Source: Catalinimonas alkaloidigena
GTDB lineage: Bacteria > Bacteroidota > Bacteroidia > Cytophagales > Flexibacteraceae
Direction of reading: 5' to 3'
NCBI RefSeq assembly: GCF_900100765.1
Contig: NZ_FNFO01000004.1
Location: 558,001 to 622,000 of the forward strand
DNA: 64,000 bases
Shown here: positions 1 through 64,000 of the stretch, one piece after another
Layout: every line of letters begins with the position of its first letter
How positions within the stretch are numbered: position 1 is the stretch's first letter
Notes under the pieces: model-generated
What the model saw: the letters and a program-made list of their open reading frames with translations, nothing else
Database searches by the model: none
Told to the model about the DNA's origin: nothing
Program-made: the position numbers and the translations under genes

Positions 1-10
1 GTCTCTAATC

Positions 11-718
11 TTATGGAGTCTCCGCCCGCGCGTTGTACTCCCGCAGCATGTCGATCACGTCCTGGCGCTTGCGTGGGTTGAGCTTGTTCTGTTTGATGAA
101 CGCCAGCATGGCCTCCGATTGGCGCGCGAAGAGCCGGTCGAGCATCACGGTGTTGGGGTTGTCGAAGCTCAGCGCAATGCGGTTCTGGTTCACCAGCGTT
201 TCGTCGGTATACTGTTCGATTTCCTCGCGCTTCGCGTTGCGGATGTACAGAATCTCGAAGAGTTTGGTGCTGGACGAATTAAAGCGGCTGGGGTTGAAAA
301 ACGGGTCGTAGAAATAGTTGTAGCGGTAGGCATAGGGCGACATGGACGGATACACCGGGCGGTCGGGCGTGCGCATGGTCACACGGCGCCCCAGCAAAGA
401 ATAGGGTTCGCCTTCGTAAATCACCTCGAAAAAGGCCGCGATGTTGAGCAGCTCTTCATTACCCTCTCCCCGCTTCAAGGCCTGGTAGTAGCGCACGCCG
501 TTGAGGTAGGCATCCCACAAATCGAAGCCCTGAATTTGTTCGGGTGTGAACTTCAGGACCTGTCCCTGCTGGTCGATTTCCACCACGTCGTTGGCGATAT
601 ACCGCACCTGCCCTTTTAGCGTGTCGCCCTCCCAGGTAAACAAGCGTCCCTTGGTCCATTGTGCGGCCAGCGGATGTGTCAACAGGATCAGTACGAAAAA
701 AGAGAGCAAGCGCTTCAT
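11..718 (-). CDS. secreted protein of unknown function
   Basis: The product is 235 residues. It opens with a clear Sec signal peptide (MKRLLSFFVLILL, cleavage near AAQ at about residue 19), so it is exported to the periplasm or envelope. The mature part begins with a short beta-rich stretch (KGRLFTWEGDTLKGQVRY) and has a Tyr/Pro-rich loop around residues 120-145 (PYAYRYNYFYDPFF). The C terminus is basic and helical. I do not recognise a family and propose no function. It reads in the same direction as the aminotransferase and aroQ genes upstream, separated from the first by about 80 bases, so it may share their transcript. The ATG at 718 is chosen because it places the signal peptide at the N terminus. 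Confidence 0.75.
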   Translation of the reverse strand: MKRLLSFFVLILLTHPLAAQWTKGRLFTWEGDTLKGQVRYIANDVVEIDQQGQVLKFTPEQIQGFDLWDAYLNGVRYYQALKRGEGNEELLNIAAFFEVIYEGEPYSLLGRRVTMRTPDRPVYPSMSPYAYRYNYFYDPFFNPSRFNSSSTKLFEILYIRNAKREEIEQYTDETLVNQNRIALSFDNPNTVMLDRLFARQSEAMLAFIKQNKLNPRKRQDVIDMLREYNARAETP

Positions 719-798
719 AAAGGGCTAGGTTTAGAACGTAACGCTCAACATACGGAATTATCATGTACCGCGTCAGGTTTCCCGACCCACCAACCCAC

Positions 799-1869
799 TT
801 ACGCCGGTCGGTTCGCGTAGGCCGTCAGGAAATCTACCAGTTGTGCCACCTCGCTGTCGAGCAGGGCAGGGAAGTTGGCGATGCGGAACGTCGAATCCTT
901 CCACTCACCGTAGCCGTTGCCCAGCAAAAGTCCTTCGGCTTTGGCCGCGTCTTTGGTTGCCGCCAGGCGGGTAGCGTCGGTCTTAACCGTCACGACCGTC
1001 TGCGAACGAACGGCGTGGTTGGTCACCAGCGGCTGGTAGTGCGGCAGTTGCTCAGCCATGGCGTACAGCTGTGCCGCCCGGCGTTTAAGCTGCGCATCCA
1101 CTTCGGCGATATCGGGGGCCGTCTCCATCACCCGCATCAGCAGGTAAATGCCCAGCACGTTGGGTGTGGTGTTGGTCTGCCACTTCTCGATGTTTTTCAG
1201 GATGGTCAACAGACTGTTGTAGTGGCGCTTCTCGCCGATCTCTTCCGCCTTCGCCACCGCACGCGGGGAGCAGACCAGCAGACCCAACCCCGCCGGCATA
1301 CCGAAACACTTTTGAACCGACGCATGCCAGATGTCGGCGGCGGTGTAATCGGTCGCGATGCCCGCCATGGCCGAAGTGGCGTCTACGCTGATCAGCGCCT
1401 GCGGGTAGGCATCGCGCAGCGCCCGGATGGTATCGACCGAAGTTTGCGTGCCGTTCGACGTTTCGTTCTGCACACAGGCGATCAGCTCGGTGCTGTCGTC
1501 CACGGGCAGGTCCTGTACCGGAATGGCTTCGTTCACGTCCAGCACGTACGGCAACGCCCCTTCGTGCAGGTAATTCGTGTACTGAAATCCACGCTCGCCG
1601 AACGACCCGCTGTACAGGTGCAGGCTTTTTTCCCGGATCAGCGACTGCGCCACAATCTCCCACCCTTCGGACGACGACGAGGTGTACATCAGCGTGTAAT
1701 CGTCGGGAATGTGCAGTTTGGCTTTGGTCGCTTCGATGGCCCGCCGCGACAGTTCGTTGAAGGCCGTACTGCGGTGGCTGATGCTGAGCACGCCTTCCTG
1801 AAACGCGTCTTGCAGGTACTCGCTGATGCGATCGTAAACTTTGGAAGGGCCGGGGAAGAAAGTAATCAT
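799..1869 (-). CDS. class V (SerC-like) PLP-dependent aminotransferase
   Basis: This is a cytoplasmic fold-type I aminotransferase of 356 residues. The N terminus MITFFPGPSKVYD resembles the PGPs start of phosphoserine and alanine-glyoxylate aminotransferases. The segment SISHRS is the usual H-R element, and the Schiff-base lysine is K187 in SVQKCFG, followed by the glycine-rich PAGLGLL. The likely roles are serine synthesis or a related amino-group transfer; the sequence alone does not separate phosphoserine from alanine/serine-glyoxylate specificity. The reading frame is open upstream to 1938, but family alignment supports the ATG at 1869, because the 23 extra residues are unlike the family. 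The gene lies 102 bases downstream of aroQ in the same direction. Confidence 0.85.
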   Translation of the reverse strand: MITFFPGPSKVYDRISEYLQDAFQEGVLSISHRSTAFNELSRRAIEATKAKLHIPDDYTLMYTSSSSEGWEIVAQSLIREKSLHLYSGSFGERGFQYTNYLHEGALPYVLDVNEAIPVQDLPVDDSTELIACVQNETSNGTQTSVDTIRALRDAYPQALISVDATSAMAGIATDYTAADIWHASVQKCFGMPAGLGLLVCSPRAVAKAEEIGEKRHYNSLLTILKNIEKWQTNTTPNVLGIYLLMRVMETAPDIAEVDAQLKRRAAQLYAMAEQLPHYQPLVTNHAVRSQTVVTVKTDATRLAATKDAAKAEGLLLGNGYGEWKDSTFRIANFPALLDSEVAQLVDFLTAYANRPA

Positions 1870-1971
1870 GAAACGTAGATGAGTAACGGTTGAGGTATTC
1901 GGTTGAGTAAGGTCTGCGGAGAAGTGTATAAAAGGCAACGGCTCGGACCAGAAACGGTTACCGGGGTCACG

Positions 1972-2406
1972 CTACGAAGTGGTCGTTTTGGCGTGGAGCA
2001 GGTACAGCAGCGCCAGGCGGTAGCCGTCCATGCCCAACCCCGAGATGATGCCCACGCAGTTCGGACTCAGGTAACTGTGGTGCCGAAACGCCTCCCGCTT
2101 GAAAATGTTGGAAATGTGCACCTCGACGACGGGCGTTTTGATGGCCGCCACGGCGTCGGTCAGCGCCACCGACGTATGGGTGAACCCACCGGCGTTTAAA
2201 ATGATTCCATCGAACGAAAAACCCACTTCGTGCAGTTTATCAATCAATTCGCCTTCGTGATTCGATTGAAAATACGCTATTTGCACGTCACTGAAACTGG
2301 CTTTGAGCTGCTCCAGGTACGCTTCGAACGACTGCGATCCGTAAATGCCCGGTTCGCGCACGCCCAGCAGGTTCAGGTTAGGACCGTTGAGGATCAGGAT
2401 TTGCAT
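1972..2406 (-). CDS. aroQ: 3-dehydroquinate dehydratase, type II
   Basis: AroQ interconverts 3-dehydroquinate and 3-dehydroshikimate in the shikimate pathway, as a cytosolic dodecamer. The 144-residue length is standard for type II. Family signatures are complete: ILNGPNLNLLG at the N terminus, REPGIYG with the catalytic tyrosine, FQSNHEGELID, the NAGGFTHTSVAL block, and EVHISNIFKREAFRHHS with the catalytic histidine. The start is set at the ATG at 2406. The frame continues to 2442, but a perfect -7 promoter element (TAATTTTG) occupies 2422-2415, so the extra 12 codons would lie at or upstream of the promoter. The mRNA leader would then be only a few bases long. Confidence 0.95.
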   Translation of the reverse strand: MQILILNGPNLNLLGVREPGIYGSQSFEAYLEQLKASFSDVQIAYFQSNHEGELIDKLHEVGFSFDGIILNAGGFTHTSVALTDAVAAIKTPVVEVHISNIFKREAFRHHSYLSPNCVGIISGLGMDGYRLALLYLLHAKTTTS

Positions 2407-2414
2407 AAGGGTGC

Positions 2415-2444
2415 CAAAATTACTCGAAACCCCTGACCACACAA
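2415..2444 (-). promoter_or_regulatory. Bacteroidota-type promoter of aroQ
   Basis: On the minus strand a -33 TTG (2444-2442) is followed by 19 bases and a -7 TAATTTTG (2422-2415), which matches TAnnTTTG at every fixed position. Transcription would begin around 2410, four or so bases before the aroQ ATG, giving a nearly leaderless mRNA. This promoter decides the aroQ start codon. Confidence 0.65.
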
Positions 2445-2474
2445 GCGGTTCGATCCGGTTTACCCGGTTTGCCG

Positions 2475-2482
2475 TAGTTTTG
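2475..2482 (+). promoter_or_regulatory. candidate -7 element of the S8 peptidase gene
   Basis: TAGTTTTG matches the Bacteroidota -7 consensus TAnnTTTG. I find no TTG at the expected -33 position, so the site would need help from another factor or be weak. A start near 2488 would give the peptidase mRNA a leader of about 100 bases. Confidence 0.35.
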
Positions 2483-2591
2483 TAAATGGCACAAAAACGT
2501 TTGGTGCATGGTACGTGTTACTACCTTCCCTACGTTACCCTATAGGCCGGTAATCGGCCGACTGGTGTGCTCTTGATTTAACCCGTTTATT

Positions 2592-5444
2592 ATGTTCCGA
2601 TATGTTCCGCTATTCGGCGTGCTGTGGGCCTGGCTGGCCACCGCTGCGTACGCGCAAACCGACTACCAGCAACCGCACGCGCCTCAAACGATCGTCCTGA
2701 AAGTACGCCCCGAGTACCGCTACCTCTGCCGCGAAGACGGCATCGACGAGCCCGCGCTCAAAACGGTACTGGACGCGCTCCAGGCACAACCTCAGAAGAT
2801 TTTCCCGCACCATAGCCCCCCCATCGCGACCCGATTGCAGGGCAGTACGGCGCAAAACCGTTACCGGAAGCAGGCTGATCTTTCGCTGATCTACGAAATT
2901 CATTACGACGCCTCCGTCCCCCTACCCCAGGCCATCAGCCGTGTGTTGCACACCGGTCGGGTAGAATACGCCGAGCCCTATTTTTACCATCGCACCCTGG
3001 AGGTTCCGAACGATCCGCTCCTGTCGAGCCAGCAGAGCGGTTACCTGAGTGCGGTTTCGGCTTACGACGGCTGGGACGTTTCGACCGGCGACACGACCGT
3101 GACCATCGCCATTGTCGACTCCGGCACCAAATGGGACCACCCCGACCTGATCGACAACCTGCAACTGAACTACGACGACCCCATCAACGGCGTAGATGAC
3201 GACGGCGATGGCTACGTCGACAACTACCGCGGGTGGGACTTCGGCGGGTCCGATTACAACCGCGTTCAGGCCGACAACGACCCGGCCACCCGTACGCCCA
3301 GCACCAACCACGGCACGCACGTGGGCGGCATTGCCGCGGCCCGGACTGACAACGGCATCGGCGTTGCCGGCATGGGGTACAATTGCCGGTTTTTGCCGAT
3401 CAAGTGTGCGTCCGATAACGATACGCGCGCGGGCGGCAGCGCTTACATTCAGTTTGGCTACCAGGGCATTGTGTACGCTGCCGACCACGGCGCCAACATC
3501 ATCAACTGCTCGTGGGGTGGCCAGGGCTTTTCTTCGTTCGGGCAAGACATCGTCAATTACGTCACGTTCGGAAAAAACTGCCTGATCGTTGCGGCTGCCG
3601 GCAACGACGGCCTGGAGCAGGCTTTCTATCCGGCAGCGTACGATTACGTCCTGTCCGTAACGGCCACCAACAATACCGATCAGAAAGCTTCCTTTTCGAA
3701 CTACCACGCCACGGTCGACATCAGCGCGCCGGGTGTGAGCCTGACCAGTACGATTCTGCAAAGCGACACGAACGGCTACGGCCGCAGCAGCGGCACGTCG
3801 ATGGCGTCTCCGATGGTGGCCGGCGCGGCAGGCATCGTCAAAGCGGCGTTTCCCGACTACGATGCCATTCAGGTGGGCGAGCAGCTTCGCGTCACGGCCG
3901 ACGCGGGGATCTACGACCTCAACCCGCAGTACGTAGACAAAATGGGCCACGGACGGCTGAACCTCTACCGTGCCCTGACGGAATCCAAGCCTTCGGTGCG
4001 CCAGCTGGGTTTGCGTGCCACCAACGAAGCGGGCAGCGAGTTTCTTTACAGCGGCGACGTTGTAACGTTGGACCTGGATTTTATCAATTTTCTGCGTGCC
4101 ACAACGGCCGCCTGCCAGGTAACCCTCAGCAGTGCAGATCCTTACGTGCAGATTTTGTCGGACGAATCGACGCTGGGCATCATCGGGAGTGGCGAACTTG
4201 TGGACAACAGTGCCGCACCCTTCCAGATTGCACTCGACCCGACCACACCGCTGGAACGAGAAATTCAGTTTAAACTCACGTATACCGACCAGGGCTATCA
4301 AGACTACGAATACTTTACGCTGCTGGTCAACCAGACGTGGCTCGACATCGCCGTGAACCAGGTCAGCACGTCCATCACCAGCAACGGCCGCATCGGCTAC
4401 CAATCCTACGGTCCCGGCAAAGGGCTGGGCTTTCAGTACAACGACACCGACATGCTCTACGAGATGGGCCTGATCATGGCCAACGCCCCGAACCGCGTGG
4501 CCAGTGCCGTTCGCGATTCCACCGGCATCGAACAGAATGACGACTTCATCCCCCGGGAGCTCATCAGCGTGCTCCCCTCCACGCGCTCGGACCTGGAGTT
4601 GGGCGGCAATTTCGACGATGGGCTCATCGACACCCTGCCACAACACCTGAACGTCAGCGTCGGCTACCGCAGCTTTGCTTGGTCGGAAGCGCCGGACGAC
4701 AAATACGTGATCGTCGAGTACACCATCACGAACGATGGGAACGAAGCGTTGGAGCAATTTTACGCGGGCTTGTTCGCCGATTGGGATGTATCGTCACAGG
4801 GCCTGGACCGCGCTAACTGGGAAAGCGATCTGCAGGTCGGTTACGTGCGCGACGTGGCGGAAGAAGGAAAATTTGCGGCGATTCAACTTCTGTCTCCGGG
4901 CGAAGCCACCTACTACGCCATTACCAACGGTGATACCGGCACGGCGCCCTTGGGGGTGTACGACGGCTACTCGGAGCGCGAAAAGTACCTTTCGCTTTCT
5001 TCCGGCCAAACGTACCTCACTGCGGGCGGCACCGCCGGCGAAGACGTCTCGCACGTGGTAGGCTCCGGTCCCTTTTCGCTGGCCCCCGAAGCCTCGGTGA
5101 CCGTGGCCTTTGCCTTGATCGGTGCCGACAACCTGACTGACCTGCGCCAGAGTGCTCAGGCAGCGCGCCAACGTTACACGCAAATTACGCCGGTAGCAAC
5201 CACCCCGCCGGCCGATCAGTTCCGCCTTTACCCCAACCCGTCGGCGGGCACCGTGCAGGTCTACTGGCCTCAGGCCGCCGGACAAACCTTCTCGGCACAG
5301 GTGATGGACATCACAGGTCAGGAAGTTACGCGGCAGTCGCTGCGCAACGGGCAGGCGCTTCAGTTGCAAGTGCCGCCGGGTGTGTACATCCTGCGTGCCA
5401 CTCACGGTGAGGCCATCGAAACCCGACGCCTGATCGTGCAGTAA
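2592..5444 (+). CDS. secreted S8 family (subtilisin-like) serine peptidase with type IX secretion C-terminal domain
   Basis: This 950-residue extracellular protease has a Sec signal peptide (residues 1-21, ending AYAQ) and a propeptide-like region to about 135. The peptidase_S8 catalytic domain spans about 145-465. The triad is complete: D176 in AIVDSGTKWDHPDL, H243 in NHGTHVGG and S403 in SGTSMASPMVAGAAG, with the oxyanion-hole asparagine N338 in AAAGNDG. A large beta-rich region follows (about 470-865). The last 75 or so residues begin FRLYPNPSAGTVQV and end in ETRRLIVQ, the pattern of a type A T9SS sorting domain that is cleaved during export. The protein should therefore be released or surface-attached by the Por machinery. 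It is monocistronic, with a strong terminator just downstream. Confidence 0.93.
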   Translation: MFRYVPLFGVLWAWLATAAYAQTDYQQPHAPQTIVLKVRPEYRYLCREDGIDEPALKTVLDALQAQPQKIFPHHSPPIATRLQGSTAQNRYRKQADLSLIYEIHYDASVPLPQAISRVLHTGRVEYAEPYFYHRTLEVPNDPLLSSQQSGYLSAVSAYDGWDVSTGDTTVTIAIVDSGTKWDHPDLIDNLQLNYDDPINGVDDDGDGYVDNYRGWDFGGSDYNRVQADNDPATRTPSTNHGTHVGGIAAARTDNGIGVAGMGYNCRFLPIKCASDNDTRAGGSAYIQFGYQGIVYAADHGANIINCSWGGQGFSSFGQDIVNYVTFGKNCLIVAAAGNDGLEQAFYPAAYDYVLSVTATNNTDQKASFSNYHATVDISAPGVSLTSTILQSDTNGYGRSSGTSMASPMVAGAAGIVKAAFPDYDAIQVGEQLRVTADAGIYDLNPQYVDKMGHGRLNLYRALTESKPSVRQLGLRATNEAGSEFLYSGDVVTLDLDFINFLRATTAACQVTLSSADPYVQILSDESTLGIIGSGELVDNSAAPFQIALDPTTPLEREIQFKLTYTDQGYQDYEYFTLLVNQTWLDIAVNQVSTSITSNGRIGYQSYGPGKGLGFQYNDTDMLYEMGLIMANAPNRVASAVRDSTGIEQNDDFIPRELISVLPSTRSDLELGGNFDDGLIDTLPQHLNVSVGYRSFAWSEAPDDKYVIVEYTITNDGNEALEQFYAGLFADWDVSSQGLDRANWESDLQVGYVRDVAEEGKFAAIQLLSPGEATYYAITNGDTGTAPLGVYDGYSEREKYLSLSSGQTYLTAGGTAGEDVSHVVGSGPFSLAPEASVTVAFALIGADNLTDLRQSAQAARQRYTQITPVATTPPADQFRLYPNPSAGTVQVYWPQAAGQTFSAQVMDITGQEVTRQSLRNGQALQLQVPPGVYILRATHGEAIETRRLIVQ

Positions 5445-5464
5445 ATCGCATAAAATTCTCGTGC

Positions 5465-5504
5465 AAAAGGCCGTGCATCGCAAAGATGTACGGCCTTTTC
5501 TGTT
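5465..5504 (+). terminator. intrinsic terminator after the S8 peptidase gene
   Basis: A 15-base arm (5465-5479) pairs with 5485-5499 through one G-U wobble, with a five-base loop. The right arm ends in TTTT and is followed by CTGTT. It lies 20 bases past the peptidase stop codon. Confidence 0.85.
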
Positions 5505-5629
5505 AGACGGCGTAGCCAACGCCCACGCTGCACAGTACAGCACAACAAGGTTATTTCCGCGCAAATGCGTAACTCGTTACGCGGATCCCCCCGTACCCAA
5601 TGTATAGTTTGCCCATTGACCCTTCTTCT

Positions 5630-6343
5630 ATGTCCAAAACGACCCGCATCTTTCTGGTCCGCCACGGGGCCACCCTCTCCACCGCAGAATCTCGCTTTTC
5701 GGGCTCGGCCAACGTGCCCCTGTCCGACGAAGGACGCGAGCAGGCCCAGCGGCTGGCCTTCCGCCTTCGGAACGAAACCATTTCGGCCGTCTACTCCTCG
5801 CAACTCGGCAGGGCCATCGAAACAGCGCAGATCCTGGCCAAAACCCACAAACTTACCTTGCAGATCCGCGAAGGCTTGCAGGAAATTTCGCACGGCCACT
5901 GGGAAGGCATGACCCGAAAAGAAGTAGACGAGAAATATCCGGACGAAGCGGCAGCCTGGGAAGAAGACCCCTTCACCTACGCCCCGAAAGACGGCGAAAC
6001 CGGCCTCGACGTCACGGCCCGGGCCCTGCCTACGGTGATGGACATCGTACGCAGCCATCCCGGCGAAAAGGTGCTGATCGTGTCGCATAAGGCCACCATC
6101 CGCCTGTTGCTCAGTTCGTTGCTGGGTTTCGAGCCCCGGCGCTACCGCGATGCCCTCGACCAGAGCCCGGCAGCCCTCAACATCATCGACTTTAAAGATC
6201 CGGTGCGGGCACGCCTCACGCTTTTCAACGATACGTCGCACTATGCCGAAACGGGGCTGGCCATTCCAGCCATTCCGAGCGATCGCCTGTCGCGCTGGTG
6301 GGATTCCGGTACCGATCCGCTGGGCCGTCCGGACGAAAAGTAG
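5630..6343 (+). CDS. histidine phosphatase (phosphoglycerate mutase-like) family protein
   Basis: This is a 237-residue cytoplasmic phosphohydrolase or mutase of the histidine phosphatase superfamily. The phosphorylated histidine sits in the RHG motif (FLVRHGAT, residues 8-15). The other signatures are the SSQLGRAIETA helix, the acid-donor region EGLQEISHGHWEG, and the second catalytic histidine in LIVSHKATIRLLL. The C terminus extends about 40 residues past the core. Members of this subgroup include alpha-ribazole phosphatases, cofactor-dependent mutases and broad phosphatases, and the substrate cannot be read from the sequence. An in-frame ATG exists at 5600, but the ATG at 5630 (MSKTTRIFLVRHG) fits the family N terminus. 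Confidence 0.88.
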   Translation: MSKTTRIFLVRHGATLSTAESRFSGSANVPLSDEGREQAQRLAFRLRNETISAVYSSQLGRAIETAQILAKTHKLTLQIREGLQEISHGHWEGMTRKEVDEKYPDEAAAWEEDPFTYAPKDGETGLDVTARALPTVMDIVRSHPGEKVLIVSHKATIRLLLSSLLGFEPRRYRDALDQSPAALNIIDFKDPVRARLTLFNDTSHYAETGLAIPAIPSDRLSRWWDSGTDPLGRPDEK

Positions 6344-6433
6344 TCCACTGGCAAGTAAGAGCGTTCCCCCACTCGCTGCTAGTTACAAAGTGGGAAGGCG
6401 TTACGCAAGGCTTGCAGGCCGTAGATAGGGTGT

Positions 6434-7387
6434 TTAGACCATTTTACCGGCCAGCACCGCGGCCAGTAGCCCTTCTTTCAGGGCGAAGGTAGAGACGCGA
6501 ATCCGGGTCAGGCCGTACCGCGACAACACAAACTGAATCAGGCAGGAAGCCACCACGATCATGTCGACGCGCATGTCGATCATCCCCGGAATGGCCAGCC
6601 GCTCTTCGCGGTTTTTCTCCAGCAGCTCCTGGTGGATCTGTCGGTAAACCGCCAGCGGAAGTTCGTACTCCGTCTGGTGTTCGGCGGCTTGCAGGCCGTT
6701 TTCCTGATAGTAGATGTCGCAAAACGTATCGAACGAACCCGACGAGCCCACCAGGGTCTGCGGTGCGTACTGATGCACGGCGTTGTGCAGTGGCAACAGT
6801 TGTTCGTCCAGGTAATCGAAGAGGCGCTGGACAGCAGCCGGCCCCAGGGGATCTTGTTGCCCGAAACGATCGAGGAGGCGCTGGGCCCCGATTTCGAAAC
6901 TCTGTTTCCAGAAGATGCGCGCGTCGTTCCCGATGATGAACTCTACACTGCCCCCGCCAATGTCCATGATCAGGCTCGGCTCGTCGGCCAGCGGCAGGGC
7001 CAGCCGTACGCCTTCGTAGATGTAGGCGGCTTCCTGGTCGCCGTTAATGACGCGCACCTGAATGCCGGTTTCGGCCTTGATCCGGTCGACCAGTTCGCCG
7101 CCGTTTTTGGCACTGCGAACCGCGCTGGTGGCCGTGGCAAACACTCGCTCGGGCGAAACCTGCCAGTGCTGCAACCGCTCCGAAAACTGGCGCAGCGTGC
7201 CGAGTGCCCGCTCAAAAGCCGCCTCGGTCAAATAGCCGTTGGAAATTCCGCCGGAGCCGATTTTAACAAACCGCTTGTCGCGTTCCAGCATGCGGGGCGA
7301 TTCGCCCGCGACCGGTTCGGCAATCAGCAGGTGAAACGTGTTGGTACCCATGTCGATGGCCCCCACACGCCGTGAAGCATCCTCCAT
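6434..7387 (-). CDS. Ppx/GppA family exopolyphosphatase / pppGpp phosphohydrolase
   Basis: The 317-residue protein belongs to the actin-fold Ppx/GppA family, which removes terminal phosphate from polyphosphate or pppGpp. The phosphate-1 loop is AIDMGTNTFHLLIAE at the N terminus. The second loop is IMDIGGGSVEFIIG around residues 135-148, and GSSGSFDTF marks the later nucleotide-binding region. The C-terminal HD-type domain found in longer Ppx proteins is absent, which is usual in Bacteroidota. The start is placed at the ATG at 7387: the alternative ATG at 7408 overlaps a perfect -7 element (TATATTTG). The gene stands alone, convergent with the histidine phosphatase gene and divergent from the carboxylase gene. 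Confidence 0.88.
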   Translation of the reverse strand: MEDASRRVGAIDMGTNTFHLLIAEPVAGESPRMLERDKRFVKIGSGGISNGYLTEAAFERALGTLRQFSERLQHWQVSPERVFATATSAVRSAKNGGELVDRIKAETGIQVRVINGDQEAAYIYEGVRLALPLADEPSLIMDIGGGSVEFIIGNDARIFWKQSFEIGAQRLLDRFGQQDPLGPAAVQRLFDYLDEQLLPLHNAVHQYAPQTLVGSSGSFDTFCDIYYQENGLQAAEHQTEYELPLAVYRQIHQELLEKNREERLAIPGMIDMRVDMIVVASCLIQFVLSRYGLTRIRVSTFALKEGLLAAVLAGKMV

Positions 7388-7405
7388 AATTTGTGTCTTA
7401 CCGCG

Positions 7406-7413
7406 CAAATATA
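7406..7413 (-). promoter_or_regulatory. candidate -7 element of the Ppx/GppA gene
   Basis: TATATTTG on the minus strand matches TAnnTTTG fully and lies 18 bases before the ATG at 7387. The expected -33 position has TTC rather than TTG, so recognition may be weak. Its position argues against using the ATG at 7408. Confidence 0.45.
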
Positions 7414-7570
7414 GACGCTGGTCCGGAACCGGCGAACGTTCGGGCCGTTCTACACGCCTTGTTTCGGGTCAAAGCACGACTTTCACCAAAAGAACCGCCG
7501 CGCGGGCCGCCATAAGTCATTTATTAGGAATATTTTTACCGTCCTTTACCAACGCAACCCACACGTACGC

Positions 7571-9127
7571 ATGAACGACACCCCCGCCCCCGACCGTTTT
7601 GCCGAGCTGAACCGTAAGAACGAAGAAGCCCTGCAGGGCGGTGGCCCCGACCGAATCGACGCGCAACACAAAAAAGGCAAGCTGACCGCCCGCGAACGGC
7701 TCCGCCTGCTGCTCGACGAAGGCTCGTTCGAAGAGATCGGCAAGTTTGTGATGCACCGCGCCAAAGATTTCGGGATGGACAAGCAGCACTTTCTGGGCGA
7801 CGGGGTCGTGACGGGGTACGGCACCATCCACGGGCGACTGGTCTACGTCTTTTCGCAGGATTTCACCGTGTTTGGGGGGTCGCTCTCCGAATCGCACGCC
7901 GAAAAGATCGTGAAGATCATGGACCTGGCGATGAAAAACGGGGCACCCGTCATCGGCCTCAACGATTCGGGCGGGGCGCGCATTCAGGAAGGCGTGGTGT
8001 CGCTGGCGGGTTACGCCGACATTTTCTACCGCAACACGCTGGCGTCGGGCGTAGTGCCGCAGATTTCGGCGATCATGGGACCGTGTGCCGGCGGTGCGGT
8101 CTACTCTCCTGCCATCACCGATTTCATTCTGATGGTCGAACACTCGTCGTACATGTTTGTGACCGGCCCCAACGTGGTGAAGACCGTAACGCACGAAAAC
8201 GTCACGGCCGAAGAACTCGGCGGCGCTTCCACCCACAGCACCAAAAGTGGCGTGACGCACTTTGCCTGCGCCAACGAAGTGGAGTGCATCGAATACATCA
8301 AAAAGCTGCTCAGCTACGTGCCGCAGAATTGCGAAGAAGAGGCGCCGATGCTACCCTATACACCCGGCGACGAAACGCGTCCGGCCCTGAACGACCTGGT
8401 GCCCCTCAACCCCAACCAACCCTACGACATGCGCGAAGTGGTAGACGGCATCGTCGACGAAGGAACATTTTTCGAAGTGCACCGCAATTTTGCCGAGAAC
8501 ATCATCGTGGGCTTTGCACGACTGGCCGGTCGCAGCATCGGCATTGTGGGAAACCAGCCCGCCGTGCTGGCCGGTGTGCTCGACATTCATTCCAGCACCA
8601 AAGCTGCCCGGTTCGTGCGTTTCTGCGATTCGTTCAACATTCCACTGCTGGTGCTGGAAGACGTGCCCGGTTTTCTGCCCGGCACCGATCAGGAGTGGAA
8701 CGCCATCATCACCAACGGCGCGAAGCTGCTCTACGCCTTCAGCGAGGCCACCGTTCCGCGCGTCACCGTCATTACCCGCAAAGCCTACGGCGGAGCTTAC
8801 GACGTGATGAACTCCAAGCACATCGGGGCAGACCTCAATTACGCCTGGCCCACCGCCGAAATCGCCGTGATGGGTGCCAAAGGAGCTGCCGAAATTATTT
8901 TCCGTCGGGAAATCGCCGCGGCCGACGATCCGGAGGCCAAGCTTCAGGAAAAGGTGGACGATTACACCGCCAAGTTTGCCAACCCGTACCGCGCCGCCCA
9001 CCGGGGGTACATCGACGAGGTGATCAAACCGGAAGATACCCGACGTAAACTGATCCGCGCGTTCAAAATGTTGGAAAACAAGGTCGATACCCTGCCCAAA
9101 AAGAAACACGGGAACATTCCGCTGTAG
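7571..9127 (+). CDS. pccB: acyl-CoA (propionyl-CoA type) carboxylase, carboxyltransferase beta subunit
   Basis: The 518-residue enzyme subunit carries two crotonase-fold carboxyltransferase domains (about 15-260 and 280-510). It transfers carboxyl from biotin to propionyl-CoA or a related acyl-CoA, or in reverse as part of a methylmalonyl-CoA decarboxylase. Visible signatures are [16 protein letters not shown], the oxyanion-hole glycines in [12 protein letters not shown] and [12 protein letters not shown] of the N domain, and [10 protein letters not shown] plus [11 protein letters not shown] in the C domain. Length and motifs fit PccB/MmdA closely. The biotinylated alpha subunit is not adjacent, so it must be encoded elsewhere. 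Propionyl-CoA specificity is inferred from overall similarity only. Confidence 0.93.
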
Positions 9128-9280
9128 CGCCTGGGTCTGCCCAACGTTCGAGGAAGGGAATGCTGCGTACGTGCGTCGGACTGCGGTCGGCCAACCGTAC
9201 GGAGCTTGGCCCTGCGGGTTCTCCGCAGGAGTTAATGATTTGATAATACCCTACGGCAGCCTCTCCCCCCGATTCCTCCA

Positions 9281-9288
9281 TAGCTTTG
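9281..9288 (+). promoter_or_regulatory. candidate -7 element upstream of the first ECF sigma gene
   Basis: TAGCTTTG matches TAnnTTTG exactly, 72 bases before the sigma factor ATG at 9360. No TTG lies at the expected -33 distance. It is the best core promoter candidate for the ECF/FecR part of this locus. Confidence 0.35.
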
Positions 9289-9359
9289 TCGTGTTGCCTT
9301 TTTGGTGGGGCTTACCGGTGACGTAGTCTGATCCGAGGCCCCGGTGTTCGTTGAATTTG

Positions 9360-9902
9360 ATGCTACCGCACGACGCTACAGACTCTCCTCTCCTTGCCCG
9401 ACTCCGTGCGGGTGAACAAGCTGCCCTGCAAACTCTTTTTACCCGGCACTACCGCCCGCTGTGCGACTTTGCCTGCCAGCTTACGAAAAGTCCTGACCTG
9501 GCCGAAGAGGTGGTCGCCGACATCTTTCTGATCCTCTGGCAAAAGCGCCGGGAGCTGGAAATTCATACGTCACTGCGCGCGTATCTGTACGTGGCGGTGC
9601 GCCGTCGGGCCTTGCAGGTCGTCAAGAAAGAACACGTCTGGGACGGTTTGGATGAATCGGTCGAGCACGCCGCAACCGAGCCGTTCAATCCGCTGGACGT
9701 GCTGCTGTTCCGTGAGTTGAACTACCGCATCGATCACCTGGTCGACCGTCTTCCCGACCCTGACCGCCTGATGCTGCGCCTCAAAATGTCCGGCCTTACG
9801 TACAAAGAGATCGCCGAGACGCTGGAGCTTTCGGTCAAAACCGTAGAGTACCGGCTGGCGAAATCGATCGAGCGCGTAAAGCGGGGCTACCAGCAGAAGT
9901 AA
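9360..9902 (+). CDS. ECF RNA polymerase sigma factor (SusC/D-linked)
   Basis: This 180-residue sigma-70 factor has region 2 (about 25-95; core HYRPLCDFACQL and the ADIFLILWQKRREL element) and region 4 with its helix-turn-helix (about 120-175; LTYKEIAETLELSVKTVEYRL). It is expected to be held by the downstream FecR anti-sigma factor and released when the linked SusC receptor binds its ligand. A TTG codon at 9351 could start three residues earlier, but the ATG at 9360 is preferred. It is the first gene of the series sigma, FecR, SusC, SusD, phosphoesterase. Confidence 0.92.
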   Translation: MLPHDATDSPLLARLRAGEQAALQTLFTRHYRPLCDFACQLTKSPDLAEEVVADIFLILWQKRRELEIHTSLRAYLYVAVRRRALQVVKKEHVWDGLDESVEHAATEPFNPLDVLLFRELNYRIDHLVDRLPDPDRLMLRLKMSGLTYKEIAETLELSVKTVEYRLAKSIERVKRGYQQK

Positions 9903-9978
9903 GCGGAGTTAACAATCCCTTAACCTTTTCCTAACGATTTCTTCCAGGGAAGTCCTGTGCCGTTCGCCTCTTTGAGGT

Positions 9979-10998
9979 GTGACGGAACATGAACTAGACC
10001 GGCTGCTGCGCTACGTACGGGGAACCGCCTCTCCGGCCGACCACCAATGGGTCGACGCCTGGCTGGCCGAACACCCCGACCACGCCACCTTTTTGCAGGA
10101 ACTGGAACGCTACGGTCAGGACATTGCCCTGGATCAGGCCGCCTTCGAAGCGCCGACGCAGGCGTGGGAACGCCTCGCGCGGGAAATCGACGCCCAGGCC
10201 CCGTTTACAGCCCCGACTCCGCCACCCTCTCCTTCCCGCAAGCGCCCCCGCCGCGTCCTCGCCGTGCTGGCCAGCGGCTTGTTCCTCCTCGTGGTCGGAA
10301 CGATTGCCTATCGATTCTGGCTGGCCGACACGACGGCGCCAGAGCACTGGATCGTCAAACAAACGGAACGGGGCGAACGCTCGGCGTTGCAGTTGCCCGA
10401 CGGCAGCCGGGTCTACCTGAATGCCGAAAGCACGCTGGCCTACGAGAGCCACTTCGGCGAATCGGAGCGGACCGTCCGGTTACAGGGAGAAGCTTATTTC
10501 GACGTCAAGCCCGATCCGGATCGGCCGTTTCGGGTCATGACGAGTCGCGTGCAGGTGCAAGTATTAGGTACGTCGTTCGACGTGCGGGCCTATCCGCAGG
10601 CAGAAGAGGTAACGGTGGCCGTCACCACCGGAAAAGTGGACGTACGCGACTCACTGCAACAACCGCTCGATCAACTCCTCCCCGGTCAACGCCTGGCCTA
10701 CATGCCCGCGACGGGGCAGGTTCGGCGGGATTCGGTGCGGGCCGACGAGGTGACGGCCTGGCAGGAGGGGAAATTGCGGCTGATCAACACGCCGCTCCCC
10801 GAGTTGGTGCAACAACTGGAACGCTGGTACGACGTGGACATCACGCTCGTGCAGGAGACGCCGCAGCCCTGCCGCTTCACCACAACCCTCGACCACCTGA
10901 CCCTGACCCAAGCCCTTGATTTATTGAGTTTAACAACCCCCTTAACCTATGAGCAACATGGACGAACCCTAACCCTCCGGGTGGGACCATGTCTGTAA
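9979..10998 (+). CDS. FecR-type anti-sigma factor / sigma regulator
   Basis: The 339-residue inner-membrane protein has a cytoplasmic N-terminal helical region (1-90) that binds the ECF sigma factor. One transmembrane segment (about 93-115, LAVLASGLFLLVVGTIAY) follows, then a periplasmic FecR domain (about 125-215; LPDGSRVYLNAESTL, GEAYFDV, VLGTSFDV). The C-terminal DUF4974 region (about 265-333) is expected to contact the STN domain of the SusC receptor. Translation must begin at the GTG at 9979, since no ATG is available. A TGAGG stretch lies directly before it. It transmits the signal from the outer-membrane SusC next door to the sigma factor upstream. Confidence 0.92.
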   Translation: MTEHELDRLLRYVRGTASPADHQWVDAWLAEHPDHATFLQELERYGQDIALDQAAFEAPTQAWERLAREIDAQAPFTAPTPPPSPSRKRPRRVLAVLASGLFLLVVGTIAYRFWLADTTAPEHWIVKQTERGERSALQLPDGSRVYLNAESTLAYESHFGESERTVRLQGEAYFDVKPDPDRPFRVMTSRVQVQVLGTSFDVRAYPQAEEVTVAVTTGKVDVRDSLQQPLDQLLPGQRLAYMPATGQVRRDSVRADEVTAWQEGKLRLINTPLPELVQQLERWYDVDITLVQETPQPCRFTTTLDHLTLTQALDLLSLTTPLTYEQHGRTLTLRVGPCL

Positions 10999-11000
10999 AA

Positions 11001-11040
11001 AAGCCAGGCCCGTTGCCGCGGACCTGGCTTGCTTCCGGCA
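11001..11040 (+). terminator. stem-loop between fecR and susC
   Basis: A perfect 8-base inverted repeat (aagccagg at 11001-11008, cctggctt at 11033-11040) starts two bases after the FecR stop. There is no T-run after it, so partial attenuation or mRNA 3'-end protection is likelier than full termination. It could set different levels for the regulators and the transporter. Confidence 0.45.
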
Positions 11041-11107
11041 GGTGGTTTCCACCCCCGTCAATTGCAATGAGTAACAACCCTAAAGGCCATTAACAACTGT
11101 GAAAAGT

Positions 11108-14100
11108 ATGAAAAGTTTTTATCTCTTGCCGGGAGGCGGTGGAATTGCCCGCCGACGCACGGCCGGCTTTGCCCTCTGGACCCTCGTTTTATTCCTGGGG
11201 TCTACCCTGATGGTGCCCGCACAGGCGGGTGCGCAACCCGAACCAGAACTCCAAGCACAGGTGACCCTCCACGTGCAGAAGATCCGGTTGCAGGACGCCC
11301 TGACGCAACTGGAAACCCAGATTCCCTACACCTTTACGTACAACCATTCTTTGCTCGACCGGGTGCCGCCGGTCAGTCAGGACGTGACGAACGCGCCGCT
11401 GCACACCGTACTGGACGCCTTGCTGAAAAATACCGGCCTACAGTACCAGGTGGTGGGCACCTCGATCGCCATCGCTCCAAACCCCGACGCGGCCCCGGCC
11501 CGTTCGATTCAGGGCACGATCTACGACGAAAACGACCAACCCCTGCCGGGTGCCAACGTGCTGATCAAAGGCACGACGCAAGGCACCGTGACCGACGTCA
11601 ACGGCCACTTCTCACTGACGCTGCCCGAGGGAGCCGACGTTTTGCTGGTGCGGTTCATCGGCTACCTGCCGCAGGAAGTGACAGTCGGGTCACGTCAAGA
11701 AATCGACATTACGCTGGAGCCCGACGTGGCGCAACTCAGCGAGGTGGTGGTGACGGCGCTAGGCATCGAGCGGGAAGAAAAAGCGCTGGGCTACGCCGTG
11801 CAGACGCTGGACAACCGCGACCTGACCGGCGCGATGTCGACCAACTGGGCCAACGCCCTGCAAGGCAAAGTACCAGGCCTGTCCCTCAGTTCGGCGGGAA
11901 GCGGGCCGCTGGGATCGCAACGGATCACGCTGCGCGGCGACGCCTCCCTGAACCTGGACAACAACCAGGCGCTGATCGTCCTTGACGGTGTGCCCCTCAA
12001 CAACACGATCAACGGCACCGGCAGCACCGCCTACCTCCAGGGCGAGTCGCCCGTCGACTACGGCAACACCATCGGCGACCTGAACCCGGAAGACATCGCC
12101 AGCGTGTCGGTACTGAAAGGCCCCACGGCGGCCGCCCTCTACGGTTCGCGCGCGGCCAACGGTGCCATCATCATCACCACCAAATCGGGAAAACGCCAGG
12201 GCAAGGGCCTGGGCATCGCGTTCAACTCCAACACCAGTTTCGAAAATGTGCTGCGCTGGCCCGACTACCAGTACGAGTACGGACAAGGCACACCGGGACA
12301 AGACACCTGGTATTCGTACGGGGAAAGCGAGGACGGCCCGAACACCCGCAACACCAGCTCGACCTGGGGACCGCGCTTCGAGGGGCAATCGTACTTCCAG
12401 TACAATTCGCCGCAGGACGAAGAAGGCAACCGGCTGGAGCGGACGCCCTGGGTGGCCTATCCCGACAACCGCAAGGATTTCTTTCAGACCGGCGTCAACA
12501 CCCTCAACAGCTTATCGGTGTTCGGTGGCAACGACCAGACGCAGGCCCGCCTCTCCCTCACGCATCTGAACAACCGCTGGATCGTGCCCAACACAGGGTA
12601 TGAACGTGTCACTACGTCGTTTTCCCTGAACCACAACGTCTCGGAACGGCTGCAAATCCAGGCCAAGGCCAACTACGTGAACAAGCAGAGCGACAACCTG
12701 CCCACGGCGGGCTACAACAACCAGTCGCTGATGTACTTCATCATGTTTCAGTCGCCCAACGTCAACCTCGACTGGTACCAACCTTATTGGCTGCCCGGTC
12801 AGGAAGGGCTGGTGCAAAACGCCCCCTTCAGTGGGCTGATCGACAATCCCTACCTACAGGTGTACGAGATGCTTAACAAGATGCAGAAGCATAACTTCAT
12901 CGGGAACCTGTCGGCGACGTATCACTTCACCGACGACCTGAGCCTGATGGTGCGTAGCGGCATCGACTTCGGAAACGACGAGCGGTCGCAGCAACGGCCC
13001 AAAAGCACCGAGAAATTCAAGGAAGGGATGTACCGTGAGCAGAAGTTCACCGACTACGAGATCAACTCCGACTTCCTGGCGCGGTATCACAAGCTGTTGT
13101 TCGACCGCCTCGACTTCTCCTTGTCGGCCGGGGGCAACCGCCGCTACACCTACCGCAGTTCGCTCCGCGCCTACGCCGACCGGCTCATTTTGCCGAACGT
13201 CTACAACCTGGCCAACAGCATGGACCCGCCCGTGGTGCGGTCGTCCTACGCCGAGCGCGCCATCAACAGCCTCTACGGCATGGCGCAATTTGCGCTCGAC
13301 GAGAAACTGTTCCTCGACCTGACGGGCCGCAACGACTGGTCGAGCACTCTGCCTGCCGGCGGTAATTCGTACTTCTACCCGTCCGCCAGCCTGAGCGCCG
13401 TAGTCTCCGAGCTTCTGCCGTTGCCGCAAGCCATTTCGTTCGCCAAGGTGCGGGCCTCGTGGGCGCAGGTCGGCAACGACGCCGATCCGTACCAGTTGCG
13501 GAAGTACTACACCGCCAGCCAGTTCAGCGGCAGTTTCGAGAACCAAACGTTCATCCCCAATACGCAGCTCAAACCCGAAATCACCTCCAGCACCGAGTTC
13601 GGACTGGACATCCGCCTGTTGCGGGGACGGCTGGGGCTGGACGTGACGGCTTACCAGAACAACAGCCGCAACCAGATTCTGGAAGTACCGATCGACCGGG
13701 CGTCGGGCTACAACTACGCCGTGCTCAACGCCGGGCTCATCACCAACCGGGGGCTGGAAATCCAGTTCAACGCCACGCCGATCAAGACCGAGCGGTTCCG
13801 CTGGAACCTGACGGCCAACTGGGCCGCGAACCGCAACAAAGTGGTGCAACTGGCCGACGGCGTCGAAACCTTTATCCGCGCCGCGAGCATCGCCAACCGG
13901 GTCACCATCCAAGCCCGGCCCGGCGGCAGCATCTCCGACCTGTACGGGCTGGGCTACGAACGCGCCCCCGACGGGCAGATCGTGTACGACGAACAGGGCT
14001 ATCCGCTGCTGACCCAGGAAGTAAAGAAACTCGGCAACGCCAACCCCGGTTTCCGGGCCGGACTCTACAACCAGTTCAAATGGGGAGCCTTTGGCCTCAG

Positions 14101-14581
14101 CGTGCTGGTCGACGGGCAGCGGGGCGGCGATGTCTACTCGCTGACGTACCAGACGGGCGCGTCGCAGGGGAAACTGACCAGCACGATTCCCGGCCGCTAC
14201 GAGGGGCTAATCGGCGAAGGCGTTATTGCCAACGGCGACGGCACCTACCGCCCCAACGACATCGTTGCCGAAGAGATCGGCACGTACTACGGACGTCACT
14301 ACAACCGCAACAACGTGGAGAGCAGCGTGTTCGACGCCTCGTTCCTGAAGGTGCGTGAAGCCCGCTTCGACTACACGATACCAGCGCAGATCACCCGCAA
14401 AATCCACGTCGAGAAGATCAACCTCGGGCTCTACGGCCGCAACCTGCTGCTGTTCACCTCCTTCCCGGCCTACGACCCGGAAGCAGCGACACTGAACGAC
14501 GGCTCCATCGTGCCCGGCATCGAAACCGGCCAGTTTCCGTCCACCCGCACGATAGGCATCGACCTGAACATTACCCTGTAA
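11108..14581 (+). CDS. SusC/RagA family TonB-linked outer membrane transporter with STN domain
   Basis: The 1157-residue outer-membrane receptor works with the SusD lipoprotein encoded next. It has a signal peptide (to about residue 40), an STN signalling domain (about 45-120; LHVQKIRLQDALTQLE to QYQVVGTSIAI) and a carboxypeptidase-like domain (about 130-205; IQGTIYDENDQPLPGANV). The plug and SusC signature regions follow (LSEVVVTALGIEREEKALGYAV; SVLKGPTAAALYGSRAANGAIIITTKSGK), then the 22-strand barrel ending in a short beta strand (GIDLNITL). The STN domain fits regulation through the FecR/ECF pair upstream. A GTG at 11099 could add three residues; the ATG at 11108 is preferred. The substrate is unknown; the nearby phosphoesterase suggests a phosphorylated compound. 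Confidence 0.93.
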   Translation: MKSFYLLPGGGGIARRRTAGFALWTLVLFLGSTLMVPAQAGAQPEPELQAQVTLHVQKIRLQDALTQLETQIPYTFTYNHSLLDRVPPVSQDVTNAPLHTVLDALLKNTGLQYQVVGTSIAIAPNPDAAPARSIQGTIYDENDQPLPGANVLIKGTTQGTVTDVNGHFSLTLPEGADVLLVRFIGYLPQEVTVGSRQEIDITLEPDVAQLSEVVVTALGIEREEKALGYAVQTLDNRDLTGAMSTNWANALQGKVPGLSLSSAGSGPLGSQRITLRGDASLNLDNNQALIVLDGVPLNNTINGTGSTAYLQGESPVDYGNTIGDLNPEDIASVSVLKGPTAAALYGSRAANGAIIITTKSGKRQGKGLGIAFNSNTSFENVLRWPDYQYEYGQGTPGQDTWYSYGESEDGPNTRNTSSTWGPRFEGQSYFQYNSPQDEEGNRLERTPWVAYPDNRKDFFQTGVNTLNSLSVFGGNDQTQARLSLTHLNNRWIVPNTGYERVTTSFSLNHNVSERLQIQAKANYVNKQSDNLPTAGYNNQSLMYFIMFQSPNVNLDWYQPYWLPGQEGLVQNAPFSGLIDNPYLQVYEMLNKMQKHNFIGNLSATYHFTDDLSLMVRSGIDFGNDERSQQRPKSTEKFKEGMYREQKFTDYEINSDFLARYHKLLFDRLDFSLSAGGNRRYTYRSSLRAYADRLILPNVYNLANSMDPPVVRSSYAERAINSLYGMAQFALDEKLFLDLTGRNDWSSTLPAGGNSYFYPSASLSAVVSELLPLPQAISFAKVRASWAQVGNDADPYQLRKYYTASQFSGSFENQTFIPNTQLKPEITSSTEFGLDIRLLRGRLGLDVTAYQNNSRNQILEVPIDRASGYNYAVLNAGLITNRGLEIQFNATPIKTERFRWNLTANWAANRNKVVQLADGVETFIRAASIANRVTIQARPGGSISDLYGLGYERAPDGQIVYDEQGYPLLTQEVKKLGNANPGFRAGLYNQFKWGAFGLSVLVDGQRGGDVYSLTYQTGASQGKLTSTIPGRYEGLIGEGVIANGDGTYRPNDIVAEEIGTYYGRHYNRNNVESSVFDASFLKVREARFDYTIPAQITRKIHVEKINLGLYGRNLLLFTSFPAYDPEAATLNDGSIVPGIETGQFPSTRTIGIDLNITL

Positions 14582-14600
14582 CCAAGAACCAACCAAGCGC

Positions 14601-16025
14601 ATGAAACGCTATTTGATACTGACCCTGGCAGGAACGCTCGCGCTAACGACCTCCTGCAACGACCAGCTCACCGACATGAACCTGAACCCGAACGTGGTGG
14701 AAGAGGCCACGCCGGGCAGCCTGCTGACGCCGGTGCTGTACGAAGTGAAAGCCGCTACGCTGAGCCGCTCGCACCGCCTCAACAACGAACTGATGCAGGT
14801 CTCGGTGACCAAGATCGCCAACAACGACTTCCACCGCTACGAAATCCGCTCCAGCGAGTCGGATTACCTGTGGGACCGGCTCTACCGTCACTTGACCAAC
14901 GTGGAAGACATCTACGACCGCGCCGTTGAGACCGAAAACGTGAACTACCAGGCCGTGGCCCTGACGCTCCGCACCTGGATTTTCTCGCTCCTCACCGACC
15001 TGTACGGTGACGTGCCGTACCGCGAGGCGACGCTGGGCTACAAGGAGCAGATTTTCCAGCCCAACTTCGATCCGCAACAGGACATTTACGCCGGAATGTT
15101 GCAGGACCTGGAAACGGCCAACCGGTTGTATGCGCCCGACGAAGGACTCGTGTACGGCGGGGATGTGCTCTACGACGGCGACGTGGCCAAATGGCAGAAA
15201 TTTACCAACTCGCTGCGGTTGCGGCTGTTGCTGCGGGTCCTCGACAAGCCCGCATCGCAGGCCCGCGAAACCCTCGCCGCGATGGTCGCCAACCCGGCGC
15301 AGTACCCGATTTTTGAGAGCAACGACGACGCGGCCGTGATTCGCTACACCGAAACGGCACCCTACATCAATCCCTTCACCACGTACCGGAACTACGACTT
15401 CAACGGCGAGCGGGCTTACAGTGAATTCTTCCTAGCACACCTGACCGCGACGGACGATCCGCGCCTTCCGGTGTGGGCCACCCAACCCGAAGGCAGCTAC
15501 ACGGGCCTGCCCAGCGGCTATCCGGTAACGGCGACCGCCGAGATGAACACCATTGCGGCCTCCACCTACCAGCTCGACCTGAAAACGTCGCCGCTGTTGG
15601 GTGTGATCATGGGCTACCCGGAAGTGGCCTTTATTCTGGCAGAACTCGCGCAGCGCGACCTCATCCCCGCCGACGCCCAACCGCTCTACGAAACGGGCGT
15701 GGAGGCTTCGCTGGCCTACTGGGAGGTGGAAATGCTCAACGGGTTTCTGGCCAGGGAAGGCGTGGCCTACGACGGCACGCTCGAACAGATCATGCTACAG
15801 AAATACTACGCGCTGCTGTTCACCGACTTCCAGCAGTGGTTCGAACACCGCCGTACCGGCTTCCCGAAACTGCCCGTGGGCGAAGGCACACTCAACGGCG
15901 GGCAGATGCCCCGGCGGCTGCTCTATCCCGTTCTGGTGCAGTCAGTCAACGCGACGCACTACCAGGAGGCCTCCGAACGCATGGGAGGCGACGACGTGAA
16001 TTCCCACATGTGGTGGGACCAGTAA
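14601..16025 (+). CDS. SusD/RagB family nutrient-binding lipoprotein (SusD-like_2 type)
   Basis: The 474-residue outer-membrane lipoprotein has a lipobox LTTSC (Cys at about residue 19) followed by NDQLTDMNLNPN, a typical opening of the SusD-like_2 group. The helical TPR-like scaffold follows, with the segment YGDVPYREAT characteristic of SusD proteins. It forms the lid of the SusC transporter encoded 19 bases upstream and captures the ligand. The C terminus (QEASERMGGDDVNSHMWWD) is typical for this group, whose members often sit in loci for non-polysaccharide or small substrates. No glycoside hydrolase is linked to this pair. Confidence 0.92.
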   Translation: MKRYLILTLAGTLALTTSCNDQLTDMNLNPNVVEEATPGSLLTPVLYEVKAATLSRSHRLNNELMQVSVTKIANNDFHRYEIRSSESDYLWDRLYRHLTNVEDIYDRAVETENVNYQAVALTLRTWIFSLLTDLYGDVPYREATLGYKEQIFQPNFDPQQDIYAGMLQDLETANRLYAPDEGLVYGGDVLYDGDVAKWQKFTNSLRLRLLLRVLDKPASQARETLAAMVANPAQYPIFESNDDAAVIRYTETAPYINPFTTYRNYDFNGERAYSEFFLAHLTATDDPRLPVWATQPEGSYTGLPSGYPVTATAEMNTIAASTYQLDLKTSPLLGVIMGYPEVAFILAELAQRDLIPADAQPLYETGVEASLAYWEVEMLNGFLAREGVAYDGTLEQIMLQKYYALLFTDFQQWFEHRRTGFPKLPVGEGTLNGGQMPRRLLYPVLVQSVNATHYQEASERMGGDDVNSHMWWDQ

Positions 16026-16048
16026 ACTCCTGTTTTGCATTTGCCTGT

Positions 16049-16077
16049 GGCCGGGCGGAGCCCACTCCCGTCCGGCC
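16049..16077 (+). terminator. stem-loop between susD and the phosphoesterase gene
   Basis: Nine bases at 16049-16057 pair with 16069-16077 through one G-U pair, with an 11-base loop; CTTTACC follows. The T-tract is poor, so this is at most a leaky terminator, and the phosphoesterase gene may still be read through from the susCD mRNA. Confidence 0.4.
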
Positions 16078-16113
16078 CTTTACCGATGGCTTCACATTCT
16101 CCCCTATTCTTCT

Positions 16114-17637
16114 ATGTCTCACAATCGACGCTTTTTTCTCAAAACCCTGGGCCTGAGTAGCCTGGCGTTTCCGCTGGCCCCCGCCGTAGTCGCGGCCCCC
16201 GAACCCAAACTGCCGCAGGATGTGTCCGTCGTTCGCCTCAGTGGCCGCGTGCTTGCCAACGGGCAGGGCCTCGCCAACGTGGCGGTCACCGACGGCATCA
16301 ACGTGGTGCGGACCGACGCCAAAGGACGCTACGCCTTCGACAGTCCGGCCACCGCCGAGTTTGTGTACCTCTCGGTGCCCCGCGGTTACGCCTTTCCGCA
16401 CGAGCGGGGCATCGCTCGCTTCTACCGCCGTATCGAACCGAGCGGGGGGCAGAAACAGTTCAAAGCGGATTTTGAACTCGAACCCCTATCGGGCGACGAC
16501 ACCAACCACCATTTCATCGTGTGGGCCGATCCGCAAATCATTTCGAAAGAGGACGCTGCCCAGCTCAAAACCGTTTCGGCGCCTGACACCCGCGCACTGG
16601 TCGACAGCTACCCGCAGGGAACCCTGTTGCACGGCATCGGCTGCGGGGATCTGGTCTGGGACCACTTCGAACTGTTCGACGATTACCAGGAGGCCGTCGC
16701 GACGACGGGCATTCCGTTCTTTCAGGTGATCGGCAACCACGACATGGATTTGGAGGCCCGCACGGACGATCACTCCGCGAACACCTTCAAAGAGCGTTTC
16801 GGGCCGACCTACTATTCCTTCAACCGGGGCGAAGTCCACTACGTGGTGCTGGACGACGTCTTTTTCATCGGCGTCGCCAAACAGTACATCGGGTACCTGA
16901 CGGAGCGACAACTGGCGTGGCTTGAACAGGACCTCGCCCACGTGCCGGAAGGTCACACGGTGGTGGTGTCGCTCCACATTCCGGCCAACACCGGACAGAT
17001 CCGACGCAACAGCACGCGCGAAAAAATCGAGCCTTCGCTGGGTGGCACCGTGGCGAACCGCAAAGAACTGTACCGCCTGTTGCAACCCTACCGCGCGCAC
17101 ATCCTATCCGGCCATACGCACTTCAATGAAAAGGTATTAGACGAGGAACATGAAAACGTGATCGAGCACGTGCACGGCACGGTCTGTGGCGCGTGGTGGA
17201 CCGGCCCGATTTGTTACGACGGCACGCCCAGCGGCTACGGCGTCTACGAAGTAAAGGGCGGCGACATCGCCTGGTTTTACAAGTCCGTGGGGCATGACAA
17301 AACCCACCAGTTGCGGCTCTACCCGGTGGGTGCAGTACCCGAAAAGCCCGACCACCTGGTGGCGAACGTCTGGAACTGGGACCCGCAGTGGAAAGTCGAG
17401 TGGGAGGAAGACGGGCAGGCCCGCGGTGAAATGACCCGGGAGCTGGGCTACGATCCGCTGTCGGTCGAGCTGCACCAAGGCGATCAGTTGCCGAAAAAAC
17501 ACGCGTGGGTCGACCCACAACTGACCGATCACCTGTTTTTCGCCCAGCCCTCTCCGAATGCCAAACACATCACCGTTCGTGCTACGGATCGGTTCGGGAA
17601 CGTCTTCTCCGAGCACATAGCGTTACCGATGGGCTAA
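16114..17637 (+). CDS. Tat-exported calcineurin-like metallophosphoesterase
   Basis: The 507-residue protein carries a twin-arginine signal (NRRFFLKTLGLSSLAF), so it is exported folded. An N-terminal beta-sandwich domain (about 38-125) precedes the metallophosphoesterase core (about 130-345). Metal ligands can be followed: D139 (WADPQ), D179 (CGDLVWD), N208-H209 (GNHD), H288 (SLHIP), and H334/H336 (GHTH). The C-terminal beta domain (about 355-505) matches the calcineurin-like C-terminal type. It probably hydrolyses a phosphate mono- or diester in the periplasm. It lies 88 bases after the SusD gene in the same direction, so the transporter pair may import the substrate that this enzyme dephosphorylates. 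That link is inference. Confidence 0.88.
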   Translation: MSHNRRFFLKTLGLSSLAFPLAPAVVAAPEPKLPQDVSVVRLSGRVLANGQGLANVAVTDGINVVRTDAKGRYAFDSPATAEFVYLSVPRGYAFPHERGIARFYRRIEPSGGQKQFKADFELEPLSGDDTNHHFIVWADPQIISKEDAAQLKTVSAPDTRALVDSYPQGTLLHGIGCGDLVWDHFELFDDYQEAVATTGIPFFQVIGNHDMDLEARTDDHSANTFKERFGPTYYSFNRGEVHYVVLDDVFFIGVAKQYIGYLTERQLAWLEQDLAHVPEGHTVVVSLHIPANTGQIRRNSTREKIEPSLGGTVANRKELYRLLQPYRAHILSGHTHFNEKVLDEEHENVIEHVHGTVCGAWWTGPICYDGTPSGYGVYEVKGGDIAWFYKSVGHDKTHQLRLYPVGAVPEKPDHLVANVWNWDPQWKVEWEEDGQARGEMTRELGYDPLSVELHQGDQLPKKHAWVDPQLTDHLFFAQPSPNAKHITVRATDRFGNVFSEHIALPMG

Positions 17638-17655
17638 ACGTCCATGCTTACGCAC

Positions 17656-17692
17656 AAAAAGGGAGGGCGGTCTCGGACCACCCTCCCTTTTT
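17656..17692. terminator. bidirectional intrinsic terminator between convergent genes
   Basis: A 17-base stem (17656-17672 with 17676-17692) has one mismatch and a 3-base loop. The arms begin with AAAAA and end with TTTTT, so the hairpin can end transcripts from both sides: the phosphoesterase gene (+) and the GH127 gene (-). Confidence 0.88.
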
Positions 17693-17721
17693 GCTGTTAC
17701 CTGCCGCCCGTTCATAACAGG

Positions 17722-20133
17722 CTAGTGGGCCCGGAGCAGGCGCACGTGGTAGATCCCCCCGGCCATCGAACCGGGATGGGCCGCGAATTTTACCACCAGG
17801 GTTTTGTCCGAAGCCGCCTGGATCAGCTCCGGCGGTAATGGATAATCGACGGTAAAAAACGTATCCCCCTGGCTGCCGTCCAGCGCCACGGTGGCCACCC
17901 GTGTTTCATTCACCAGAATGTCGAACTGACGGTCCCGGTCCTGTCCGGAGTAGGTCACGCGTAGCGCCGCGGCCTCCTGCTGTTTGTCTTTCAGAGCGTA
18001 GCTGAACCACCCTTTGGCATGCCGCCAGTGGCGATTGCGGTAGATGCCGCTCTCGGTGCGTTCGCCTTTGAAGAAGTGGTCGGATTCGGGTTGCTGTTCG
18101 CCGGGCGCCACCTGATCGATGGTAATGGCCTCCAGGGCTAGGCGGGCTTCTTCTTCCCGCTTGAGACGCGCCTGGATGGCTTTCAGTCCTTCCGGCGTGG
18201 TGTGTTGCCAGTAGAGCATGTAGCGGGCGTCGTGCAGCCGGAAAAACGGAATCAGTTCCAGGTTGGCAAACCGCTGCGGGTAGATCAGGTCCGGAGCCGT
18301 AAACGTGAGGGGCTTGCCCGGTACCGGCCGAATTTTGTCCACAAATTGCGCATCAGCGCTCACCAGCATCGGGGCTTCTTCCATCGGATAGAGCGGCCCG
18401 GCGGCGATGTGTCCCATGCGGCTGTCGTCGGCCTGCAAGCCGTCCAGTTCCTGGGTGCTGGTTTTCGCGGCCAGCACAATGGGGCCGTGCAGCACCGCGA
18501 AGTAATCGGAGCCGTCGGGCAGTTGCTCGACGTGGTTTTCCATCGGCAGCGTCACTTCTACCACATCGCCCTTCTTCCATTTCCGGTCAACGGCCACGTA
18601 GGTATCCGGCGCGGCCACCACGGGCACAGCTTTACCGTTCACGTTTACCTGCATGGCCCCCTTCGCGACCCAGGCCGGATAGCGCAAGCGCAGCGTAAAG
18701 CGGGTGGCCTTTTTGGGTTGGATCGTCAGCCGGGTCGTTTCTTCGTCGGGGAAGTTCGTCTGTTGCGTCAGCGTCACGCCTTTTTCAGCCCAAGTCAGTT
18801 CCGAAGGAATGAACAAATTCACAAACAAGTCCTGGTCGGTGTGGGCGTAGATCAGTTCGCCGTACTTGCCGTGATTTTCCAGCCCGGACCCGACGCAGCA
18901 CCACATGCCTTCGGCGGGTTGGGAATAGACGCGGTAATGCTGCGGCCGCATCGGCGTGAAGTAGACAAACCCACCCCGCGTCGGATGCTGCGTGGACAGA
19001 ATGTGGTTGTAGAGGGCACGCTCGTAATAGTCGAGGTACGACAGTGACCGGCTGGTCTGGTAGAGCATTTTCGAGAGGCGCAGCATGTTGTACGTATTGC
19101 ACGACTCGGGCCCTTCGCGGTCGGTGATCATGGGTGTAAAATCGTCGGCGGGATGAAAATGTTCGCGCACGCTGTTGCCGCCAATCGTCACGGTACGGTG
19201 GTCGACCACCGTTTCCCAGAAAAACGCCGCGGCGTCGGCCCAGGAGGTGTCGCCGCCCACTTCGGCGATGCGCTTGAAGCCGATCACTTTCGGAATCTGC
19301 GTATTGGCGTGCATCCCCGTCAGCTGGTCTTTGTGCGCCAGCAGAGGCTCCAGCACCACCCGGTGCGAAAACCGGCGGGCCAGCGCCAAGTACTTCTCGT
19401 CGCCCGTCAGGGCAGCCACGTCGGCAAAGACTTCGTTCATGCCGCCGTGTTCCGATCTCAGCATGTCTTGCACCTGCGCGTCAGATAGCCCCGCCACCAA
19501 ATTCAGGCTCCAGTCCGTCAGCCGGATCAGCATCGCTTTCGCCTCTTCGTTGCCGGCAATCAGGTACGCGTCGCGCAGCCCGGCGTACAGCTTGTGAAGG
19601 TTGTACCACGGCACCCACTTTCCGTTCAGCGAGAAACTGCCCGCATCAATATGGCCTTGGGCCACTTCCTGCCACATGGCCTTTCCCCCAGGCGTGCCAC
19701 CGATGTACCCGTTACCGTTGGCGTCCTGACAGCGCTTCAATTCGCCAATCATGTAGTTCAGCCGGTCGCGGGCCTCCTGGTGTCCGTCGGCGGCCATTTG
19801 CGCCAGCGCCGTGAGGTAATGCCCCCCGATGTGACCGTCCAGCCCGGAGCCTTCCCAGTTGCCGTAGGTGTCTGCCTTGGGCGTCAGGCCCGCTTCGCGC
19901 AGGTACGGGGCCAGCAGGCGGTCCGGCTCCAGCGTCAGGATGTAGTCCAGGTCTACCTGTTCGGCCTGCCGGAACGGGCCGTCCAGCAACCGGACCGAAG
20001 CCAGGGGAAACAGGTCTACCGCCGGGGCTTGCGCGCACACCGACAGGCTACCTGCGCTCAAGGTCCAGGCCACGCCCAGCATACCGAGCGGACGCAAAAA
20101 AGTGTTACTAAAATTCATGGTGGATTTCGTCAT
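17722..20133 (-). CDS. GH127-type beta-L-arabinofuranosidase
   Basis: The secreted glycoside hydrolase of about 803 residues belongs to the DUF1680/GH127 group, which removes beta-L-arabinofuranose from glycoproteins or pectic side chains. The signal peptide ends near VCAQA. The (alpha/alpha)6 barrel shows the zinc-site residues known from HypBA1: E343 and C345 in GPESCNTYN, and C412-C413 in MWCCVGSGLENHGKYGELIY. The nucleophile is expected to be one of these cysteines. C-terminal beta domains extend it beyond the minimal length of about 650. Starts at 20133 and 20118 are both possible. It follows the SusD gene but has its own candidate promoter (20167-20197). The related families GH142 and GH146 are the main alternatives. 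Confidence 0.88.
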   Translation of the reverse strand: MTKSTMNFSNTFLRPLGMLGVAWTLSAGSLSVCAQAPAVDLFPLASVRLLDGPFRQAEQVDLDYILTLEPDRLLAPYLREAGLTPKADTYGNWEGSGLDGHIGGHYLTALAQMAADGHQEARDRLNYMIGELKRCQDANGNGYIGGTPGGKAMWQEVAQGHIDAGSFSLNGKWVPWYNLHKLYAGLRDAYLIAGNEEAKAMLIRLTDWSLNLVAGLSDAQVQDMLRSEHGGMNEVFADVAALTGDEKYLALARRFSHRVVLEPLLAHKDQLTGMHANTQIPKVIGFKRIAEVGGDTSWADAAAFFWETVVDHRTVTIGGNSVREHFHPADDFTPMITDREGPESCNTYNMLRLSKMLYQTSRSLSYLDYYERALYNHILSTQHPTRGGFVYFTPMRPQHYRVYSQPAEGMWCCVGSGLENHGKYGELIYAHTDQDLFVNLFIPSELTWAEKGVTLTQQTNFPDEETTRLTIQPKKATRFTLRLRYPAWVAKGAMQVNVNGKAVPVVAAPDTYVAVDRKWKKGDVVEVTLPMENHVEQLPDGSDYFAVLHGPIVLAAKTSTQELDGLQADDSRMGHIAAGPLYPMEEAPMLVSADAQFVDKIRPVPGKPLTFTAPDLIYPQRFANLELIPFFRLHDARYMLYWQHTTPEGLKAIQARLKREEEARLALEAITIDQVAPGEQQPESDHFFKGERTESGIYRNRHWRHAKGWFSYALKDKQQEAAALRVTYSGQDRDRQFDILVNETRVATVALDGSQGDTFFTVDYPLPPELIQAASDKTLVVKFAAHPGSMAGGIYHVRLLRAH

Positions 20134-20139
20134 AGTTCG

Positions 20140-20156
20140 GTAGCCGCGCCGGCTAC
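20140..20156 (-). repeat. hairpin in the leader just before the GH127 start
   Basis: A perfect 7-base inverted repeat, GTAGCCG and CGGCTAC around a CGC loop, ends seven bases before the ATG at 20133. It could partly mask ribosome access at that start and favour the ATG at 20118. Confidence 0.4.
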
Positions 20157-20166
20157 GCTGGCATAA

Positions 20167-20197
20167 CAAGGTTAAGCCCTTTTTTCGGGTCTGTCAA
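20167..20197 (-). promoter_or_regulatory. candidate promoter of the GH127 gene
   Basis: On the minus strand, TTG (20197-20195), a 20-base spacer and TAACCTTG (20174-20167, one mismatch to TAnnTTTG) form a -33/-7 pair. Transcription would start near 20161. It would allow the GH127 gene to be expressed apart from the susCD genes upstream. Confidence 0.45.
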
Positions 20198-20218
20198 CGC
20201 ATCGGCTCCGCCCTAACG

Positions 20219-20266
20219 ACGTCGGTAGTGCCTGGCGGAAGCCTCCCGTCCAAGCACTACCGACGT
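20219..20266 (-). terminator. large stem-loop between susD and the GH127 gene
   Basis: A perfect 13-base inverted repeat (20219-20231 with 20254-20266) encloses a 22-base loop and begins 16 bases past the SusD stop. It lacks a T-run on the minus strand, so it may protect the 3' end of the susCD message or attenuate rather than terminate fully. Confidence 0.55.
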
Positions 20267-20282
20267 TGACCTGCCGACTTGC

Positions 20283-21905
20283 TCAGTAGCCGGGGTTCTG
20301 TTTCAGGTTGGAGTTTTTATTGATCTCGATCTGCGGAAGCGGGTACAGGGTCCGGTAATCGCCGTTGGGCTCGTGCGATAACCACGATTTCTCGGTGAAG
20401 ACCCCGAAGCGGATCAGGTCCTGACGGCGATGCGCCTCTTCAAAAAACTCGTAGCCCAGTTCGTCTAACAGCCGCCCGTACGGAACGGACGCACCGCCCT
20501 CCTGGCTGGTGCCGTGCACATCGCGACGACCGTAGTCGTAGGTGCTGCCGCCCATCAGTTCCGCACCGGTGACCGCCGCTTTTTCCGGATGGGTACGGAA
20601 GCTCCGTTCCAGCACCGTGGTGACCAGCGCCGCCGCTTCGTCGGCACGGCCGGTCCGCAACAGACACTCCGCTTTCATCATCAGGATGTCAGCGTAGCGG
20701 AAAAACGGGAAGTCGTTTTTGAGAATGGCCCCACTGCCGTCTGCAATTTCAAATTTGCCCAGGCGCAAGCCGTGGTTGGCCTCCGACGTATCGACGGCCG
20801 GCAGCACGTTGACCAGGTTAAGCGGTTGCCCTTTCTGCGCACCGTTCTGCACGATCAACTGATCGCCGTTCGCGGAAAACTGCGGCCCGCGAATCCAGTT
20901 TTCCTTGAACCGATCGTCCAGCGTATCGAACGTGCTGATGAACTGCGGAATGGCACAAATGCCGCCCCACGGCGAATTTTGCAGGTTGTAAGTGGCCTGC
21001 ATTTCCTGCGGCAGGGACTGCATGTGGTGGTCGAAGGCGTTCCAGTCGTCCCAGTACTGCACCAGGTACTTGTCGTCGTACACAAACGCCCAGATGATCT
21101 CTTTCGAGCCTTCGTTGTTCGTAACGAAGATGTTTTTTTGGTTGGCTTCCAGGCTGTACACGTTGGCGTTGATCACCGCATCGCACTGCGCGATGCACTC
21201 TTCCCAGCGGGACGTGCCGGTGTAGACCTCGGCGTTGAGGTAGAGCTTGGCCAGCAGCGTATGTGCGACCCACTGGTTCATGCGGCCGTAGGTAGACTGG
21301 TCGTTTTTCGGGCTCAGTTGCGCCAGGTTTTCGGTCACTTCGGTCACGATAAAATCGAATACCTCCTGGCGGGTATTTTGCGTCGGCAGGAAATCGGCCG
21401 GCACGTCGAACGACGTCACGATGGGCACGTTGCCGTACATGTCGCACAGCACCCAGTAGTACGACGCCCGCAGCACTTTCAGCTCGGCCAGCGCACTTTC
21501 CTTGAACGTACCGGTCGGAATCAGGTCGTTCTCGATCTGGTAGATCACCCGGTTGCAGGTCGTGATGCCGTTATAGGCCCGTTGCCAGCAGGTCGACACA
21601 ATGGCGTCTTCCGACGTCCAGCTGTGGTAGTGGAACCGTCGGTAGCCGCCGTCGTCCACCCACCCCCACGGCCGTTTGGGAATGATCAGTTCGTCGGTAC
21701 AGATCTCCTGCGCCCAGAAGTAGCTTTGCCACTTGTTGAACAGGTTCCGCCAGGGCACATACGCCGAGGCGATCAGCGACCCGATGTCGTCTTCTGCCGG
21801 CGTAAACTGCTCAGCAATGATGGTGTCGTAGCTTTCGTCTTTCAGGTCGGTACACCCGACCATGCACAGGAACAGACACAGCGTAAAGAGGGATATGGCT
21901 TTCAT
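20283..21905 (-). CDS. SusD/RagB family glycan-binding lipoprotein
   Basis: The 540-residue surface lipoprotein has a lipobox MVGC (Cys at about 18) followed by TDLKDESYD. The N-terminal region (SAYVPWRNLFNKWQSYFWAQE) and the helices around YGNVPIVTSFD fit the SusD/RagB families. The C-terminal segment (GYEFFEEAHRRQDLIRFG ... YPLPQIEINKNSNLKQNPGY) is the standard SusD ending. It pairs with the SusC encoded 18 bases upstream. Its genetic partner enzyme is the GH127 gene, which suggests an arabinose-containing glycan or its oligosaccharides as ligand; this is an inference from context. Confidence 0.93.
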   Translation of the reverse strand: MKAISLFTLCLFLCMVGCTDLKDESYDTIIAEQFTPAEDDIGSLIASAYVPWRNLFNKWQSYFWAQEICTDELIIPKRPWGWVDDGGYRRFHYHSWTSEDAIVSTCWQRAYNGITTCNRVIYQIENDLIPTGTFKESALAELKVLRASYYWVLCDMYGNVPIVTSFDVPADFLPTQNTRQEVFDFIVTEVTENLAQLSPKNDQSTYGRMNQWVAHTLLAKLYLNAEVYTGTSRWEECIAQCDAVINANVYSLEANQKNIFVTNNEGSKEIIWAFVYDDKYLVQYWDDWNAFDHHMQSLPQEMQATYNLQNSPWGGICAIPQFISTFDTLDDRFKENWIRGPQFSANGDQLIVQNGAQKGQPLNLVNVLPAVDTSEANHGLRLGKFEIADGSGAILKNDFPFFRYADILMMKAECLLRTGRADEAAALVTTVLERSFRTHPEKAAVTGAELMGGSTYDYGRRDVHGTSQEGGASVPYGRLLDELGYEFFEEAHRRQDLIRFGVFTEKSWLSHEPNGDYRTLYPLPQIEINKNSNLKQNPGY

Positions 21906-21923
21906 GGATGTGGCGGTAGAAGG

Positions 21924-24900
21924 TTAAAAGTTGAGGTTAACGCCCAGCGTGAAGGTGCGGGTGGTCGGGTACTTATCGCGGTTGTCGATGCCGGGGTCCA
22001 GCCCCGTCCAGCTCACTTCCGGATCGATGCCCTTGTAGCGCGTGATGATGAACGTGTTGAGCGTCGATACGTACACCCGTGCCGACCGAATGGCCTTCAG
22101 CTTGAGGTGGTCGAAATTGTACCCCAGCGTAATGTTGTCGATCTTCCAGAAGTCGCCGTCTTCCACGTAGTAGCTGTTGAATTCGAGCGGCACGTTTTTG
22201 TTGAGCACGGCTTTGCCGAAAATCGGATCGTAGGCCGATTTCAGGCGGTTGTACCGGTCGTCGCCGGTATTTTCGTAGTACATGCGCTGGAAGTTGATGA
22301 TCTGGTAGGCAAACGAGCCGCGCATGGTCACGCTCAGGTCGAAGCTCTTGTAGCGGAAGGTGTTGTTCCACCCGGCGTGGTACTTCGGAATGCCGTTGCC
22401 GATGATCTGCTTGTCGTCGAAGCCGCGGTTGAAGTCGTTGTAGGGCACGCGCTCGCCCGATTTGGTTTCGTAGATCCAGTAGCCGTCGTCGGTCACATCC
22501 ACCACCTTGTAGCCGTGGAAGTTGCCGATCCGCTCCCCGATTTCGACGATGTGCGTATGGGTCTGGATGGGAACGCCCGTGCCGCCGGCGGTGAAGTAAT
22601 TCGACTCCAGCTTGTACAGGTCGTTCGACAGGCTGACGAGTTTGTTGGCGTTGGTAGAAAACAGGAACTGCGACGTCCAGGTAAAATGGTCGGTTTTGAA
22701 GGGTACCGTCGACAGGTTGACCTCCAACCCTTTGTTTTCCATGATGCCGACGTTGACCCGCGTCGAGGTGTAGATGTTGGGAGGACTGGGCACCTGGTAG
22801 TCGTACAGCAGGCCGTCGATGCGCCGCACGTAATAGTCGATGCTGCCGTAGATGCGGTCGTTCAACAGCCCATAATCCAATCCGACGTTAAACTCTTTTT
22901 TCTCTTCCCAGCGCAGGTTCGGGTTGGGGTTCTGCGACGGCACCAGCGAACGAATCCAGTTGCCGTTCACCAGAAAATAGTCGGCATAACTCAGCGTAGC
23001 AACGCCCAGAAAAGCGTCGCTCGGCGGGTTGCCGGTCACGCCATAGCCCGCCCGCAGCTTCAGGTTGTTCAGCGAAGAGAGGCCTCTCAGAAACGCTTCT
23101 TCGTTGACGCGCCACCCGACCGATACGGCCGGGAAGGTGCCCCAGGGCTTCTTGGTGCCGTACAGCTGGCTGGCGGCTTCGTGCCGCACGCTGGCCATCA
23201 GCAGGTATTTTTCCCGGAAACTGTAGGTGCTGCGACCAAAGAAACTGATCAGGTTGTTGGTACCCCGGCTGCTGCCCTGCGCGGCTTTGCCTTCGGTGAG
23301 GGCTTTTCCGGCCCCGATGTTGGCGTAGCCGAATGCATCGGTCGCGAAGTCGTAGTTCTGCATCCACATGTTCAGCCACTCGCTCTCCTGGTAGCCGTAG
23401 CCGGCCAGTGCCGTAAACTTGTGATCGCCGAAATTTTTGCGGTATTCGGCAATCAGCTCCAGAAACCGGTAGATGTTTTCGTCGGCTCCGACCGACGCGT
23501 AACCGTTGCGCCCGTCGCGGGTGGTGGAAACGTGGCGCTTGGTTTCGGCATAGCCCCGCGACTGGTTGTATTTGTCGTAGGCCATGTTGGCGTTCAGGCG
23601 TAGGCCGTTGAACGGAGTAAAGTTGATGCGGGCGTTGTAGCGGGTGTACTGCGTTTTGTTGCGTCCGTCGCTTTCGTAGAGCCGCGCCAGCGGGTTGTCG
23701 TAGTCGAAAATCCCCTCCTGAAACCAGTTTCCGTCTTCGTTGCGGGTCGGCGAGGTGGGGTTCTGGATCATCATCTGCCGGTAGGTCCAGCCGTTGAAGC
23801 TGAAGCCGTCGCCGGTGGTGGTGTAGGTATTCTGCCGGCCGATGATGCCCAGGTTCAGCGTGAGTTTGTCTTTGAACATCTGGTGCACCACGTCGATGCG
23901 GCCGTTGAACGTTTCGTTGTCCGACTTTTTGATGATGCCGTTAAACCCGCGGTAGTTGAAGTTGAGCAGGTAGTTGGTCTTGCTGGTGCCCCCCCGGAAA
24001 GTCAGGTTGTGGACCTGCGAAAAGGGCTTCTGCGTTGTCTCTTCGAACCAGTCGGTCGAATGCCCGTTGTCCCACGAAGCGTCGCGGATGCCCGACGCAA
24101 TCTGCTGCCGGTAGTCATCGGCCGTGAGCATGTTCAGCCGGCGGGCGATGCGTTGCGTGCTCAGTTGAGTGCTGTATTCGACGGTGTTGATCTCCCCGCC
24201 ACCTTCCTGGAACCGCTTGGTCGTGATCAGAATTACGCCGTTGTTTCCCCGGACGCCATAAATCGCAGCGGCCGAACCGTCTTTCAGCACGTCGATCGAC
24301 TCGATGTCTTCGGGCGCGACGGTGTTCAGGTCGCCCGGAATGCCGTCGATCAGCACCAGCGGCGAGGTATTCGCCCCCAGAATGGTAGTATTGCCCCGCA
24401 ACAGCACTGCGACGCCACTGGTCGGGTCACCACTCGACGAAGCGACCGTCAGGCCGGCCACTTTTCCCTGCAACAGTTGCCCGGCGTTTTTCACCGGCGC
24501 TTTGATGAACTCCCGCGACTTGACCGACGCGATGGAGCTGGTCACTTCCGCTTTTTCCTGCGTGCCGTAGCCGACTACCACCACTTCTTCCAGGGCTTTC
24601 ACGTCCTCTTCCATGGTGAGGTCGAGCGTGCTGCGGCTGGCCACGGCTACTTCCTGCGTCAGGTACCCTACAGCACTGAACACCAGCGTGGCGGTTTCCG
24701 CTACGTTCAGCACGTAACGTCCTTCTACATCGGTGATGGTCCCGTTGGTCGTGCCCTTTTCCAGAACATTGACGCCGGGAATGCCCTCACCGTCGACATC
24801 CGTAATGCGGCCCGACACCGCAAGGGCGGTCGGCGCAAGCCGGCGAGGGGCCAGGGTCTGGACCTGGAGCTGGCGCATGGACGGAACGATTTGCCCGGCG

Positions 24901-25259
24901 CGGTGGGGCAAGTGGCCCTGGGGCGGGAGGGTCGCGTACAGCGCATAGTGCGTGTCGTCCAGTTTACGGTAGCTCAGACCGGCCTCTTGCATTACTTCGC
25001 TCATCACCTGGGGCAACGACCGGCTTTTCAGCTCCGGCAGCACCACTTTCTTTTGCTCGACCGCATCCATACGGTAGAGGAACTCCACCTGGTAGAAGTC
25101 TTCGATTTCCTGAAGCACCTGCGTCAGCTCGCGCTTGGCGGCACGTGCGGCCTCACCCTGCTGGCGGGCCGTCGCCAGCGCCAGGCTCTGCGCCTTTCCT
25201 GCGCACACAGGCGTAGCGGCCAACGCCAGGCAAATAGCGTGGTAGATTACTTTTTTCAT
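21924..25259 (-). CDS. SusC/RagA family TonB-linked outer membrane transporter with STN domain
   Basis: The 1111-residue receptor has a signal peptide (to about residue 23), an STN domain (about 40-112; LTQVLQEIEDFYQVEFLY to SYRKLDDTHYALYAT), a linker, and a carboxypeptidase-like domain (about 148-220; SGRITDVDGEGIPGVNV). The SusC signature (EEVVVVGYGTQEKAEVTSSI) and plug (DVLKDGSAAAIYGVRGNNGVILITTK) precede the 22-strand barrel, which ends in FTLGVNLNF. The STN domain couples ligand capture to the FecR protein encoded 27 bases upstream, making transport and induction one process. Partner: the SusD encoded next. Confidence 0.95.
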   Translation of the reverse strand: MKKVIYHAICLALAATPVCAGKAQSLALATARQQGEAARAAKRELTQVLQEIEDFYQVEFLYRMDAVEQKKVVLPELKSRSLPQVMSEVMQEAGLSYRKLDDTHYALYATLPPQGHLPHRAGQIVPSMRQLQVQTLAPRRLAPTALAVSGRITDVDGEGIPGVNVLEKGTTNGTITDVEGRYVLNVAETATLVFSAVGYLTQEVAVASRSTLDLTMEEDVKALEEVVVVGYGTQEKAEVTSSIASVKSREFIKAPVKNAGQLLQGKVAGLTVASSSGDPTSGVAVLLRGNTTILGANTSPLVLIDGIPGDLNTVAPEDIESIDVLKDGSAAAIYGVRGNNGVILITTKRFQEGGGEINTVEYSTQLSTQRIARRLNMLTADDYRQQIASGIRDASWDNGHSTDWFEETTQKPFSQVHNLTFRGGTSKTNYLLNFNYRGFNGIIKKSDNETFNGRIDVVHQMFKDKLTLNLGIIGRQNTYTTTGDGFSFNGWTYRQMMIQNPTSPTRNEDGNWFQEGIFDYDNPLARLYESDGRNKTQYTRYNARINFTPFNGLRLNANMAYDKYNQSRGYAETKRHVSTTRDGRNGYASVGADENIYRFLELIAEYRKNFGDHKFTALAGYGYQESEWLNMWMQNYDFATDAFGYANIGAGKALTEGKAAQGSSRGTNNLISFFGRSTYSFREKYLLMASVRHEAASQLYGTKKPWGTFPAVSVGWRVNEEAFLRGLSSLNNLKLRAGYGVTGNPPSDAFLGVATLSYADYFLVNGNWIRSLVPSQNPNPNLRWEEKKEFNVGLDYGLLNDRIYGSIDYYVRRIDGLLYDYQVPSPPNIYTSTRVNVGIMENKGLEVNLSTVPFKTDHFTWTSQFLFSTNANKLVSLSNDLYKLESNYFTAGGTGVPIQTHTHIVEIGERIGNFHGYKVVDVTDDGYWIYETKSGERVPYNDFNRGFDDKQIIGNGIPKYHAGWNNTFRYKSFDLSVTMRGSFAYQIINFQRMYYENTGDDRYNRLKSAYDPIFGKAVLNKNVPLEFNSYYVEDGDFWKIDNITLGYNFDHLKLKAIRSARVYVSTLNTFIITRYKGIDPEVSWTGLDPGIDNRDKYPTTRTFTLGVNLNF

Positions 25260-25286
25260 AAATGTAGATTAGGCAGTTGTTTGTAT

Positions 25287-26306
25287 CTAAGGATGCATAG
25301 GTCGAAAGACGATGCGTTGGTTGTCGTGTGCGATGTCCATCTGCGCCGAAACGCTCAGCGCTTCCAGCAACCGGTCCAGGTCGTCGAGCGGATAGCGGCC
25401 GCTGAGCCGAACCTGCGAGAGCGATTGGTCGGCAAACACCACCTGCTTGCCGAAGTGGTCTTCCAGCGTCATGGCAACTTCGCCCAGGGTTTTCTGATCC
25501 AGCACCAGCTGGCCCTGCTGCCAGGCGGAGATGTGTTCGGGCGCCTTCAACTGACGGCGCTCCAACTGACGGGTGTCGGGATGGTAGGCCACCTGATCGC
25601 CCGGTTGCAGCACGACTTCCTGTTCGGCCTCGGGGGCGTGCAACTCGAGACGAATGCGCCCTTCCTCCAGCGTTACCTCCGTCAGCCGGGCTCGTTTCTG
25701 GACGTTGAATTCCGTACCCAGCACTTCCACGTCCAGGTCGTCGGTGTGAACCACGAACTTGATGCCGCCGGCCGGGGTCGGTTGTTTGGCTACCTTGAAA
25801 AACGCTTCACCGTCCAGCCACACTTCACGGGCAGTGGCCTGCTGCCAGTCTTTGGTGTACCGCAGGCGCGAGTTGGCATTCAGCACGACGCGCGACCCAT
25901 CGGGCAACACCACCTCCTGCCGTTCGCCGAAGGCGGTGGCCAGACGTTCGTAGGAGGTGTAGTCGATCCACCAAACGGCTCCGACGGCCGTCAGCAACAC
26001 GACCATAGCCGCGGCAACTCGGTAGGCCCACCGGTGGGACGTTCGGCGCAGAGGGCGCATCTGAGGCGCGTTCGCCTGGAGCTGTGCCTGCAAGCGCCGC
26101 CAGTCGGCGTCGGTTTTCCGGGCATCGAACGCCGGCTTTTTAAACTGTGGTCCCCGCAGCAGCAGGGCGGCCGCCTCCACCACGGCACGCTGCTCCGGGT
26201 GGGCCGTCAGCCAACGCTCCCACTGCAACGCAGCCTGAGGGTCGTCGTCCAAAATCCATTGTTGGAAAGAGGGGTCGCGGAGAAGGTCTTCGGGCGTGTA
26301 CTTCAC
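25287..26306 (-). CDS. FecR-type anti-sigma factor / sigma regulator
   Basis: The 339-residue protein has a cytoplasmic helical N-terminal part (1-85, opening MKYTPEDLLRDPSFQQW), one transmembrane segment (about 90-112, VAAAMVVLLTAVGAVWW) and a periplasmic FecR domain (about 120-215; LPDGSRVVLNANSRLRY, GEAFFKV, VLGTEFNV). A DUF4974 region (about 265-335) ends in IVFRPMHP. The start is the GTG at 26306. The frame is open upstream to 27425, but that extension runs through the sigma factor gene in another phase and has no family resemblance. It is expected to hold the ECF factor encoded 71 bases upstream until the STN-bearing SusC signals. Confidence 0.92.
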   Translation of the reverse strand: MKYTPEDLLRDPSFQQWILDDDPQAALQWERWLTAHPEQRAVVEAAALLLRGPQFKKPAFDARKTDADWRRLQAQLQANAPQMRPLRRTSHRWAYRVAAAMVVLLTAVGAVWWIDYTSYERLATAFGERQEVVLPDGSRVVLNANSRLRYTKDWQQATAREVWLDGEAFFKVAKQPTPAGGIKFVVHTDDLDVEVLGTEFNVQKRARLTEVTLEEGRIRLELHAPEAEQEVVLQPGDQVAYHPDTRQLERRQLKAPEHISAWQQGQLVLDQKTLGEVAMTLEDHFGKQVVFADQSLSQVRLSGRYPLDDLDRLLEALSVSAQMDIAHDNQRIVFRPMHP

Positions 26307-26377
26307 GGGGTTCAGAGGGACGATATACCCCCATGATCCCGGCCCGGTCGTTTCATAACCAATCTTGAAAAAAAATT

Positions 26378-26998
26378 TTAGGCGAGCAGTACGCTCAGGA
26401 ACGCCACCAGGGTCAGGTCGGCGATCTGCCGCAGGCGATCGTCTTTCCGCAGACGCTGGCAGGCCCGGTACAGGCAATTGAGCACGGGCTGGTACCCGAT
26501 GCCCATAATCTCGCTGATCTGCGTACAGTTCAGCCCCTCGAAGTAGCGGAGGTAGATCACCTCCCGCTCCCGCGCAGACAGGTGGTTCAACGCCTGGGCC
26601 AGTACGCGCCGCTGTTCTTCGGCCCGCTCGGCATCCACCACCAACTCTTCCGGCGAAAACAGAGGTCCGTAGAACTCGTGCCCGATTTCCTGGTGCAGGA
26701 GGGAATGCCGCTGCTGGCGTTCCATCTTCTTCAACAGTTCGTGCCGCAACGCCTGAAACAGGTAAGCCTTCACTTTTCTGACTTCCACCAGCCGCGCGCG
26801 GCGTTGCCACAGGTTCAGGAAAACCACTTGCACGCAGTCGCGCGCCAGTTCTTCGTTGCCCGACAGGCGCGCGCCGTATTGGCACAGGTCCGCATGAAAC
26901 GCCGTAAAAAGTTCCTTGAGCGCCGTTTCGTCTCCCTGACGAAGGCGGTTCCACTGCGTGGCAAAAAAATCCGAAGCGTCTGCAGTAACGGTGGACAT
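26378..26998 (-). CDS. ECF RNA polymerase sigma factor (SusC/D-linked)
   Basis: The 206-residue sigma-70 factor has region 2 (about 15-85; FFATQWNRLRQGDETALKE, VVFLNLWQRRA) and region 4 (about 125-180; LSAREREVIYLRYFEGL, CTQISEIMGIGYQPVLNCL). The C terminus is a hydrophobic tail (LTLVAFLSVLLA) of the kind seen in some Bacteroidota ECF factors. The ATG at 26998 is preferred over the upstream in-frame ATG at 27031. It heads the series sigma, FecR, SusC, SusD, GH127 and is divergent from the MATE gene. Confidence 0.92.
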   Translation of the reverse strand: MSTVTADASDFFATQWNRLRQGDETALKELFTAFHADLCQYGARLSGNEELARDCVQVVFLNLWQRRARLVEVRKVKAYLFQALRHELLKKMERQQRHSLLHQEIGHEFYGPLFSPEELVVDAERAEEQRRVLAQALNHLSAREREVIYLRYFEGLNCTQISEIMGIGYQPVLNCLYRACQRLRKDDRLRQIADLTLVAFLSVLLA

Positions 26999-27246
26999 GT
27001 GGTGGTAGGTTGGGCAGGCACTGCCAGCCACGTAAGGACAAGGTAATGGACCTGCCCCGTATTCCGCAACCCGGGACAGATGGATTGTTCAATATAGAAA
27101 GAATTTGCGAAGATGCACGTCCGGCCTCAACGAAGCCCATGCGTTGTGAACGATTCCGACAACTTCCGCGGCAAGCGTACGCGGGTTGGAGTGCATCGCA
27201 CAGAAATGATACCTTGCAGTCGCTTTTGTAACCTCTTCGCGCACGG

Positions 27247-28584
27247 TTGAAGTCCACAACACCTTCTTTGCAGGGCTGGCAGGCCCACAAGCATTTGCTG
27301 ACCCTCGCCTTTCCCATGATCCTGGCGAACAGCACCACGCCGTTGCTCGGGTTGGTGGACACCGCCGTGATGGGCCATATGGATTCGGCGGCCATGTTGG
27401 CGGGTGCTTCCATCGGGGCGCTCATCCTGACACAACTTTACTGGGTCTGTGGCTTTCTGCGCATGTCGACCACCGGCTTGAGTGCCCAGGCCAAGGGCAA
27501 TCCCCGGGAGCCGGTGCTGCAGTCGGCCAAGGTGCTGTGGCAGACGGCCGGCGTCGCGGCTCTGCTGGGGCTGGTGATCGTGGCGCTCCAGTGGCCGCTC
27601 TGGCAGGTGGGCATGGGGCTAGCCGCTCCGCCCGCCGAGGTCGCCACCCACGCGCAAGCCTATTTTTCGGTGCGGGTGTGGGGAGCTCCGGCGGCGCTGC
27701 TAAATCTGGTGCTGATCGGCTGGCTGGTGGGGCAACAAAAAACGCGCACGGTGCTGGTCATTCAGGTGGTCGGCAACTTGTTGAATGCCGTATCGGATCT
27801 GGTGCTGGTGCTGGGGTTGCAGATGTCGGTGCCGGGCGTAGCGCTGGCGAGCGTCCTGGCCGAGTACGCCATGATGGGCATGGCCGGGGCCTTTGCACTG
27901 CGCATGTGCGCGGGCGTAGCGCCTCACCGCGACTGGTTCAATGCGGCGGCCCGGCGCATGCTTCTTAAGCTCAACGGCAACATGCTGATCCGCAACCTGG
28001 CGCTGCAAGCCTGTCTGGCCTTCGTTACCCTGCAAGGTGCCCGACTGGGCGAAACGGCCGCCGCCGTCAATGCGCTGTTGATGCAGTTTTTTGTGTTGAT
28101 TGCCCTGGGCCTCGACGGCATTGCCTACGCCGTGGAAGCCCTGGTCGGGGAAGCGGTCGGGGCGGGACAGGCAAAGCAGGTCGTCGTCCAGACCCAACAG
28201 GGATTGCTCTGGTCAACGGTATTTGCGTTGGTCTATGCAGTTGGCTTTTTCAGCGGCGGCCCCTCCCTCCTGCGCCTCCTGACCGACCTGGACGATCTGT
28301 ACCGGGCGGCGCTTCCGTACCTGCCGCTCATGGTGGCGCTGCCTCTGCTTGCCCACTGGTGCTTTCTGTTCGACGGCGTCTTTGTCGGGCTGACGCGCTC
28401 CGCCCCCATGCGCGACACGATGGTGGTCAGTGCATTGCTGGTCTTCTTCCCCGTCTGGTGGTTCACCCGGCAGCATGGCAACGTTGCGTTGTGGTACGCC
28501 ATGCTGGCCTTTCTGCTGGCGCGGGGCATCACCCTGGGTGGGTTCTTCTGGCGACTTACACGTCGACAGGCCTGGCTCCGTTGA
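27247..28584 (+). CDS. MATE family multidrug/metabolite exporter (DinF-like)
   Basis: The 445-residue inner-membrane protein has about twelve hydrophobic segments and belongs to the MATE fold, DinF branch. It would export cationic drugs or metabolites against Na+ or H+ influx. The N terminus (LTLAFPMILANSTTPLLGLVDTAVMGHM) carries the P and D residues typical of DinF-type proteins. The internal repeat begins near RNLALQACLAFVTLQGARLG. Translation appears to begin at a TTG at 27247, since the next ATG would remove the conserved first helix. It has no functional tie to the flanking glycan loci that I can see. Confidence 0.88.
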   Translation: MKSTTPSLQGWQAHKHLLTLAFPMILANSTTPLLGLVDTAVMGHMDSAAMLAGASIGALILTQLYWVCGFLRMSTTGLSAQAKGNPREPVLQSAKVLWQTAGVAALLGLVIVALQWPLWQVGMGLAAPPAEVATHAQAYFSVRVWGAPAALLNLVLIGWLVGQQKTRTVLVIQVVGNLLNAVSDLVLVLGLQMSVPGVALASVLAEYAMMGMAGAFALRMCAGVAPHRDWFNAAARRMLLKLNGNMLIRNLALQACLAFVTLQGARLGETAAAVNALLMQFFVLIALGLDGIAYAVEALVGEAVGAGQAKQVVVQTQQGLLWSTVFALVYAVGFFSGGPSLLRLLTDLDDLYRAALPYLPLMVALPLLAHWCFLFDGVFVGLTRSAPMRDTMVVSALLVFFPVWWFTRQHGNVALWYAMLAFLLARGITLGGFFWRLTRRQAWLR

Positions 28585-28599
28585 TGCGTCTGCGCGGCG

Positions 28600-30165
28600 T
28601 TACGGGTGCTTGGTCACCTCGTCGGTGATGCGGAAGTAGTCGAAGTCTGCGTAGCCACCAGGCGTCTGGGTCGCGTAGGTAAACAACCCGAAGCGGTAGC
28701 CCATAAAGTGCGGCAAGGTGTATTCCATGTGCAACTCGTTCCCGATCCGGGTCCAGGTTTTTCCGTCGAGGCTATAGAAAAATGTCGCCACATCGCGACG
28801 GTCGCGGAAATCGCAGACGGCCCGCAGGTAGACGGTTTTCTGATCGAACGGCACTTGTTGTGCCTCTTCCGCCCGACCCGATTCGGCATTGACCATCACG
28901 AGCGATTTGCGTCCGTTTTCGTACTTCACCCCCACCCAACCGTATTTCTGTTGCAACAGCGCCAGGCCCGCCCGGTCGCCTTCTTTCAAGTGAGAAACGT
29001 CAAGGGCAGTCGTCCCGGCGCATTCCGGCCCGATGGTGCGCTGCGTCAGCATGTTGCGGACTAACATCAACGTGGTATCGACCCGCCCGGTGGTCAGGCG
29101 TAAGAAACCCTTGCGCCCGGTAAGCGACCAGTGCTCGTTGTCGGGATTGTGGTTCCACTGCCAGACCAGCGGCAGGGCAGGCTCGCCTTTTTTCCGGGTA
29201 AATTCGTCGGAATGCACCAGTCCGGGAATCAGTCCCTTCGTGGCGGGCAAGCCTTCCAGCGTGTCGGGTACTTTGCCGTCGATCCCCAGCACCGGCCAGC
29301 CGTCTTGCCAGGTCACCGGCACCAGATACGGGATGCGGCCCACCGCCCCGTAATCGCGAAACAGGTACGCGTACCAGTCGCCGGCGGGTGTGTCGATCAA
29401 CCCGCCCTGCGCTACGCCTTTGTCCTGCAGGGCGACGCGGCCTTCGTAAGGACCGGTAATTTGGTCGGCCCGGTGGATCAGAACGGTGCGCATGCCCCCT
29501 TTGGGCCAGACGATGTTGAACAGGTAGTATTTCCCCTTCACCTTAAACAGCTGAGAGCCCTCCGCATTCAGGCCGATGTTCGGCCCGGCGGGAGCGTTGG
29601 CGTTTTCGATCAGTACACGTTCGGTGCCTTCTTTCACGCCCGAGAGGTCGCTTTTTAGTTCCACCATGCGCAGCGTGCCGCCACCCCAGATCATGTACAC
29701 CTTCCCGTCATCATCGAAAAAAATCGTGTGGTCATGGTAAGAGGGCGCAAACGAAGCGACCTGCCAGGGACCTTGCTCCGGATCTTTCGTCGAGAAGATG
29801 TAGGTCTTGCCGGTAGTTTGCGCGAACGTGGAGACATAGAACGTGCCGTTGTGGTGGCGGAGGCAACTGGCCCACGAGCCGCGTCCGTAGGTGCTCTTCC
29901 CGTTCATCAGGTTCAGGTCGTCCTGATCGGCGAGGGTGTCGTAGGCATAACCGATCAGTTCCCAGTTGACCAGATCGGTCGATTTCATGATGGGCACACC
30001 CGGGCTCATGTGCATGGTGGTGCTGCTCATGTAGTAAGTGTCGCCGACGCGTATCATCGACAGGTCGGGGACGTCGGCGTGGAGGATGGGATTCTGTGCG
30101 CGGAGGGTACCTGCCCCCCAAAACGCTACCAACATCCACAGGAAGGCGATTCGCTGAAAAATCAT
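28600..30165 (-). CDS. GH43 family glycosidase (xylosidase / arabinofuranosidase) with C-terminal beta-sandwich
   Basis: The 521-residue periplasmic or surface enzyme has a signal peptide (to about residue 23, RAQ) and a five-bladed propeller GH43 domain (about 25-310). The catalytic residues are visible: base D34 (DVPDLSMI), pKa modulator D145 (YHDHTIFFDDDG) and acid E202 (NAEGSQLFK). A C-terminal concanavalin-like domain (about 325-515; ending ADFDYFRI) contributes to the active site in GH43 beta-xylosidases of this shape. It likely cuts xylose or arabinose from xylo-oligosaccharides. It is the last gene of the xylan locus, 116 bases downstream of the esterase gene and convergent with the MATE gene. 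Confidence 0.9.
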   Translation of the reverse strand: MIFQRIAFLWMLVAFWGAGTLRAQNPILHADVPDLSMIRVGDTYYMSSTTMHMSPGVPIMKSTDLVNWELIGYAYDTLADQDDLNLMNGKSTYGRGSWASCLRHHNGTFYVSTFAQTTGKTYIFSTKDPEQGPWQVASFAPSYHDHTIFFDDDGKVYMIWGGGTLRMVELKSDLSGVKEGTERVLIENANAPAGPNIGLNAEGSQLFKVKGKYYLFNIVWPKGGMRTVLIHRADQITGPYEGRVALQDKGVAQGGLIDTPAGDWYAYLFRDYGAVGRIPYLVPVTWQDGWPVLGIDGKVPDTLEGLPATKGLIPGLVHSDEFTRKKGEPALPLVWQWNHNPDNEHWSLTGRKGFLRLTTGRVDTTLMLVRNMLTQRTIGPECAGTTALDVSHLKEGDRAGLALLQQKYGWVGVKYENGRKSLVMVNAESGRAEEAQQVPFDQKTVYLRAVCDFRDRRDVATFFYSLDGKTWTRIGNELHMEYTLPHFMGYRFGLFTYATQTPGGYADFDYFRITDEVTKHP

Positions 30166-30262
30166 TCGTTTCTATTTTCGCTAAGAAGTTCGATGGGTTC
30201 ACGCAAGTACGTAGCCCCTCCCGGTCCAGCCGGAAGCGTTGTGGTGCTTTTGTGGCACGACG

Positions 30263-30280
30263 CCTACACCCCCGTGTAGG
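30263..30280 (-). terminator. stem-loop after the esterase gene
   Basis: A perfect 7-base stem (CCTACAC with GTGTAGG, four-base loop) starts two bases past the esterase stop codon. There is no T-run. It may stabilise or attenuate the message before the last GH43 gene. Confidence 0.4.
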
Positions 30281-30281
30281 A

Positions 30282-32276
30282 TTATTTTCCTTCGTCGGTG
30301 CGGAACGGTGAGGCCGGAAGCCCTTCCTGGTTGTACAGATTGGCGCCGCGCGGATTGTCCGCCCAGGCGTAGCGCACGTACCGGGGGTTCGGCACCTGGT
30401 CGCTCCACACCACCACCGTGTTGCCCTCGATTTTGGCATGTGCCCAGACAAACTTCTTGTCCTCTCCGGCGATGGCAAACCACTTCAGGTCCTCTCCGTC
30501 GTGCGACACCAAGCCGCTTCCCACCTGATCGAACTGAAGCACCATCCGGTCGCCTTTGATCTCGGACGAACGGTACAGCGGGCCGGAATACACCACGTCC
30601 TGGCGACCATACGCCACGTTCAGGGCCGCCAGGGCCAACCGGTCGCCAACGGGCTTTTTGTTGTCGGGATGGATGTCGTTCCACTCCCCGAGGTCGATGG
30701 CCACGGCCATGCCCGTATGAGGCACGTGCAGGCTTTTCAGCTGCGCCTCTCGCAACCGGGCCCAACTGCTTTCGGAGGGTTGGTAGTCCACGTCCATAAA
30801 GTTGGGGAGTTGCACGAACAAAAAGGGCAGGTCGGGCTGGCCGGTCTGGTTCCGCCAGTCGGCAATCTGGGCGGGTTGCAACTGTTCGTATTCTTCCGGC
30901 CGCCCGGCGTTGCTTTCGCCCTGGTACCAAATGCCTCCCTTGAGCGTGACCGGCAACAACGGCGCAACCATGCCGTTGAACAGGGCCGTCGGCTGGTTCT
31001 GTGCCGAAATGCCCCCGGGAGGGGCCGCGTTGTTGCGGGGGTAGACCGCCCCGATCTTGTACTGCCAGTGGCCCTGCAACTCGATCACCTGATCGCCGAC
31101 CGACAATTCGTACGGTTTGTCGGGCACAAAGCCGCCGCTCCATCCGTAGCTGACCACACGCACGACCAGTTCGTTTTTACCCGGCTTCAGTACGCCCGCC
31201 GGCACCGTATAGCGGCGTTGCGGGTACTGGTACGACGTGCTGCCGACCTCTACGCCGTTCACGTAGGCGACGTCGGCGTCGACAATGCGCCCCAGGGCCA
31301 GCCGGGCGGGTTTCCCCACCATCGAAGCGGGCACCGTGATTTCGCGGCGGTACCAGACCACGCCCGAGAGGTTTTTCAGGCCGACGTTCTGCCAGAAACC
31401 CGGCACGTCGATGGGGTACCAGTTCCGGGGTTCGTAGTCGGCCGCGTACCAAGGCGGTGTGGCCGCCAAGCCCTGGTCTTCGGGAGTACGCTTGGCTTGC
31501 TCGGCACGGACTGCCTGTGCTTCGCGGTTGATGCGGTTCACCGCCGCCGTGTCTTTGTTGCGCTCGATGGTTTCAACCAGGTCCGGAAAGGCCTGCAACC
31601 CTTCTTCGCTGGTCCACGCTTCGATGGGCGTACCACCGACGCTGGTGTTGATCAGCCCGATGGGCACGCCCTCGGCTTCGTATAACTTCTTGGCAAAGAA
31701 ATACGCGACCACCGAAAAACGACCGATGTTTTCGCGGGTGGCGGCTTTCCAGCTCCCTCCGGGCAACTCTTCGGCCGGTCCGGTCAGGTCGGTCGCGGTC
31801 GGCACCAGAAACTGACGAATCTCCAGATCGTTGGCCTGCGCCACCGCCTCGGCATACCGCTCCTGGTGCAGTTCCATGTAGTGCACCATGTTCGACTGGC
31901 CCGCGCACAACCACACATCGCCCACCAGCACGTTGCGCAGGGTGATCTGATTCGTCGCCGAAATGTCCATCGTGTAGGGGCCTCCGGCCTTCAGCGGTCG
32001 GGTACGCACCTGCCACTTGCCGTCCGTTCCGGTTTTGGCCTTGTAGCGCTTTCCCTGAAAGCGGATGCTCACTTGCTCGCCGGGCGCAGCCCAGCCCCAG
32101 AGTTGCACGGGTTTGTCGCGCTGCACCACCATGCTGTCGCTGATCAGCCGCGGTAGTCTCACCTGCCCGTAGAGCGTGGTGGACCCCAGCAAGCTACACA
32201 GGCCGACAAAGACGAGTTTTTTCAGGAGTTTGGGGAAGGGCGAAAAGGCAGACAGGTACGGCAGAGAGGTGTTCAC
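30282..32276 (-). CDS. SGNH-type sialate O-acetylesterase family protein, probable xylan acetylesterase
   Basis: The exported enzyme of about 664 residues is annotated by family as sialate O-acetylesterase, but such proteins in xylan loci act on acetylated xylan (CE20-like). The signal peptide is KLVFVGLCSLLGSTTLYGQ. The SGNH nucleophile is S128 in CAGQSNM, and the Asp-His pair is D534/H536 in WNDIHPDN. A jelly-roll domain is inserted between about residues 250 and 400 (GFWQNVGLKNLSGVVWYRREI). The start is most likely the GTG at 32276; an ATG at 32375 would add 33 residues unlike a signal peptide. It lies between GH95 and GH43 in the locus, where deacetylation would expose the backbone. Confidence 0.85.
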   Translation of the reverse strand: MNTSLPYLSAFSPFPKLLKKLVFVGLCSLLGSTTLYGQVRLPRLISDSMVVQRDKPVQLWGWAAPGEQVSIRFQGKRYKAKTGTDGKWQVRTRPLKAGGPYTMDISATNQITLRNVLVGDVWLCAGQSNMVHYMELHQERYAEAVAQANDLEIRQFLVPTATDLTGPAEELPGGSWKAATRENIGRFSVVAYFFAKKLYEAEGVPIGLINTSVGGTPIEAWTSEEGLQAFPDLVETIERNKDTAAVNRINREAQAVRAEQAKRTPEDQGLAATPPWYAADYEPRNWYPIDVPGFWQNVGLKNLSGVVWYRREITVPASMVGKPARLALGRIVDADVAYVNGVEVGSTSYQYPQRRYTVPAGVLKPGKNELVVRVVSYGWSGGFVPDKPYELSVGDQVIELQGHWQYKIGAVYPRNNAAPPGGISAQNQPTALFNGMVAPLLPVTLKGGIWYQGESNAGRPEEYEQLQPAQIADWRNQTGQPDLPFLFVQLPNFMDVDYQPSESSWARLREAQLKSLHVPHTGMAVAIDLGEWNDIHPDNKKPVGDRLALAALNVAYGRQDVVYSGPLYRSSEIKGDRMVLQFDQVGSGLVSHDGEDLKWFAIAGEDKKFVWAHAKIEGNTVVVWSDQVPNPRYVRYAWADNPRGANLYNQEGLPASPFRTDEGK

Positions 32277-32419
32277 AAGAGGTGGTTTTGGTAGAAGATC
32301 AACAGATCGCCTTTCGGCAGCATAACACGGTTTTATCGTGTGTACGGAAATACGGTAAACAAACAAGACGGGCAAGGTAATTCGCAGCTGCGACTCGCAG
32401 CCGTCTCCCGCGCGCTTTT

Positions 32420-34924
32420 CTAGCGCGTCCGTGTGAAAACATAGCGTTTCCCTTTTTCAGTTTCCACCTCGTACAGGCGGGTGTCGGAGGTCGGCGCGGG
32501 TCCCGTTGTCGCGCCATCGGCGACGAGGGGCGTTTTGATAGCCGCCGTCCGGTAAAAAGGATTGGGATTTTCGCCGGTGGCTTCGTTCAGCGTCGTGCCC
32601 TCCTCAGCCTGAAGGGTCTGCGTCGTACGGAGACGCAACACGCCCCCCAAATTCGAGGTCACCACGAGGCGCTCCACGTTGCCATCGGACCAGGTCAGCT
32701 CGTCGAGGGTAAATCCACCCCGGGCCCGCAGCCCCGTTACCGTGCCTTGCGGCCAGGCGTCGGGCAGGGCCGGCAGTAGCTGCACGGCCCCGTCGTGGCT
32801 CTGCACCAGCATCTCGGCGATCCCGGCGGTACAACCAAAGTTGCCGTCGATCTGGAACGGCGGATGAGCGTCCAACAGGTTGGGATACGTGCCGCCGCCG
32901 TGTTCGCCCTCGCCCTGACCCGCCGGTGAGAGCTGATCCTGAATCAGCCGGTAGGCCCGGTTGCCGTCCAACAGGCGCGCCCAGAAGTTGACCTTCCAGC
33001 CCATCGACCAGCCCGTCGATTTATCGCCGCGCGCCACCAGCGAGGTGTGGGCGGCCGCAAACAGGTCCGGGTGCCGGAGGGGGGAAATCTGGTTGCTGGG
33101 GTACAGCCCGTACAAGTGTGAAATGTGGCGGTGCTTGTCGTCTTCCCGGTCCCAGTCCTGCATCCATTCCTGCAACTGCCCCCACCGACCAATCTGCATG
33201 GGCGGCAGGCGATCCAGTCTGGCCTGCACGGTGTCGACAAAGGTCGCATCGCGGTTTAGTATGCCGGCCGCCTGAATCAGGTTGGAAAACACGTCGAACA
33301 CCAGTTGGTTGTCCATCGTGGTTCCGGCAGCCATCGAGCCGCCGTGCGGGTGTGAGTTCTCCGGCGACATGGAGGGCGCTACCACCAGCCAGTGGTGACT
33401 CGGCTCTTCCTGCAACACGTCGACGTAAAAAGTCGCTGCGCCTTTCAGCAACGGATAGACGTCCCGTAGAAAAGCTTCGTCGCCGGAAAAAAGGTAACGC
33501 TGCCACAGGTGCTGCGACAGCCACGCGCCACCCATCGGCCAAAGCCCGTAATAAGCGCCGTCGACCGGGCCGGTGATGCGCCACACGTCGGTGTTGTGGT
33601 GGACCGCCCAGCCCCGGGCGCCGTACATCTGCGTGGCACTTTCCTGCCCGGTGACCGACAGTTCCTTGAGCATGGCGAACAGCGGCTCGTGCATCTCGGG
33701 GAGGTGGGTCACCTCAGCCGGCCAGTAGTTCATCTCGGTGTTGATGTTGATGGTGTACTTGCTGTCCCACGGCGGAAAGAGCTGATCGTTCCAGATGCCC
33801 TGCAAATTGGCGGGCTGGCCGCCCGGCTGCGAGCTGGAGATGAGCAGATAACGCCCGTATTGAAAGTACAGCGACACCAGACCAGGATCGTGCCCCGTCG
33901 CGAACTCCCGCAGGCGCTCGTCGGTCGGCTTCTGCAGCGAGTCGGTCGTGCCCAGGTCAAGCGAAACCCGGTCGAAAAACTTCCGGTAGTACGCGCTGTG
34001 GGCCGCTTTCGCTGCCGGATAAGGCGTTTGCTGCGCGGCCTGCAACCGGTCGGCGGCGCGTTGCGCAGCGTTGCCCGTCAGATCGTGGTAGTTGTTGAAG
34101 TTGGTCCCGACCGACAGGTAAAGTGTGGCGGCATCGGCCCCCTGGATCTGCAACGCGCTATCGGTCGTAACCACCTGTCCTCCTTCCACCTGCGGCTGTA
34201 CCAGCGCCTGAAACGCCACTTGCCCGGTTTTGTTGTCGGCACGGCCCGACGTGCCGGACAGCACCAACTGCTGCCCCGCCGTTTGCACCTGGTGGGTCTT
34301 CTGCGGCGTTTCCACCCGCACGTTGAAGGTCAGGCTACCGGGCCGGTCGGCTTCCAGCCGCACCACGATCACGTCGTCGGGAAAGGAGGCAAACACCTCC
34401 CGCCGGTACTGCACATCGCCCACCCGGTAACTGACGGACGCCACGGCCGTGCCAATGTCCAGATCCCGGTAATAGTCGGTTGGGTTTTCGTGGCCGGGAA
34501 ACTCCAGGAATACGTTGCCTACCGTCTGGTACGGCATGCCGTAGTTGTTGTCTTCCGTTGGGTGGCGGGGCAGCACTCGGTTGCCCAGATCCTGCGCCTC
34601 CTGGTACTTCCCCTCAAAGAGCAACCGGCGGATGTCGGGCAGCGCCCCCTTCAGCGCCGGAATCAGGTTGTTGCCGGGCTCTCCGGCCCACACCGTCTCT
34701 TCGTTCAGTTGGAGGCGTTCCTGCCCGGCCCCGCCGAACAGCATTACGCCCAGCCGCCCGTTGCCGAGGGGCAGCGCCTCGTTCCAGTCGGCGGCGGGGG
34801 TATTGTACCAGAGTTTGAGCGGAGCAGATGCCGCCTCGGTCGGTGTTTTTGTGTCCTGAACGGTGCTGCACCCGGAGCACAGCAGAAATAAGCCAGCCAC
34901 TAGTGTGGCAACTAAACATCGCAT
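32420..34924 (-). CDS. GH95 family alpha-L-fucosidase / alpha-L-galactosidase lipoprotein
   Basis: The 834-residue lipoprotein has a lipobox LLCSGC and a GH95 N-terminal beta domain opening LWYNTPAADWNEALPLGNGRLG. The (alpha/alpha)6 catalytic domain keeps all residues known from BbAfcA: N393 and N395 (NINTEMNYW), general acid E522 (SPENSH) and D693 (QIDGNFGCTAGI). GH95 includes 1,2-alpha-L-fucosidases and alpha-L-galactosidases. In Bacteroides ovatus a GH95 alpha-L-galactosidase serves in the locus for complex corn xylan, so L-galactose removal is the favoured role here. The ATG at 34924 places the signal at the N terminus. Confidence 0.9.
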   Translation of the reverse strand: MRCLVATLVAGLFLLCSGCSTVQDTKTPTEAASAPLKLWYNTPAADWNEALPLGNGRLGVMLFGGAGQERLQLNEETVWAGEPGNNLIPALKGALPDIRRLLFEGKYQEAQDLGNRVLPRHPTEDNNYGMPYQTVGNVFLEFPGHENPTDYYRDLDIGTAVASVSYRVGDVQYRREVFASFPDDVIVVRLEADRPGSLTFNVRVETPQKTHQVQTAGQQLVLSGTSGRADNKTGQVAFQALVQPQVEGGQVVTTDSALQIQGADAATLYLSVGTNFNNYHDLTGNAAQRAADRLQAAQQTPYPAAKAAHSAYYRKFFDRVSLDLGTTDSLQKPTDERLREFATGHDPGLVSLYFQYGRYLLISSSQPGGQPANLQGIWNDQLFPPWDSKYTININTEMNYWPAEVTHLPEMHEPLFAMLKELSVTGQESATQMYGARGWAVHHNTDVWRITGPVDGAYYGLWPMGGAWLSQHLWQRYLFSGDEAFLRDVYPLLKGAATFYVDVLQEEPSHHWLVVAPSMSPENSHPHGGSMAAGTTMDNQLVFDVFSNLIQAAGILNRDATFVDTVQARLDRLPPMQIGRWGQLQEWMQDWDREDDKHRHISHLYGLYPSNQISPLRHPDLFAAAHTSLVARGDKSTGWSMGWKVNFWARLLDGNRAYRLIQDQLSPAGQGEGEHGGGTYPNLLDAHPPFQIDGNFGCTAGIAEMLVQSHDGAVQLLPALPDAWPQGTVTGLRARGGFTLDELTWSDGNVERLVVTSNLGGVLRLRTTQTLQAEEGTTLNEATGENPNPFYRTAAIKTPLVADGATTGPAPTSDTRLYEVETEKGKRYVFTRTR

Positions 34925-35409
34925 GGAAAAACGGTTATAAATGATCGGTACGCCCTCCGGCAAGTTCATGTGTGATCAAAAGATGTGTTAAGGCAGTGAT
35001 GAAGTCAGCCCCGCGCATTACATAGAGACCCTCGCTTGTCAAAAACAACTCACCGACCAGCCGAAAACTTTGCTCCCCCTGGTACCTTCACCATCCGGGC
35101 GATTGCGTCAGTGCCCACTCATAGCTCATTTCGCTGGCTGCGATCATCCGAAAAATCATCGCTCTTCTTGGGCTGTCACTACTCCGAGAGTATCATTCGC
35201 TTCTTGTCCTTCTATGCATCGAGCTTCGGTAGAAAGCTCCCTTCGCCCTCTTCCTGAAATGCTCTGAGAAATAGAAACGAAGCCGAGAGAAGTCCGGGAC
35301 AGTTGTTTTCTCCTGTAAATAAAGACTTTGCTCAACCGCTTGTCTACCCTTGCACATCGAAGTGCCCTGATCGATCCTTAGATTCCTGACGTTCATGCGA
35401 GCCGAATAC
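34925..35409. other. gene-free spacer inside the xylan locus
   Basis: This stretch between the GH95 and GH10 genes holds only short open frames with no family resemblance. It looks less GC-rich than its flanks. I found no -33/-7 pair of good quality in front of the GH95 gene, and no terminator after the GH10 gene. It may be a degraded remnant or a long untranslated spacer. Confidence 0.5.
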
Positions 35410-36546
35410 TTACCGGCCCGACGTGGCGGCGGCTTCTTTCGCAATGGCCCTGACCACCGCTTTGGGGCGGTTTTGCCGGTCCAGCAACAGCGGATAGTCG
35501 GTGCGCCCCCGGATGGGCCAGTTGTTGCGCCACGAGTCTCCGTCGTTCACGCCCCAGAGCGTGACCCGCGAAATTTTATCCTGGTGTTTGAGAAACAGTT
35601 TGAAGAAATCCAGACAGCGCTGGTCGAACGCCTGGCTCACCGAATCGGGCAGGCCATTCGGATAAGGGTTCATCTTTTCGCTGTAGGCGGCGTTGGCCGA
35701 CACTTCGGCACCCGCATTTTGCCACGGCGAAGGCAGCACGGTCAGGTCGAATTCGGTGATCATCACCTTCACCCCCAGGGCCGCAAACGCCTCCAGGCTC
35801 TGCTCGAAATCGCTCAGTGCCGGGTAGTCCAGCCCCACGTGCCCCTGCATGCCGATGCCGTCGATCCGTACGCCCTGCTGCTGGAGTTTTTGCACCATCC
35901 GCACCACGCCCGCCCGCTTGCCGGCGTTGGCCATCGAGTAGTCGTTGTAGTACAATTCGGCTTCGGGGTCGGCCGCGTGGGCAAATTCGAAGGCCAACCG
36001 CACGAAGTCCTCACCGATGATCTGGTAGAACTTGCTGTCGCGCCAGGAGCCGTCGTCGAGAATGGCCTCGTTCACCACATCCCAGCCCTTCACACGGCCT
36101 TTGTATCGCCCCACCACGGTCGAAATGTGGTTGCGCATGCGCTCGATCAGCACTTCCCGCGACACGTCCTTGCCTTGGTCGTCGACAAAAAACCAACGGG
36201 GGGCCTGCGAGTGCCAGATGAGCGTGTGCCCCGTTACCCACAGGTTGTTCCGCTCGCCGAGGTCGACAAACCGGTCGGCCAGGGTAAAGTTGAACTCGCC
36301 CTCGCGCGGCTGGATCTGGCCACTTTTCATGCAGTTTTCGGCCACAATGGCGTTAAAGTGGCGGGTAATCACGGGGAGCGCCTCCGCGTCGCGGCCGGTA
36401 ATCTGGGCGGTGTTCAGCGCCGTACCCAAGTAAAATTTTCCGGCCAGTGCATCTTTCAGGGCAGGTTCGGCCGGGGGCGGAGGCGGCTGCGCCACGGCGC
36501 AGGCCAGGCACAAAAAAATGCCCAGCGGAATCAGTTTCAGGTTCAT
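35410..36546 (-). CDS. GH10 endo-beta-1,4-xylanase
   Basis: The 378-residue secreted xylanase has a signal peptide ending near VAQ and a proline run before the single GH10 (beta/alpha)8 barrel. The catalytic pair is E160 in DVVNEAI (acid/base) and E265 in ITEFDL (nucleophile). Other family marks are [25 protein letters not shown] and [10 protein letters not shown]. It cuts internal beta-1,4-xylosyl bonds. No lipobox is seen, so it is more likely periplasmic than the CBM-bearing GH10 encoded further upstream. The start is the ATG at 36546; the frame is open to 36594, but the extra part is not signal-like. Confidence 0.93.
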
Positions 36547-36610
36547 AGTCAACGTTAGGTTTGGTTGGTTGCTGCGCCACCCATGCCAGCTCAACGAGAC
36601 GGCGGGCGCT

Positions 36611-36662
36611 AAAAAAAAGAGCGTTGTAGCACACGGTTGGCGCTGCCGTATGGCGCCACCGT
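36611..36662 (-). terminator. stem-loop and T-run between the GH62 and GH10 genes
   Basis: Ten base pairs with one bulge (36633-36643 with 36653-36662) are followed on the minus strand, after 14 bases, by a run of eight T (ending at 36611). The gap between stem and T-run is longer than ideal, so only partial termination is likely. Confidence 0.45.
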
Positions 36663-36702
36663 TACGTACGTAAATCGGCCGTGAGGGACTTCCCCAGTCG
36701 GT

Positions 36703-37998
36703 CTAATAATTGCGGATCACGCCCAGGTCGTAGGGAATGTTGCCGTAGCTGCCGTAGTTGCCGTTGACCACGCCCTGAATCAACAACTGGCATCGGTTCA
36801 GGTCCTCTACTTCCAGCCGCTCGTCCACTCCGGCGCGGATCACCTCCACGTGCGAGACCTGATCGGTCCAGTGGTCGGCCAGGTCCACCAGATCTTCCTT
36901 GTGCGCCCAGTTTTCTGCCAGCTTGGTCCAGGTGCCGCCCAGGTCCGAGGCCTCCCAGAGTTCCTGATGGCGGGCGATGTCTTCCACAATCATGTAAAAA
37001 TGCCCGTCGGCTTTGTTCTTGTACACATGAACGGCCTCAAACGTTTGCGTGGCGACCACTTCCGGCTCCGACCAGCCGTGCGGAAAATCGGCGACGGACG
37101 TGCTGCGGCGTTTGATGGTGAACGAGCCATCCTGGGCGGAATAAAAACAGTAGACCCGATTGCCGTCGGCGATACACCAGAAGTCGATTCCATCGTTGAA
37201 ACCCATGGGCTGCACGGGCGTCCAGCCGTCGGGATCGGTCAGGTCGGGGTTGGTCGAAAACGACGCCCCCACCCCACTCTGGAAGATCAAGTACCATCGT
37301 GATTTTTCCTTAAACCAGAAGACCTGCGGAGCGCAAAAGTAGCCGCCCGCCTGCAGCGACCCTAAAAAATGGTGCTCGGCGTCTTTGAGGGCGGTCAGGG
37401 TTGGTGCGGCGGCGTATCCTGTTCGCCAGCGCGTCGAATCGCGCCCCGTAAAAAAGAGGTGATATTTCCCCTCGTAATAAACAATGCTGGGGTCTTTGAC
37501 CGACACCTCATCGAACGCACCGGCCGGTCCGTTCAGAAAATTCCGGGCCTCTACCTTCCAGGAGGGTGCCAGGTTCACCTGAGGCGGACGCACCCTCTCC
37601 GTTCCGGCCGCCTGAGTGAGCACGACGGACGTATCGCGCAGGCGATTTTGCCCACCGTCCAGCGCTTGCAGGAAAAGCGTCTGTTGGTTGGGCACCGTAT
37701 CCGGGTTGGCGCTGTACTGGATGTCCACTTCGATGGTCACCTGTTCGCGTTCCGCCGAGCCGCCTGCCGCAGGCACAATCGCTTCCATAAAGGGCTGCCC
37801 TTCGGAAGCCGCCTGGGCGCGCAGGTGCCATTGGGTGTACGACGACGTGACGGTAACGCGCAGCGTTCCGCCTTCGGCGGGCAGCGACTCGCTCGCCAGC
37901 TGCATCCGGAGTGACGGAAGGCGGGCGGGTTCCTCGTGCGTGCAGGCGCTTAACAAGAGGGTAGCCAGCGACCCCGTCAAAAAAAGTGTGTGTATCAT
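36703..37998 (-). CDS. GH62 alpha-L-arabinofuranosidase lipoprotein with N-terminal BACON-like domain
   Basis: The 431-residue lipoprotein begins with a lipobox LLSAC. A BACON-like beta-sandwich (about 28-138; LPAEGGTLRVTVTSSYTQWHL, ends VVLTQAAG) comes before the five-bladed GH62 domain (about 150-430). Candidate catalytic residues are D169 (VKDPSIVYYEGKYHLFF), D272 (GIDFW) and E321 (TFEAVHVYKN). The C-terminal block (QLLIQGVVNGNYGSYG, IPYDLGVI) is also GH62-like. GH62 removes single arabinose side groups from arabinoxylan. GH43 is the nearest alternative, but the FEA and LIQG blocks favour GH62. It is placed between the two GH10 genes. Confidence 0.82.
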   Translation of the reverse strand: MIHTLFLTGSLATLLLSACTHEEPARLPSLRMQLASESLPAEGGTLRVTVTSSYTQWHLRAQAASEGQPFMEAIVPAAGGSAEREQVTIEVDIQYSANPDTVPNQQTLFLQALDGGQNRLRDTSVVLTQAAGTERVRPPQVNLAPSWKVEARNFLNGPAGAFDEVSVKDPSIVYYEGKYHLFFTGRDSTRWRTGYAAAPTLTALKDAEHHFLGSLQAGGYFCAPQVFWFKEKSRWYLIFQSGVGASFSTNPDLTDPDGWTPVQPMGFNDGIDFWCIADGNRVYCFYSAQDGSFTIKRRSTSVADFPHGWSEPEVVATQTFEAVHVYKNKADGHFYMIVEDIARHQELWEASDLGGTWTKLAENWAHKEDLVDLADHWTDQVSHVEVIRAGVDERLEVEDLNRCQLLIQGVVNGNYGSYGNIPYDLGVIRNY

Positions 37999-38153
37999 GC
38001 TGTCTAAAACGTGTGTCATGCGGTGCCGTGCAGAGAGCGGTTTTAGTTAAAAATTGAGGCGACCACGCAATGCACTTCGTGACGAGCGCCAGCCAGGTGT
38101 CGGGATCATCCACAATTTCCTCAAAAAATGCTTGACGCGGGCAGTGAGGAAAG

Positions 38154-38183
38154 AAGAGCGGCACCCGGTCCGGCACCGCTCTT
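38154..38183 (-). terminator. terminator-like stem-loop after the CBM-bearing GH10 gene
   Basis: On the minus strand twelve base pairs form (two of them G-U), with a six-base loop, followed by CTTTCCTC. The wobble pairs exist only in the minus-strand transcript, which shows its direction. It lies 34 bases past the GH10 stop and may end part of the transcripts that carry the core transport genes. Confidence 0.6.
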
Positions 38184-38216
38184 TCGCTCATCCTTACTAA
38201 ACTAAATCAACGTGTA

Positions 38217-40361
38217 TCAACGTCCTTTGAGTCCTTCGGCAAACCCCGCGTAAGCCGGTTTGCGCGTAAACTGCAGGTTCCAGAGTCCCTGTTTTTCGCC
38301 CGGCAGCCACGAAGCGTTCGCGGGGCTATCGGTGACGCCCCAGACCGTGATGCCGTAGCGCTGCGCCTCGGGGATGTACTGGTGGTACATGTCCACCACG
38401 TAGCGGTACATCTCCGCCTGACGTTGCAGAATGTCTTCGGTGGGCTCGGCCGTATTTACACGTACGTCCAGCTCCGACACCTTGATCAGCTTGCCGGTGG
38501 CGGCCAGCAACTCGAACATGGCGGCAATCTTTTCTTTATCGGAATCGATGCTGATGTGCATCTGCGTGCCGATGCCGTCCACGGTAGCCCCCTGGCTTTC
38601 CAGGTAAGCGACGTAGTCGATCAGGCCCTTGCACTTGTCCAGGTTGTATTCCAGGTTGTAGTCGTTGATGAAGAGAAGGTCGCCCTGGTTGCCATACTGC
38701 CGGGCCAGTTGGAAAGCGGTCACGGCGTAGTCTTTCCCCAGGTAATCTTGCCAGTAAAACTCATCCGAGGCCAGGGTTTTGCCTGCGCCGGTTTTTAGCT
38801 TGCTGGGCTGGCCATCGTCCATTGGTTCGTTCACCACGTCCCAGGCTTTCACGTGCGTTTTGCTGTTACTGACCATCCCGGAAATCCAGTTTTCCAGCGC
38901 TCCTGCCAGAATCTGCTCTTTTTCTTCCGGTGTTTTTTCGACGACGGTTTCGCCGGCACTGGAGCCACCGGAGGCTTTGCGCAGCACAAAGTTGTCGAGG
39001 TAGACGGTGCCGGCCATGCTGCCGTAGCTGATGATCAGCACCAGGCGGTCGTCGCGCGTCGTGGTGGTGGTCAGTTCCACCTTCGTCCATTCGTTGGCGA
39101 GGTAAACCGTCCCGAACGGATCGTTGCCGTCCTGCCACGAGGCGCTTTGCATCTCAGGCCGGATGTCGCCGTTTGGGTCGTCGTGTTTCGCGTAGAAACT
39201 CAGCACGTATTCTTCGTTGGGATCGAGGGTTTGCCCGAGGTTAAAGGCCGACTGCACTTCCCAGAAATTTACGGCCGACGGGTTGGTCACTTTGAGCGCG
39301 TAGCCGGTGTTGCCGTAGCCTTCGCCCTCCGCCGAAAGCTCGCGGGTCGACTCGTTGCCCCAGCCGCCCCAGCCGTCGATGTTGCCCGCCTCGAAGTCAC
39401 CGTTCGGAATCAGGTTTTCGACGGCCTGTTCTCCGTTGATGTCGTAGATGTAGAAGTTGTTCACGTCCACGTAGTAGGTCACGTCGGGCTGATAGCCCAG
39501 CACCAGTTTCGCCCGGAAGGAGGTGCCTTCCACGTCGCTGATCTGCAACTTCACCCGTTGCCACGAGGTCATGGTCTGGAACGTTTCGGTGGCCTCGCCG
39601 GTGTTCATCCAGTCGACCACCGGCATGTTTTCGGTAAGTCCCTCGAATACCACCCTGCCTTCGCCGGGGCGGTCTGATTTGATGTAGACGATCACCTCGT
39701 AGGTGCGGCCGGGTTCGGCGGCAATTTCGGGCGTGACGAGGTACAGGGCATCGGGCTGCGAAGCACCCGCTTCGGCCGTCAGCCGAATGGCCGGGGTGCC
39801 GCTGCCGGCCCCTTCGTTTTCGACGATGGTGACGCCCGTTGCGCTGGTTTGCCATCCCTCGAACGAGGCATCGTGCAGGCCGGACTGATCCAGTGCATTC
39901 GCGACGGACGGCGGGGTGATGATCAGCGGACTGATGAGCTTGTTGAGGTAAGCGGCGTTTTGGTTGGCGTGCCAGCAGAGGGTGTGTCCGTAGACCGAAA
40001 GGCCCGCGTTTTCGGTCATGGCGAACAGGTCGTTTACGGCATCCAGCGCCAGGCTTCCGTCTGCCTGCACCACCGCGCCGTGTTTCATGGCGTAGCCGAG
40101 CGTAATCTCTTCGAAGTTGCTGTTCACCAGCCGGTGCAATACGCCCTGGCTTCGGTAATCGCCGAGCGAAACACCCGCCCCCAGTTTGAAGTGCGCATTG
40201 GCGTCTACGTACGACTTCAGCGCGTCGTAGGCGTCGATTTCCTCTTGCATGGCCACACGGAGGGGTTTCTCGACCTTGAACTCCAGCAGTTCGTCTTCCG
40301 CGCAGGAGGCGGTGCCCAGTACAATCAATAACGATAGCCCTATTTTCGGTAGATAGTTCAT
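38217..40361 (-). CDS. GH10 endo-xylanase lipoprotein with two CBMs inserted in the catalytic domain (Xyn10C-like)
   Basis: The 714-residue surface lipoprotein has a lipobox TASC. The GH10 barrel is split: the first part (about 45-155, with YGHTLCWHANQN) is followed by two CBM4/9/22-like beta-sandwiches (about 160-310 and 315-470, starting DASFEGWQ and NGDFEAGNIDGW; each ends with a Y-V/L-D strand). The barrel resumes at about 485. Catalytic residues are E512 (DVVNEP) and E630 (VSELDV). This inserted-CBM design is known from Prevotella Xyn10C and Bacteroides outer-membrane xylanases, which start xylan breakdown at the cell surface. It lies directly after the surface glycan-binding gene, as in the xus cluster. 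Confidence 0.92.
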   Translation of the reverse strand: MNYLPKIGLSLLIVLGTASCAEDELLEFKVEKPLRVAMQEEIDAYDALKSYVDANAHFKLGAGVSLGDYRSQGVLHRLVNSNFEEITLGYAMKHGAVVQADGSLALDAVNDLFAMTENAGLSVYGHTLCWHANQNAAYLNKLISPLIITPPSVANALDQSGLHDASFEGWQTSATGVTIVENEGAGSGTPAIRLTAEAGASQPDALYLVTPEIAAEPGRTYEVIVYIKSDRPGEGRVVFEGLTENMPVVDWMNTGEATETFQTMTSWQRVKLQISDVEGTSFRAKLVLGYQPDVTYYVDVNNFYIYDINGEQAVENLIPNGDFEAGNIDGWGGWGNESTRELSAEGEGYGNTGYALKVTNPSAVNFWEVQSAFNLGQTLDPNEEYVLSFYAKHDDPNGDIRPEMQSASWQDGNDPFGTVYLANEWTKVELTTTTTRDDRLVLIISYGSMAGTVYLDNFVLRKASGGSSAGETVVEKTPEEKEQILAGALENWISGMVSNSKTHVKAWDVVNEPMDDGQPSKLKTGAGKTLASDEFYWQDYLGKDYAVTAFQLARQYGNQGDLLFINDYNLEYNLDKCKGLIDYVAYLESQGATVDGIGTQMHISIDSDKEKIAAMFELLAATGKLIKVSELDVRVNTAEPTEDILQRQAEMYRYVVDMYHQYIPEAQRYGITVWGVTDSPANASWLPGEKQGLWNLQFTRKPAYAGFAEGLKGR

Positions 40362-40387
40362 ATCAGCGTTTCGGATGTTGAGAAAAT

Positions 40388-41413
40388 TTACTCGGCGATG
40401 GGCGTGAACGTTTCGAACGCGACGCCCCGGTCACGCAGCACGAGTGTATCTGTCGCAGTAACGTAGAGCGCCCCGGCCTCGATCTCGTAGCTGAGGTAGA
40501 GGGCATCGCGGTCTTTTTCGCCCCAGCTGTTCTTTTCCCCTCGCTTCACGAAGGTGCCGCGGCCCGTCGCGGTGACGTTCTCTACTGCCGACGAAACGGT
40601 GCAGTTGCCGTCGCCTTCGAAGGTCAGCGTCAGGGTGCAATCGACGTTGTAGCCTTCCGCGTCTTTGAACACCAGCGGAAACGAGACTTCGTTTAGCCCC
40701 TGCGTGACCAAGGCGTTGACTTCGTCGTACTCCACGTAGGCTGCGTGCCGGACCACGGTGTTGGTCTCGCCGCCCTCACGCTCGATCAGGTCCTGACCGC
40801 GACGCAGGTAAAAGCCGTGCCAGGGGTTGACGTACTTCACGGCATACAGAATGTAGTCTTTGGGCTGCACACTCCAGTCGGCCGTCACGCCCCGGCGGGG
40901 TTCCGCCACCAGCGGCGTACCGGACAGAATGCTATCGGCGTTGGTCACGTCCGACATCCGCAGCGGAATGACGTACGTGTTTTTGAGTGCAAGCGGGTCG
41001 GCAAAGAACGCATCCGTCAACTGCACTTCCACCCCGCCGGTCATTTCGCCTTTGGGAATGACGATCTGGTCGGAAAGCAGTTCGAAGTGGGTGGCGGGCA
41101 TGGCCCGGATGGCGCTGCCGTCTTCCTTGAACTGCAAGCCCGCCACCAGCGAATTGTCCAGGTCGATGTCGATGACCACGTCGTTTTTGTTGTCGTAGAC
41201 GCCACCGGTCGTGGCCATAATTTTGCACTTGTGCTCGTTGTCCAGCGACGTATCGAAAATGTCTTCCCCCAGTGTGATGGTCCGCACGGGCGACTGGTAG
41301 GCGAAGTAGGTCGCCTGGTAGGCGTAATCGGGGAAAACCCACTCCTGATTCTGGCAGGCCGCCAGGGCCGCCAACAGGCTCAACGAAGCGAAAAGGGTTA
41401 TTTTTTTAGGCAT
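40388..41413 (-). CDS. DUF1735-type surface glycan-binding lipoprotein (XusE-like)
   Basis: The 341-residue lipoprotein has a lipobox LAAC (ALAACQNQEW). A DUF1735-like beta-sandwich follows (about 40-165; TITLGEDIFDTSLDNEH, DVVIDIDLDNSLV), then a second beta domain to the C terminus (TDTLVLRDRGVAFETFTPIAE). Proteins of this kind occupy the position after SusC/SusD and help bind the polysaccharide at the cell surface. By position it corresponds to xusE of the Prevotella xylan cluster. It is shorter than many surface glycan-binding proteins and has no catalytic motif. The ligand is inferred as xylan from the neighbouring genes. Confidence 0.8.
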   Translation of the reverse strand: MPKKITLFASLSLLAALAACQNQEWVFPDYAYQATYFAYQSPVRTITLGEDIFDTSLDNEHKCKIMATTGGVYDNKNDVVIDIDLDNSLVAGLQFKEDGSAIRAMPATHFELLSDQIVIPKGEMTGGVEVQLTDAFFADPLALKNTYVIPLRMSDVTNADSILSGTPLVAEPRRGVTADWSVQPKDYILYAVKYVNPWHGFYLRRGQDLIEREGGETNTVVRHAAYVEYDEVNALVTQGLNEVSFPLVFKDAEGYNVDCTLTLTFEGDGNCTVSSAVENVTATGRGTFVKRGEKNSWGEKDRDALYLSYEIEAGALYVTATDTLVLRDRGVAFETFTPIAE

Positions 41414-41461
41414 TATTCCTACAAGTTTTGAGTAAGGGATAAGAGAGTGTGGCGGTGCCGA

Positions 41462-43198
41462 CTACCAGCCCTGGTTCTGCACCAGGGCGTCGAACTTCAG
41501 GATCTCGCTGTACGGAATGGGACCGTACTGCATGTAGTCCTGGAAGAACCGGTTCTCGACCGCGATGGTCGCATGGTTTCCACCTTCGATCCGTACGCCC
41601 TGGGCCGGTTCGGTCAGGTCGGCGTTCCACCGGCGCAGGTCCCAGAACCGGAAGCCTTCGAAGCACAACTCCAGCCGCCGCTCGTTGCGGATCAGGGTGC
41701 GCATGGCCGTCGGGTCGGCTTTGATCGATTCGAGGTAGGTATCCGGCTGGGCGATGCCGGCCCGCTGCCGCAGGGCGGCCACCACGTCGTAGGCAGAAAA
41801 TCCGTACGCTCCCATGCCCATCGGTCCCCAGGCTTCGTTGGCGGCTTCGGCGTAGGCGAGGAACAGCTCTGTGTAGCGGATGCGCGCCTTGTAGTGCCGC
41901 TGCGTGTTGGTTGTCACGGGGTTCAGGTTCACGTCCTGCCGCAGCAGTTTCCGCAGGTAGTAGCCGGTGCGGGTCGAGGTTTCCACCCGGTTGAGGGCGT
42001 CGTTGGTAGTGCCGTCGGCCGCGGTGACGATGGTCGTGTTGCTCGGCCCGGCCGTGCTGCCGTTCACCAGAATGTAGCGTTGCAGGCGCGGGTCGCGGTT
42101 GGCGTACGGCTGGGTCGGATCGTACCCGCTGGCCGGGTCAGCAATCGGGTATCCGTTGGCCATCGGAAACGCGTCCACCAAGTTTTGGGTGGGATTCAGG
42201 CGACCGCTGCCGTACAGCGTAGGCGGAAAGTGCTGCTGCTCCAGGTCGTTGCTCTCGCCCACGTCGCTGCGCCAGAGAATTTCGGGCGGATTTGTGCCGG
42301 ACGCCAGGTCGTTGATTTCCCCGGCGTTGGCGTACCAGGTCGCCCCGTTGGGGTCCATTCCCCCAACGCCTCCGATCAGGTTCAATACCTCTCCGGCATG
42401 GTGGGCGGCATCTTCCCAGGTCGTCGAGGTCCCGTTGCTGTACGCCGGGCTGGCCGCCAGCAGGGCTGCCTGGGCCCGGATGGCTTTGGCGATGCGGCCG
42501 GTCATGCGCAGGCGGGCGTAGTGCCCGAACACCCGGTTGTAGTCGTCCAGGTTGGTGTATCCGTCGGGCAGTTCGGCAGCGTCTTCAAAGTCGAGTGGTA
42601 GGAGCTGCTCCGCCTGGGCCACGTCGCTGTAGAGCTGCTGCATACAGGCCTCGAACGTGGCGCGTTCCTTGTTGAAATCGGAGTCGGTTTGTTCCGGCTC
42701 CAGCAGGATTGGCACCCCCAGCAGTTCGCCGTTCGGCCCCCAGCCGCCGTGTGCCTGCAACAGGTAGTACATGTACAGCGCGCGGAGCCCGTACGCTTCC
42801 CCCTTCAGCCGATCCCGGAACATGGCGCTCACCGCTTCGTCGGTGGCCCAGGTCACCTTGTCGGCTTCGGCCAGGAAAATGTTCATGTACTGAATGGCCG
42901 CTTTGGCGTTGGTCCACTGGCTCAGCGGGTTGTTGTTGGCAGTCCACTGCCCGGTCGCAATTTCCCGGTAGTCGTTGCTGTTGTCGTTGCTGACCGCGTC
43001 GTCGGTCGCCACGTCGTTGAACGACCAGCCGTTGGTAGGAATCCGGGTGTAGCCGTTCAGAAGAATGCCCTGCGCGTATTCGGCCTCTCCGTACATATCC
43101 TCCAGACCGCGGTTGTTTTCGATGGCCGGCGTAAAGAGATCGTCGCAACTGCTAAGGACGAAAAAGGCCGCCAGCGCGAGTAATAACGTTTTATTCAT
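41462..43198 (-). CDS. SusD/RagB family xylan-binding lipoprotein (XusD-like)
   Basis: The 578-residue lipoprotein has a lipobox VLSSC followed by DDLFTPAIENNRG. The SusD scaffold is complete, with YMYYLLQAHGGWGPNGELLGVPI as the conserved helix-loop after the TPR units, and the C-terminal ending ILKFDALVQNQGW. It is the second SusD of the locus, 24 bases after its SusC partner, and corresponds by position to xusD. It would bind xylan or xylo-oligosaccharides and close the lid of the transporter. Confidence 0.93.
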   Translation of the reverse strand: MNKTLLLALAAFFVLSSCDDLFTPAIENNRGLEDMYGEAEYAQGILLNGYTRIPTNGWSFNDVATDDAVSNDNSNDYREIATGQWTANNNPLSQWTNAKAAIQYMNIFLAEADKVTWATDEAVSAMFRDRLKGEAYGLRALYMYYLLQAHGGWGPNGELLGVPILLEPEQTDSDFNKERATFEACMQQLYSDVAQAEQLLPLDFEDAAELPDGYTNLDDYNRVFGHYARLRMTGRIAKAIRAQAALLAASPAYSNGTSTTWEDAAHHAGEVLNLIGGVGGMDPNGATWYANAGEINDLASGTNPPEILWRSDVGESNDLEQQHFPPTLYGSGRLNPTQNLVDAFPMANGYPIADPASGYDPTQPYANRDPRLQRYILVNGSTAGPSNTTIVTAADGTTNDALNRVETSTRTGYYLRKLLRQDVNLNPVTTNTQRHYKARIRYTELFLAYAEAANEAWGPMGMGAYGFSAYDVVAALRQRAGIAQPDTYLESIKADPTAMRTLIRNERRLELCFEGFRFWDLRRWNADLTEPAQGVRIEGGNHATIAVENRFFQDYMQYGPIPYSEILKFDALVQNQGW

Positions 43199-43222
43199 CT
43201 CGATGGGTGGTTTGAAGTCAGG

Positions 43223-46200
43223 TTAGAAGAGGGCTTTCACGCCCAGGTTGTAGAAGCGGGTCTGCGGGGCGCTGCCCACGTTCAGCTCCAGCATCTCGCG
43301 TTCCGGCGCCAGGGTCAGCAGGTTGGCGCCGCTCACGTACACGCCCAGTTCGCGGAGAAATTTGTTGCCGAGCACTCCCGCCGGAAGCTGGTAGGAAAGC
43401 TGCACCTTGGCCAGGTCGAACCGGTTGGTGCTGTAGAGCCAGAAGTCGGACGCACGGAAGTTGTTGTTGCTGTTCAGCGTGGTCAGCCGCGGGTAGGTCG
43501 CGGTGGCCGCGGTGGCTTCCGTCCAGCGGTCGCGCACCACCACCGAGTATTTGTCTTCGCCGTCTACCCAGAAGTAGGCGTTGTCTTTCATGGCCTGCGC
43601 ACCGAACCGGCCCACGCCCAGCGCAAACAGGGTGAAGTTTTTCCACTTGGCGGTCAGGTGCACGCCGGTGGTCAGCGGTGCGCCGAACCAGCCACCCCGA
43701 CCCAGGTACACTTCGTCTTGGGTGTCGATCACGCCGTCGCCGTTCTGGTCTTTGTATTTGAGGTCGCCCGGTTTGACTTCGCCGAACGCCTGGGGCGTGG
43801 CATTCAGGATGTCTTCTTCATCCCGGAAAAAGCCTTCGCTTTCCAGCCCCCAGATGGCATCCAGCGGCTTACCCGCACGATTCTGGTAGGCATTTTCGTA
43901 CATTTCGGCGCGCTTGGTGGCCTTGGTCTCAAAGTACATGCCCGAGAGCCCCAACGTCCAGTCCACCTGCCCGAGGCGCCGGTTCAGGTTCACGTTGAAG
44001 TCGAACCCGATCCGCTGGTCGTCGTCGTAGTTGACGTACGGGATGAACGAAGAATTGGGCCAGCCCGTCGCGAAGTAGCTGGGATACAGCACCGAGGCCT
44101 GCACCACATTGCCTTTCAGCTTGTTGGCAAACACCGATCCGTTCAGGGTCAGCGCGCGGTTGAACAAGGACGCTTCCAGCCCCAGGTTAAGTTCTTCGCG
44201 CCGCGCAAACGTCAGGTCCGGGTTTTCGCCCCGCCGCGAGTCGGTCGAGCGGTTCAGCGCCCCGTCGCGCCAGCTGTACCAGGAGCCGTCGGTCTGTGTG
44301 TAGATGCTCTGGTAGAGGTAGTAGTCGTCGATGTCGAGGTCGGTATGCAGCACCCCGGCCGACGCGTACAACTTCAGGTGGTCGAGTGCCGCCACCGACT
44401 TCAGGAAACCTTCTTCGCTCACGAGCCAGCCCAGCGAAACCGAGGGCGAAGGCGCCATCCGGTTCCCTTTCGGCAGTTTGGCCGAATGCACCAGCGCCCC
44501 GTTGAAATCGACGAAGTACTTGTTGCGGAAATCGTAGCCCAGGTGGAGCCCCAGGTTGGCGTTGCTGGTTTTGTGGTACATCGCCGACCGGGCCTGCTGG
44601 AAGCCCGCGGCAATGAGCATGGCCGACAGGTGGTGGTCATCGCGCACGGTCGTCTGGTAGTTGAACTGCCCCGAAAAAGCCACCGTTTGCCCGTACCAGC
44701 TGCCGCTGATGTTCTGCACGCCCGACTTGGAATCCTGCCCGTACTTGGTCAAACTACTGATCTGGTCGAACCCGGCGTAGGTATTCCAGGTGGGCTGGTA
44801 GACCGCGTAGTTGTTATTGTACGATTGATTGTAGGACGTCTGGTAGTCGACGCCGAAACGCGACTGGAACGTCAGCCCTTTGAGGAGGTTGCGGAGGTTG
44901 GCGCTGATGCCCGTGTTGAACTGAAACTGACGGCTGGTGAACTTGTTGTACCCTCCGGCGTAGGTCGCCGCAAACGGGTTGGTCTGGTCCAGTTGCGTAC
45001 CGCCCAGCAGGTACTGCCCGTCGATCAGGTGGTTGCTGTTGCTGATCAGTTGTTGCGACGCCTCGTCGCTCTCTTCCACCATACTGATGGGAATCAGGGG
45101 CGCAAACCGGTACGGACGCAGGGTGGCGGCGCTGTTCCAGTAGTCGGTGTTGACGCCGCGCCCGTTGTAGTAGATGGCGGCCGCCCCGATCTCGCACGAG
45201 ATGTAGTCGTTCAGGTCGATGTCGACGTTCCCCCGGATGTTGAAACGCTGGGCGTAGTTGTTGCGCGCTTCACCGAAATTCATCAGCGAGCCTTCCGTCC
45301 AGAACCCCACGTTGGTGTAATAGCGGGCCATGGCGTTGCCTCCCGAAATTTCCATCGTGGCGTCGCTCCGGTTGTAGGTCTTCTTCAGGTACTCGGGCGA
45401 GTAATAGTTGACGTTAGGATACCGGTACGGATTGAGGCCAGCGGCATAGTTGTAGATGGTTTCGTCACTGTAGAGCGGCTCCAGCCCGTCGTTGCGGCGC
45501 GCCTCGTTGTAAAGCGTCATGTACTCGGCCGATCCCAGGTACTTCGGGTACTGCTTCGGCACGTACTGGCCGGTGTTGGCCCGCACCCGGATCTGCTGCC
45601 GGTCGTGGATTCTGCCTTTTTTGGTCGTGATGGCGATCACCCCTTTGGCACCCCGGCTGCCGTAGAGGGCCACCGCCGCTACGCCCTTCAGGAACGTGAT
45701 CTGCTCGATTTCGGTCGGCATGATGCTGCCGATTTCGCGCGGCACGCCGTCGATCAGCACCAGGTTGTCGGTCATGCCCCACAGGTTGCCGTTGAAGCCA
45801 CCTGCGTACGCTTCCAGTCCGTCGAGCGGATAGGTGATGTAGTTTTCGTCGAGGATGTCGGGCAGATTCACGACCGAGACCGCGCCGGGCAGGTGGTCGC
45901 TGTCGACCTGCCGGTAGGCCACCTGCACCAGGGCGTCGGCGGCGGTCAGGTCCACGGTCAGGTCCTCTGCCGTTGCGTCTACCTCCCGGGGCTGAAAGCC
46001 CGGCGCGCTGATGGTCAGCCGGGCACTCGGCGAAGTTTCCAGCGAAAAAGCGCCGGTCGCGTCGGTGACGGCTTCGGCGGCGTCCTGGTCACTGCGCACG
46101 ACGGCTCCTTCGACCGGCGCTCCGTCCGGGCTGCGTACCAGCCCGCTGATCGTCGTTTTTGGGGTCGTTTGCGCCCACAGTGCCTGCGGTAACAGGGCGA

Positions 46201-46243
46201 ACAGTGCAGCGACCACCAAGCTTATCGATACATAGTTTTTCAT
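43223..46243 (-). CDS. SusC/RagA family transporter without STN domain (XusC-like)
   Basis: The 1006-residue outer-membrane transporter has a signal peptide ending LWAQ and a carboxypeptidase-like domain (about 30-105; ISGLVRSPDGAPVEGAVV). The plug is divergent: the usual EVVVVGYG block is not seen, while NLVLIDGVPREIGSIMP and GVAAVALYGSRGAKGVIAITTKKG remain. The barrel ends RFYNLGVKALF. No STN domain is present, so it does not signal through a FecR; this fits control by the HTCS. The ATG at 46243 is chosen over 46285, since it begins the signal peptide directly. It is the second SusC of the tandem pairs. Confidence 0.92.
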   Translation of the reverse strand: MKNYVSISLVVAALFALLPQALWAQTTPKTTISGLVRSPDGAPVEGAVVRSDQDAAEAVTDATGAFSLETSPSARLTISAPGFQPREVDATAEDLTVDLTAADALVQVAYRQVDSDHLPGAVSVVNLPDILDENYITYPLDGLEAYAGGFNGNLWGMTDNLVLIDGVPREIGSIMPTEIEQITFLKGVAAVALYGSRGAKGVIAITTKKGRIHDRQQIRVRANTGQYVPKQYPKYLGSAEYMTLYNEARRNDGLEPLYSDETIYNYAAGLNPYRYPNVNYYSPEYLKKTYNRSDATMEISGGNAMARYYTNVGFWTEGSLMNFGEARNNYAQRFNIRGNVDIDLNDYISCEIGAAAIYYNGRGVNTDYWNSAATLRPYRFAPLIPISMVEESDEASQQLISNSNHLIDGQYLLGGTQLDQTNPFAATYAGGYNKFTSRQFQFNTGISANLRNLLKGLTFQSRFGVDYQTSYNQSYNNNYAVYQPTWNTYAGFDQISSLTKYGQDSKSGVQNISGSWYGQTVAFSGQFNYQTTVRDDHHLSAMLIAAGFQQARSAMYHKTSNANLGLHLGYDFRNKYFVDFNGALVHSAKLPKGNRMAPSPSVSLGWLVSEEGFLKSVAALDHLKLYASAGVLHTDLDIDDYYLYQSIYTQTDGSWYSWRDGALNRSTDSRRGENPDLTFARREELNLGLEASLFNRALTLNGSVFANKLKGNVVQASVLYPSYFATGWPNSSFIPYVNYDDDQRIGFDFNVNLNRRLGQVDWTLGLSGMYFETKATKRAEMYENAYQNRAGKPLDAIWGLESEGFFRDEEDILNATPQAFGEVKPGDLKYKDQNGDGVIDTQDEVYLGRGGWFGAPLTTGVHLTAKWKNFTLFALGVGRFGAQAMKDNAYFWVDGEDKYSVVVRDRWTEATAATATYPRLTTLNSNNNFRASDFWLYSTNRFDLAKVQLSYQLPAGVLGNKFLRELGVYVSGANLLTLAPEREMLELNVGSAPQTRFYNLGVKALF

Positions 46244-46278
46244 GATTGCTCTCGTCAGTGGATCGGGTTCCGCGGAGG

Positions 46279-48186
46279 CTACCAACCCGGATTTTGCTTA
46301 AATTCTGCGTAGATGTTGACGTCGTCGTTCTTGAGGGGCAGCCAGTAGTGCTTGCTGCTGAAGTTGCGCTCCAGGATGACGACCTCGCGTAAGTTGACGA
46401 CCCGGTTTTGGGTGGGGTCTTCCGCGTTGAACTCGCCGACCCGATCAAACTCGACGGACTTTTTGAGGGTATAGGGCTGGTCGATCAGCAGCATCCAGCG
46501 CCGCAGGTCGTTGAAGCGGTGCCCCTCGAACGCCAGCTCTACCGCCCGCTCCCGCCGCACTTCGCCCATAAAGGCCTCGAGCGATCCCAGAAACAGGTCG
46601 GCCACATGCCCGACACCGGCCCGGTCGCGCACGAAGTTGAGCGCGTCAACGGCCGTTTTGCCGTAGCCGGACACCTGCCCGGTCGGTGCGTTGAAGGCCT
46701 GCGCCGCCGCTTCGGCGTACATGAGGTAGACGTCGGACAGACGCATCCAGGGAATGTGGATGTTCAGGTTGTTGCCCCAGCCGTAGCCGTCGTCGTACTT
46801 GTTGGCCGTGATGGGGATAAACTTGTAGAGCAGATAGCCGGTGCGGCTGCCCGTCCCGATGTTGCGGTAGCTGCCGCCCGTGTAGAGATTCGCGTAGCGG
46901 TCCTGCGCCACGTCGGCGGGCATGGAACCCTGCACGCACTTGACGCCGTCGAACACGATGTCGTGGTAGAAACGGGGATCGCGCCCGCGCCACGGGTACT
47001 CCGGATCGTAGCCCGATTCGGCATCGGCCTGGGTGATGTCCGCGATGGGCAGCCCGTTAGCCATTCCGTAAAAATCGACGTAGTTGGCCGTCGGCAGGAA
47101 TTTCACGTCGCCGTCGGCAATGACGGGCGCAGGCTGGTACTGCTTGCTGGTGCCCCAGTTGGAACCGTTGGCTCCGTAGTACGGTCCGCGGAAAATCGCC
47201 TCCGAGCCCCCCGGAATCTGCCAGTTCTGGCCGGTGGTGTAAAAGTTCTCGTGGTAATCGTCGAACGGCAGCAGCCGGTACGGGGCGTCGCCACTTTCGC
47301 AGAGCGCCAGCAGTTCGGCAAACGCCTCGGCCGCTTTCCGGCACAGTTCCGGATCGTAGCTCCGGTTGCCGGTCGATTCCTGGTTCATCAGCGGGCTACC
47401 GGCCCAGAGGTAGTTTTTCCCCAGGTAGCCCAGCGCCATAATCTTGTTGATGCGCAGGTCGTTTTTCCCCAGCGTGTTTCGGCCCACCGCCGTGTTGTCC
47501 CAGTGGACGGGCAGCAGGTCGGCCGCCTCCCGGAAATCCTGCGCTGCGCGTTCGGCACACTCCCGGTAGCTGAGGCGCGGCAGGGTGAGCTTCTCGTCGC
47601 TCGGCAGCACGTAGTCGATGTAAGGCAGCCCCCCGAAGTACTGCATGAACTGAAAGTGAAACCACCCTCTGAAAAAGAGCAGTTGCCCTTTGATCAGGTT
47701 TTTCTGTTCGGGCGTGGCGTCGGTCAGTTTGTCGAAGTTTTCCAGCCCGATGTTCGCTTTCCGGATGCCGTACCAGCCCATGTTCCACAGGTCTTTGGTA
47801 AAGCGGTCGTCGTTCGCCGTGGCGTTCGGGTTGTCCATCCAGCCCGCGCCCCAGCCGTCGAACTGCGACTGCCAGCCCCAGAAGTTGCCGTTGTCGATTT
47901 TGACGATCAGGTGAAAATCGCGGGCGGTCGACTGGATCTCGTCGTCGCCCCAGTTCCACGAATTGGTCCAGTAGGCGTTGGTGAAGTCCGGAATGCAGTG
48001 GTACAGTTCCTCGGTATAGCCCTGGAAGTTGGTAAAGTTCTTGAACGCCTCGTCCGGCGAAATGATGGACTCGTCCGTTTTGTCCAGGTAGTCTTCGCAC
48101 GAAGCCAGGCTGAGCAGTACGCCCATCACCAAACTCCACGTCAGGAGCACGCGGGGCTTCAGCATGGTTCTTCTATCGTTTTTCAT
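46279..48186 (-). CDS. SusD/RagB family xylan-binding lipoprotein (XusB-like)
   Basis: The 635-residue lipoprotein has a lipobox SLASC followed by EDYLDKTDES, typical of SusD. The conserved segments FQFMQYFGGLPYIDYV, GYLGKNYLWAGSPL and the RRERAVELAFEGHRFNDLRRW block are all present, with the ending YAEFKQNPGW. It is the longer of the two SusD proteins of this locus and lies 11 bases after its SusC. By position it matches xusB. An internal ATG at 48165 would also leave a good signal peptide. Confidence 0.93.
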   Translation of the reverse strand: MKNDRRTMLKPRVLLTWSLVMGVLLSLASCEDYLDKTDESIISPDEAFKNFTNFQGYTEELYHCIPDFTNAYWTNSWNWGDDEIQSTARDFHLIVKIDNGNFWGWQSQFDGWGAGWMDNPNATANDDRFTKDLWNMGWYGIRKANIGLENFDKLTDATPEQKNLIKGQLLFFRGWFHFQFMQYFGGLPYIDYVLPSDEKLTLPRLSYRECAERAAQDFREAADLLPVHWDNTAVGRNTLGKNDLRINKIMALGYLGKNYLWAGSPLMNQESTGNRSYDPELCRKAAEAFAELLALCESGDAPYRLLPFDDYHENFYTTGQNWQIPGGSEAIFRGPYYGANGSNWGTSKQYQPAPVIADGDVKFLPTANYVDFYGMANGLPIADITQADAESGYDPEYPWRGRDPRFYHDIVFDGVKCVQGSMPADVAQDRYANLYTGGSYRNIGTGSRTGYLLYKFIPITANKYDDGYGWGNNLNIHIPWMRLSDVYLMYAEAAAQAFNAPTGQVSGYGKTAVDALNFVRDRAGVGHVADLFLGSLEAFMGEVRRERAVELAFEGHRFNDLRRWMLLIDQPYTLKKSVEFDRVGEFNAEDPTQNRVVNLREVVILERNFSSKHYWLPLKNDDVNIYAEFKQNPGW

Positions 48187-48197
48187 GGCAAGCGAGT

Positions 48198-51100
48198 TTA
48201 GAAAGTGAGATTAAGCCCCAGGTTGTAGCGCTTCACGGTCGGGTAGGCCCCCTGCGACGCCCACCCCGTTCCGGCGAAATTCGATTCGCGGTCGTCGGGC
48301 ATTCGGGTCCACAAAAACAGGTTGTTCCCGTTCATGAAAATCCGCAGGCTCTCAAAGCCGGCGCGGTTGACCCACGGCGCGTCGGTCCCGAAGGTGTAGG
48401 CGATTTCTGCGTTTTTGAGGCGGAGGTACGAGCCGTCGTACATGTAGCGGTTGCCGCTCGTGTAGCCGCTCGGCGTGGACAGCCAGCGCGGCATCGGCGA
48501 GTCGGCGTTGGGGTTGTCTTTGGACCAGTAGCTGCCTTCGTCGTACACCACGTGGTTTTGCGAACTCAGGCTCGTGAGCACGACCTGGCGCGTTACGTTG
48601 TTGGTGCCGTAGAACTGCACGAAGCCACTGAAGTTTTTCCACTCAAACCCGAACGTGGCGTTGTAGGTATTTTGAGGCGCACCCGAAAAGCCGAACGGAA
48701 CGTTGTCGTACGAGTCGATGATGCCGTCGGCGTTGTAGTCAATGATGAAGTAGTTGCCCGGCAGCTTCTGGTTGTCGTTGGTGTTGTGCATCGTGCTGGC
48801 GTACACCTCGTCCCAGGTATTATAGAAGCCATCGCCGACGTACGAATAAGCCTGCCCGATCTGCTTGCCTTCGGCTTTCTGATAGTCGGGCAACAGGCCG
48901 GCGTCGTCGGCGCTCAGCACCTTGTCTTTGGCGTGCGTCATGTTCAGCGTAGACCACAGGCGCAGGCCACTCCCCCACTGGTAGTTCAGGTTGACCTCCA
49001 GCTCGAAGCCCTGGTTCTGCACGCGGCCCAGGTTCGCGACGGGTGCCTGGGTGCCGTAGTACGACGGAATGGCGCGGTTGTTTCCGGCAATCAGCACGTC
49101 GGTGCGGACGTCGCGGAAAAAGTCCACGTTCCCCTTGATCAACCCGTTGAAGAGGCCGTAGTCCAACCCGAAGTTGGTTTTCTTGACCTTTTCCCAATGG
49201 ACACTCTCGTTCCCCACCGAAGCTTCGCGGTACCACGTGTACGGACTGAGCGGGGCCTGTTCGCCGTTGAGGCCCAGGCGCGCCTGCCCCACGTAGCCGT
49301 TGGGTCCTCCGTAGGCCCACTGCGTCAGGTACAGCCACCGGCCGTTGATGTTGTCATCCCCGATTTCGCCGTACGACGCCCGCAGTTTGAGGAAGTCCAG
49401 CCGCGGCACCGCTTGCAGAAACGGCTCGTTGGTCAGAATCCACCCCGCCCCGCCGGACGAGAAGAACGCAAAGCGGTTTTCTTTGCTGAATTTTTCCGAT
49501 CCGTTGTACGCGCCGTTGTACTCGAACATGTACTTGTTGGCGAATGCGTAGGTGGTGCGGAACACCCAGTCTTCCCGGTAGTTGGGAATCTCGCTGCCGG
49601 TGGCGTACTCGTTGCGGTTGAAAAGCCCCATCGCCGTGAGGTCGTGCTTGTCGCCCAGGGTGACCGCGTAGTTCATCTGCAACTGGTAGAAGAGTCGCCG
49701 GTACGAGGCGTAGTCCCGGACGGTGCCCGGCGTGGCGGTCCACTTGACGCCCTCCTGAAAATCGAAGCGGTTGTTGGCGTCGTAGCTGATTTTGTAGGTC
49801 TCCAGCCCGGTGACCGGGTCGATCCACTTTTGTTGCGTGTCGTTGTAGAGGTCGCTTACGCCGCGGTCGCCTTCCAGAAATTCGTTGTCCAGCGCCAGCG
49901 TCCCTTTGAAGTTCAGCCCCTTGGTGATCATGTCCAGGTTCTGGTCCAGCGTGAAGTTGGTGTTGAGGCGCGTGGTGGTCAGGAACTGAATCCCGCTGAT
50001 GGCCAGGCTACGCACCGAATTTTCGGCCTTGCCCTGGTTGGGCGCATAATAGCCCCAGCTTCCGTCCGAATATTGCGGCAGGAACACATCGGGGGCGTTG
50101 CTGTAGGCGGCGATCCACATGTTATACTCGTTGCCGGTAGCGCCCCACGGACTCTTCCGGACGCCGTACGAGCCGGCCAGCCCGGCGCTCAGCGTGGTGG
50201 ACGACGTGAGTTGGAAGTCGAGGTTGCTGCGCACGTTCAGGCGGTTGAATCCGTAGCCGGGCTGGTAGCCCCGGTTGTTGTCGTACTGCCGGAACAGGTC
50301 ACCCTCGCGCAGGAAGTCGGCGTTCGCGAAATACTTGACAAACTTGGTTCCGCCGTTGATGTTGAGGCTGGCGTTGTACGACATCGCGTAATCTTTGAAC
50401 AGCGTATTGGTCCAGTCGACGTTCGGGTAGCGCTCCATTTCCTCCACGCTGGCCGGATAGCGGTACTTGTCGATGATCGCCTGCGGCAGGTAGTCGTTCC
50501 AGCTTTCGGGGCGCAGGGCCAGTTCGTTCTCGATCACCTGGTTGCGGATGCGGAGCGCGTCGTAGGCGTCGTACTTGCCCGGCAGTTTCGAGGGGACTTT
50601 CATGGTGGTGTTGACCCGCGCGCGGATGGTGGCTTTCCCCGTTTTCCCTTTTTTGGTCGTGATCAGGATCACCCCGTTGGCCCCGCGGACGCCGTAAACG
50701 GCCGTTGCGGAGGCATCTTTCAGGACGGAAACCGATTCCACAGCGCTGATCTCGACGCTGGACATGGGCCGCTCCACCCCATCCACCAGAATAAGCGGCG
50801 AGGCGTTGTTCCAGGTACTACGGCCCCGGATGAAGATCTGCGGATCTTCTTCGCCCGGCATCCCCGTACTCGCGTTGGTGATGACGCCCGGCACGTTGCC
50901 GGTCAGGGCCGCGCCGATGCTCTGCACGTTGCCCGACCGTTCCAGGACTTTCCCGTCGGTTTGCGCAATGGCGGCGACCACCGTTTCGCGTTTTTGTTCG
51001 CCGTAGCCGACCACCACCACTTCTTCCAGCGACTTGACGTCGGTTTCCAGGGTGAGGTCCAGCGTGGTTTGCGTGCCCACCACCACTTCGCGGGCCATGT

Positions 51101-51464
51101 AGCCCACGGCGCTGAACACCAGCACTGATTCTTCGGAGGGAACCTCCAGGCGGTAGTTACCGTCGATGTCGGTGACGGTCCCCGTACTGGTGCCTTTGAT
51201 GATGACGTTGACGCCCGGAATGCCCTCGTCTTCGTCGGCAGAGACGACCCGCCCGGTGACCACAAAGGCCTGCGGGGCGGAAACGTCGGCCGATGGAGTA
51301 GCGGGGCGCAGGCTTTCGTAGCGGAACGTTGCGGAGTGGAGAGAGGCGGAAGGCGGGTCCTCCTGCCCGGCAGCCCGCGCGGCCGACAGCCCCAGGCACG
51401 AGAGGCTCATGCTGAGGCAGGCGTACGGGCTCCATCGTAAAAATCGCAGTAGTGCTTTTTTCAT
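48198..51464 (-). CDS. SusC/RagA family transporter without STN domain (XusA-like)
   Basis: The 1088-residue transporter has an N-terminal signal (to about residue 33), a short linker instead of an STN domain, and a carboxypeptidase-like domain (about 68-140; TGRVVSADEDEGIPGVNV). The SusC signature (EEVVVVGYGEQKRETVVAAI) and plug (SVLKDASATAVYGVRGANGVILITTKKGK) precede the 22-strand barrel, which ends YNLGLNLTF. It is the first transporter of the xylan locus and corresponds by position to xusA. It imports oligosaccharides released by the surface GH10, driven by TonB. Confidence 0.94.
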   Translation of the reverse strand: MKKALLRFLRWSPYACLSMSLSCLGLSAARAAGQEDPPSASLHSATFRYESLRPATPSADVSAPQAFVVTGRVVSADEDEGIPGVNVIIKGTSTGTVTDIDGNYRLEVPSEESVLVFSAVGYMAREVVVGTQTTLDLTLETDVKSLEEVVVVGYGEQKRETVVAAIAQTDGKVLERSGNVQSIGAALTGNVPGVITNASTGMPGEEDPQIFIRGRSTWNNASPLILVDGVERPMSSVEISAVESVSVLKDASATAVYGVRGANGVILITTKKGKTGKATIRARVNTTMKVPSKLPGKYDAYDALRIRNQVIENELALRPESWNDYLPQAIIDKYRYPASVEEMERYPNVDWTNTLFKDYAMSYNASLNINGGTKFVKYFANADFLREGDLFRQYDNNRGYQPGYGFNRLNVRSNLDFQLTSSTTLSAGLAGSYGVRKSPWGATGNEYNMWIAAYSNAPDVFLPQYSDGSWGYYAPNQGKAENSVRSLAISGIQFLTTTRLNTNFTLDQNLDMITKGLNFKGTLALDNEFLEGDRGVSDLYNDTQQKWIDPVTGLETYKISYDANNRFDFQEGVKWTATPGTVRDYASYRRLFYQLQMNYAVTLGDKHDLTAMGLFNRNEYATGSEIPNYREDWVFRTTYAFANKYMFEYNGAYNGSEKFSKENRFAFFSSGGAGWILTNEPFLQAVPRLDFLKLRASYGEIGDDNINGRWLYLTQWAYGGPNGYVGQARLGLNGEQAPLSPYTWYREASVGNESVHWEKVKKTNFGLDYGLFNGLIKGNVDFFRDVRTDVLIAGNNRAIPSYYGTQAPVANLGRVQNQGFELEVNLNYQWGSGLRLWSTLNMTHAKDKVLSADDAGLLPDYQKAEGKQIGQAYSYVGDGFYNTWDEVYASTMHNTNDNQKLPGNYFIIDYNADGIIDSYDNVPFGFSGAPQNTYNATFGFEWKNFSGFVQFYGTNNVTRQVVLTSLSSQNHVVYDEGSYWSKDNPNADSPMPRWLSTPSGYTSGNRYMYDGSYLRLKNAEIAYTFGTDAPWVNRAGFESLRIFMNGNNLFLWTRMPDDRESNFAGTGWASQGAYPTVKRYNLGLNLTF

Positions 51465-51756
51465 GCGTATCGATGTAACTAGGTTGTTTACTTGCAGTGG
51501 ATCGGCTCCTTTTCGGTCCCGCCGGTAGGCACGGGCGGTTGAAAAGGCGTAGAAATTCCGGATACACGTTCGGCGCGCTCGGTCAGAGACAACGGGGGCG
51601 TCGTCGCGTGGATTCAGAATTGGAGAAAGGCAGCAACAGCGCAGCAGAGTAACCGCCGCTTACCCCGACGGAGGTTTTTCCCGCCAGCGGCAGTCGATCG
51701 AACGGAAGAGAGGTGCGTGCATAGGTCAGTTTGTAATTCGTATTTTCTCACACCCG

Positions 51757-53481
51757 TCATTTGCGGGTAGCGTACATGGCAATGGTGGTGCCGGTAAAGC
51801 CGAACGAGTTGGCGGTCGACAGGTAGTGCGCGGGCACGTCCTTGCACAGGAGCGTCCACGCGCCCCCCTTGCCGAGGGCGTAGTAGAAGTCGTAGTCGGT
51901 GCCGCGCGACACCACTTTCAGGCGGAGGAGCGCTTCGTCGGCGAGGGTATCGCTGGCCAGCAGTTCAGGGGCGGCCTCACCGATTTTTTCCAGCGCAAGT
52001 TGCTTCTGGCCGTTCTGTTGCCGCACCGACAGGAAATACTGGTGGGTTTCGTCTTTGAACAGCAGCAACCCGGCGGCGTCGTGTGCGTCGGCCGGTTCGA
52101 AAAACAGCGTCGTCTCGCACTCAAACTGATGGTGCTGCATGCGCCGCGCCACAAACGCCGGGGTGTTCCGTTCCGAGGCACTCACGTCCGCGCAGCGCAG
52201 AGAGAGGTAGCCGGGATTTTCCGTCAGCGAATACAGCTCGGTGGCCGGTCCCCGCAGGGTGAACCACTCCTGCCCGAGCGTTGCCTCATCGAACTCGTCG
52301 GTCGCTTCGAAGTTGCCGAACGTCGTGGCCTCTTTCCGCTGCACGCCCGGCCGACGCACAACCAGCGGCACCCGTTCTTCGCCCTGCGTCAGGTACGGCG
52401 CGCCATCTTCGCTCCACCGGACCGGCATCAGGAACGTTTCCCGCCCGAGGTTTTCGAAGTTGCCGTCGAGGGGCCGACAGGCCAGAAACACCGCCCACCA
52501 GTCGCCTTCCGGGGTCTGGACCAGGTCGGCATGGCCCGCGCACGTCACCGGATTCGGACGGTCGGGACTCAGGTGGCGCTGCGTCAGGATCGGGTTCTGG
52601 TTCCAGGGAACAAAGGTGCCCATCGGGGCATCTCCCGAGAGGATCACTTCCGAATGGTCCGGCCCGGTGCCTCCTTCGGCCGCCATCAGCAGATACTGTC
52701 CGTTGATTTTATAGAGGTGCGGCCCTTCAATCCAGATGGGCTTTTCTTCCGGATGGATTCCCCCGTTCACCAGCATCTTGCGCGGCCCGAAGGTCCGGTC
52801 GGTTTCGGGATCAAATTGCTGCACGCGGATGGCGCGGTGGCCTTCATAGAGGGCGGGGCCGTCGGGTGCATCGTTGTTCACGATGTAGGCCTTGCCGTCG
52901 TCATCGAAAAAGAACGAGGGGTCGATGCCGTGCACGTCGGGTAGCCAGATCGGGTCCGACCAGGTGCCAAAGGGGTCTTTCGTCTTCACGAAGAAGTTGC
53001 CCCGCCGGATGTTGGTCGTAATCATGTAGTAGGTCTGGTTGTGCGGATTGTAGCTGATGGCCGGCGCGAAAATGCCTTCGCTGACCCGCTGCCCATCCAG
53101 CGGCAGTTGCTCGGGTCGGTCCAGCACGTGGCCGATCTGCGTCCAGTTGACCAGGTCGCGGCTGTGGAAAATCGGCACGCCGGGGTAGTACGAAAAGCTG
53201 GAGGTGACCAGAAAGTAGTCTTCGCCGTTGGTGCAAATGCTGGGGTCCGAGTTCCAGCCCGGCAGAATGGGGTTGTAAAAGTAGTCGGGACCGGGCAACG
53301 GGTGTTGCGCATAGAACTCGTCTTTCCCGGCGTAGGTAAAGCGGTCGAAATGCGCCACCGACTTTTCGGTGGGAACGTTGCTTTTGCGGCTGGCAATATC
53401 CGACCGGCACGCCCCCATCCCCCCACAAGCCAGGAGTAAAACGAGAAGACCGGAACCAGCGTGGCGTAAAAATTTCTCCAT
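51757..53481 (-). CDS. GH43 beta-xylosidase / alpha-L-arabinofuranosidase lipoprotein
   Basis: The 574-residue enzyme begins with a signal and lipobox (LLLACGGMGAC). The five-bladed GH43 domain (about 65-370) has base D79 (GWNSDPSIC), D187 (GIDPSFFFDDDG) and acid E252 (WIEGPHLY), and the segment SSFSYYPGVPIFHSRDLVNW typical of beta-xylosidases. A C-terminal beta-sandwich (about 385-570, GH43_C2-like) closes the active site. The frame is open upstream to 53652, but the ATG at 53481 alone gives a signal peptide, and a -33/-7 promoter lies right before it. It is the first structural gene after the HTCS gene. Confidence 0.9.
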   Translation of the reverse strand: MEKFLRHAGSGLLVLLLACGGMGACRSDIASRKSNVPTEKSVAHFDRFTYAGKDEFYAQHPLPGPDYFYNPILPGWNSDPSICTNGEDYFLVTSSFSYYPGVPIFHSRDLVNWTQIGHVLDRPEQLPLDGQRVSEGIFAPAISYNPHNQTYYMITTNIRRGNFFVKTKDPFGTWSDPIWLPDVHGIDPSFFFDDDGKAYIVNNDAPDGPALYEGHRAIRVQQFDPETDRTFGPRKMLVNGGIHPEEKPIWIEGPHLYKINGQYLLMAAEGGTGPDHSEVILSGDAPMGTFVPWNQNPILTQRHLSPDRPNPVTCAGHADLVQTPEGDWWAVFLACRPLDGNFENLGRETFLMPVRWSEDGAPYLTQGEERVPLVVRRPGVQRKEATTFGNFEATDEFDEATLGQEWFTLRGPATELYSLTENPGYLSLRCADVSASERNTPAFVARRMQHHQFECETTLFFEPADAHDAAGLLLFKDETHQYFLSVRQQNGQKQLALEKIGEAAPELLASDTLADEALLRLKVVSRGTDYDFYYALGKGGAWTLLCKDVPAHYLSTANSFGFTGTTIAMYATRK

Positions 53482-53502
53482 CGAGAGTTTCGCAATTGGT
53501 TG

Positions 53503-53534
53503 AAAACGTAAGCGTGCCGCCCGTTGGGCACAAA
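53503..53534 (-). promoter_or_regulatory. candidate promoter directly before the first GH43 gene
   Basis: On the minus strand, TTTG (53534-53531), a 20-base spacer and TACGTTTT (53510-53503, one mismatch to TAnnTTTG) form a plausible -33/-7 pair. A start near 53498 would leave a leader of about 17 bases before the ATG at 53481. Confidence 0.5.
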
Positions 53535-53611
53535 GTGATCGTAGGCCTAAGGCAGCGAGGCAGTGCGCCCTGAGCGACACCGGAAGGCAGGCTTCGCCCT
53601 GAGCGGAAGGT

Positions 53612-53639
53612 CCGGGGTGCAGCGGATACTGCACCCCGG
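53612..53639 (-). repeat. strong hairpin in the leader of the xylan operon
   Basis: A perfect 11-base inverted repeat (53612-53622 with 53629-53639) with a six-base loop lies 131 bases before the GH43 start. No T-run follows. A second, smaller hairpin (CCCCGC-GGT-GCGGGG) is at 53743-53757. Both would be in a long leader if transcription starts near 53990. Confidence 0.5.
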
Positions 53640-53995
53640 TCTTCACAAACAACCTATCCTATAATCGCAGTTAGAGTAATGCTATGTCTGGTGTTATGGC
53701 TGGCGTCCAGTGCCGCTTCGTAGCCTGTGCATGACCGGCCTACCCCGCGGTGCGGGGACGCCGAGCACGTCAGGTATCGTATGGAAACGGAATGTGTACT
53801 GCCGGATGAAGCGAGGTCTGGCATGGCAGCAATTTCTTCCGGCGGGAGGTCGCTTCGACAGAGTAAGAAGCGACGGTGTGTAGCGTGAGCATGGTGGTAA
53901 CGTGGGTGTCGTGTAAGGTCGTTGTCGTACGGTACGGAAGGCTGTTGTTGTTCGAAGCGTTGTCGAACTAAGGGTTCCTCCGCGCACCGTGGAAA

Positions 53996-54103
53996 CAAAT
54001 CTAGTGCGCTTGATCAGAAGGTCCGCATCGGCAGGTTACACGCTCTTACACACAGGTAACATGCGGACGCTGCGACGTTACATATCGTTACACTGAGGTT
54101 ACA
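53996..54103 (-). promoter_or_regulatory. candidate HTCS-activated promoter with phased TGTAAC repeats
   Basis: A perfect -7 element TAGATTTG (54003-53996) has no TTG partner at -33. Upstream of it, in the minus orientation, TGTAAC occurs ending at 54035, 54077, 54087 and 54098, and TGTAAG at 54045. The offsets from the first copy (0, 10, 42, 52, 63) are close to multiples of 10.5 bases, so all copies lie on one face of the helix. This arrangement fits binding by an AraC-type activator, most likely the HTCS encoded just upstream. Confidence 0.5.
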
Positions 54104-54348
54104 TACCCCCGTTTGGCGCGCAGAAACGCACTTTTTGCTGTAACCCTACTGGATGAGGAAGCGTCTGCACGTTGACGCCATTTGAGTCGGCTGTCGCTGT
54201 GCTACCCCAAAAACGAGAGGCTCCTTGGCAGCACCGGAGTTGAATCCAGTACGCCCGAAGAGCCCTTAAAAAATACTTGATTCGGATGGTGCTGCGCGAT
54301 TCAGAAAAGAAAGCTTCCGGACGTTGGCGGCGCACAGCAACCGCACCG

Positions 54349-57300
54349 CTACAAACGCGTGACGTTGGGAGCGCTGGCTTCCGAGTCCAGGTGCGTCTCC
54401 CGGTAGTGGGTGGGCGACATGCCGTACAAGTCTTTGAAGGCGTTGGAAAAATAAGCGGGATTGGTGAAGCCTACGGCAAAGGCCACCTCCGATACGTTCA
54501 GCGGCTTGGAAGCGAGCAGCGTGGCGGCCTGTTGCAGCCGGATGTTGCGCATCAAATCACTGGTCGACTGGTTGGTCAGTTCCTTCAATTTGCGGTGCAG
54601 GTGGACCCGGCTGATGCCGATCTGGCTCGCGATCATCTCCACGCTCAGCGCAGGATTGGCCAGTTGCTCGTTCATGATGTCCATGAACTTCTTCAGCAGC
54701 TTTTCGTCGGCCGACTTCAGTTCCACCTTGTGCACTTTGTCCTTCTGCTGTTGGTTGCCGCTGAAACTGTTGCGCAACAGCGCCCGGTTCTGAATCAGGT
54801 TCTGCACCGTCACTTTCAGCATGTCCAGGTTGAAAGGCTTCACCAGGTAAGCGTCCGCACCGATGCCCAGCCCTTCGAGGTTGTCTTCTTCTTCGGAGCG
54901 GGCCGTCAGCAGCACGACCGGTGCGTGGTTGATGTTGACGTTCTGTTTGATTTTGCGGCAGAGCGTAATGCCATCCATCTCCGGCATCATCACGTCGCTG
55001 ATGATCAGGTCGGGGCGTTTGCTCAGCGCCAGCGTCAGGGCTTCGCGGCCGTTGGCACTTTCCAGCACGGTATAGTCGGTGGCGAGTTCGCGGCAGAGGT
55101 AGCGGCGTATTTCGGCATCGTCGTCGACGACCAGTACGCGTCGCTTTGTGGTTGCCTTACCCTTGGTCGACCCAGCCGACGGGCCGAACGGAGCCACGAC
55201 CGGCACGAGGGGTTGCGGTTTCGGTCGGGCGGAGGGGCGATTTTCCCGTTCTGCGCTCGACAGGTGCTCGCTGCCCAGCGGCAGCTTGATCCGAAAGCGA
55301 CACCCCTGCCCGTCGGCGTTGTTTTCGGCCTGAATGGTGCCGTGGTGCAGTTGCACGAGCGAGCGCGTCAGGTGCAGCCCGATGCCGGTTCCGGGTTGGG
55401 CCGAAGACGCCGGGCCCTGGTAGAAACATTCGAAAACGGTTTCCAGCGCGTGCTCGGGAATGCCCGGACCGCTGTCGGACACCACAATTTCCACGTAGCG
55501 CCGGAAGCCCGTGCCGGGTTGGGTGTCTTCGCCGGTCGAAAGCGCCACCGCGACCGTGCCACGCTCCGGCGTAAACTTGAAGGCGTTGGCCAGTACGTTG
55601 ATCATCACCTTGTCGAAATGATCGGGGTCTACCCACACCGGCACTTCCTCGACGGCAGGCAGAAAGGTGAAACGCAGGTGATGCGACTGCGCCTGCTCTT
55701 CGAACAGCGCACAGATGTCGCGCAGGTACTGCACCATCTCTCTCTCCTGAAAGCGGAGTTGCATCTGCCCCTTGTCGATTTTCCGGACGTCCATCAGTTG
55801 GTTGATCAGCCGCAGAATGCGCTCGGAATTGCGGTGCATGGTGTCGTAATCCTGCCGCCGCTCGCGGTCGTCGTCGGCCGTCATCAGCTTTTTGAGCGGA
55901 CTGATGATCAGCGACATGGGCGTGCGGATCTCGTGGGCGATGTTGATGAAAAACTGCAGCTTCGCTTCGTTGATCTGCTTGGCGTGCAGGTGTTCGCGCA
56001 TTTTTTGCCGGGTGCGTTGCCGCTGCCGTACCTGTTGCACCACCAGCAGGGCAATCAGGAACAGCAGTGCGCCGTAGCCCACGTTGGCCCAGGTGGAAAA
56101 ATACCACGGCGGGGCGATGACAATCTGGATTTCTTTCGGCGCCGAGTAGGTGGTGTAGTCTTTGGCCTTCACCCGGAAGCGATACGTGCCGGGGGCCAGG
56201 TTGGTAAACGTCACGTTGTCGGTGCCGGGCCGCAGCGCCACCCAGTCGCCGTCGTCCATGGCGTAGAGGTAGGTAATGCGCTCGGGGTTGTAAAATTCCA
56301 GCGCGGAAAATTCGAGGGTAAAGGCGTTGTCTTTGTGCGACAGGTGAAACGTTTCCGCGTTCATCACCGACGTGTTGATGATTTCCCGGTTGCCCGAGCG
56401 GCTGCCTTTGTGAATGGGCTGGTCGTGCAGGTAGAAGCCCGCGATGCGCACATGCAGTTCTTTGGCCTGGTCGATGATCTCGTCCGGATAGAAGTAGGTG
56501 ATGCCGTTGAGTCCGCCGAATACGAGCTGCCCTTCCGGCCCCATGAAGGCCGCCCCCAGGCTGAATTCGTTGCCCTGCACGCCATCCTGCGCGTAATAGT
56601 TGATGAACTGGCGTTCGCGGAGCGAGAATTTGGAGATGCCGTGGTTGGTGCCCATCCACAGGTTACCGGCCGGATCGCCGACGAGCGATTTGATCACGTC
56701 GCTGGGCAGTCCGTCGTCCTGGGTATAGACTGACAGTTGATGCGTATCCCGATCGATGTACGCCAGGCCCTCTTCGGTGCCCATCCAGATCGTGCCCTGG
56801 GCATCTTCGTGAAACGCGTAAACAATGTGGCCGGACAGCAGGCGGTTGGTCCCGTAGGTGGACGTAAAGCTCTGGGTAGCCAGGTCCAGACACCCGAAGC
56901 CGTCGAACGTCCCGATGTATAGTTTTTCGTCGGGCGTCAGCAGCAGCGTGTTGATCCAGCTGTTGTGCAGCACGTTCGTTTCGGGGCGGTACTGTTCGCC
57001 GCTTACGGCCTCGTACTGTGTGACCTTTTCCGTCGTCAGGTTCATGCAGAAAAGCCCCGCGCCCATCGTGCCGATCCAGAGGTTTTTCCGGGCATCTTCC
57101 ACCAGGTGAAAAATGCGGGGCGGCTGCAGCGCGTGGCTGAGCCGGTCGTTGACGTACGTGCACACGCCCGTTTCGCGGTTCAGTTTCGCCAGCCCATTCT
57201 GGTACGATCCCAGCCAGAGCGTCCGGTCAGAATCTTCGAAGATGCACATGATGGTGGCAGGCACGGCATGGGCCTGTGACGAGGGGGCAAAATGCGCCTT

Positions 57301-58443
57301 CACTTTCCCGTCCGGAGCGATGCCGTACAGCCCGTCGCCGTCGGTGCCGACCCACAACGTGCCCGCGTGATCTTTGTAGACCGACATGACGTTGCTCGAC
57401 CCGATGAGGTTGCGGCTGACCGATTTGTAGCCGATGTAGCGGAAGTTGTTCGTCATGGCCGGAAGCAGCATCACGCCTTTCTGGTAAATGCCGATCCAGA
57501 GGTTGCCGGCCTGGTCTTCCAGCACGGTGCTGACCTTCGTCTTGGTGAAATCGAACGTTGAAACGTGAAACGCCTCGTCGCTGATTTTTTGCTGCCCAAC
57601 GTCGTACACCTTCAGGCCTTCGCCCTCGGTGCCCAGGTACAGGTGGCCTTCGCGGCCCAGGTACAGGGTGTTGATCGGCAGGCGGGTATTCGTCGGGGCC
57701 GCAACGGGGCGGAACTGATCGGCGTCCGGCGCATACGCGTAGAGTCCGTTCAGGGTGCCGGCATAGACGGTTCCGGCCCGGTCCTGGCAAATGCTGGAGA
57801 GGGTATGGCGGAGGTGCTCCTGCTGGCGGAAGTACGTGTCGACGTGGCCGTTCGGGCGGAGGCAGGTCAGGCCGTTGTCTTGCGTGGCGACCCACAGGTT
57901 TTGCGCCTGGTCTTCGAACAGGTCACGAATCAGCATGCTCCCGACCGGCAACCGAAGCTGCCGCCCCACCCACCGGTCCTGTTCCTGTTTAAGGGAAAAA
58001 ATGCCGTGTCCGGACGTAGCGATCAGGACTTCGCCGTTGCGTCGTTCCAGCATGGCGGTGACGTGCGCCTTGTAATCCGCCCCACCTTCCAGCAGCAGCG
58101 GAACGCGGCGGAACGTGTCGGTTGCGCAGTCGTACTGTTGCAAGCCGTTATAGAACCCAATGAAGAAGTTTCCCCGGCTGTCTTCAAACAGCATGTGCAC
58201 TTGGTTGTGCGACAGCGAGGTGGTATCGCCGATGCGGTGCTTGTAGAGGGTGAACTTGGCGCCGTCGTAGCGGTTCAGACCGTCTTCCGTGGCAATCCAG
58301 ATGATGCGGTTGTGGTCCTGGTGAATGTCCCGGACCAGGCTGTTGGAAAGCTCCTGATCGGCCGAGAAGAGTTTGCCCGGTTGTGCAAACCCGGTCAAGG
58401 ACCATCCCAGCAGAAAAATCGTCAGTACGTAGCGGTGTATCAC
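54349..58443 (-). CDS. hybrid two-component system (HTCS) sensor/regulator of the xylan locus
   Basis: The 1364-residue inner-membrane regulator joins sensor, kinase and activator in one chain. After a signal peptide (MIHRYVLTIFLLGWSLTGFAQ), a periplasmic two-bladed propeller sensor runs to about 690, then the Y_Y_Y domain (about 700-770). One transmembrane segment (about 780-798) follows. The kinase has its phosphorylated H837 (NIAHEIRTP) and an ATP-binding site (NAFKFTPERG; DSGPGIP). A receiver domain has D1150 (LIISDVMMPEMDG). The C terminus is an AraC-type double helix-turn-helix (about 1265-1355; ISRVHLHRKLKEL, VAFAVGFTNPAYFSNAFKDLYG). It should sense a xylo-oligosaccharide and activate the genes downstream. 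Translation starts at a GTG. Confidence 0.95.
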   Translation of the reverse strand: MIHRYVLTIFLLGWSLTGFAQPGKLFSADQELSNSLVRDIHQDHNRIIWIATEDGLNRYDGAKFTLYKHRIGDTTSLSHNQVHMLFEDSRGNFFIGFYNGLQQYDCATDTFRRVPLLLEGGADYKAHVTAMLERRNGEVLIATSGHGIFSLKQEQDRWVGRQLRLPVGSMLIRDLFEDQAQNLWVATQDNGLTCLRPNGHVDTYFRQQEHLRHTLSSICQDRAGTVYAGTLNGLYAYAPDADQFRPVAAPTNTRLPINTLYLGREGHLYLGTEGEGLKVYDVGQQKISDEAFHVSTFDFTKTKVSTVLEDQAGNLWIGIYQKGVMLLPAMTNNFRYIGYKSVSRNLIGSSNVMSVYKDHAGTLWVGTDGDGLYGIAPDGKVKAHFAPSSQAHAVPATIMCIFEDSDRTLWLGSYQNGLAKLNRETGVCTYVNDRLSHALQPPRIFHLVEDARKNLWIGTMGAGLFCMNLTTEKVTQYEAVSGEQYRPETNVLHNSWINTLLLTPDEKLYIGTFDGFGCLDLATQSFTSTYGTNRLLSGHIVYAFHEDAQGTIWMGTEEGLAYIDRDTHQLSVYTQDDGLPSDVIKSLVGDPAGNLWMGTNHGISKFSLRERQFINYYAQDGVQGNEFSLGAAFMGPEGQLVFGGLNGITYFYPDEIIDQAKELHVRIAGFYLHDQPIHKGSRSGNREIINTSVMNAETFHLSHKDNAFTLEFSALEFYNPERITYLYAMDDGDWVALRPGTDNVTFTNLAPGTYRFRVKAKDYTTYSAPKEIQIVIAPPWYFSTWANVGYGALLFLIALLVVQQVRQRQRTRQKMREHLHAKQINEAKLQFFINIAHEIRTPMSLIISPLKKLMTADDDRERRQDYDTMHRNSERILRLINQLMDVRKIDKGQMQLRFQEREMVQYLRDICALFEEQAQSHHLRFTFLPAVEEVPVWVDPDHFDKVMINVLANAFKFTPERGTVAVALSTGEDTQPGTGFRRYVEIVVSDSGPGIPEHALETVFECFYQGPASSAQPGTGIGLHLTRSLVQLHHGTIQAENNADGQGCRFRIKLPLGSEHLSSAERENRPSARPKPQPLVPVVAPFGPSAGSTKGKATTKRRVLVVDDDAEIRRYLCRELATDYTVLESANGREALTLALSKRPDLIISDVMMPEMDGITLCRKIKQNVNINHAPVVLLTARSEEEDNLEGLGIGADAYLVKPFNLDMLKVTVQNLIQNRALLRNSFSGNQQQKDKVHKVELKSADEKLLKKFMDIMNEQLANPALSVEMIASQIGISRVHLHRKLKELTNQSTSDLMRNIRLQQAATLLASKPLNVSEVAFAVGFTNPAYFSNAFKDLYGMSPTHYRETHLDSEASAPNVTRL

Positions 58444-58466
58444 AGGCGGTGGTGGAGGCTGAGAAA

Positions 58467-58500
58467 CAAAATAATTCTATAAAGTAACTAATTTGAACAA
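58467..58500 (-). promoter_or_regulatory. weak candidate promoter of the HTCS gene
   Basis: TTATTTTG (58474-58467) differs from TAnnTTTG at one position and lies 24 bases before the GTG start. A TTG at 58500-58498 is 23 bases further, and TTC at 58497-58495 is 20 bases away. The stretch is visibly AT-rich compared with its surroundings. Confidence 0.3.
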
Positions 58501-58659
58501 GGTTGCGCGAAATCTTTGCAAGAAAAACTGCCGCGCGACGGCCTTACGGCCTCGTCAACGGTACACGCTGCAACGGGCGACAAGTTTGTGCAGCACGTCC
58601 TTCCCCGCGCCTATGCCCAAAAGCGGCTCACCGCCCCCACCTGCCCGAAGGAATGATTG

Positions 58660-58692
58660 TTTGAAAATCGTAATTTATCCTTTGAAAATCGT
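58660..58692 (+). repeat. 12-base direct repeat with 21-base period, candidate operator
   Basis: TTTGAAAATCGT occurs at 58660-58671 and again at 58681-58692, exactly 21 bases apart, which is two helical turns. The repeat lies in the 311-base intergenic region between the HTCS gene (-) and the beta-barrel gene (+). No other gene or clear core promoter is seen in that region. AraC-family activators often bind half-sites with this spacing, and two such proteins are encoded beside it. Confidence 0.5.
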
Positions 58693-58754
58693 TACGGAAT
58701 CCTGCACAAAAGCGTGTCCTTTGTATACGTTCAATCACCCTTATGTAGAGGAGA

Positions 58755-59552
58755 ATGCCGTCAACAACAACCTACCACATCGTAAAAATCAGTACCCTGT
58801 TCGTTTGGTTTGTCGCCCTGGCCCCGTTTGCTTTTGCGCAACCTGCAGAAGATGTCGCCCGCATCAGCCACTTTGCCGGTAAAGTCATCACGACCCACAA
58901 CGGCATTTCGCTGGTGCCTTCGTTTTCGCTCGACAAACCGGCCGTGCTGTTCAACCTGTCGATCGGCGGTCCGCGCCTGACGTTCGAGCCCGACATCCGG
59001 TTCGCGCTGGAAGGCAAACCCTGGTCGTTTCTGTTCTGGTGGCGCTACAAAGCGATTCAGCACGAGAAGTTTTCCCTGCGGGTGGGGATGCACCCGGCAC
59101 TAAATTTCCGGACCATTCCGCTGGATGTCAACGGCGGGGCCACGCAGATCATGGAGGCGCGGCGGTTCCTGGCCGGCGAGCTTTCGCCCACGTACGCCCT
59201 CACGAAACACATCAGCGTGGGGCCGTATTACCTGTACTCGCGCGGGCTGGACCGCAGCCAGACACACACACACTTTCTGGTATTGAACACCGCTTTTACG
59301 AACCTCCCGCTCTCGAAAGATGTATCCATCAGTATATTCCCGAACGTGTATTACCTGAAGATGGACGCGCTGGATGGCTTCTACGTCTCCTCCACGCTGC
59401 GGCTGGCCAAGCGGGATTTCCCGCTTTCGCTCGAGTCGGTCCTGAACAAAATCATTCGGTCGGAGATTTTACCCGAGCGGGATTTCGTCTGGAATGTTTC
59501 GCTGGTGTACTCGTTCAACCAGCAGTTTGTACCGTATCGCCCTCAATTTTAA
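58755..59552 (+). CDS. outer-membrane beta-barrel-like protein of unknown function
   Basis: The 265-residue protein has a signal peptide (TLFVWFVALAPFAFAQ, cleavage at about residue 29). The mature part alternates hydrophobic and polar residues in strand-like blocks (PAVLFNLSIGGPRLTFEPDIRFAL; HISVGPYYLYSRGL; VSISIFPNVYYLKM; FVWNVSLVYSFNQQF) and ends in a terminal phenylalanine, as outer-membrane barrels do. I do not recognise its family. It is followed 39 bases later by the AraC regulator and then the aldo/keto reductase, all in one direction, so the three may be one unit. The ATG at 58755 keeps the signal peptide. Confidence 0.75.
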   Translation: MPSTTTYHIVKISTLFVWFVALAPFAFAQPAEDVARISHFAGKVITTHNGISLVPSFSLDKPAVLFNLSIGGPRLTFEPDIRFALEGKPWSFLFWWRYKAIQHEKFSLRVGMHPALNFRTIPLDVNGGATQIMEARRFLAGELSPTYALTKHISVGPYYLYSRGLDRSQTHTHFLVLNTAFTNLPLSKDVSISIFPNVYYLKMDALDGFYVSSTLRLAKRDFPLSLESVLNKIIRSEILPERDFVWNVSLVYSFNQQFVPYRPQF

Positions 59553-59591
59553 AACCCCGGGGCCTTGCCGTCCCGATAAACGAACTACTGC

Positions 59592-61564
<1,973 letters not shown>

Positions 61565-61594
61565 TCCGCCGCACAAACGTAACGAACGACAGGC

Positions 61595-61637
61595 AAGCCG
61601 GTCATCGGAGGGAACACCTCGGACGACCGGCTTTTTC
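61595..61637 (+). terminator. intrinsic terminator after the aldo/keto reductase gene
   Basis: AAGCCGGTC (61595-61603) pairs perfectly with GACCGGCTT (61625-61633), followed by TTTC. The loop is 21 bases and can pair further inside (CGGAGG with CCTCGG). It lies 30 bases past the stop codon. Confidence 0.75.
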
Positions 61638-61710
61638 TTTGCAGTAGGCGCCGGCCCGCCCTGAGATCGGAAAAAATAATTTCAGCGAGCCGGAATCTCG
61701 AAAGGAGGTT

Positions 61711-61777
61711 ATAGGCGTTCCTCTATACGATAAACGGCAACATAGATTTTATCTATCAGAGGATAGATTTTTAGAAT
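61711..61777 (+). promoter_or_regulatory. OxyR-like operator upstream of katG
   Basis: ATAG-N7-CTAT at 61742-61756, with T and A at the inner positions of the spacer, matches one half of the OxyR consensus exactly. A second ATAG follows at 61763 after six bases (seven expected), and its partner GAAT (61774-61777) is degenerate. A further ATAG-N8-CTAT lies at 61711-61726. The position just before the katG promoter fits activation by OxyR under peroxide stress. Confidence 0.55.
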
Positions 61778-61787
61778 TGGCAAATGG

Positions 61788-61818
61788 TTGATGACTGCCC
61801 CAAAAACGCATAGTTTAG
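61788..61818 (+). promoter_or_regulatory. candidate promoter of katG
   Basis: TTG (61788-61790), a 20-base spacer and TAGTTTAG (61811-61818, one mismatch to TAnnTTTG) form a -33/-7 pair. Transcription would begin near 61824, with a leader of about 40 bases. The leader contains a small palindrome, TTGATTATCAA (61843-61853), which may be a second regulator site. Confidence 0.55.
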
Positions 61819-61846
61819 GACTTCGCTTAGCAGTAAATGATATTGA

Positions 61847-64000
<2,154 letters not shown>

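Follow-up and report, generated by a model that had tools for sequence, protein, structure and literature searches.

A 21-bp direct-repeat array at a fixed distance from a -7 element as a candidate operator of a xylan-locus HTCS

HTCSs are a main class of glycan switches in Bacteroidota. In the stretch of DNA analyzed here (64,000 nt, hereafter the window, to which all positions refer unless another genome or locus is named), an HTCS gene adjoins a xylan-utilization operon, and the interval between them holds an array of short repeats followed by a promoter-like element. This raises the question of whether the array is the operator through which the HTCS controls the operon. The initial annotation had placed the repeats between the HTCS gene and the operon predicted to be under its control, and the domain content of the neighborhood agrees with that arrangement, with the HTCS on one side and xus-type genes on the other. 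The HTCS gene is upstream of the array, and a GH43-SusC-SusD-SusC-SusD run continues downstream on the same strand:

54349..58443, minus strand: HTCS gene (propeller sensor, Y_Y_Y, HisKA, HATPase, receiver and AraC-type HTH)
51757..53652, minus strand: GH43 with GH43_C2, first operon gene
48198..51464, minus strand: SusC-like (xusA-like)
46279..48186, minus strand: SusD-like (xusB-like)
43223..46285, minus strand: SusC-like (xusC-like)
41462..43198, minus strand: SusD-like (xusD-like)
40388..41413, minus strand: DUF5627 / BT_3987-like protein (xusE-like)
38217..40361, minus strand: GH10 with CBM4_9 (xyn10C-like)
28600..38019, minus strand: GH62, GH10, GH95, SASA esterase and GH43, putative continuation of the operon

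Two SusC/SusD pairs, a xusE-like gene and a GH10 xylanase characterize the locus as xus-type, following the core definition as quoted in a passage of PMC3747994. The true start of the GH43 gene is likely at 53481; the longer, TTG-started frame has a lipoprotein-like signal from residue 58. The SASA protein also carries a GH2-type domain, and a GH95 gene is common to the xylan loci of the window (32420-34969) and of Bacteroides xylanisolvens (L149:7356-9791). Beyond the HTCS, on the opposite strand, 59592-61564 encodes an AraC-family regulator (59592-60491) and then an aldo/keto reductase.

The repeats had first been described as (G/C)TTACA copies at 54035, 54045, 54077, 54087 and 54098 of the plus strand, with a further TGTAAC at 54139-54144, and all of these coordinates are correct. 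Read on the minus strand, TGTWAC boxes start at 54103, 54082, 54061 and 54040, forming an exact 21-bp lattice of four boxes, of which the TGTTAC at 54061 had been overlooked in an otherwise real set of copies. The copy at 54139, described as inverted, is present, but the minus strand reads GGTTAC from 54145, in register with the lattice; the lattice position at 54124, between this GGTTAC and box 1, has no box. Two further boxes start at 54092 and 54050 (minus strand), between lattice positions. The elements are as follows:

54140..54145, minus strand: degenerate lattice box GGTTAC, 42 bp upstream of box 1
54098..54103, minus strand: lattice box 1, TGTAAC, most upstream
54087..54092, minus strand: middle box TGTAAC within unit 1, putatively a weaker second half-site
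54077..54082, minus strand: lattice box 2, TGTAAC
54056..54061, minus strand: lattice box 3, TGTTAC (plus strand GTAACA), the overlooked copy
54045..54050, minus strand: middle box TGTAAG within unit 3, putatively a weaker second half-site
54035..54040, minus strand: lattice box 4, TGTAAC, proximal, 31 bp before the -7 element
53996..54003, minus strand: -7 element TAGATTTG (plus strand CAAATCTA), without a -33 element

The claim of a perfect -7 element lacking a -33 TTG holds: CAAATCTA occupies 53996-54003, and no TTG occurs in the 31 bp between it and the proximal box. Promoters of the Bacteroidota primary sigma factor have TAnnTTTG at -7 and TTTG at about -33, a consensus quoted for B. fragilis promoters in a passage of PMC7366714; the window promoter has the former and lacks the latter, as expected where an activator replaces the -33 contact. 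The 868-bp stretch that separates the HTCS stop codon from the likely start of GH43 contains a single TANNTTTG, and transcription would begin a few bases after TAGATTTG. From this proposed start site to the likely GH43 start codon there would be a leader of ~500 nt (53481-53995, minus strand). A known leader RNA was considered and rejected: positions 53300-54400 gave no Rfam match. No exact TGTWAC pair lies upstream of the HTCS gene in the window.

Could such an array arise by chance or by neutral tandem duplication? STTACA is under-represented in the window (19 found vs 32 expected), yet six of the 19 fall within 110 bases. When this 868-bp stretch was shuffled 20,000 times by dinucleotides, a TGTWAC pair at 21-bp spacing turned up four times, whereas neither a three-box lattice nor a TGTWAC pair 31-32 bp before TANNTTTG appeared in any. 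The array is the sole site of 21-bp TGTWAC pairs in the 64-kb window and, across the 7.1-Mb genome, the sole match both to the triple-box pattern and to the pair plus -7 pattern. Two similar 27-bp blocks lie 42 bp apart in the array, and duplication may account for part of it. The geometry nevertheless reappears in other families and orders, where the spacers are unrelated, and together with the three-box shuffle result this makes an accidental or neutral origin of the whole barely credible. We rejected chance origin on the basis of the shuffles and the conservation described below.

Conservation was assessed by searching the HTCS DNA-binding domain against 291 genomes of the same order (Cytophagales), with at most 13 candidates scored per genome. 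Among the matches listed, nine had DNA-binding domains 55-67% identical to that of the window; the next by E-value had 46%, and the highest other identity was 48% over 111 residues. All nine are full-length HTCS orthologs (45-58% identity over the whole protein), the one in genome G285 being identical to the HTCS of Fulvivirga sediminis (L114). In the nine loci, window excluded, TGTWAC pairs were spaced by 21 bp in 20 cases, by 42 bp in seven and by 63 bp in two, with every other spacing (7-69) seen at most once; both strands were counted, so one place may count twice where pairs are palindromic. Twenty control loci of other HTCSs (391 kb) yielded one pair, with a spacing of 29. Including the window's own genome, an exact TGTWAC-N15-TGTWAC pair lay within about 20 kb of the HTCS in 10/10 genomes; for L073, L075 and L076 it was absent from the first piece examined and found in the adjoining piece (L106, L092 and L094, respectively). 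Repeats are thus conserved at orthologous loci, the check on which the initial annotation had staked its operator reading.

The same loci bear on the phasing of the repeats. Offsets close to multiples of 10.5 bases had been proposed; the coordinates and offsets are real, but the unit conserved among the loci is 21 bp long, and spacings of 10 or 11 are not enriched in the orthologs. A strict 10.5-bp arrangement, in which all boxes are equivalent TGTAAC sites of a single protein, would account for the resemblance of the middle boxes at 54092 and 54050 to the lattice boxes. We consider it very unlikely, as spacing 21 alone is enriched at ortholog loci and what is conserved at positions 13-16 of the unit is a weaker motif with another sequence. 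The 10.5-bp conserved unit was accordingly rejected in favor of a 21-bp unit.

For the distance to the promoter, we scanned the 291 genomes for TGTWAC pairs with TANNTTTG required 26-38 bp downstream, using the reversed pattern as control, and obtained 34 matches in 27 genomes vs 13 reversed-pattern matches; within the ten ortholog genomes the counts were 13 and 0. Ten of these 13 matches were within 18 kb of the HTCS, and in all ten the gap was 31 or 32 bp. In two ortholog genomes (G252 and G285) pairs are present close to the HTCS, but none there is followed by an exact -7 element at the gap.

Beyond the order, a scan of genome contigs gave 80 named HTCS homologs, identity being that of the best segment. 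In the 15 loci with at least 44% identity, 19 pairs had spacing 21, where other spacings averaged 0.23; the corresponding figures were 15 and 0.56 in the 21 loci with 34-42%, and four and 0.79 in the other 44 (27-33%, one 37%); L114, the same HTCS as L077, is counted in this tally and in the tree described below. A search for full sites in the genomes of 16 hand-picked homologs among the 80 found 20 sites in 12 genomes vs two reversed-pattern matches, with a gap of 31/32 in 19 and 29 in one. The next frame after these 20 sites was SusC-like (8), an enzyme or carbohydrate-binding protein (7: GH67, GH97, GH3, CBM4_9, GH10, GH5 and glucuronyl esterase), an HTCS (1), an AraC regulator (1) or unassigned (3). 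Some Prevotella homologs carry the sites. At four Dyadobacter-type loci (L079, L080, L117 and L165) a site is also located upstream of the HTCS gene itself, with GGTAAC as the first box in three of them; an exact -7 element at gap 32 precedes the HTCS frame in L079 (minus, 14147), L117:9796, L165:9787 and L080 (minus, 14098), in a survey of those sites whose -7 element is exact or nearly so. From this placement, the HTCS is therefore probably autoregulated in Dyadobacter-type loci.

A tree of 110 HTCS proteins contained one supported set of 40 (SH-aLRT 99, quick method), and TGTWAC pairs were present in the locus DNA of 20 members of this clade vs 3/70 other proteins; the remaining 20 clade members had no exact pair in the locus DNA examined. 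At 17 clade loci without an exact site, degenerate pairs (≤2 mismatches) before TANNTTTG showed a gap of 31/32 in 9/13 cases, with 25 gaps tried. The first recognition helix reads SRVH in 39/39 clade members compared (the 40 minus L114).

An independent test is offered by B. xylanisolvens XB1A, in which genetic data exist. According to passages of PMC4855328, an insertion in the HTCS gene BXY_29350 of PUL43 repressed the PUL43 genes as well as BXY_46590-46620 of rPUL70 (GH67, GH10, transporter and GH2), not the susC-like BXY_46550, and the GH13 gene BXY_46630 was not over-expressed on xylan. BXY_29350 and the window HTCS are 47% identical in their best segment. The TGTWAC pair pattern occurs at ten places in the XB1A genome (17 rows) vs seven rows for the reversed pattern; five of the ten are in two xylan loci, and the other five, elsewhere, are at about the reversed-pattern level. 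The xylan-locus places are:

XB1A 3626245: pair before the HTCS, no exact -7 element at the gap
XB1A 3588609: before GH43; TGTAAC, TGTAAC, TGTAGC and TGTAGC at 21-bp steps, then TATTTTTG at gap 32
XB1A 3590397: before GH3; pair, then TATTTTTG at gap 31
XB1A 3593360: before the next gene; the lattice position two steps past the pair shows no recognizable box, and TACATTTG follows it at gap 31
XB1A 5691184-5691232: before the SASA-transporter-GH10-GH67 operon; three exact boxes and TGAATC, then TAAGTTTG at gap 31

An exact TAnnTTTG thus stands 31 or 32 bp from a lattice position at four of the five places, in a search that allowed two gaps at nine lattice positions for six sites, in both directions before the HTCS. 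In one case the distance of 31 is from the pair itself, and in three it is reached via one or two further lattice units; these further units are degenerate, two with one mismatch, one with two and two with at least four. The SASA-transporter-GH10-GH67 order corresponds to BXY_46620-46590, with BXY_46630 beyond, as matched by gene order and Pfam content, and a GH13 gene flanks the other side of the 5691184-5691232 array. BXY_46620 is listed as GH2 in the gene descriptions of PMC4855328 vs a SASA match here, and the SASA protein of the window carries a GH2-type domain as well. One GH31 gene of the region is absent from the PUL43 families given in that text. The position of this array before genes matching the HTCS-dependent set of rPUL70 suggests a direct link between PUL43 and rPUL70.

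These data also speak to the sign of regulation. The HTCS might repress the operon while xylan is absent and be released on signal, as in the model that a section of PMC7815789 presents for the B. intestinalis EGE PUL, and the array is compatible with either state of a putatively bound HTCS. Mutation of the homolog BXY_29350, however, decreases target expression (as described in PMC4855328), the promoters lack a -33 element and have their boxes at a fixed distance upstream of the -7 element rather than overlapping it, and HTCS receiver domains block DNA binding until phosphorylation, according to passages of PMC11253607. We regard repression as highly improbable and activation as the preferred reading.

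Sites also occur away from the window-type HTCS. Of the pair plus -7 matches in the Cytophagales scan, 24 were away from the ortholog (21 in non-ortholog genomes and three elsewhere in ortholog genomes), with a gap of 31/32 in 17 and of 29, 30 or 33 in seven; another HTCS lay within 1.5 kb in 8/23 loci examined. Because 17 of the 24 share the 31/32 gap and eight of the 23 loci are beside other HTCSs, the box is not exclusive to the window-type HTCS. The eight loci (L189, L190, L192, L193, L194, L196, L211 and L214) have TGTWAC pairs beside other HTCSs at gap 31/32, most of them TGTTACA, a GTG-like half-site being present in some, and 6/7 compared HTCSs beside TGTTAC-type promoters have SRMQ as the first recognition helix. 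Judged by these sequences, the eight loci likely represent a second class of HTCS operator.

A different regulator that accompanies xylan loci, such as the AraC-family protein (59592-60491) or a catabolite regulator, might instead bind the boxes, with the HTCS acting elsewhere. The AraC gene is indeed close to the locus in the window, TGTWAC pairs with the same gap exist away from the window-type HTCS, and one site in the genomes of the named homologs is upstream of an AraC gene. We nonetheless judge this unlikely: the sites track the HTCS lineage across several orders, precede the HTCS gene itself in Dyadobacter-type loci and mark HTCS-dependent genes in B. xylanisolvens, and their 21-bp period is the one already predicted for HTCSs in the text of PMC3878776. 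Direct repeats of ~21 bp, gene context and ortholog conservation all fit an HTCS operator of the 21-bp direct-repeat kind. The array is very probably the operator and promoter of the xylan-utilization operon, and its predicted binder is the adjacent HTCS. The initial operator reading is in this respect supported by the repeats kept at orthologous loci, their 21-bp spacing and the 31/32-bp gap to TAnnTTTG.

How might the HTCS read such an array? We aligned 32 full sites, exclusively with gaps of 31 or 32 bp, so that the gap cannot be assessed from the alignment itself. Outside the search pattern, A at -1, A6, T7, A13, A27 and T28 were conserved, positions 14-16 after A13 were purine-rich, and no -33 motif was conserved at that distance. 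Position 6 of the window boxes is C or G, the usual base being A. The middle boxes of the window, offset by 10/11 bp, coincide with the weaker second half-site at about positions 13-16 of the unit. We hypothesize that one AraC-type DNA-binding domain would occupy each ~21-bp unit, one helix-turn-helix (probably the first) contacting ATGTWACAT and the other contacting the weaker half-site about 12-16 bp into the unit, where the middle boxes of the window fall. Phosphorylated HTCS would occupy two or more units arranged head to tail along one DNA face. If TAnnTTTG is set at -7, the proximal box would fall at about -45, and the remainder of its unit would cover -33. The HTCS would in this way replace the missing -33 contact and recruit RNA polymerase with the primary sigma factor; its tandem DNA-binding domains probably substitute for that contact, which would account for the constant 31/32-bp gap. 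What the sequences show directly is the repeats, their spacing, the gap, the conservation with the HTCS lineage and the agreement with the regulon of a published mutant; from these we infer direct binding, the assignment of helices to half-sites, contact-mediated activation, the start site and how many domains bind the four lattice boxes of the window.

It is tempting to extend this geometry to HTCSs at large. We hold only tentatively, and with somewhat more doubt than confidence, that 21-bp repeats, a 31-32 gap and the lack of a -33 element constitute a general rule for HTCS-activated promoters across Bacteroidota, and that the box could be predicted from the first recognition helix, SRVH pairing with ATGTAACAT and SRMQ with TGTTACA plus a GTG-like half-site. 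The basis is the 31/32 gap in 17 of the 24 matches away from the ortholog, the other HTCSs beside eight of 23 such loci, and the SRVH and SRMQ counts given above. Counting against the helix-box rule is L036, a paralogous HTCS of the window's genome (C2:403001-423000) that has the SRVH helix and no TGTWAC pair in its 20 kb. A sequence-blind scan for self-repeats before TAnnTTTG at 113 other HTCS loci showed no enrichment at 21: with 7-mers there were 18 at spacing 21, 18 at 48 and 17 at 33, and with 14-bp windows four promoters at 21 and up to seven at other spacings. The same scan was weak for the orthologs too (nine promoters at 21, seven at 42 and six at 18), so it argues neither for nor against a general rule. 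If the rule were true, HTCS regulons could be read from sequence.

The array provides a concrete candidate operator for a xylan HTCS, with a fixed promoter distance, that is testable in B. xylanisolvens or a Dyadobacter strain, and its pattern could be used to find xylan regulons in unannotated genomes. In class II AraC-family promoters a site of two parts is repeated in direct orientation, and its proximal copy extends to the -35/-33 region. The window differs from these in its Bacteroidota TAnnTTTG promoter without a -33 element and in its one-piece membrane sensor-regulator. HTCS binding sites had been described as poorly known, which overlooks the 16 B. thetaiotaomicron HTCS motifs predicted by Ravcheev et al. 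2013, in which the repeats are direct and on average 21 bp apart (main text of PMC3878776); the ground is not wholly new. XynR of Prevotella bryantii (Miyazaki et al. 2003) is an HTCS required for xylan gene induction, as summarized in a passage of the review PMC8002723; its likeness to the window HTCS as a xylan-inducing HTCS is by description, the sequences compared being those of other Prevotella homologs. BXY_29350 of PUL43 is an HTCS homolog with a xus-type core, as in the window, and with TGTWAC pairs at both loci; its positive control of PUL43 and part of rPUL70 was established by mutation, and the passages of PMC4855328 on this gene give no operator. Part of PMC11253607 describes an inhibitory contact between receiver and DNA-binding domain in HTCSs, using two promoters with predicted sites, and a 2021 study of an arabinoxylan locus (PMC7815789) states in one passage that HTCS-bound DNA is 'yet to be determined'. 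This operator, its spread and the fixed -7 gap were not found in the literature searched (few subscription papers, no supplements), and the excerpts of PMC12596196, PMC11501099, PMC12125979 and PMC10766802 contain nothing on this operator. Closest are the operators of Ravcheev et al., which the passages of PMC3878776 describe, like that of the window, as direct repeats of ~21 bp near susC/susD for an AraC-type domain, with two monomers on one DNA face as in our proposal; the comparison is by description rather than by logos, and no xylan-locus HTCS is named in the set as given there. Beyond that description, the present analysis gives the box sequence, its spread over several orders, four-unit arrays and the fixed 31/32-bp gap. 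Operators made of 21-bp direct repeats are already a known kind; what is newer is their constant spacing from the -7 element.
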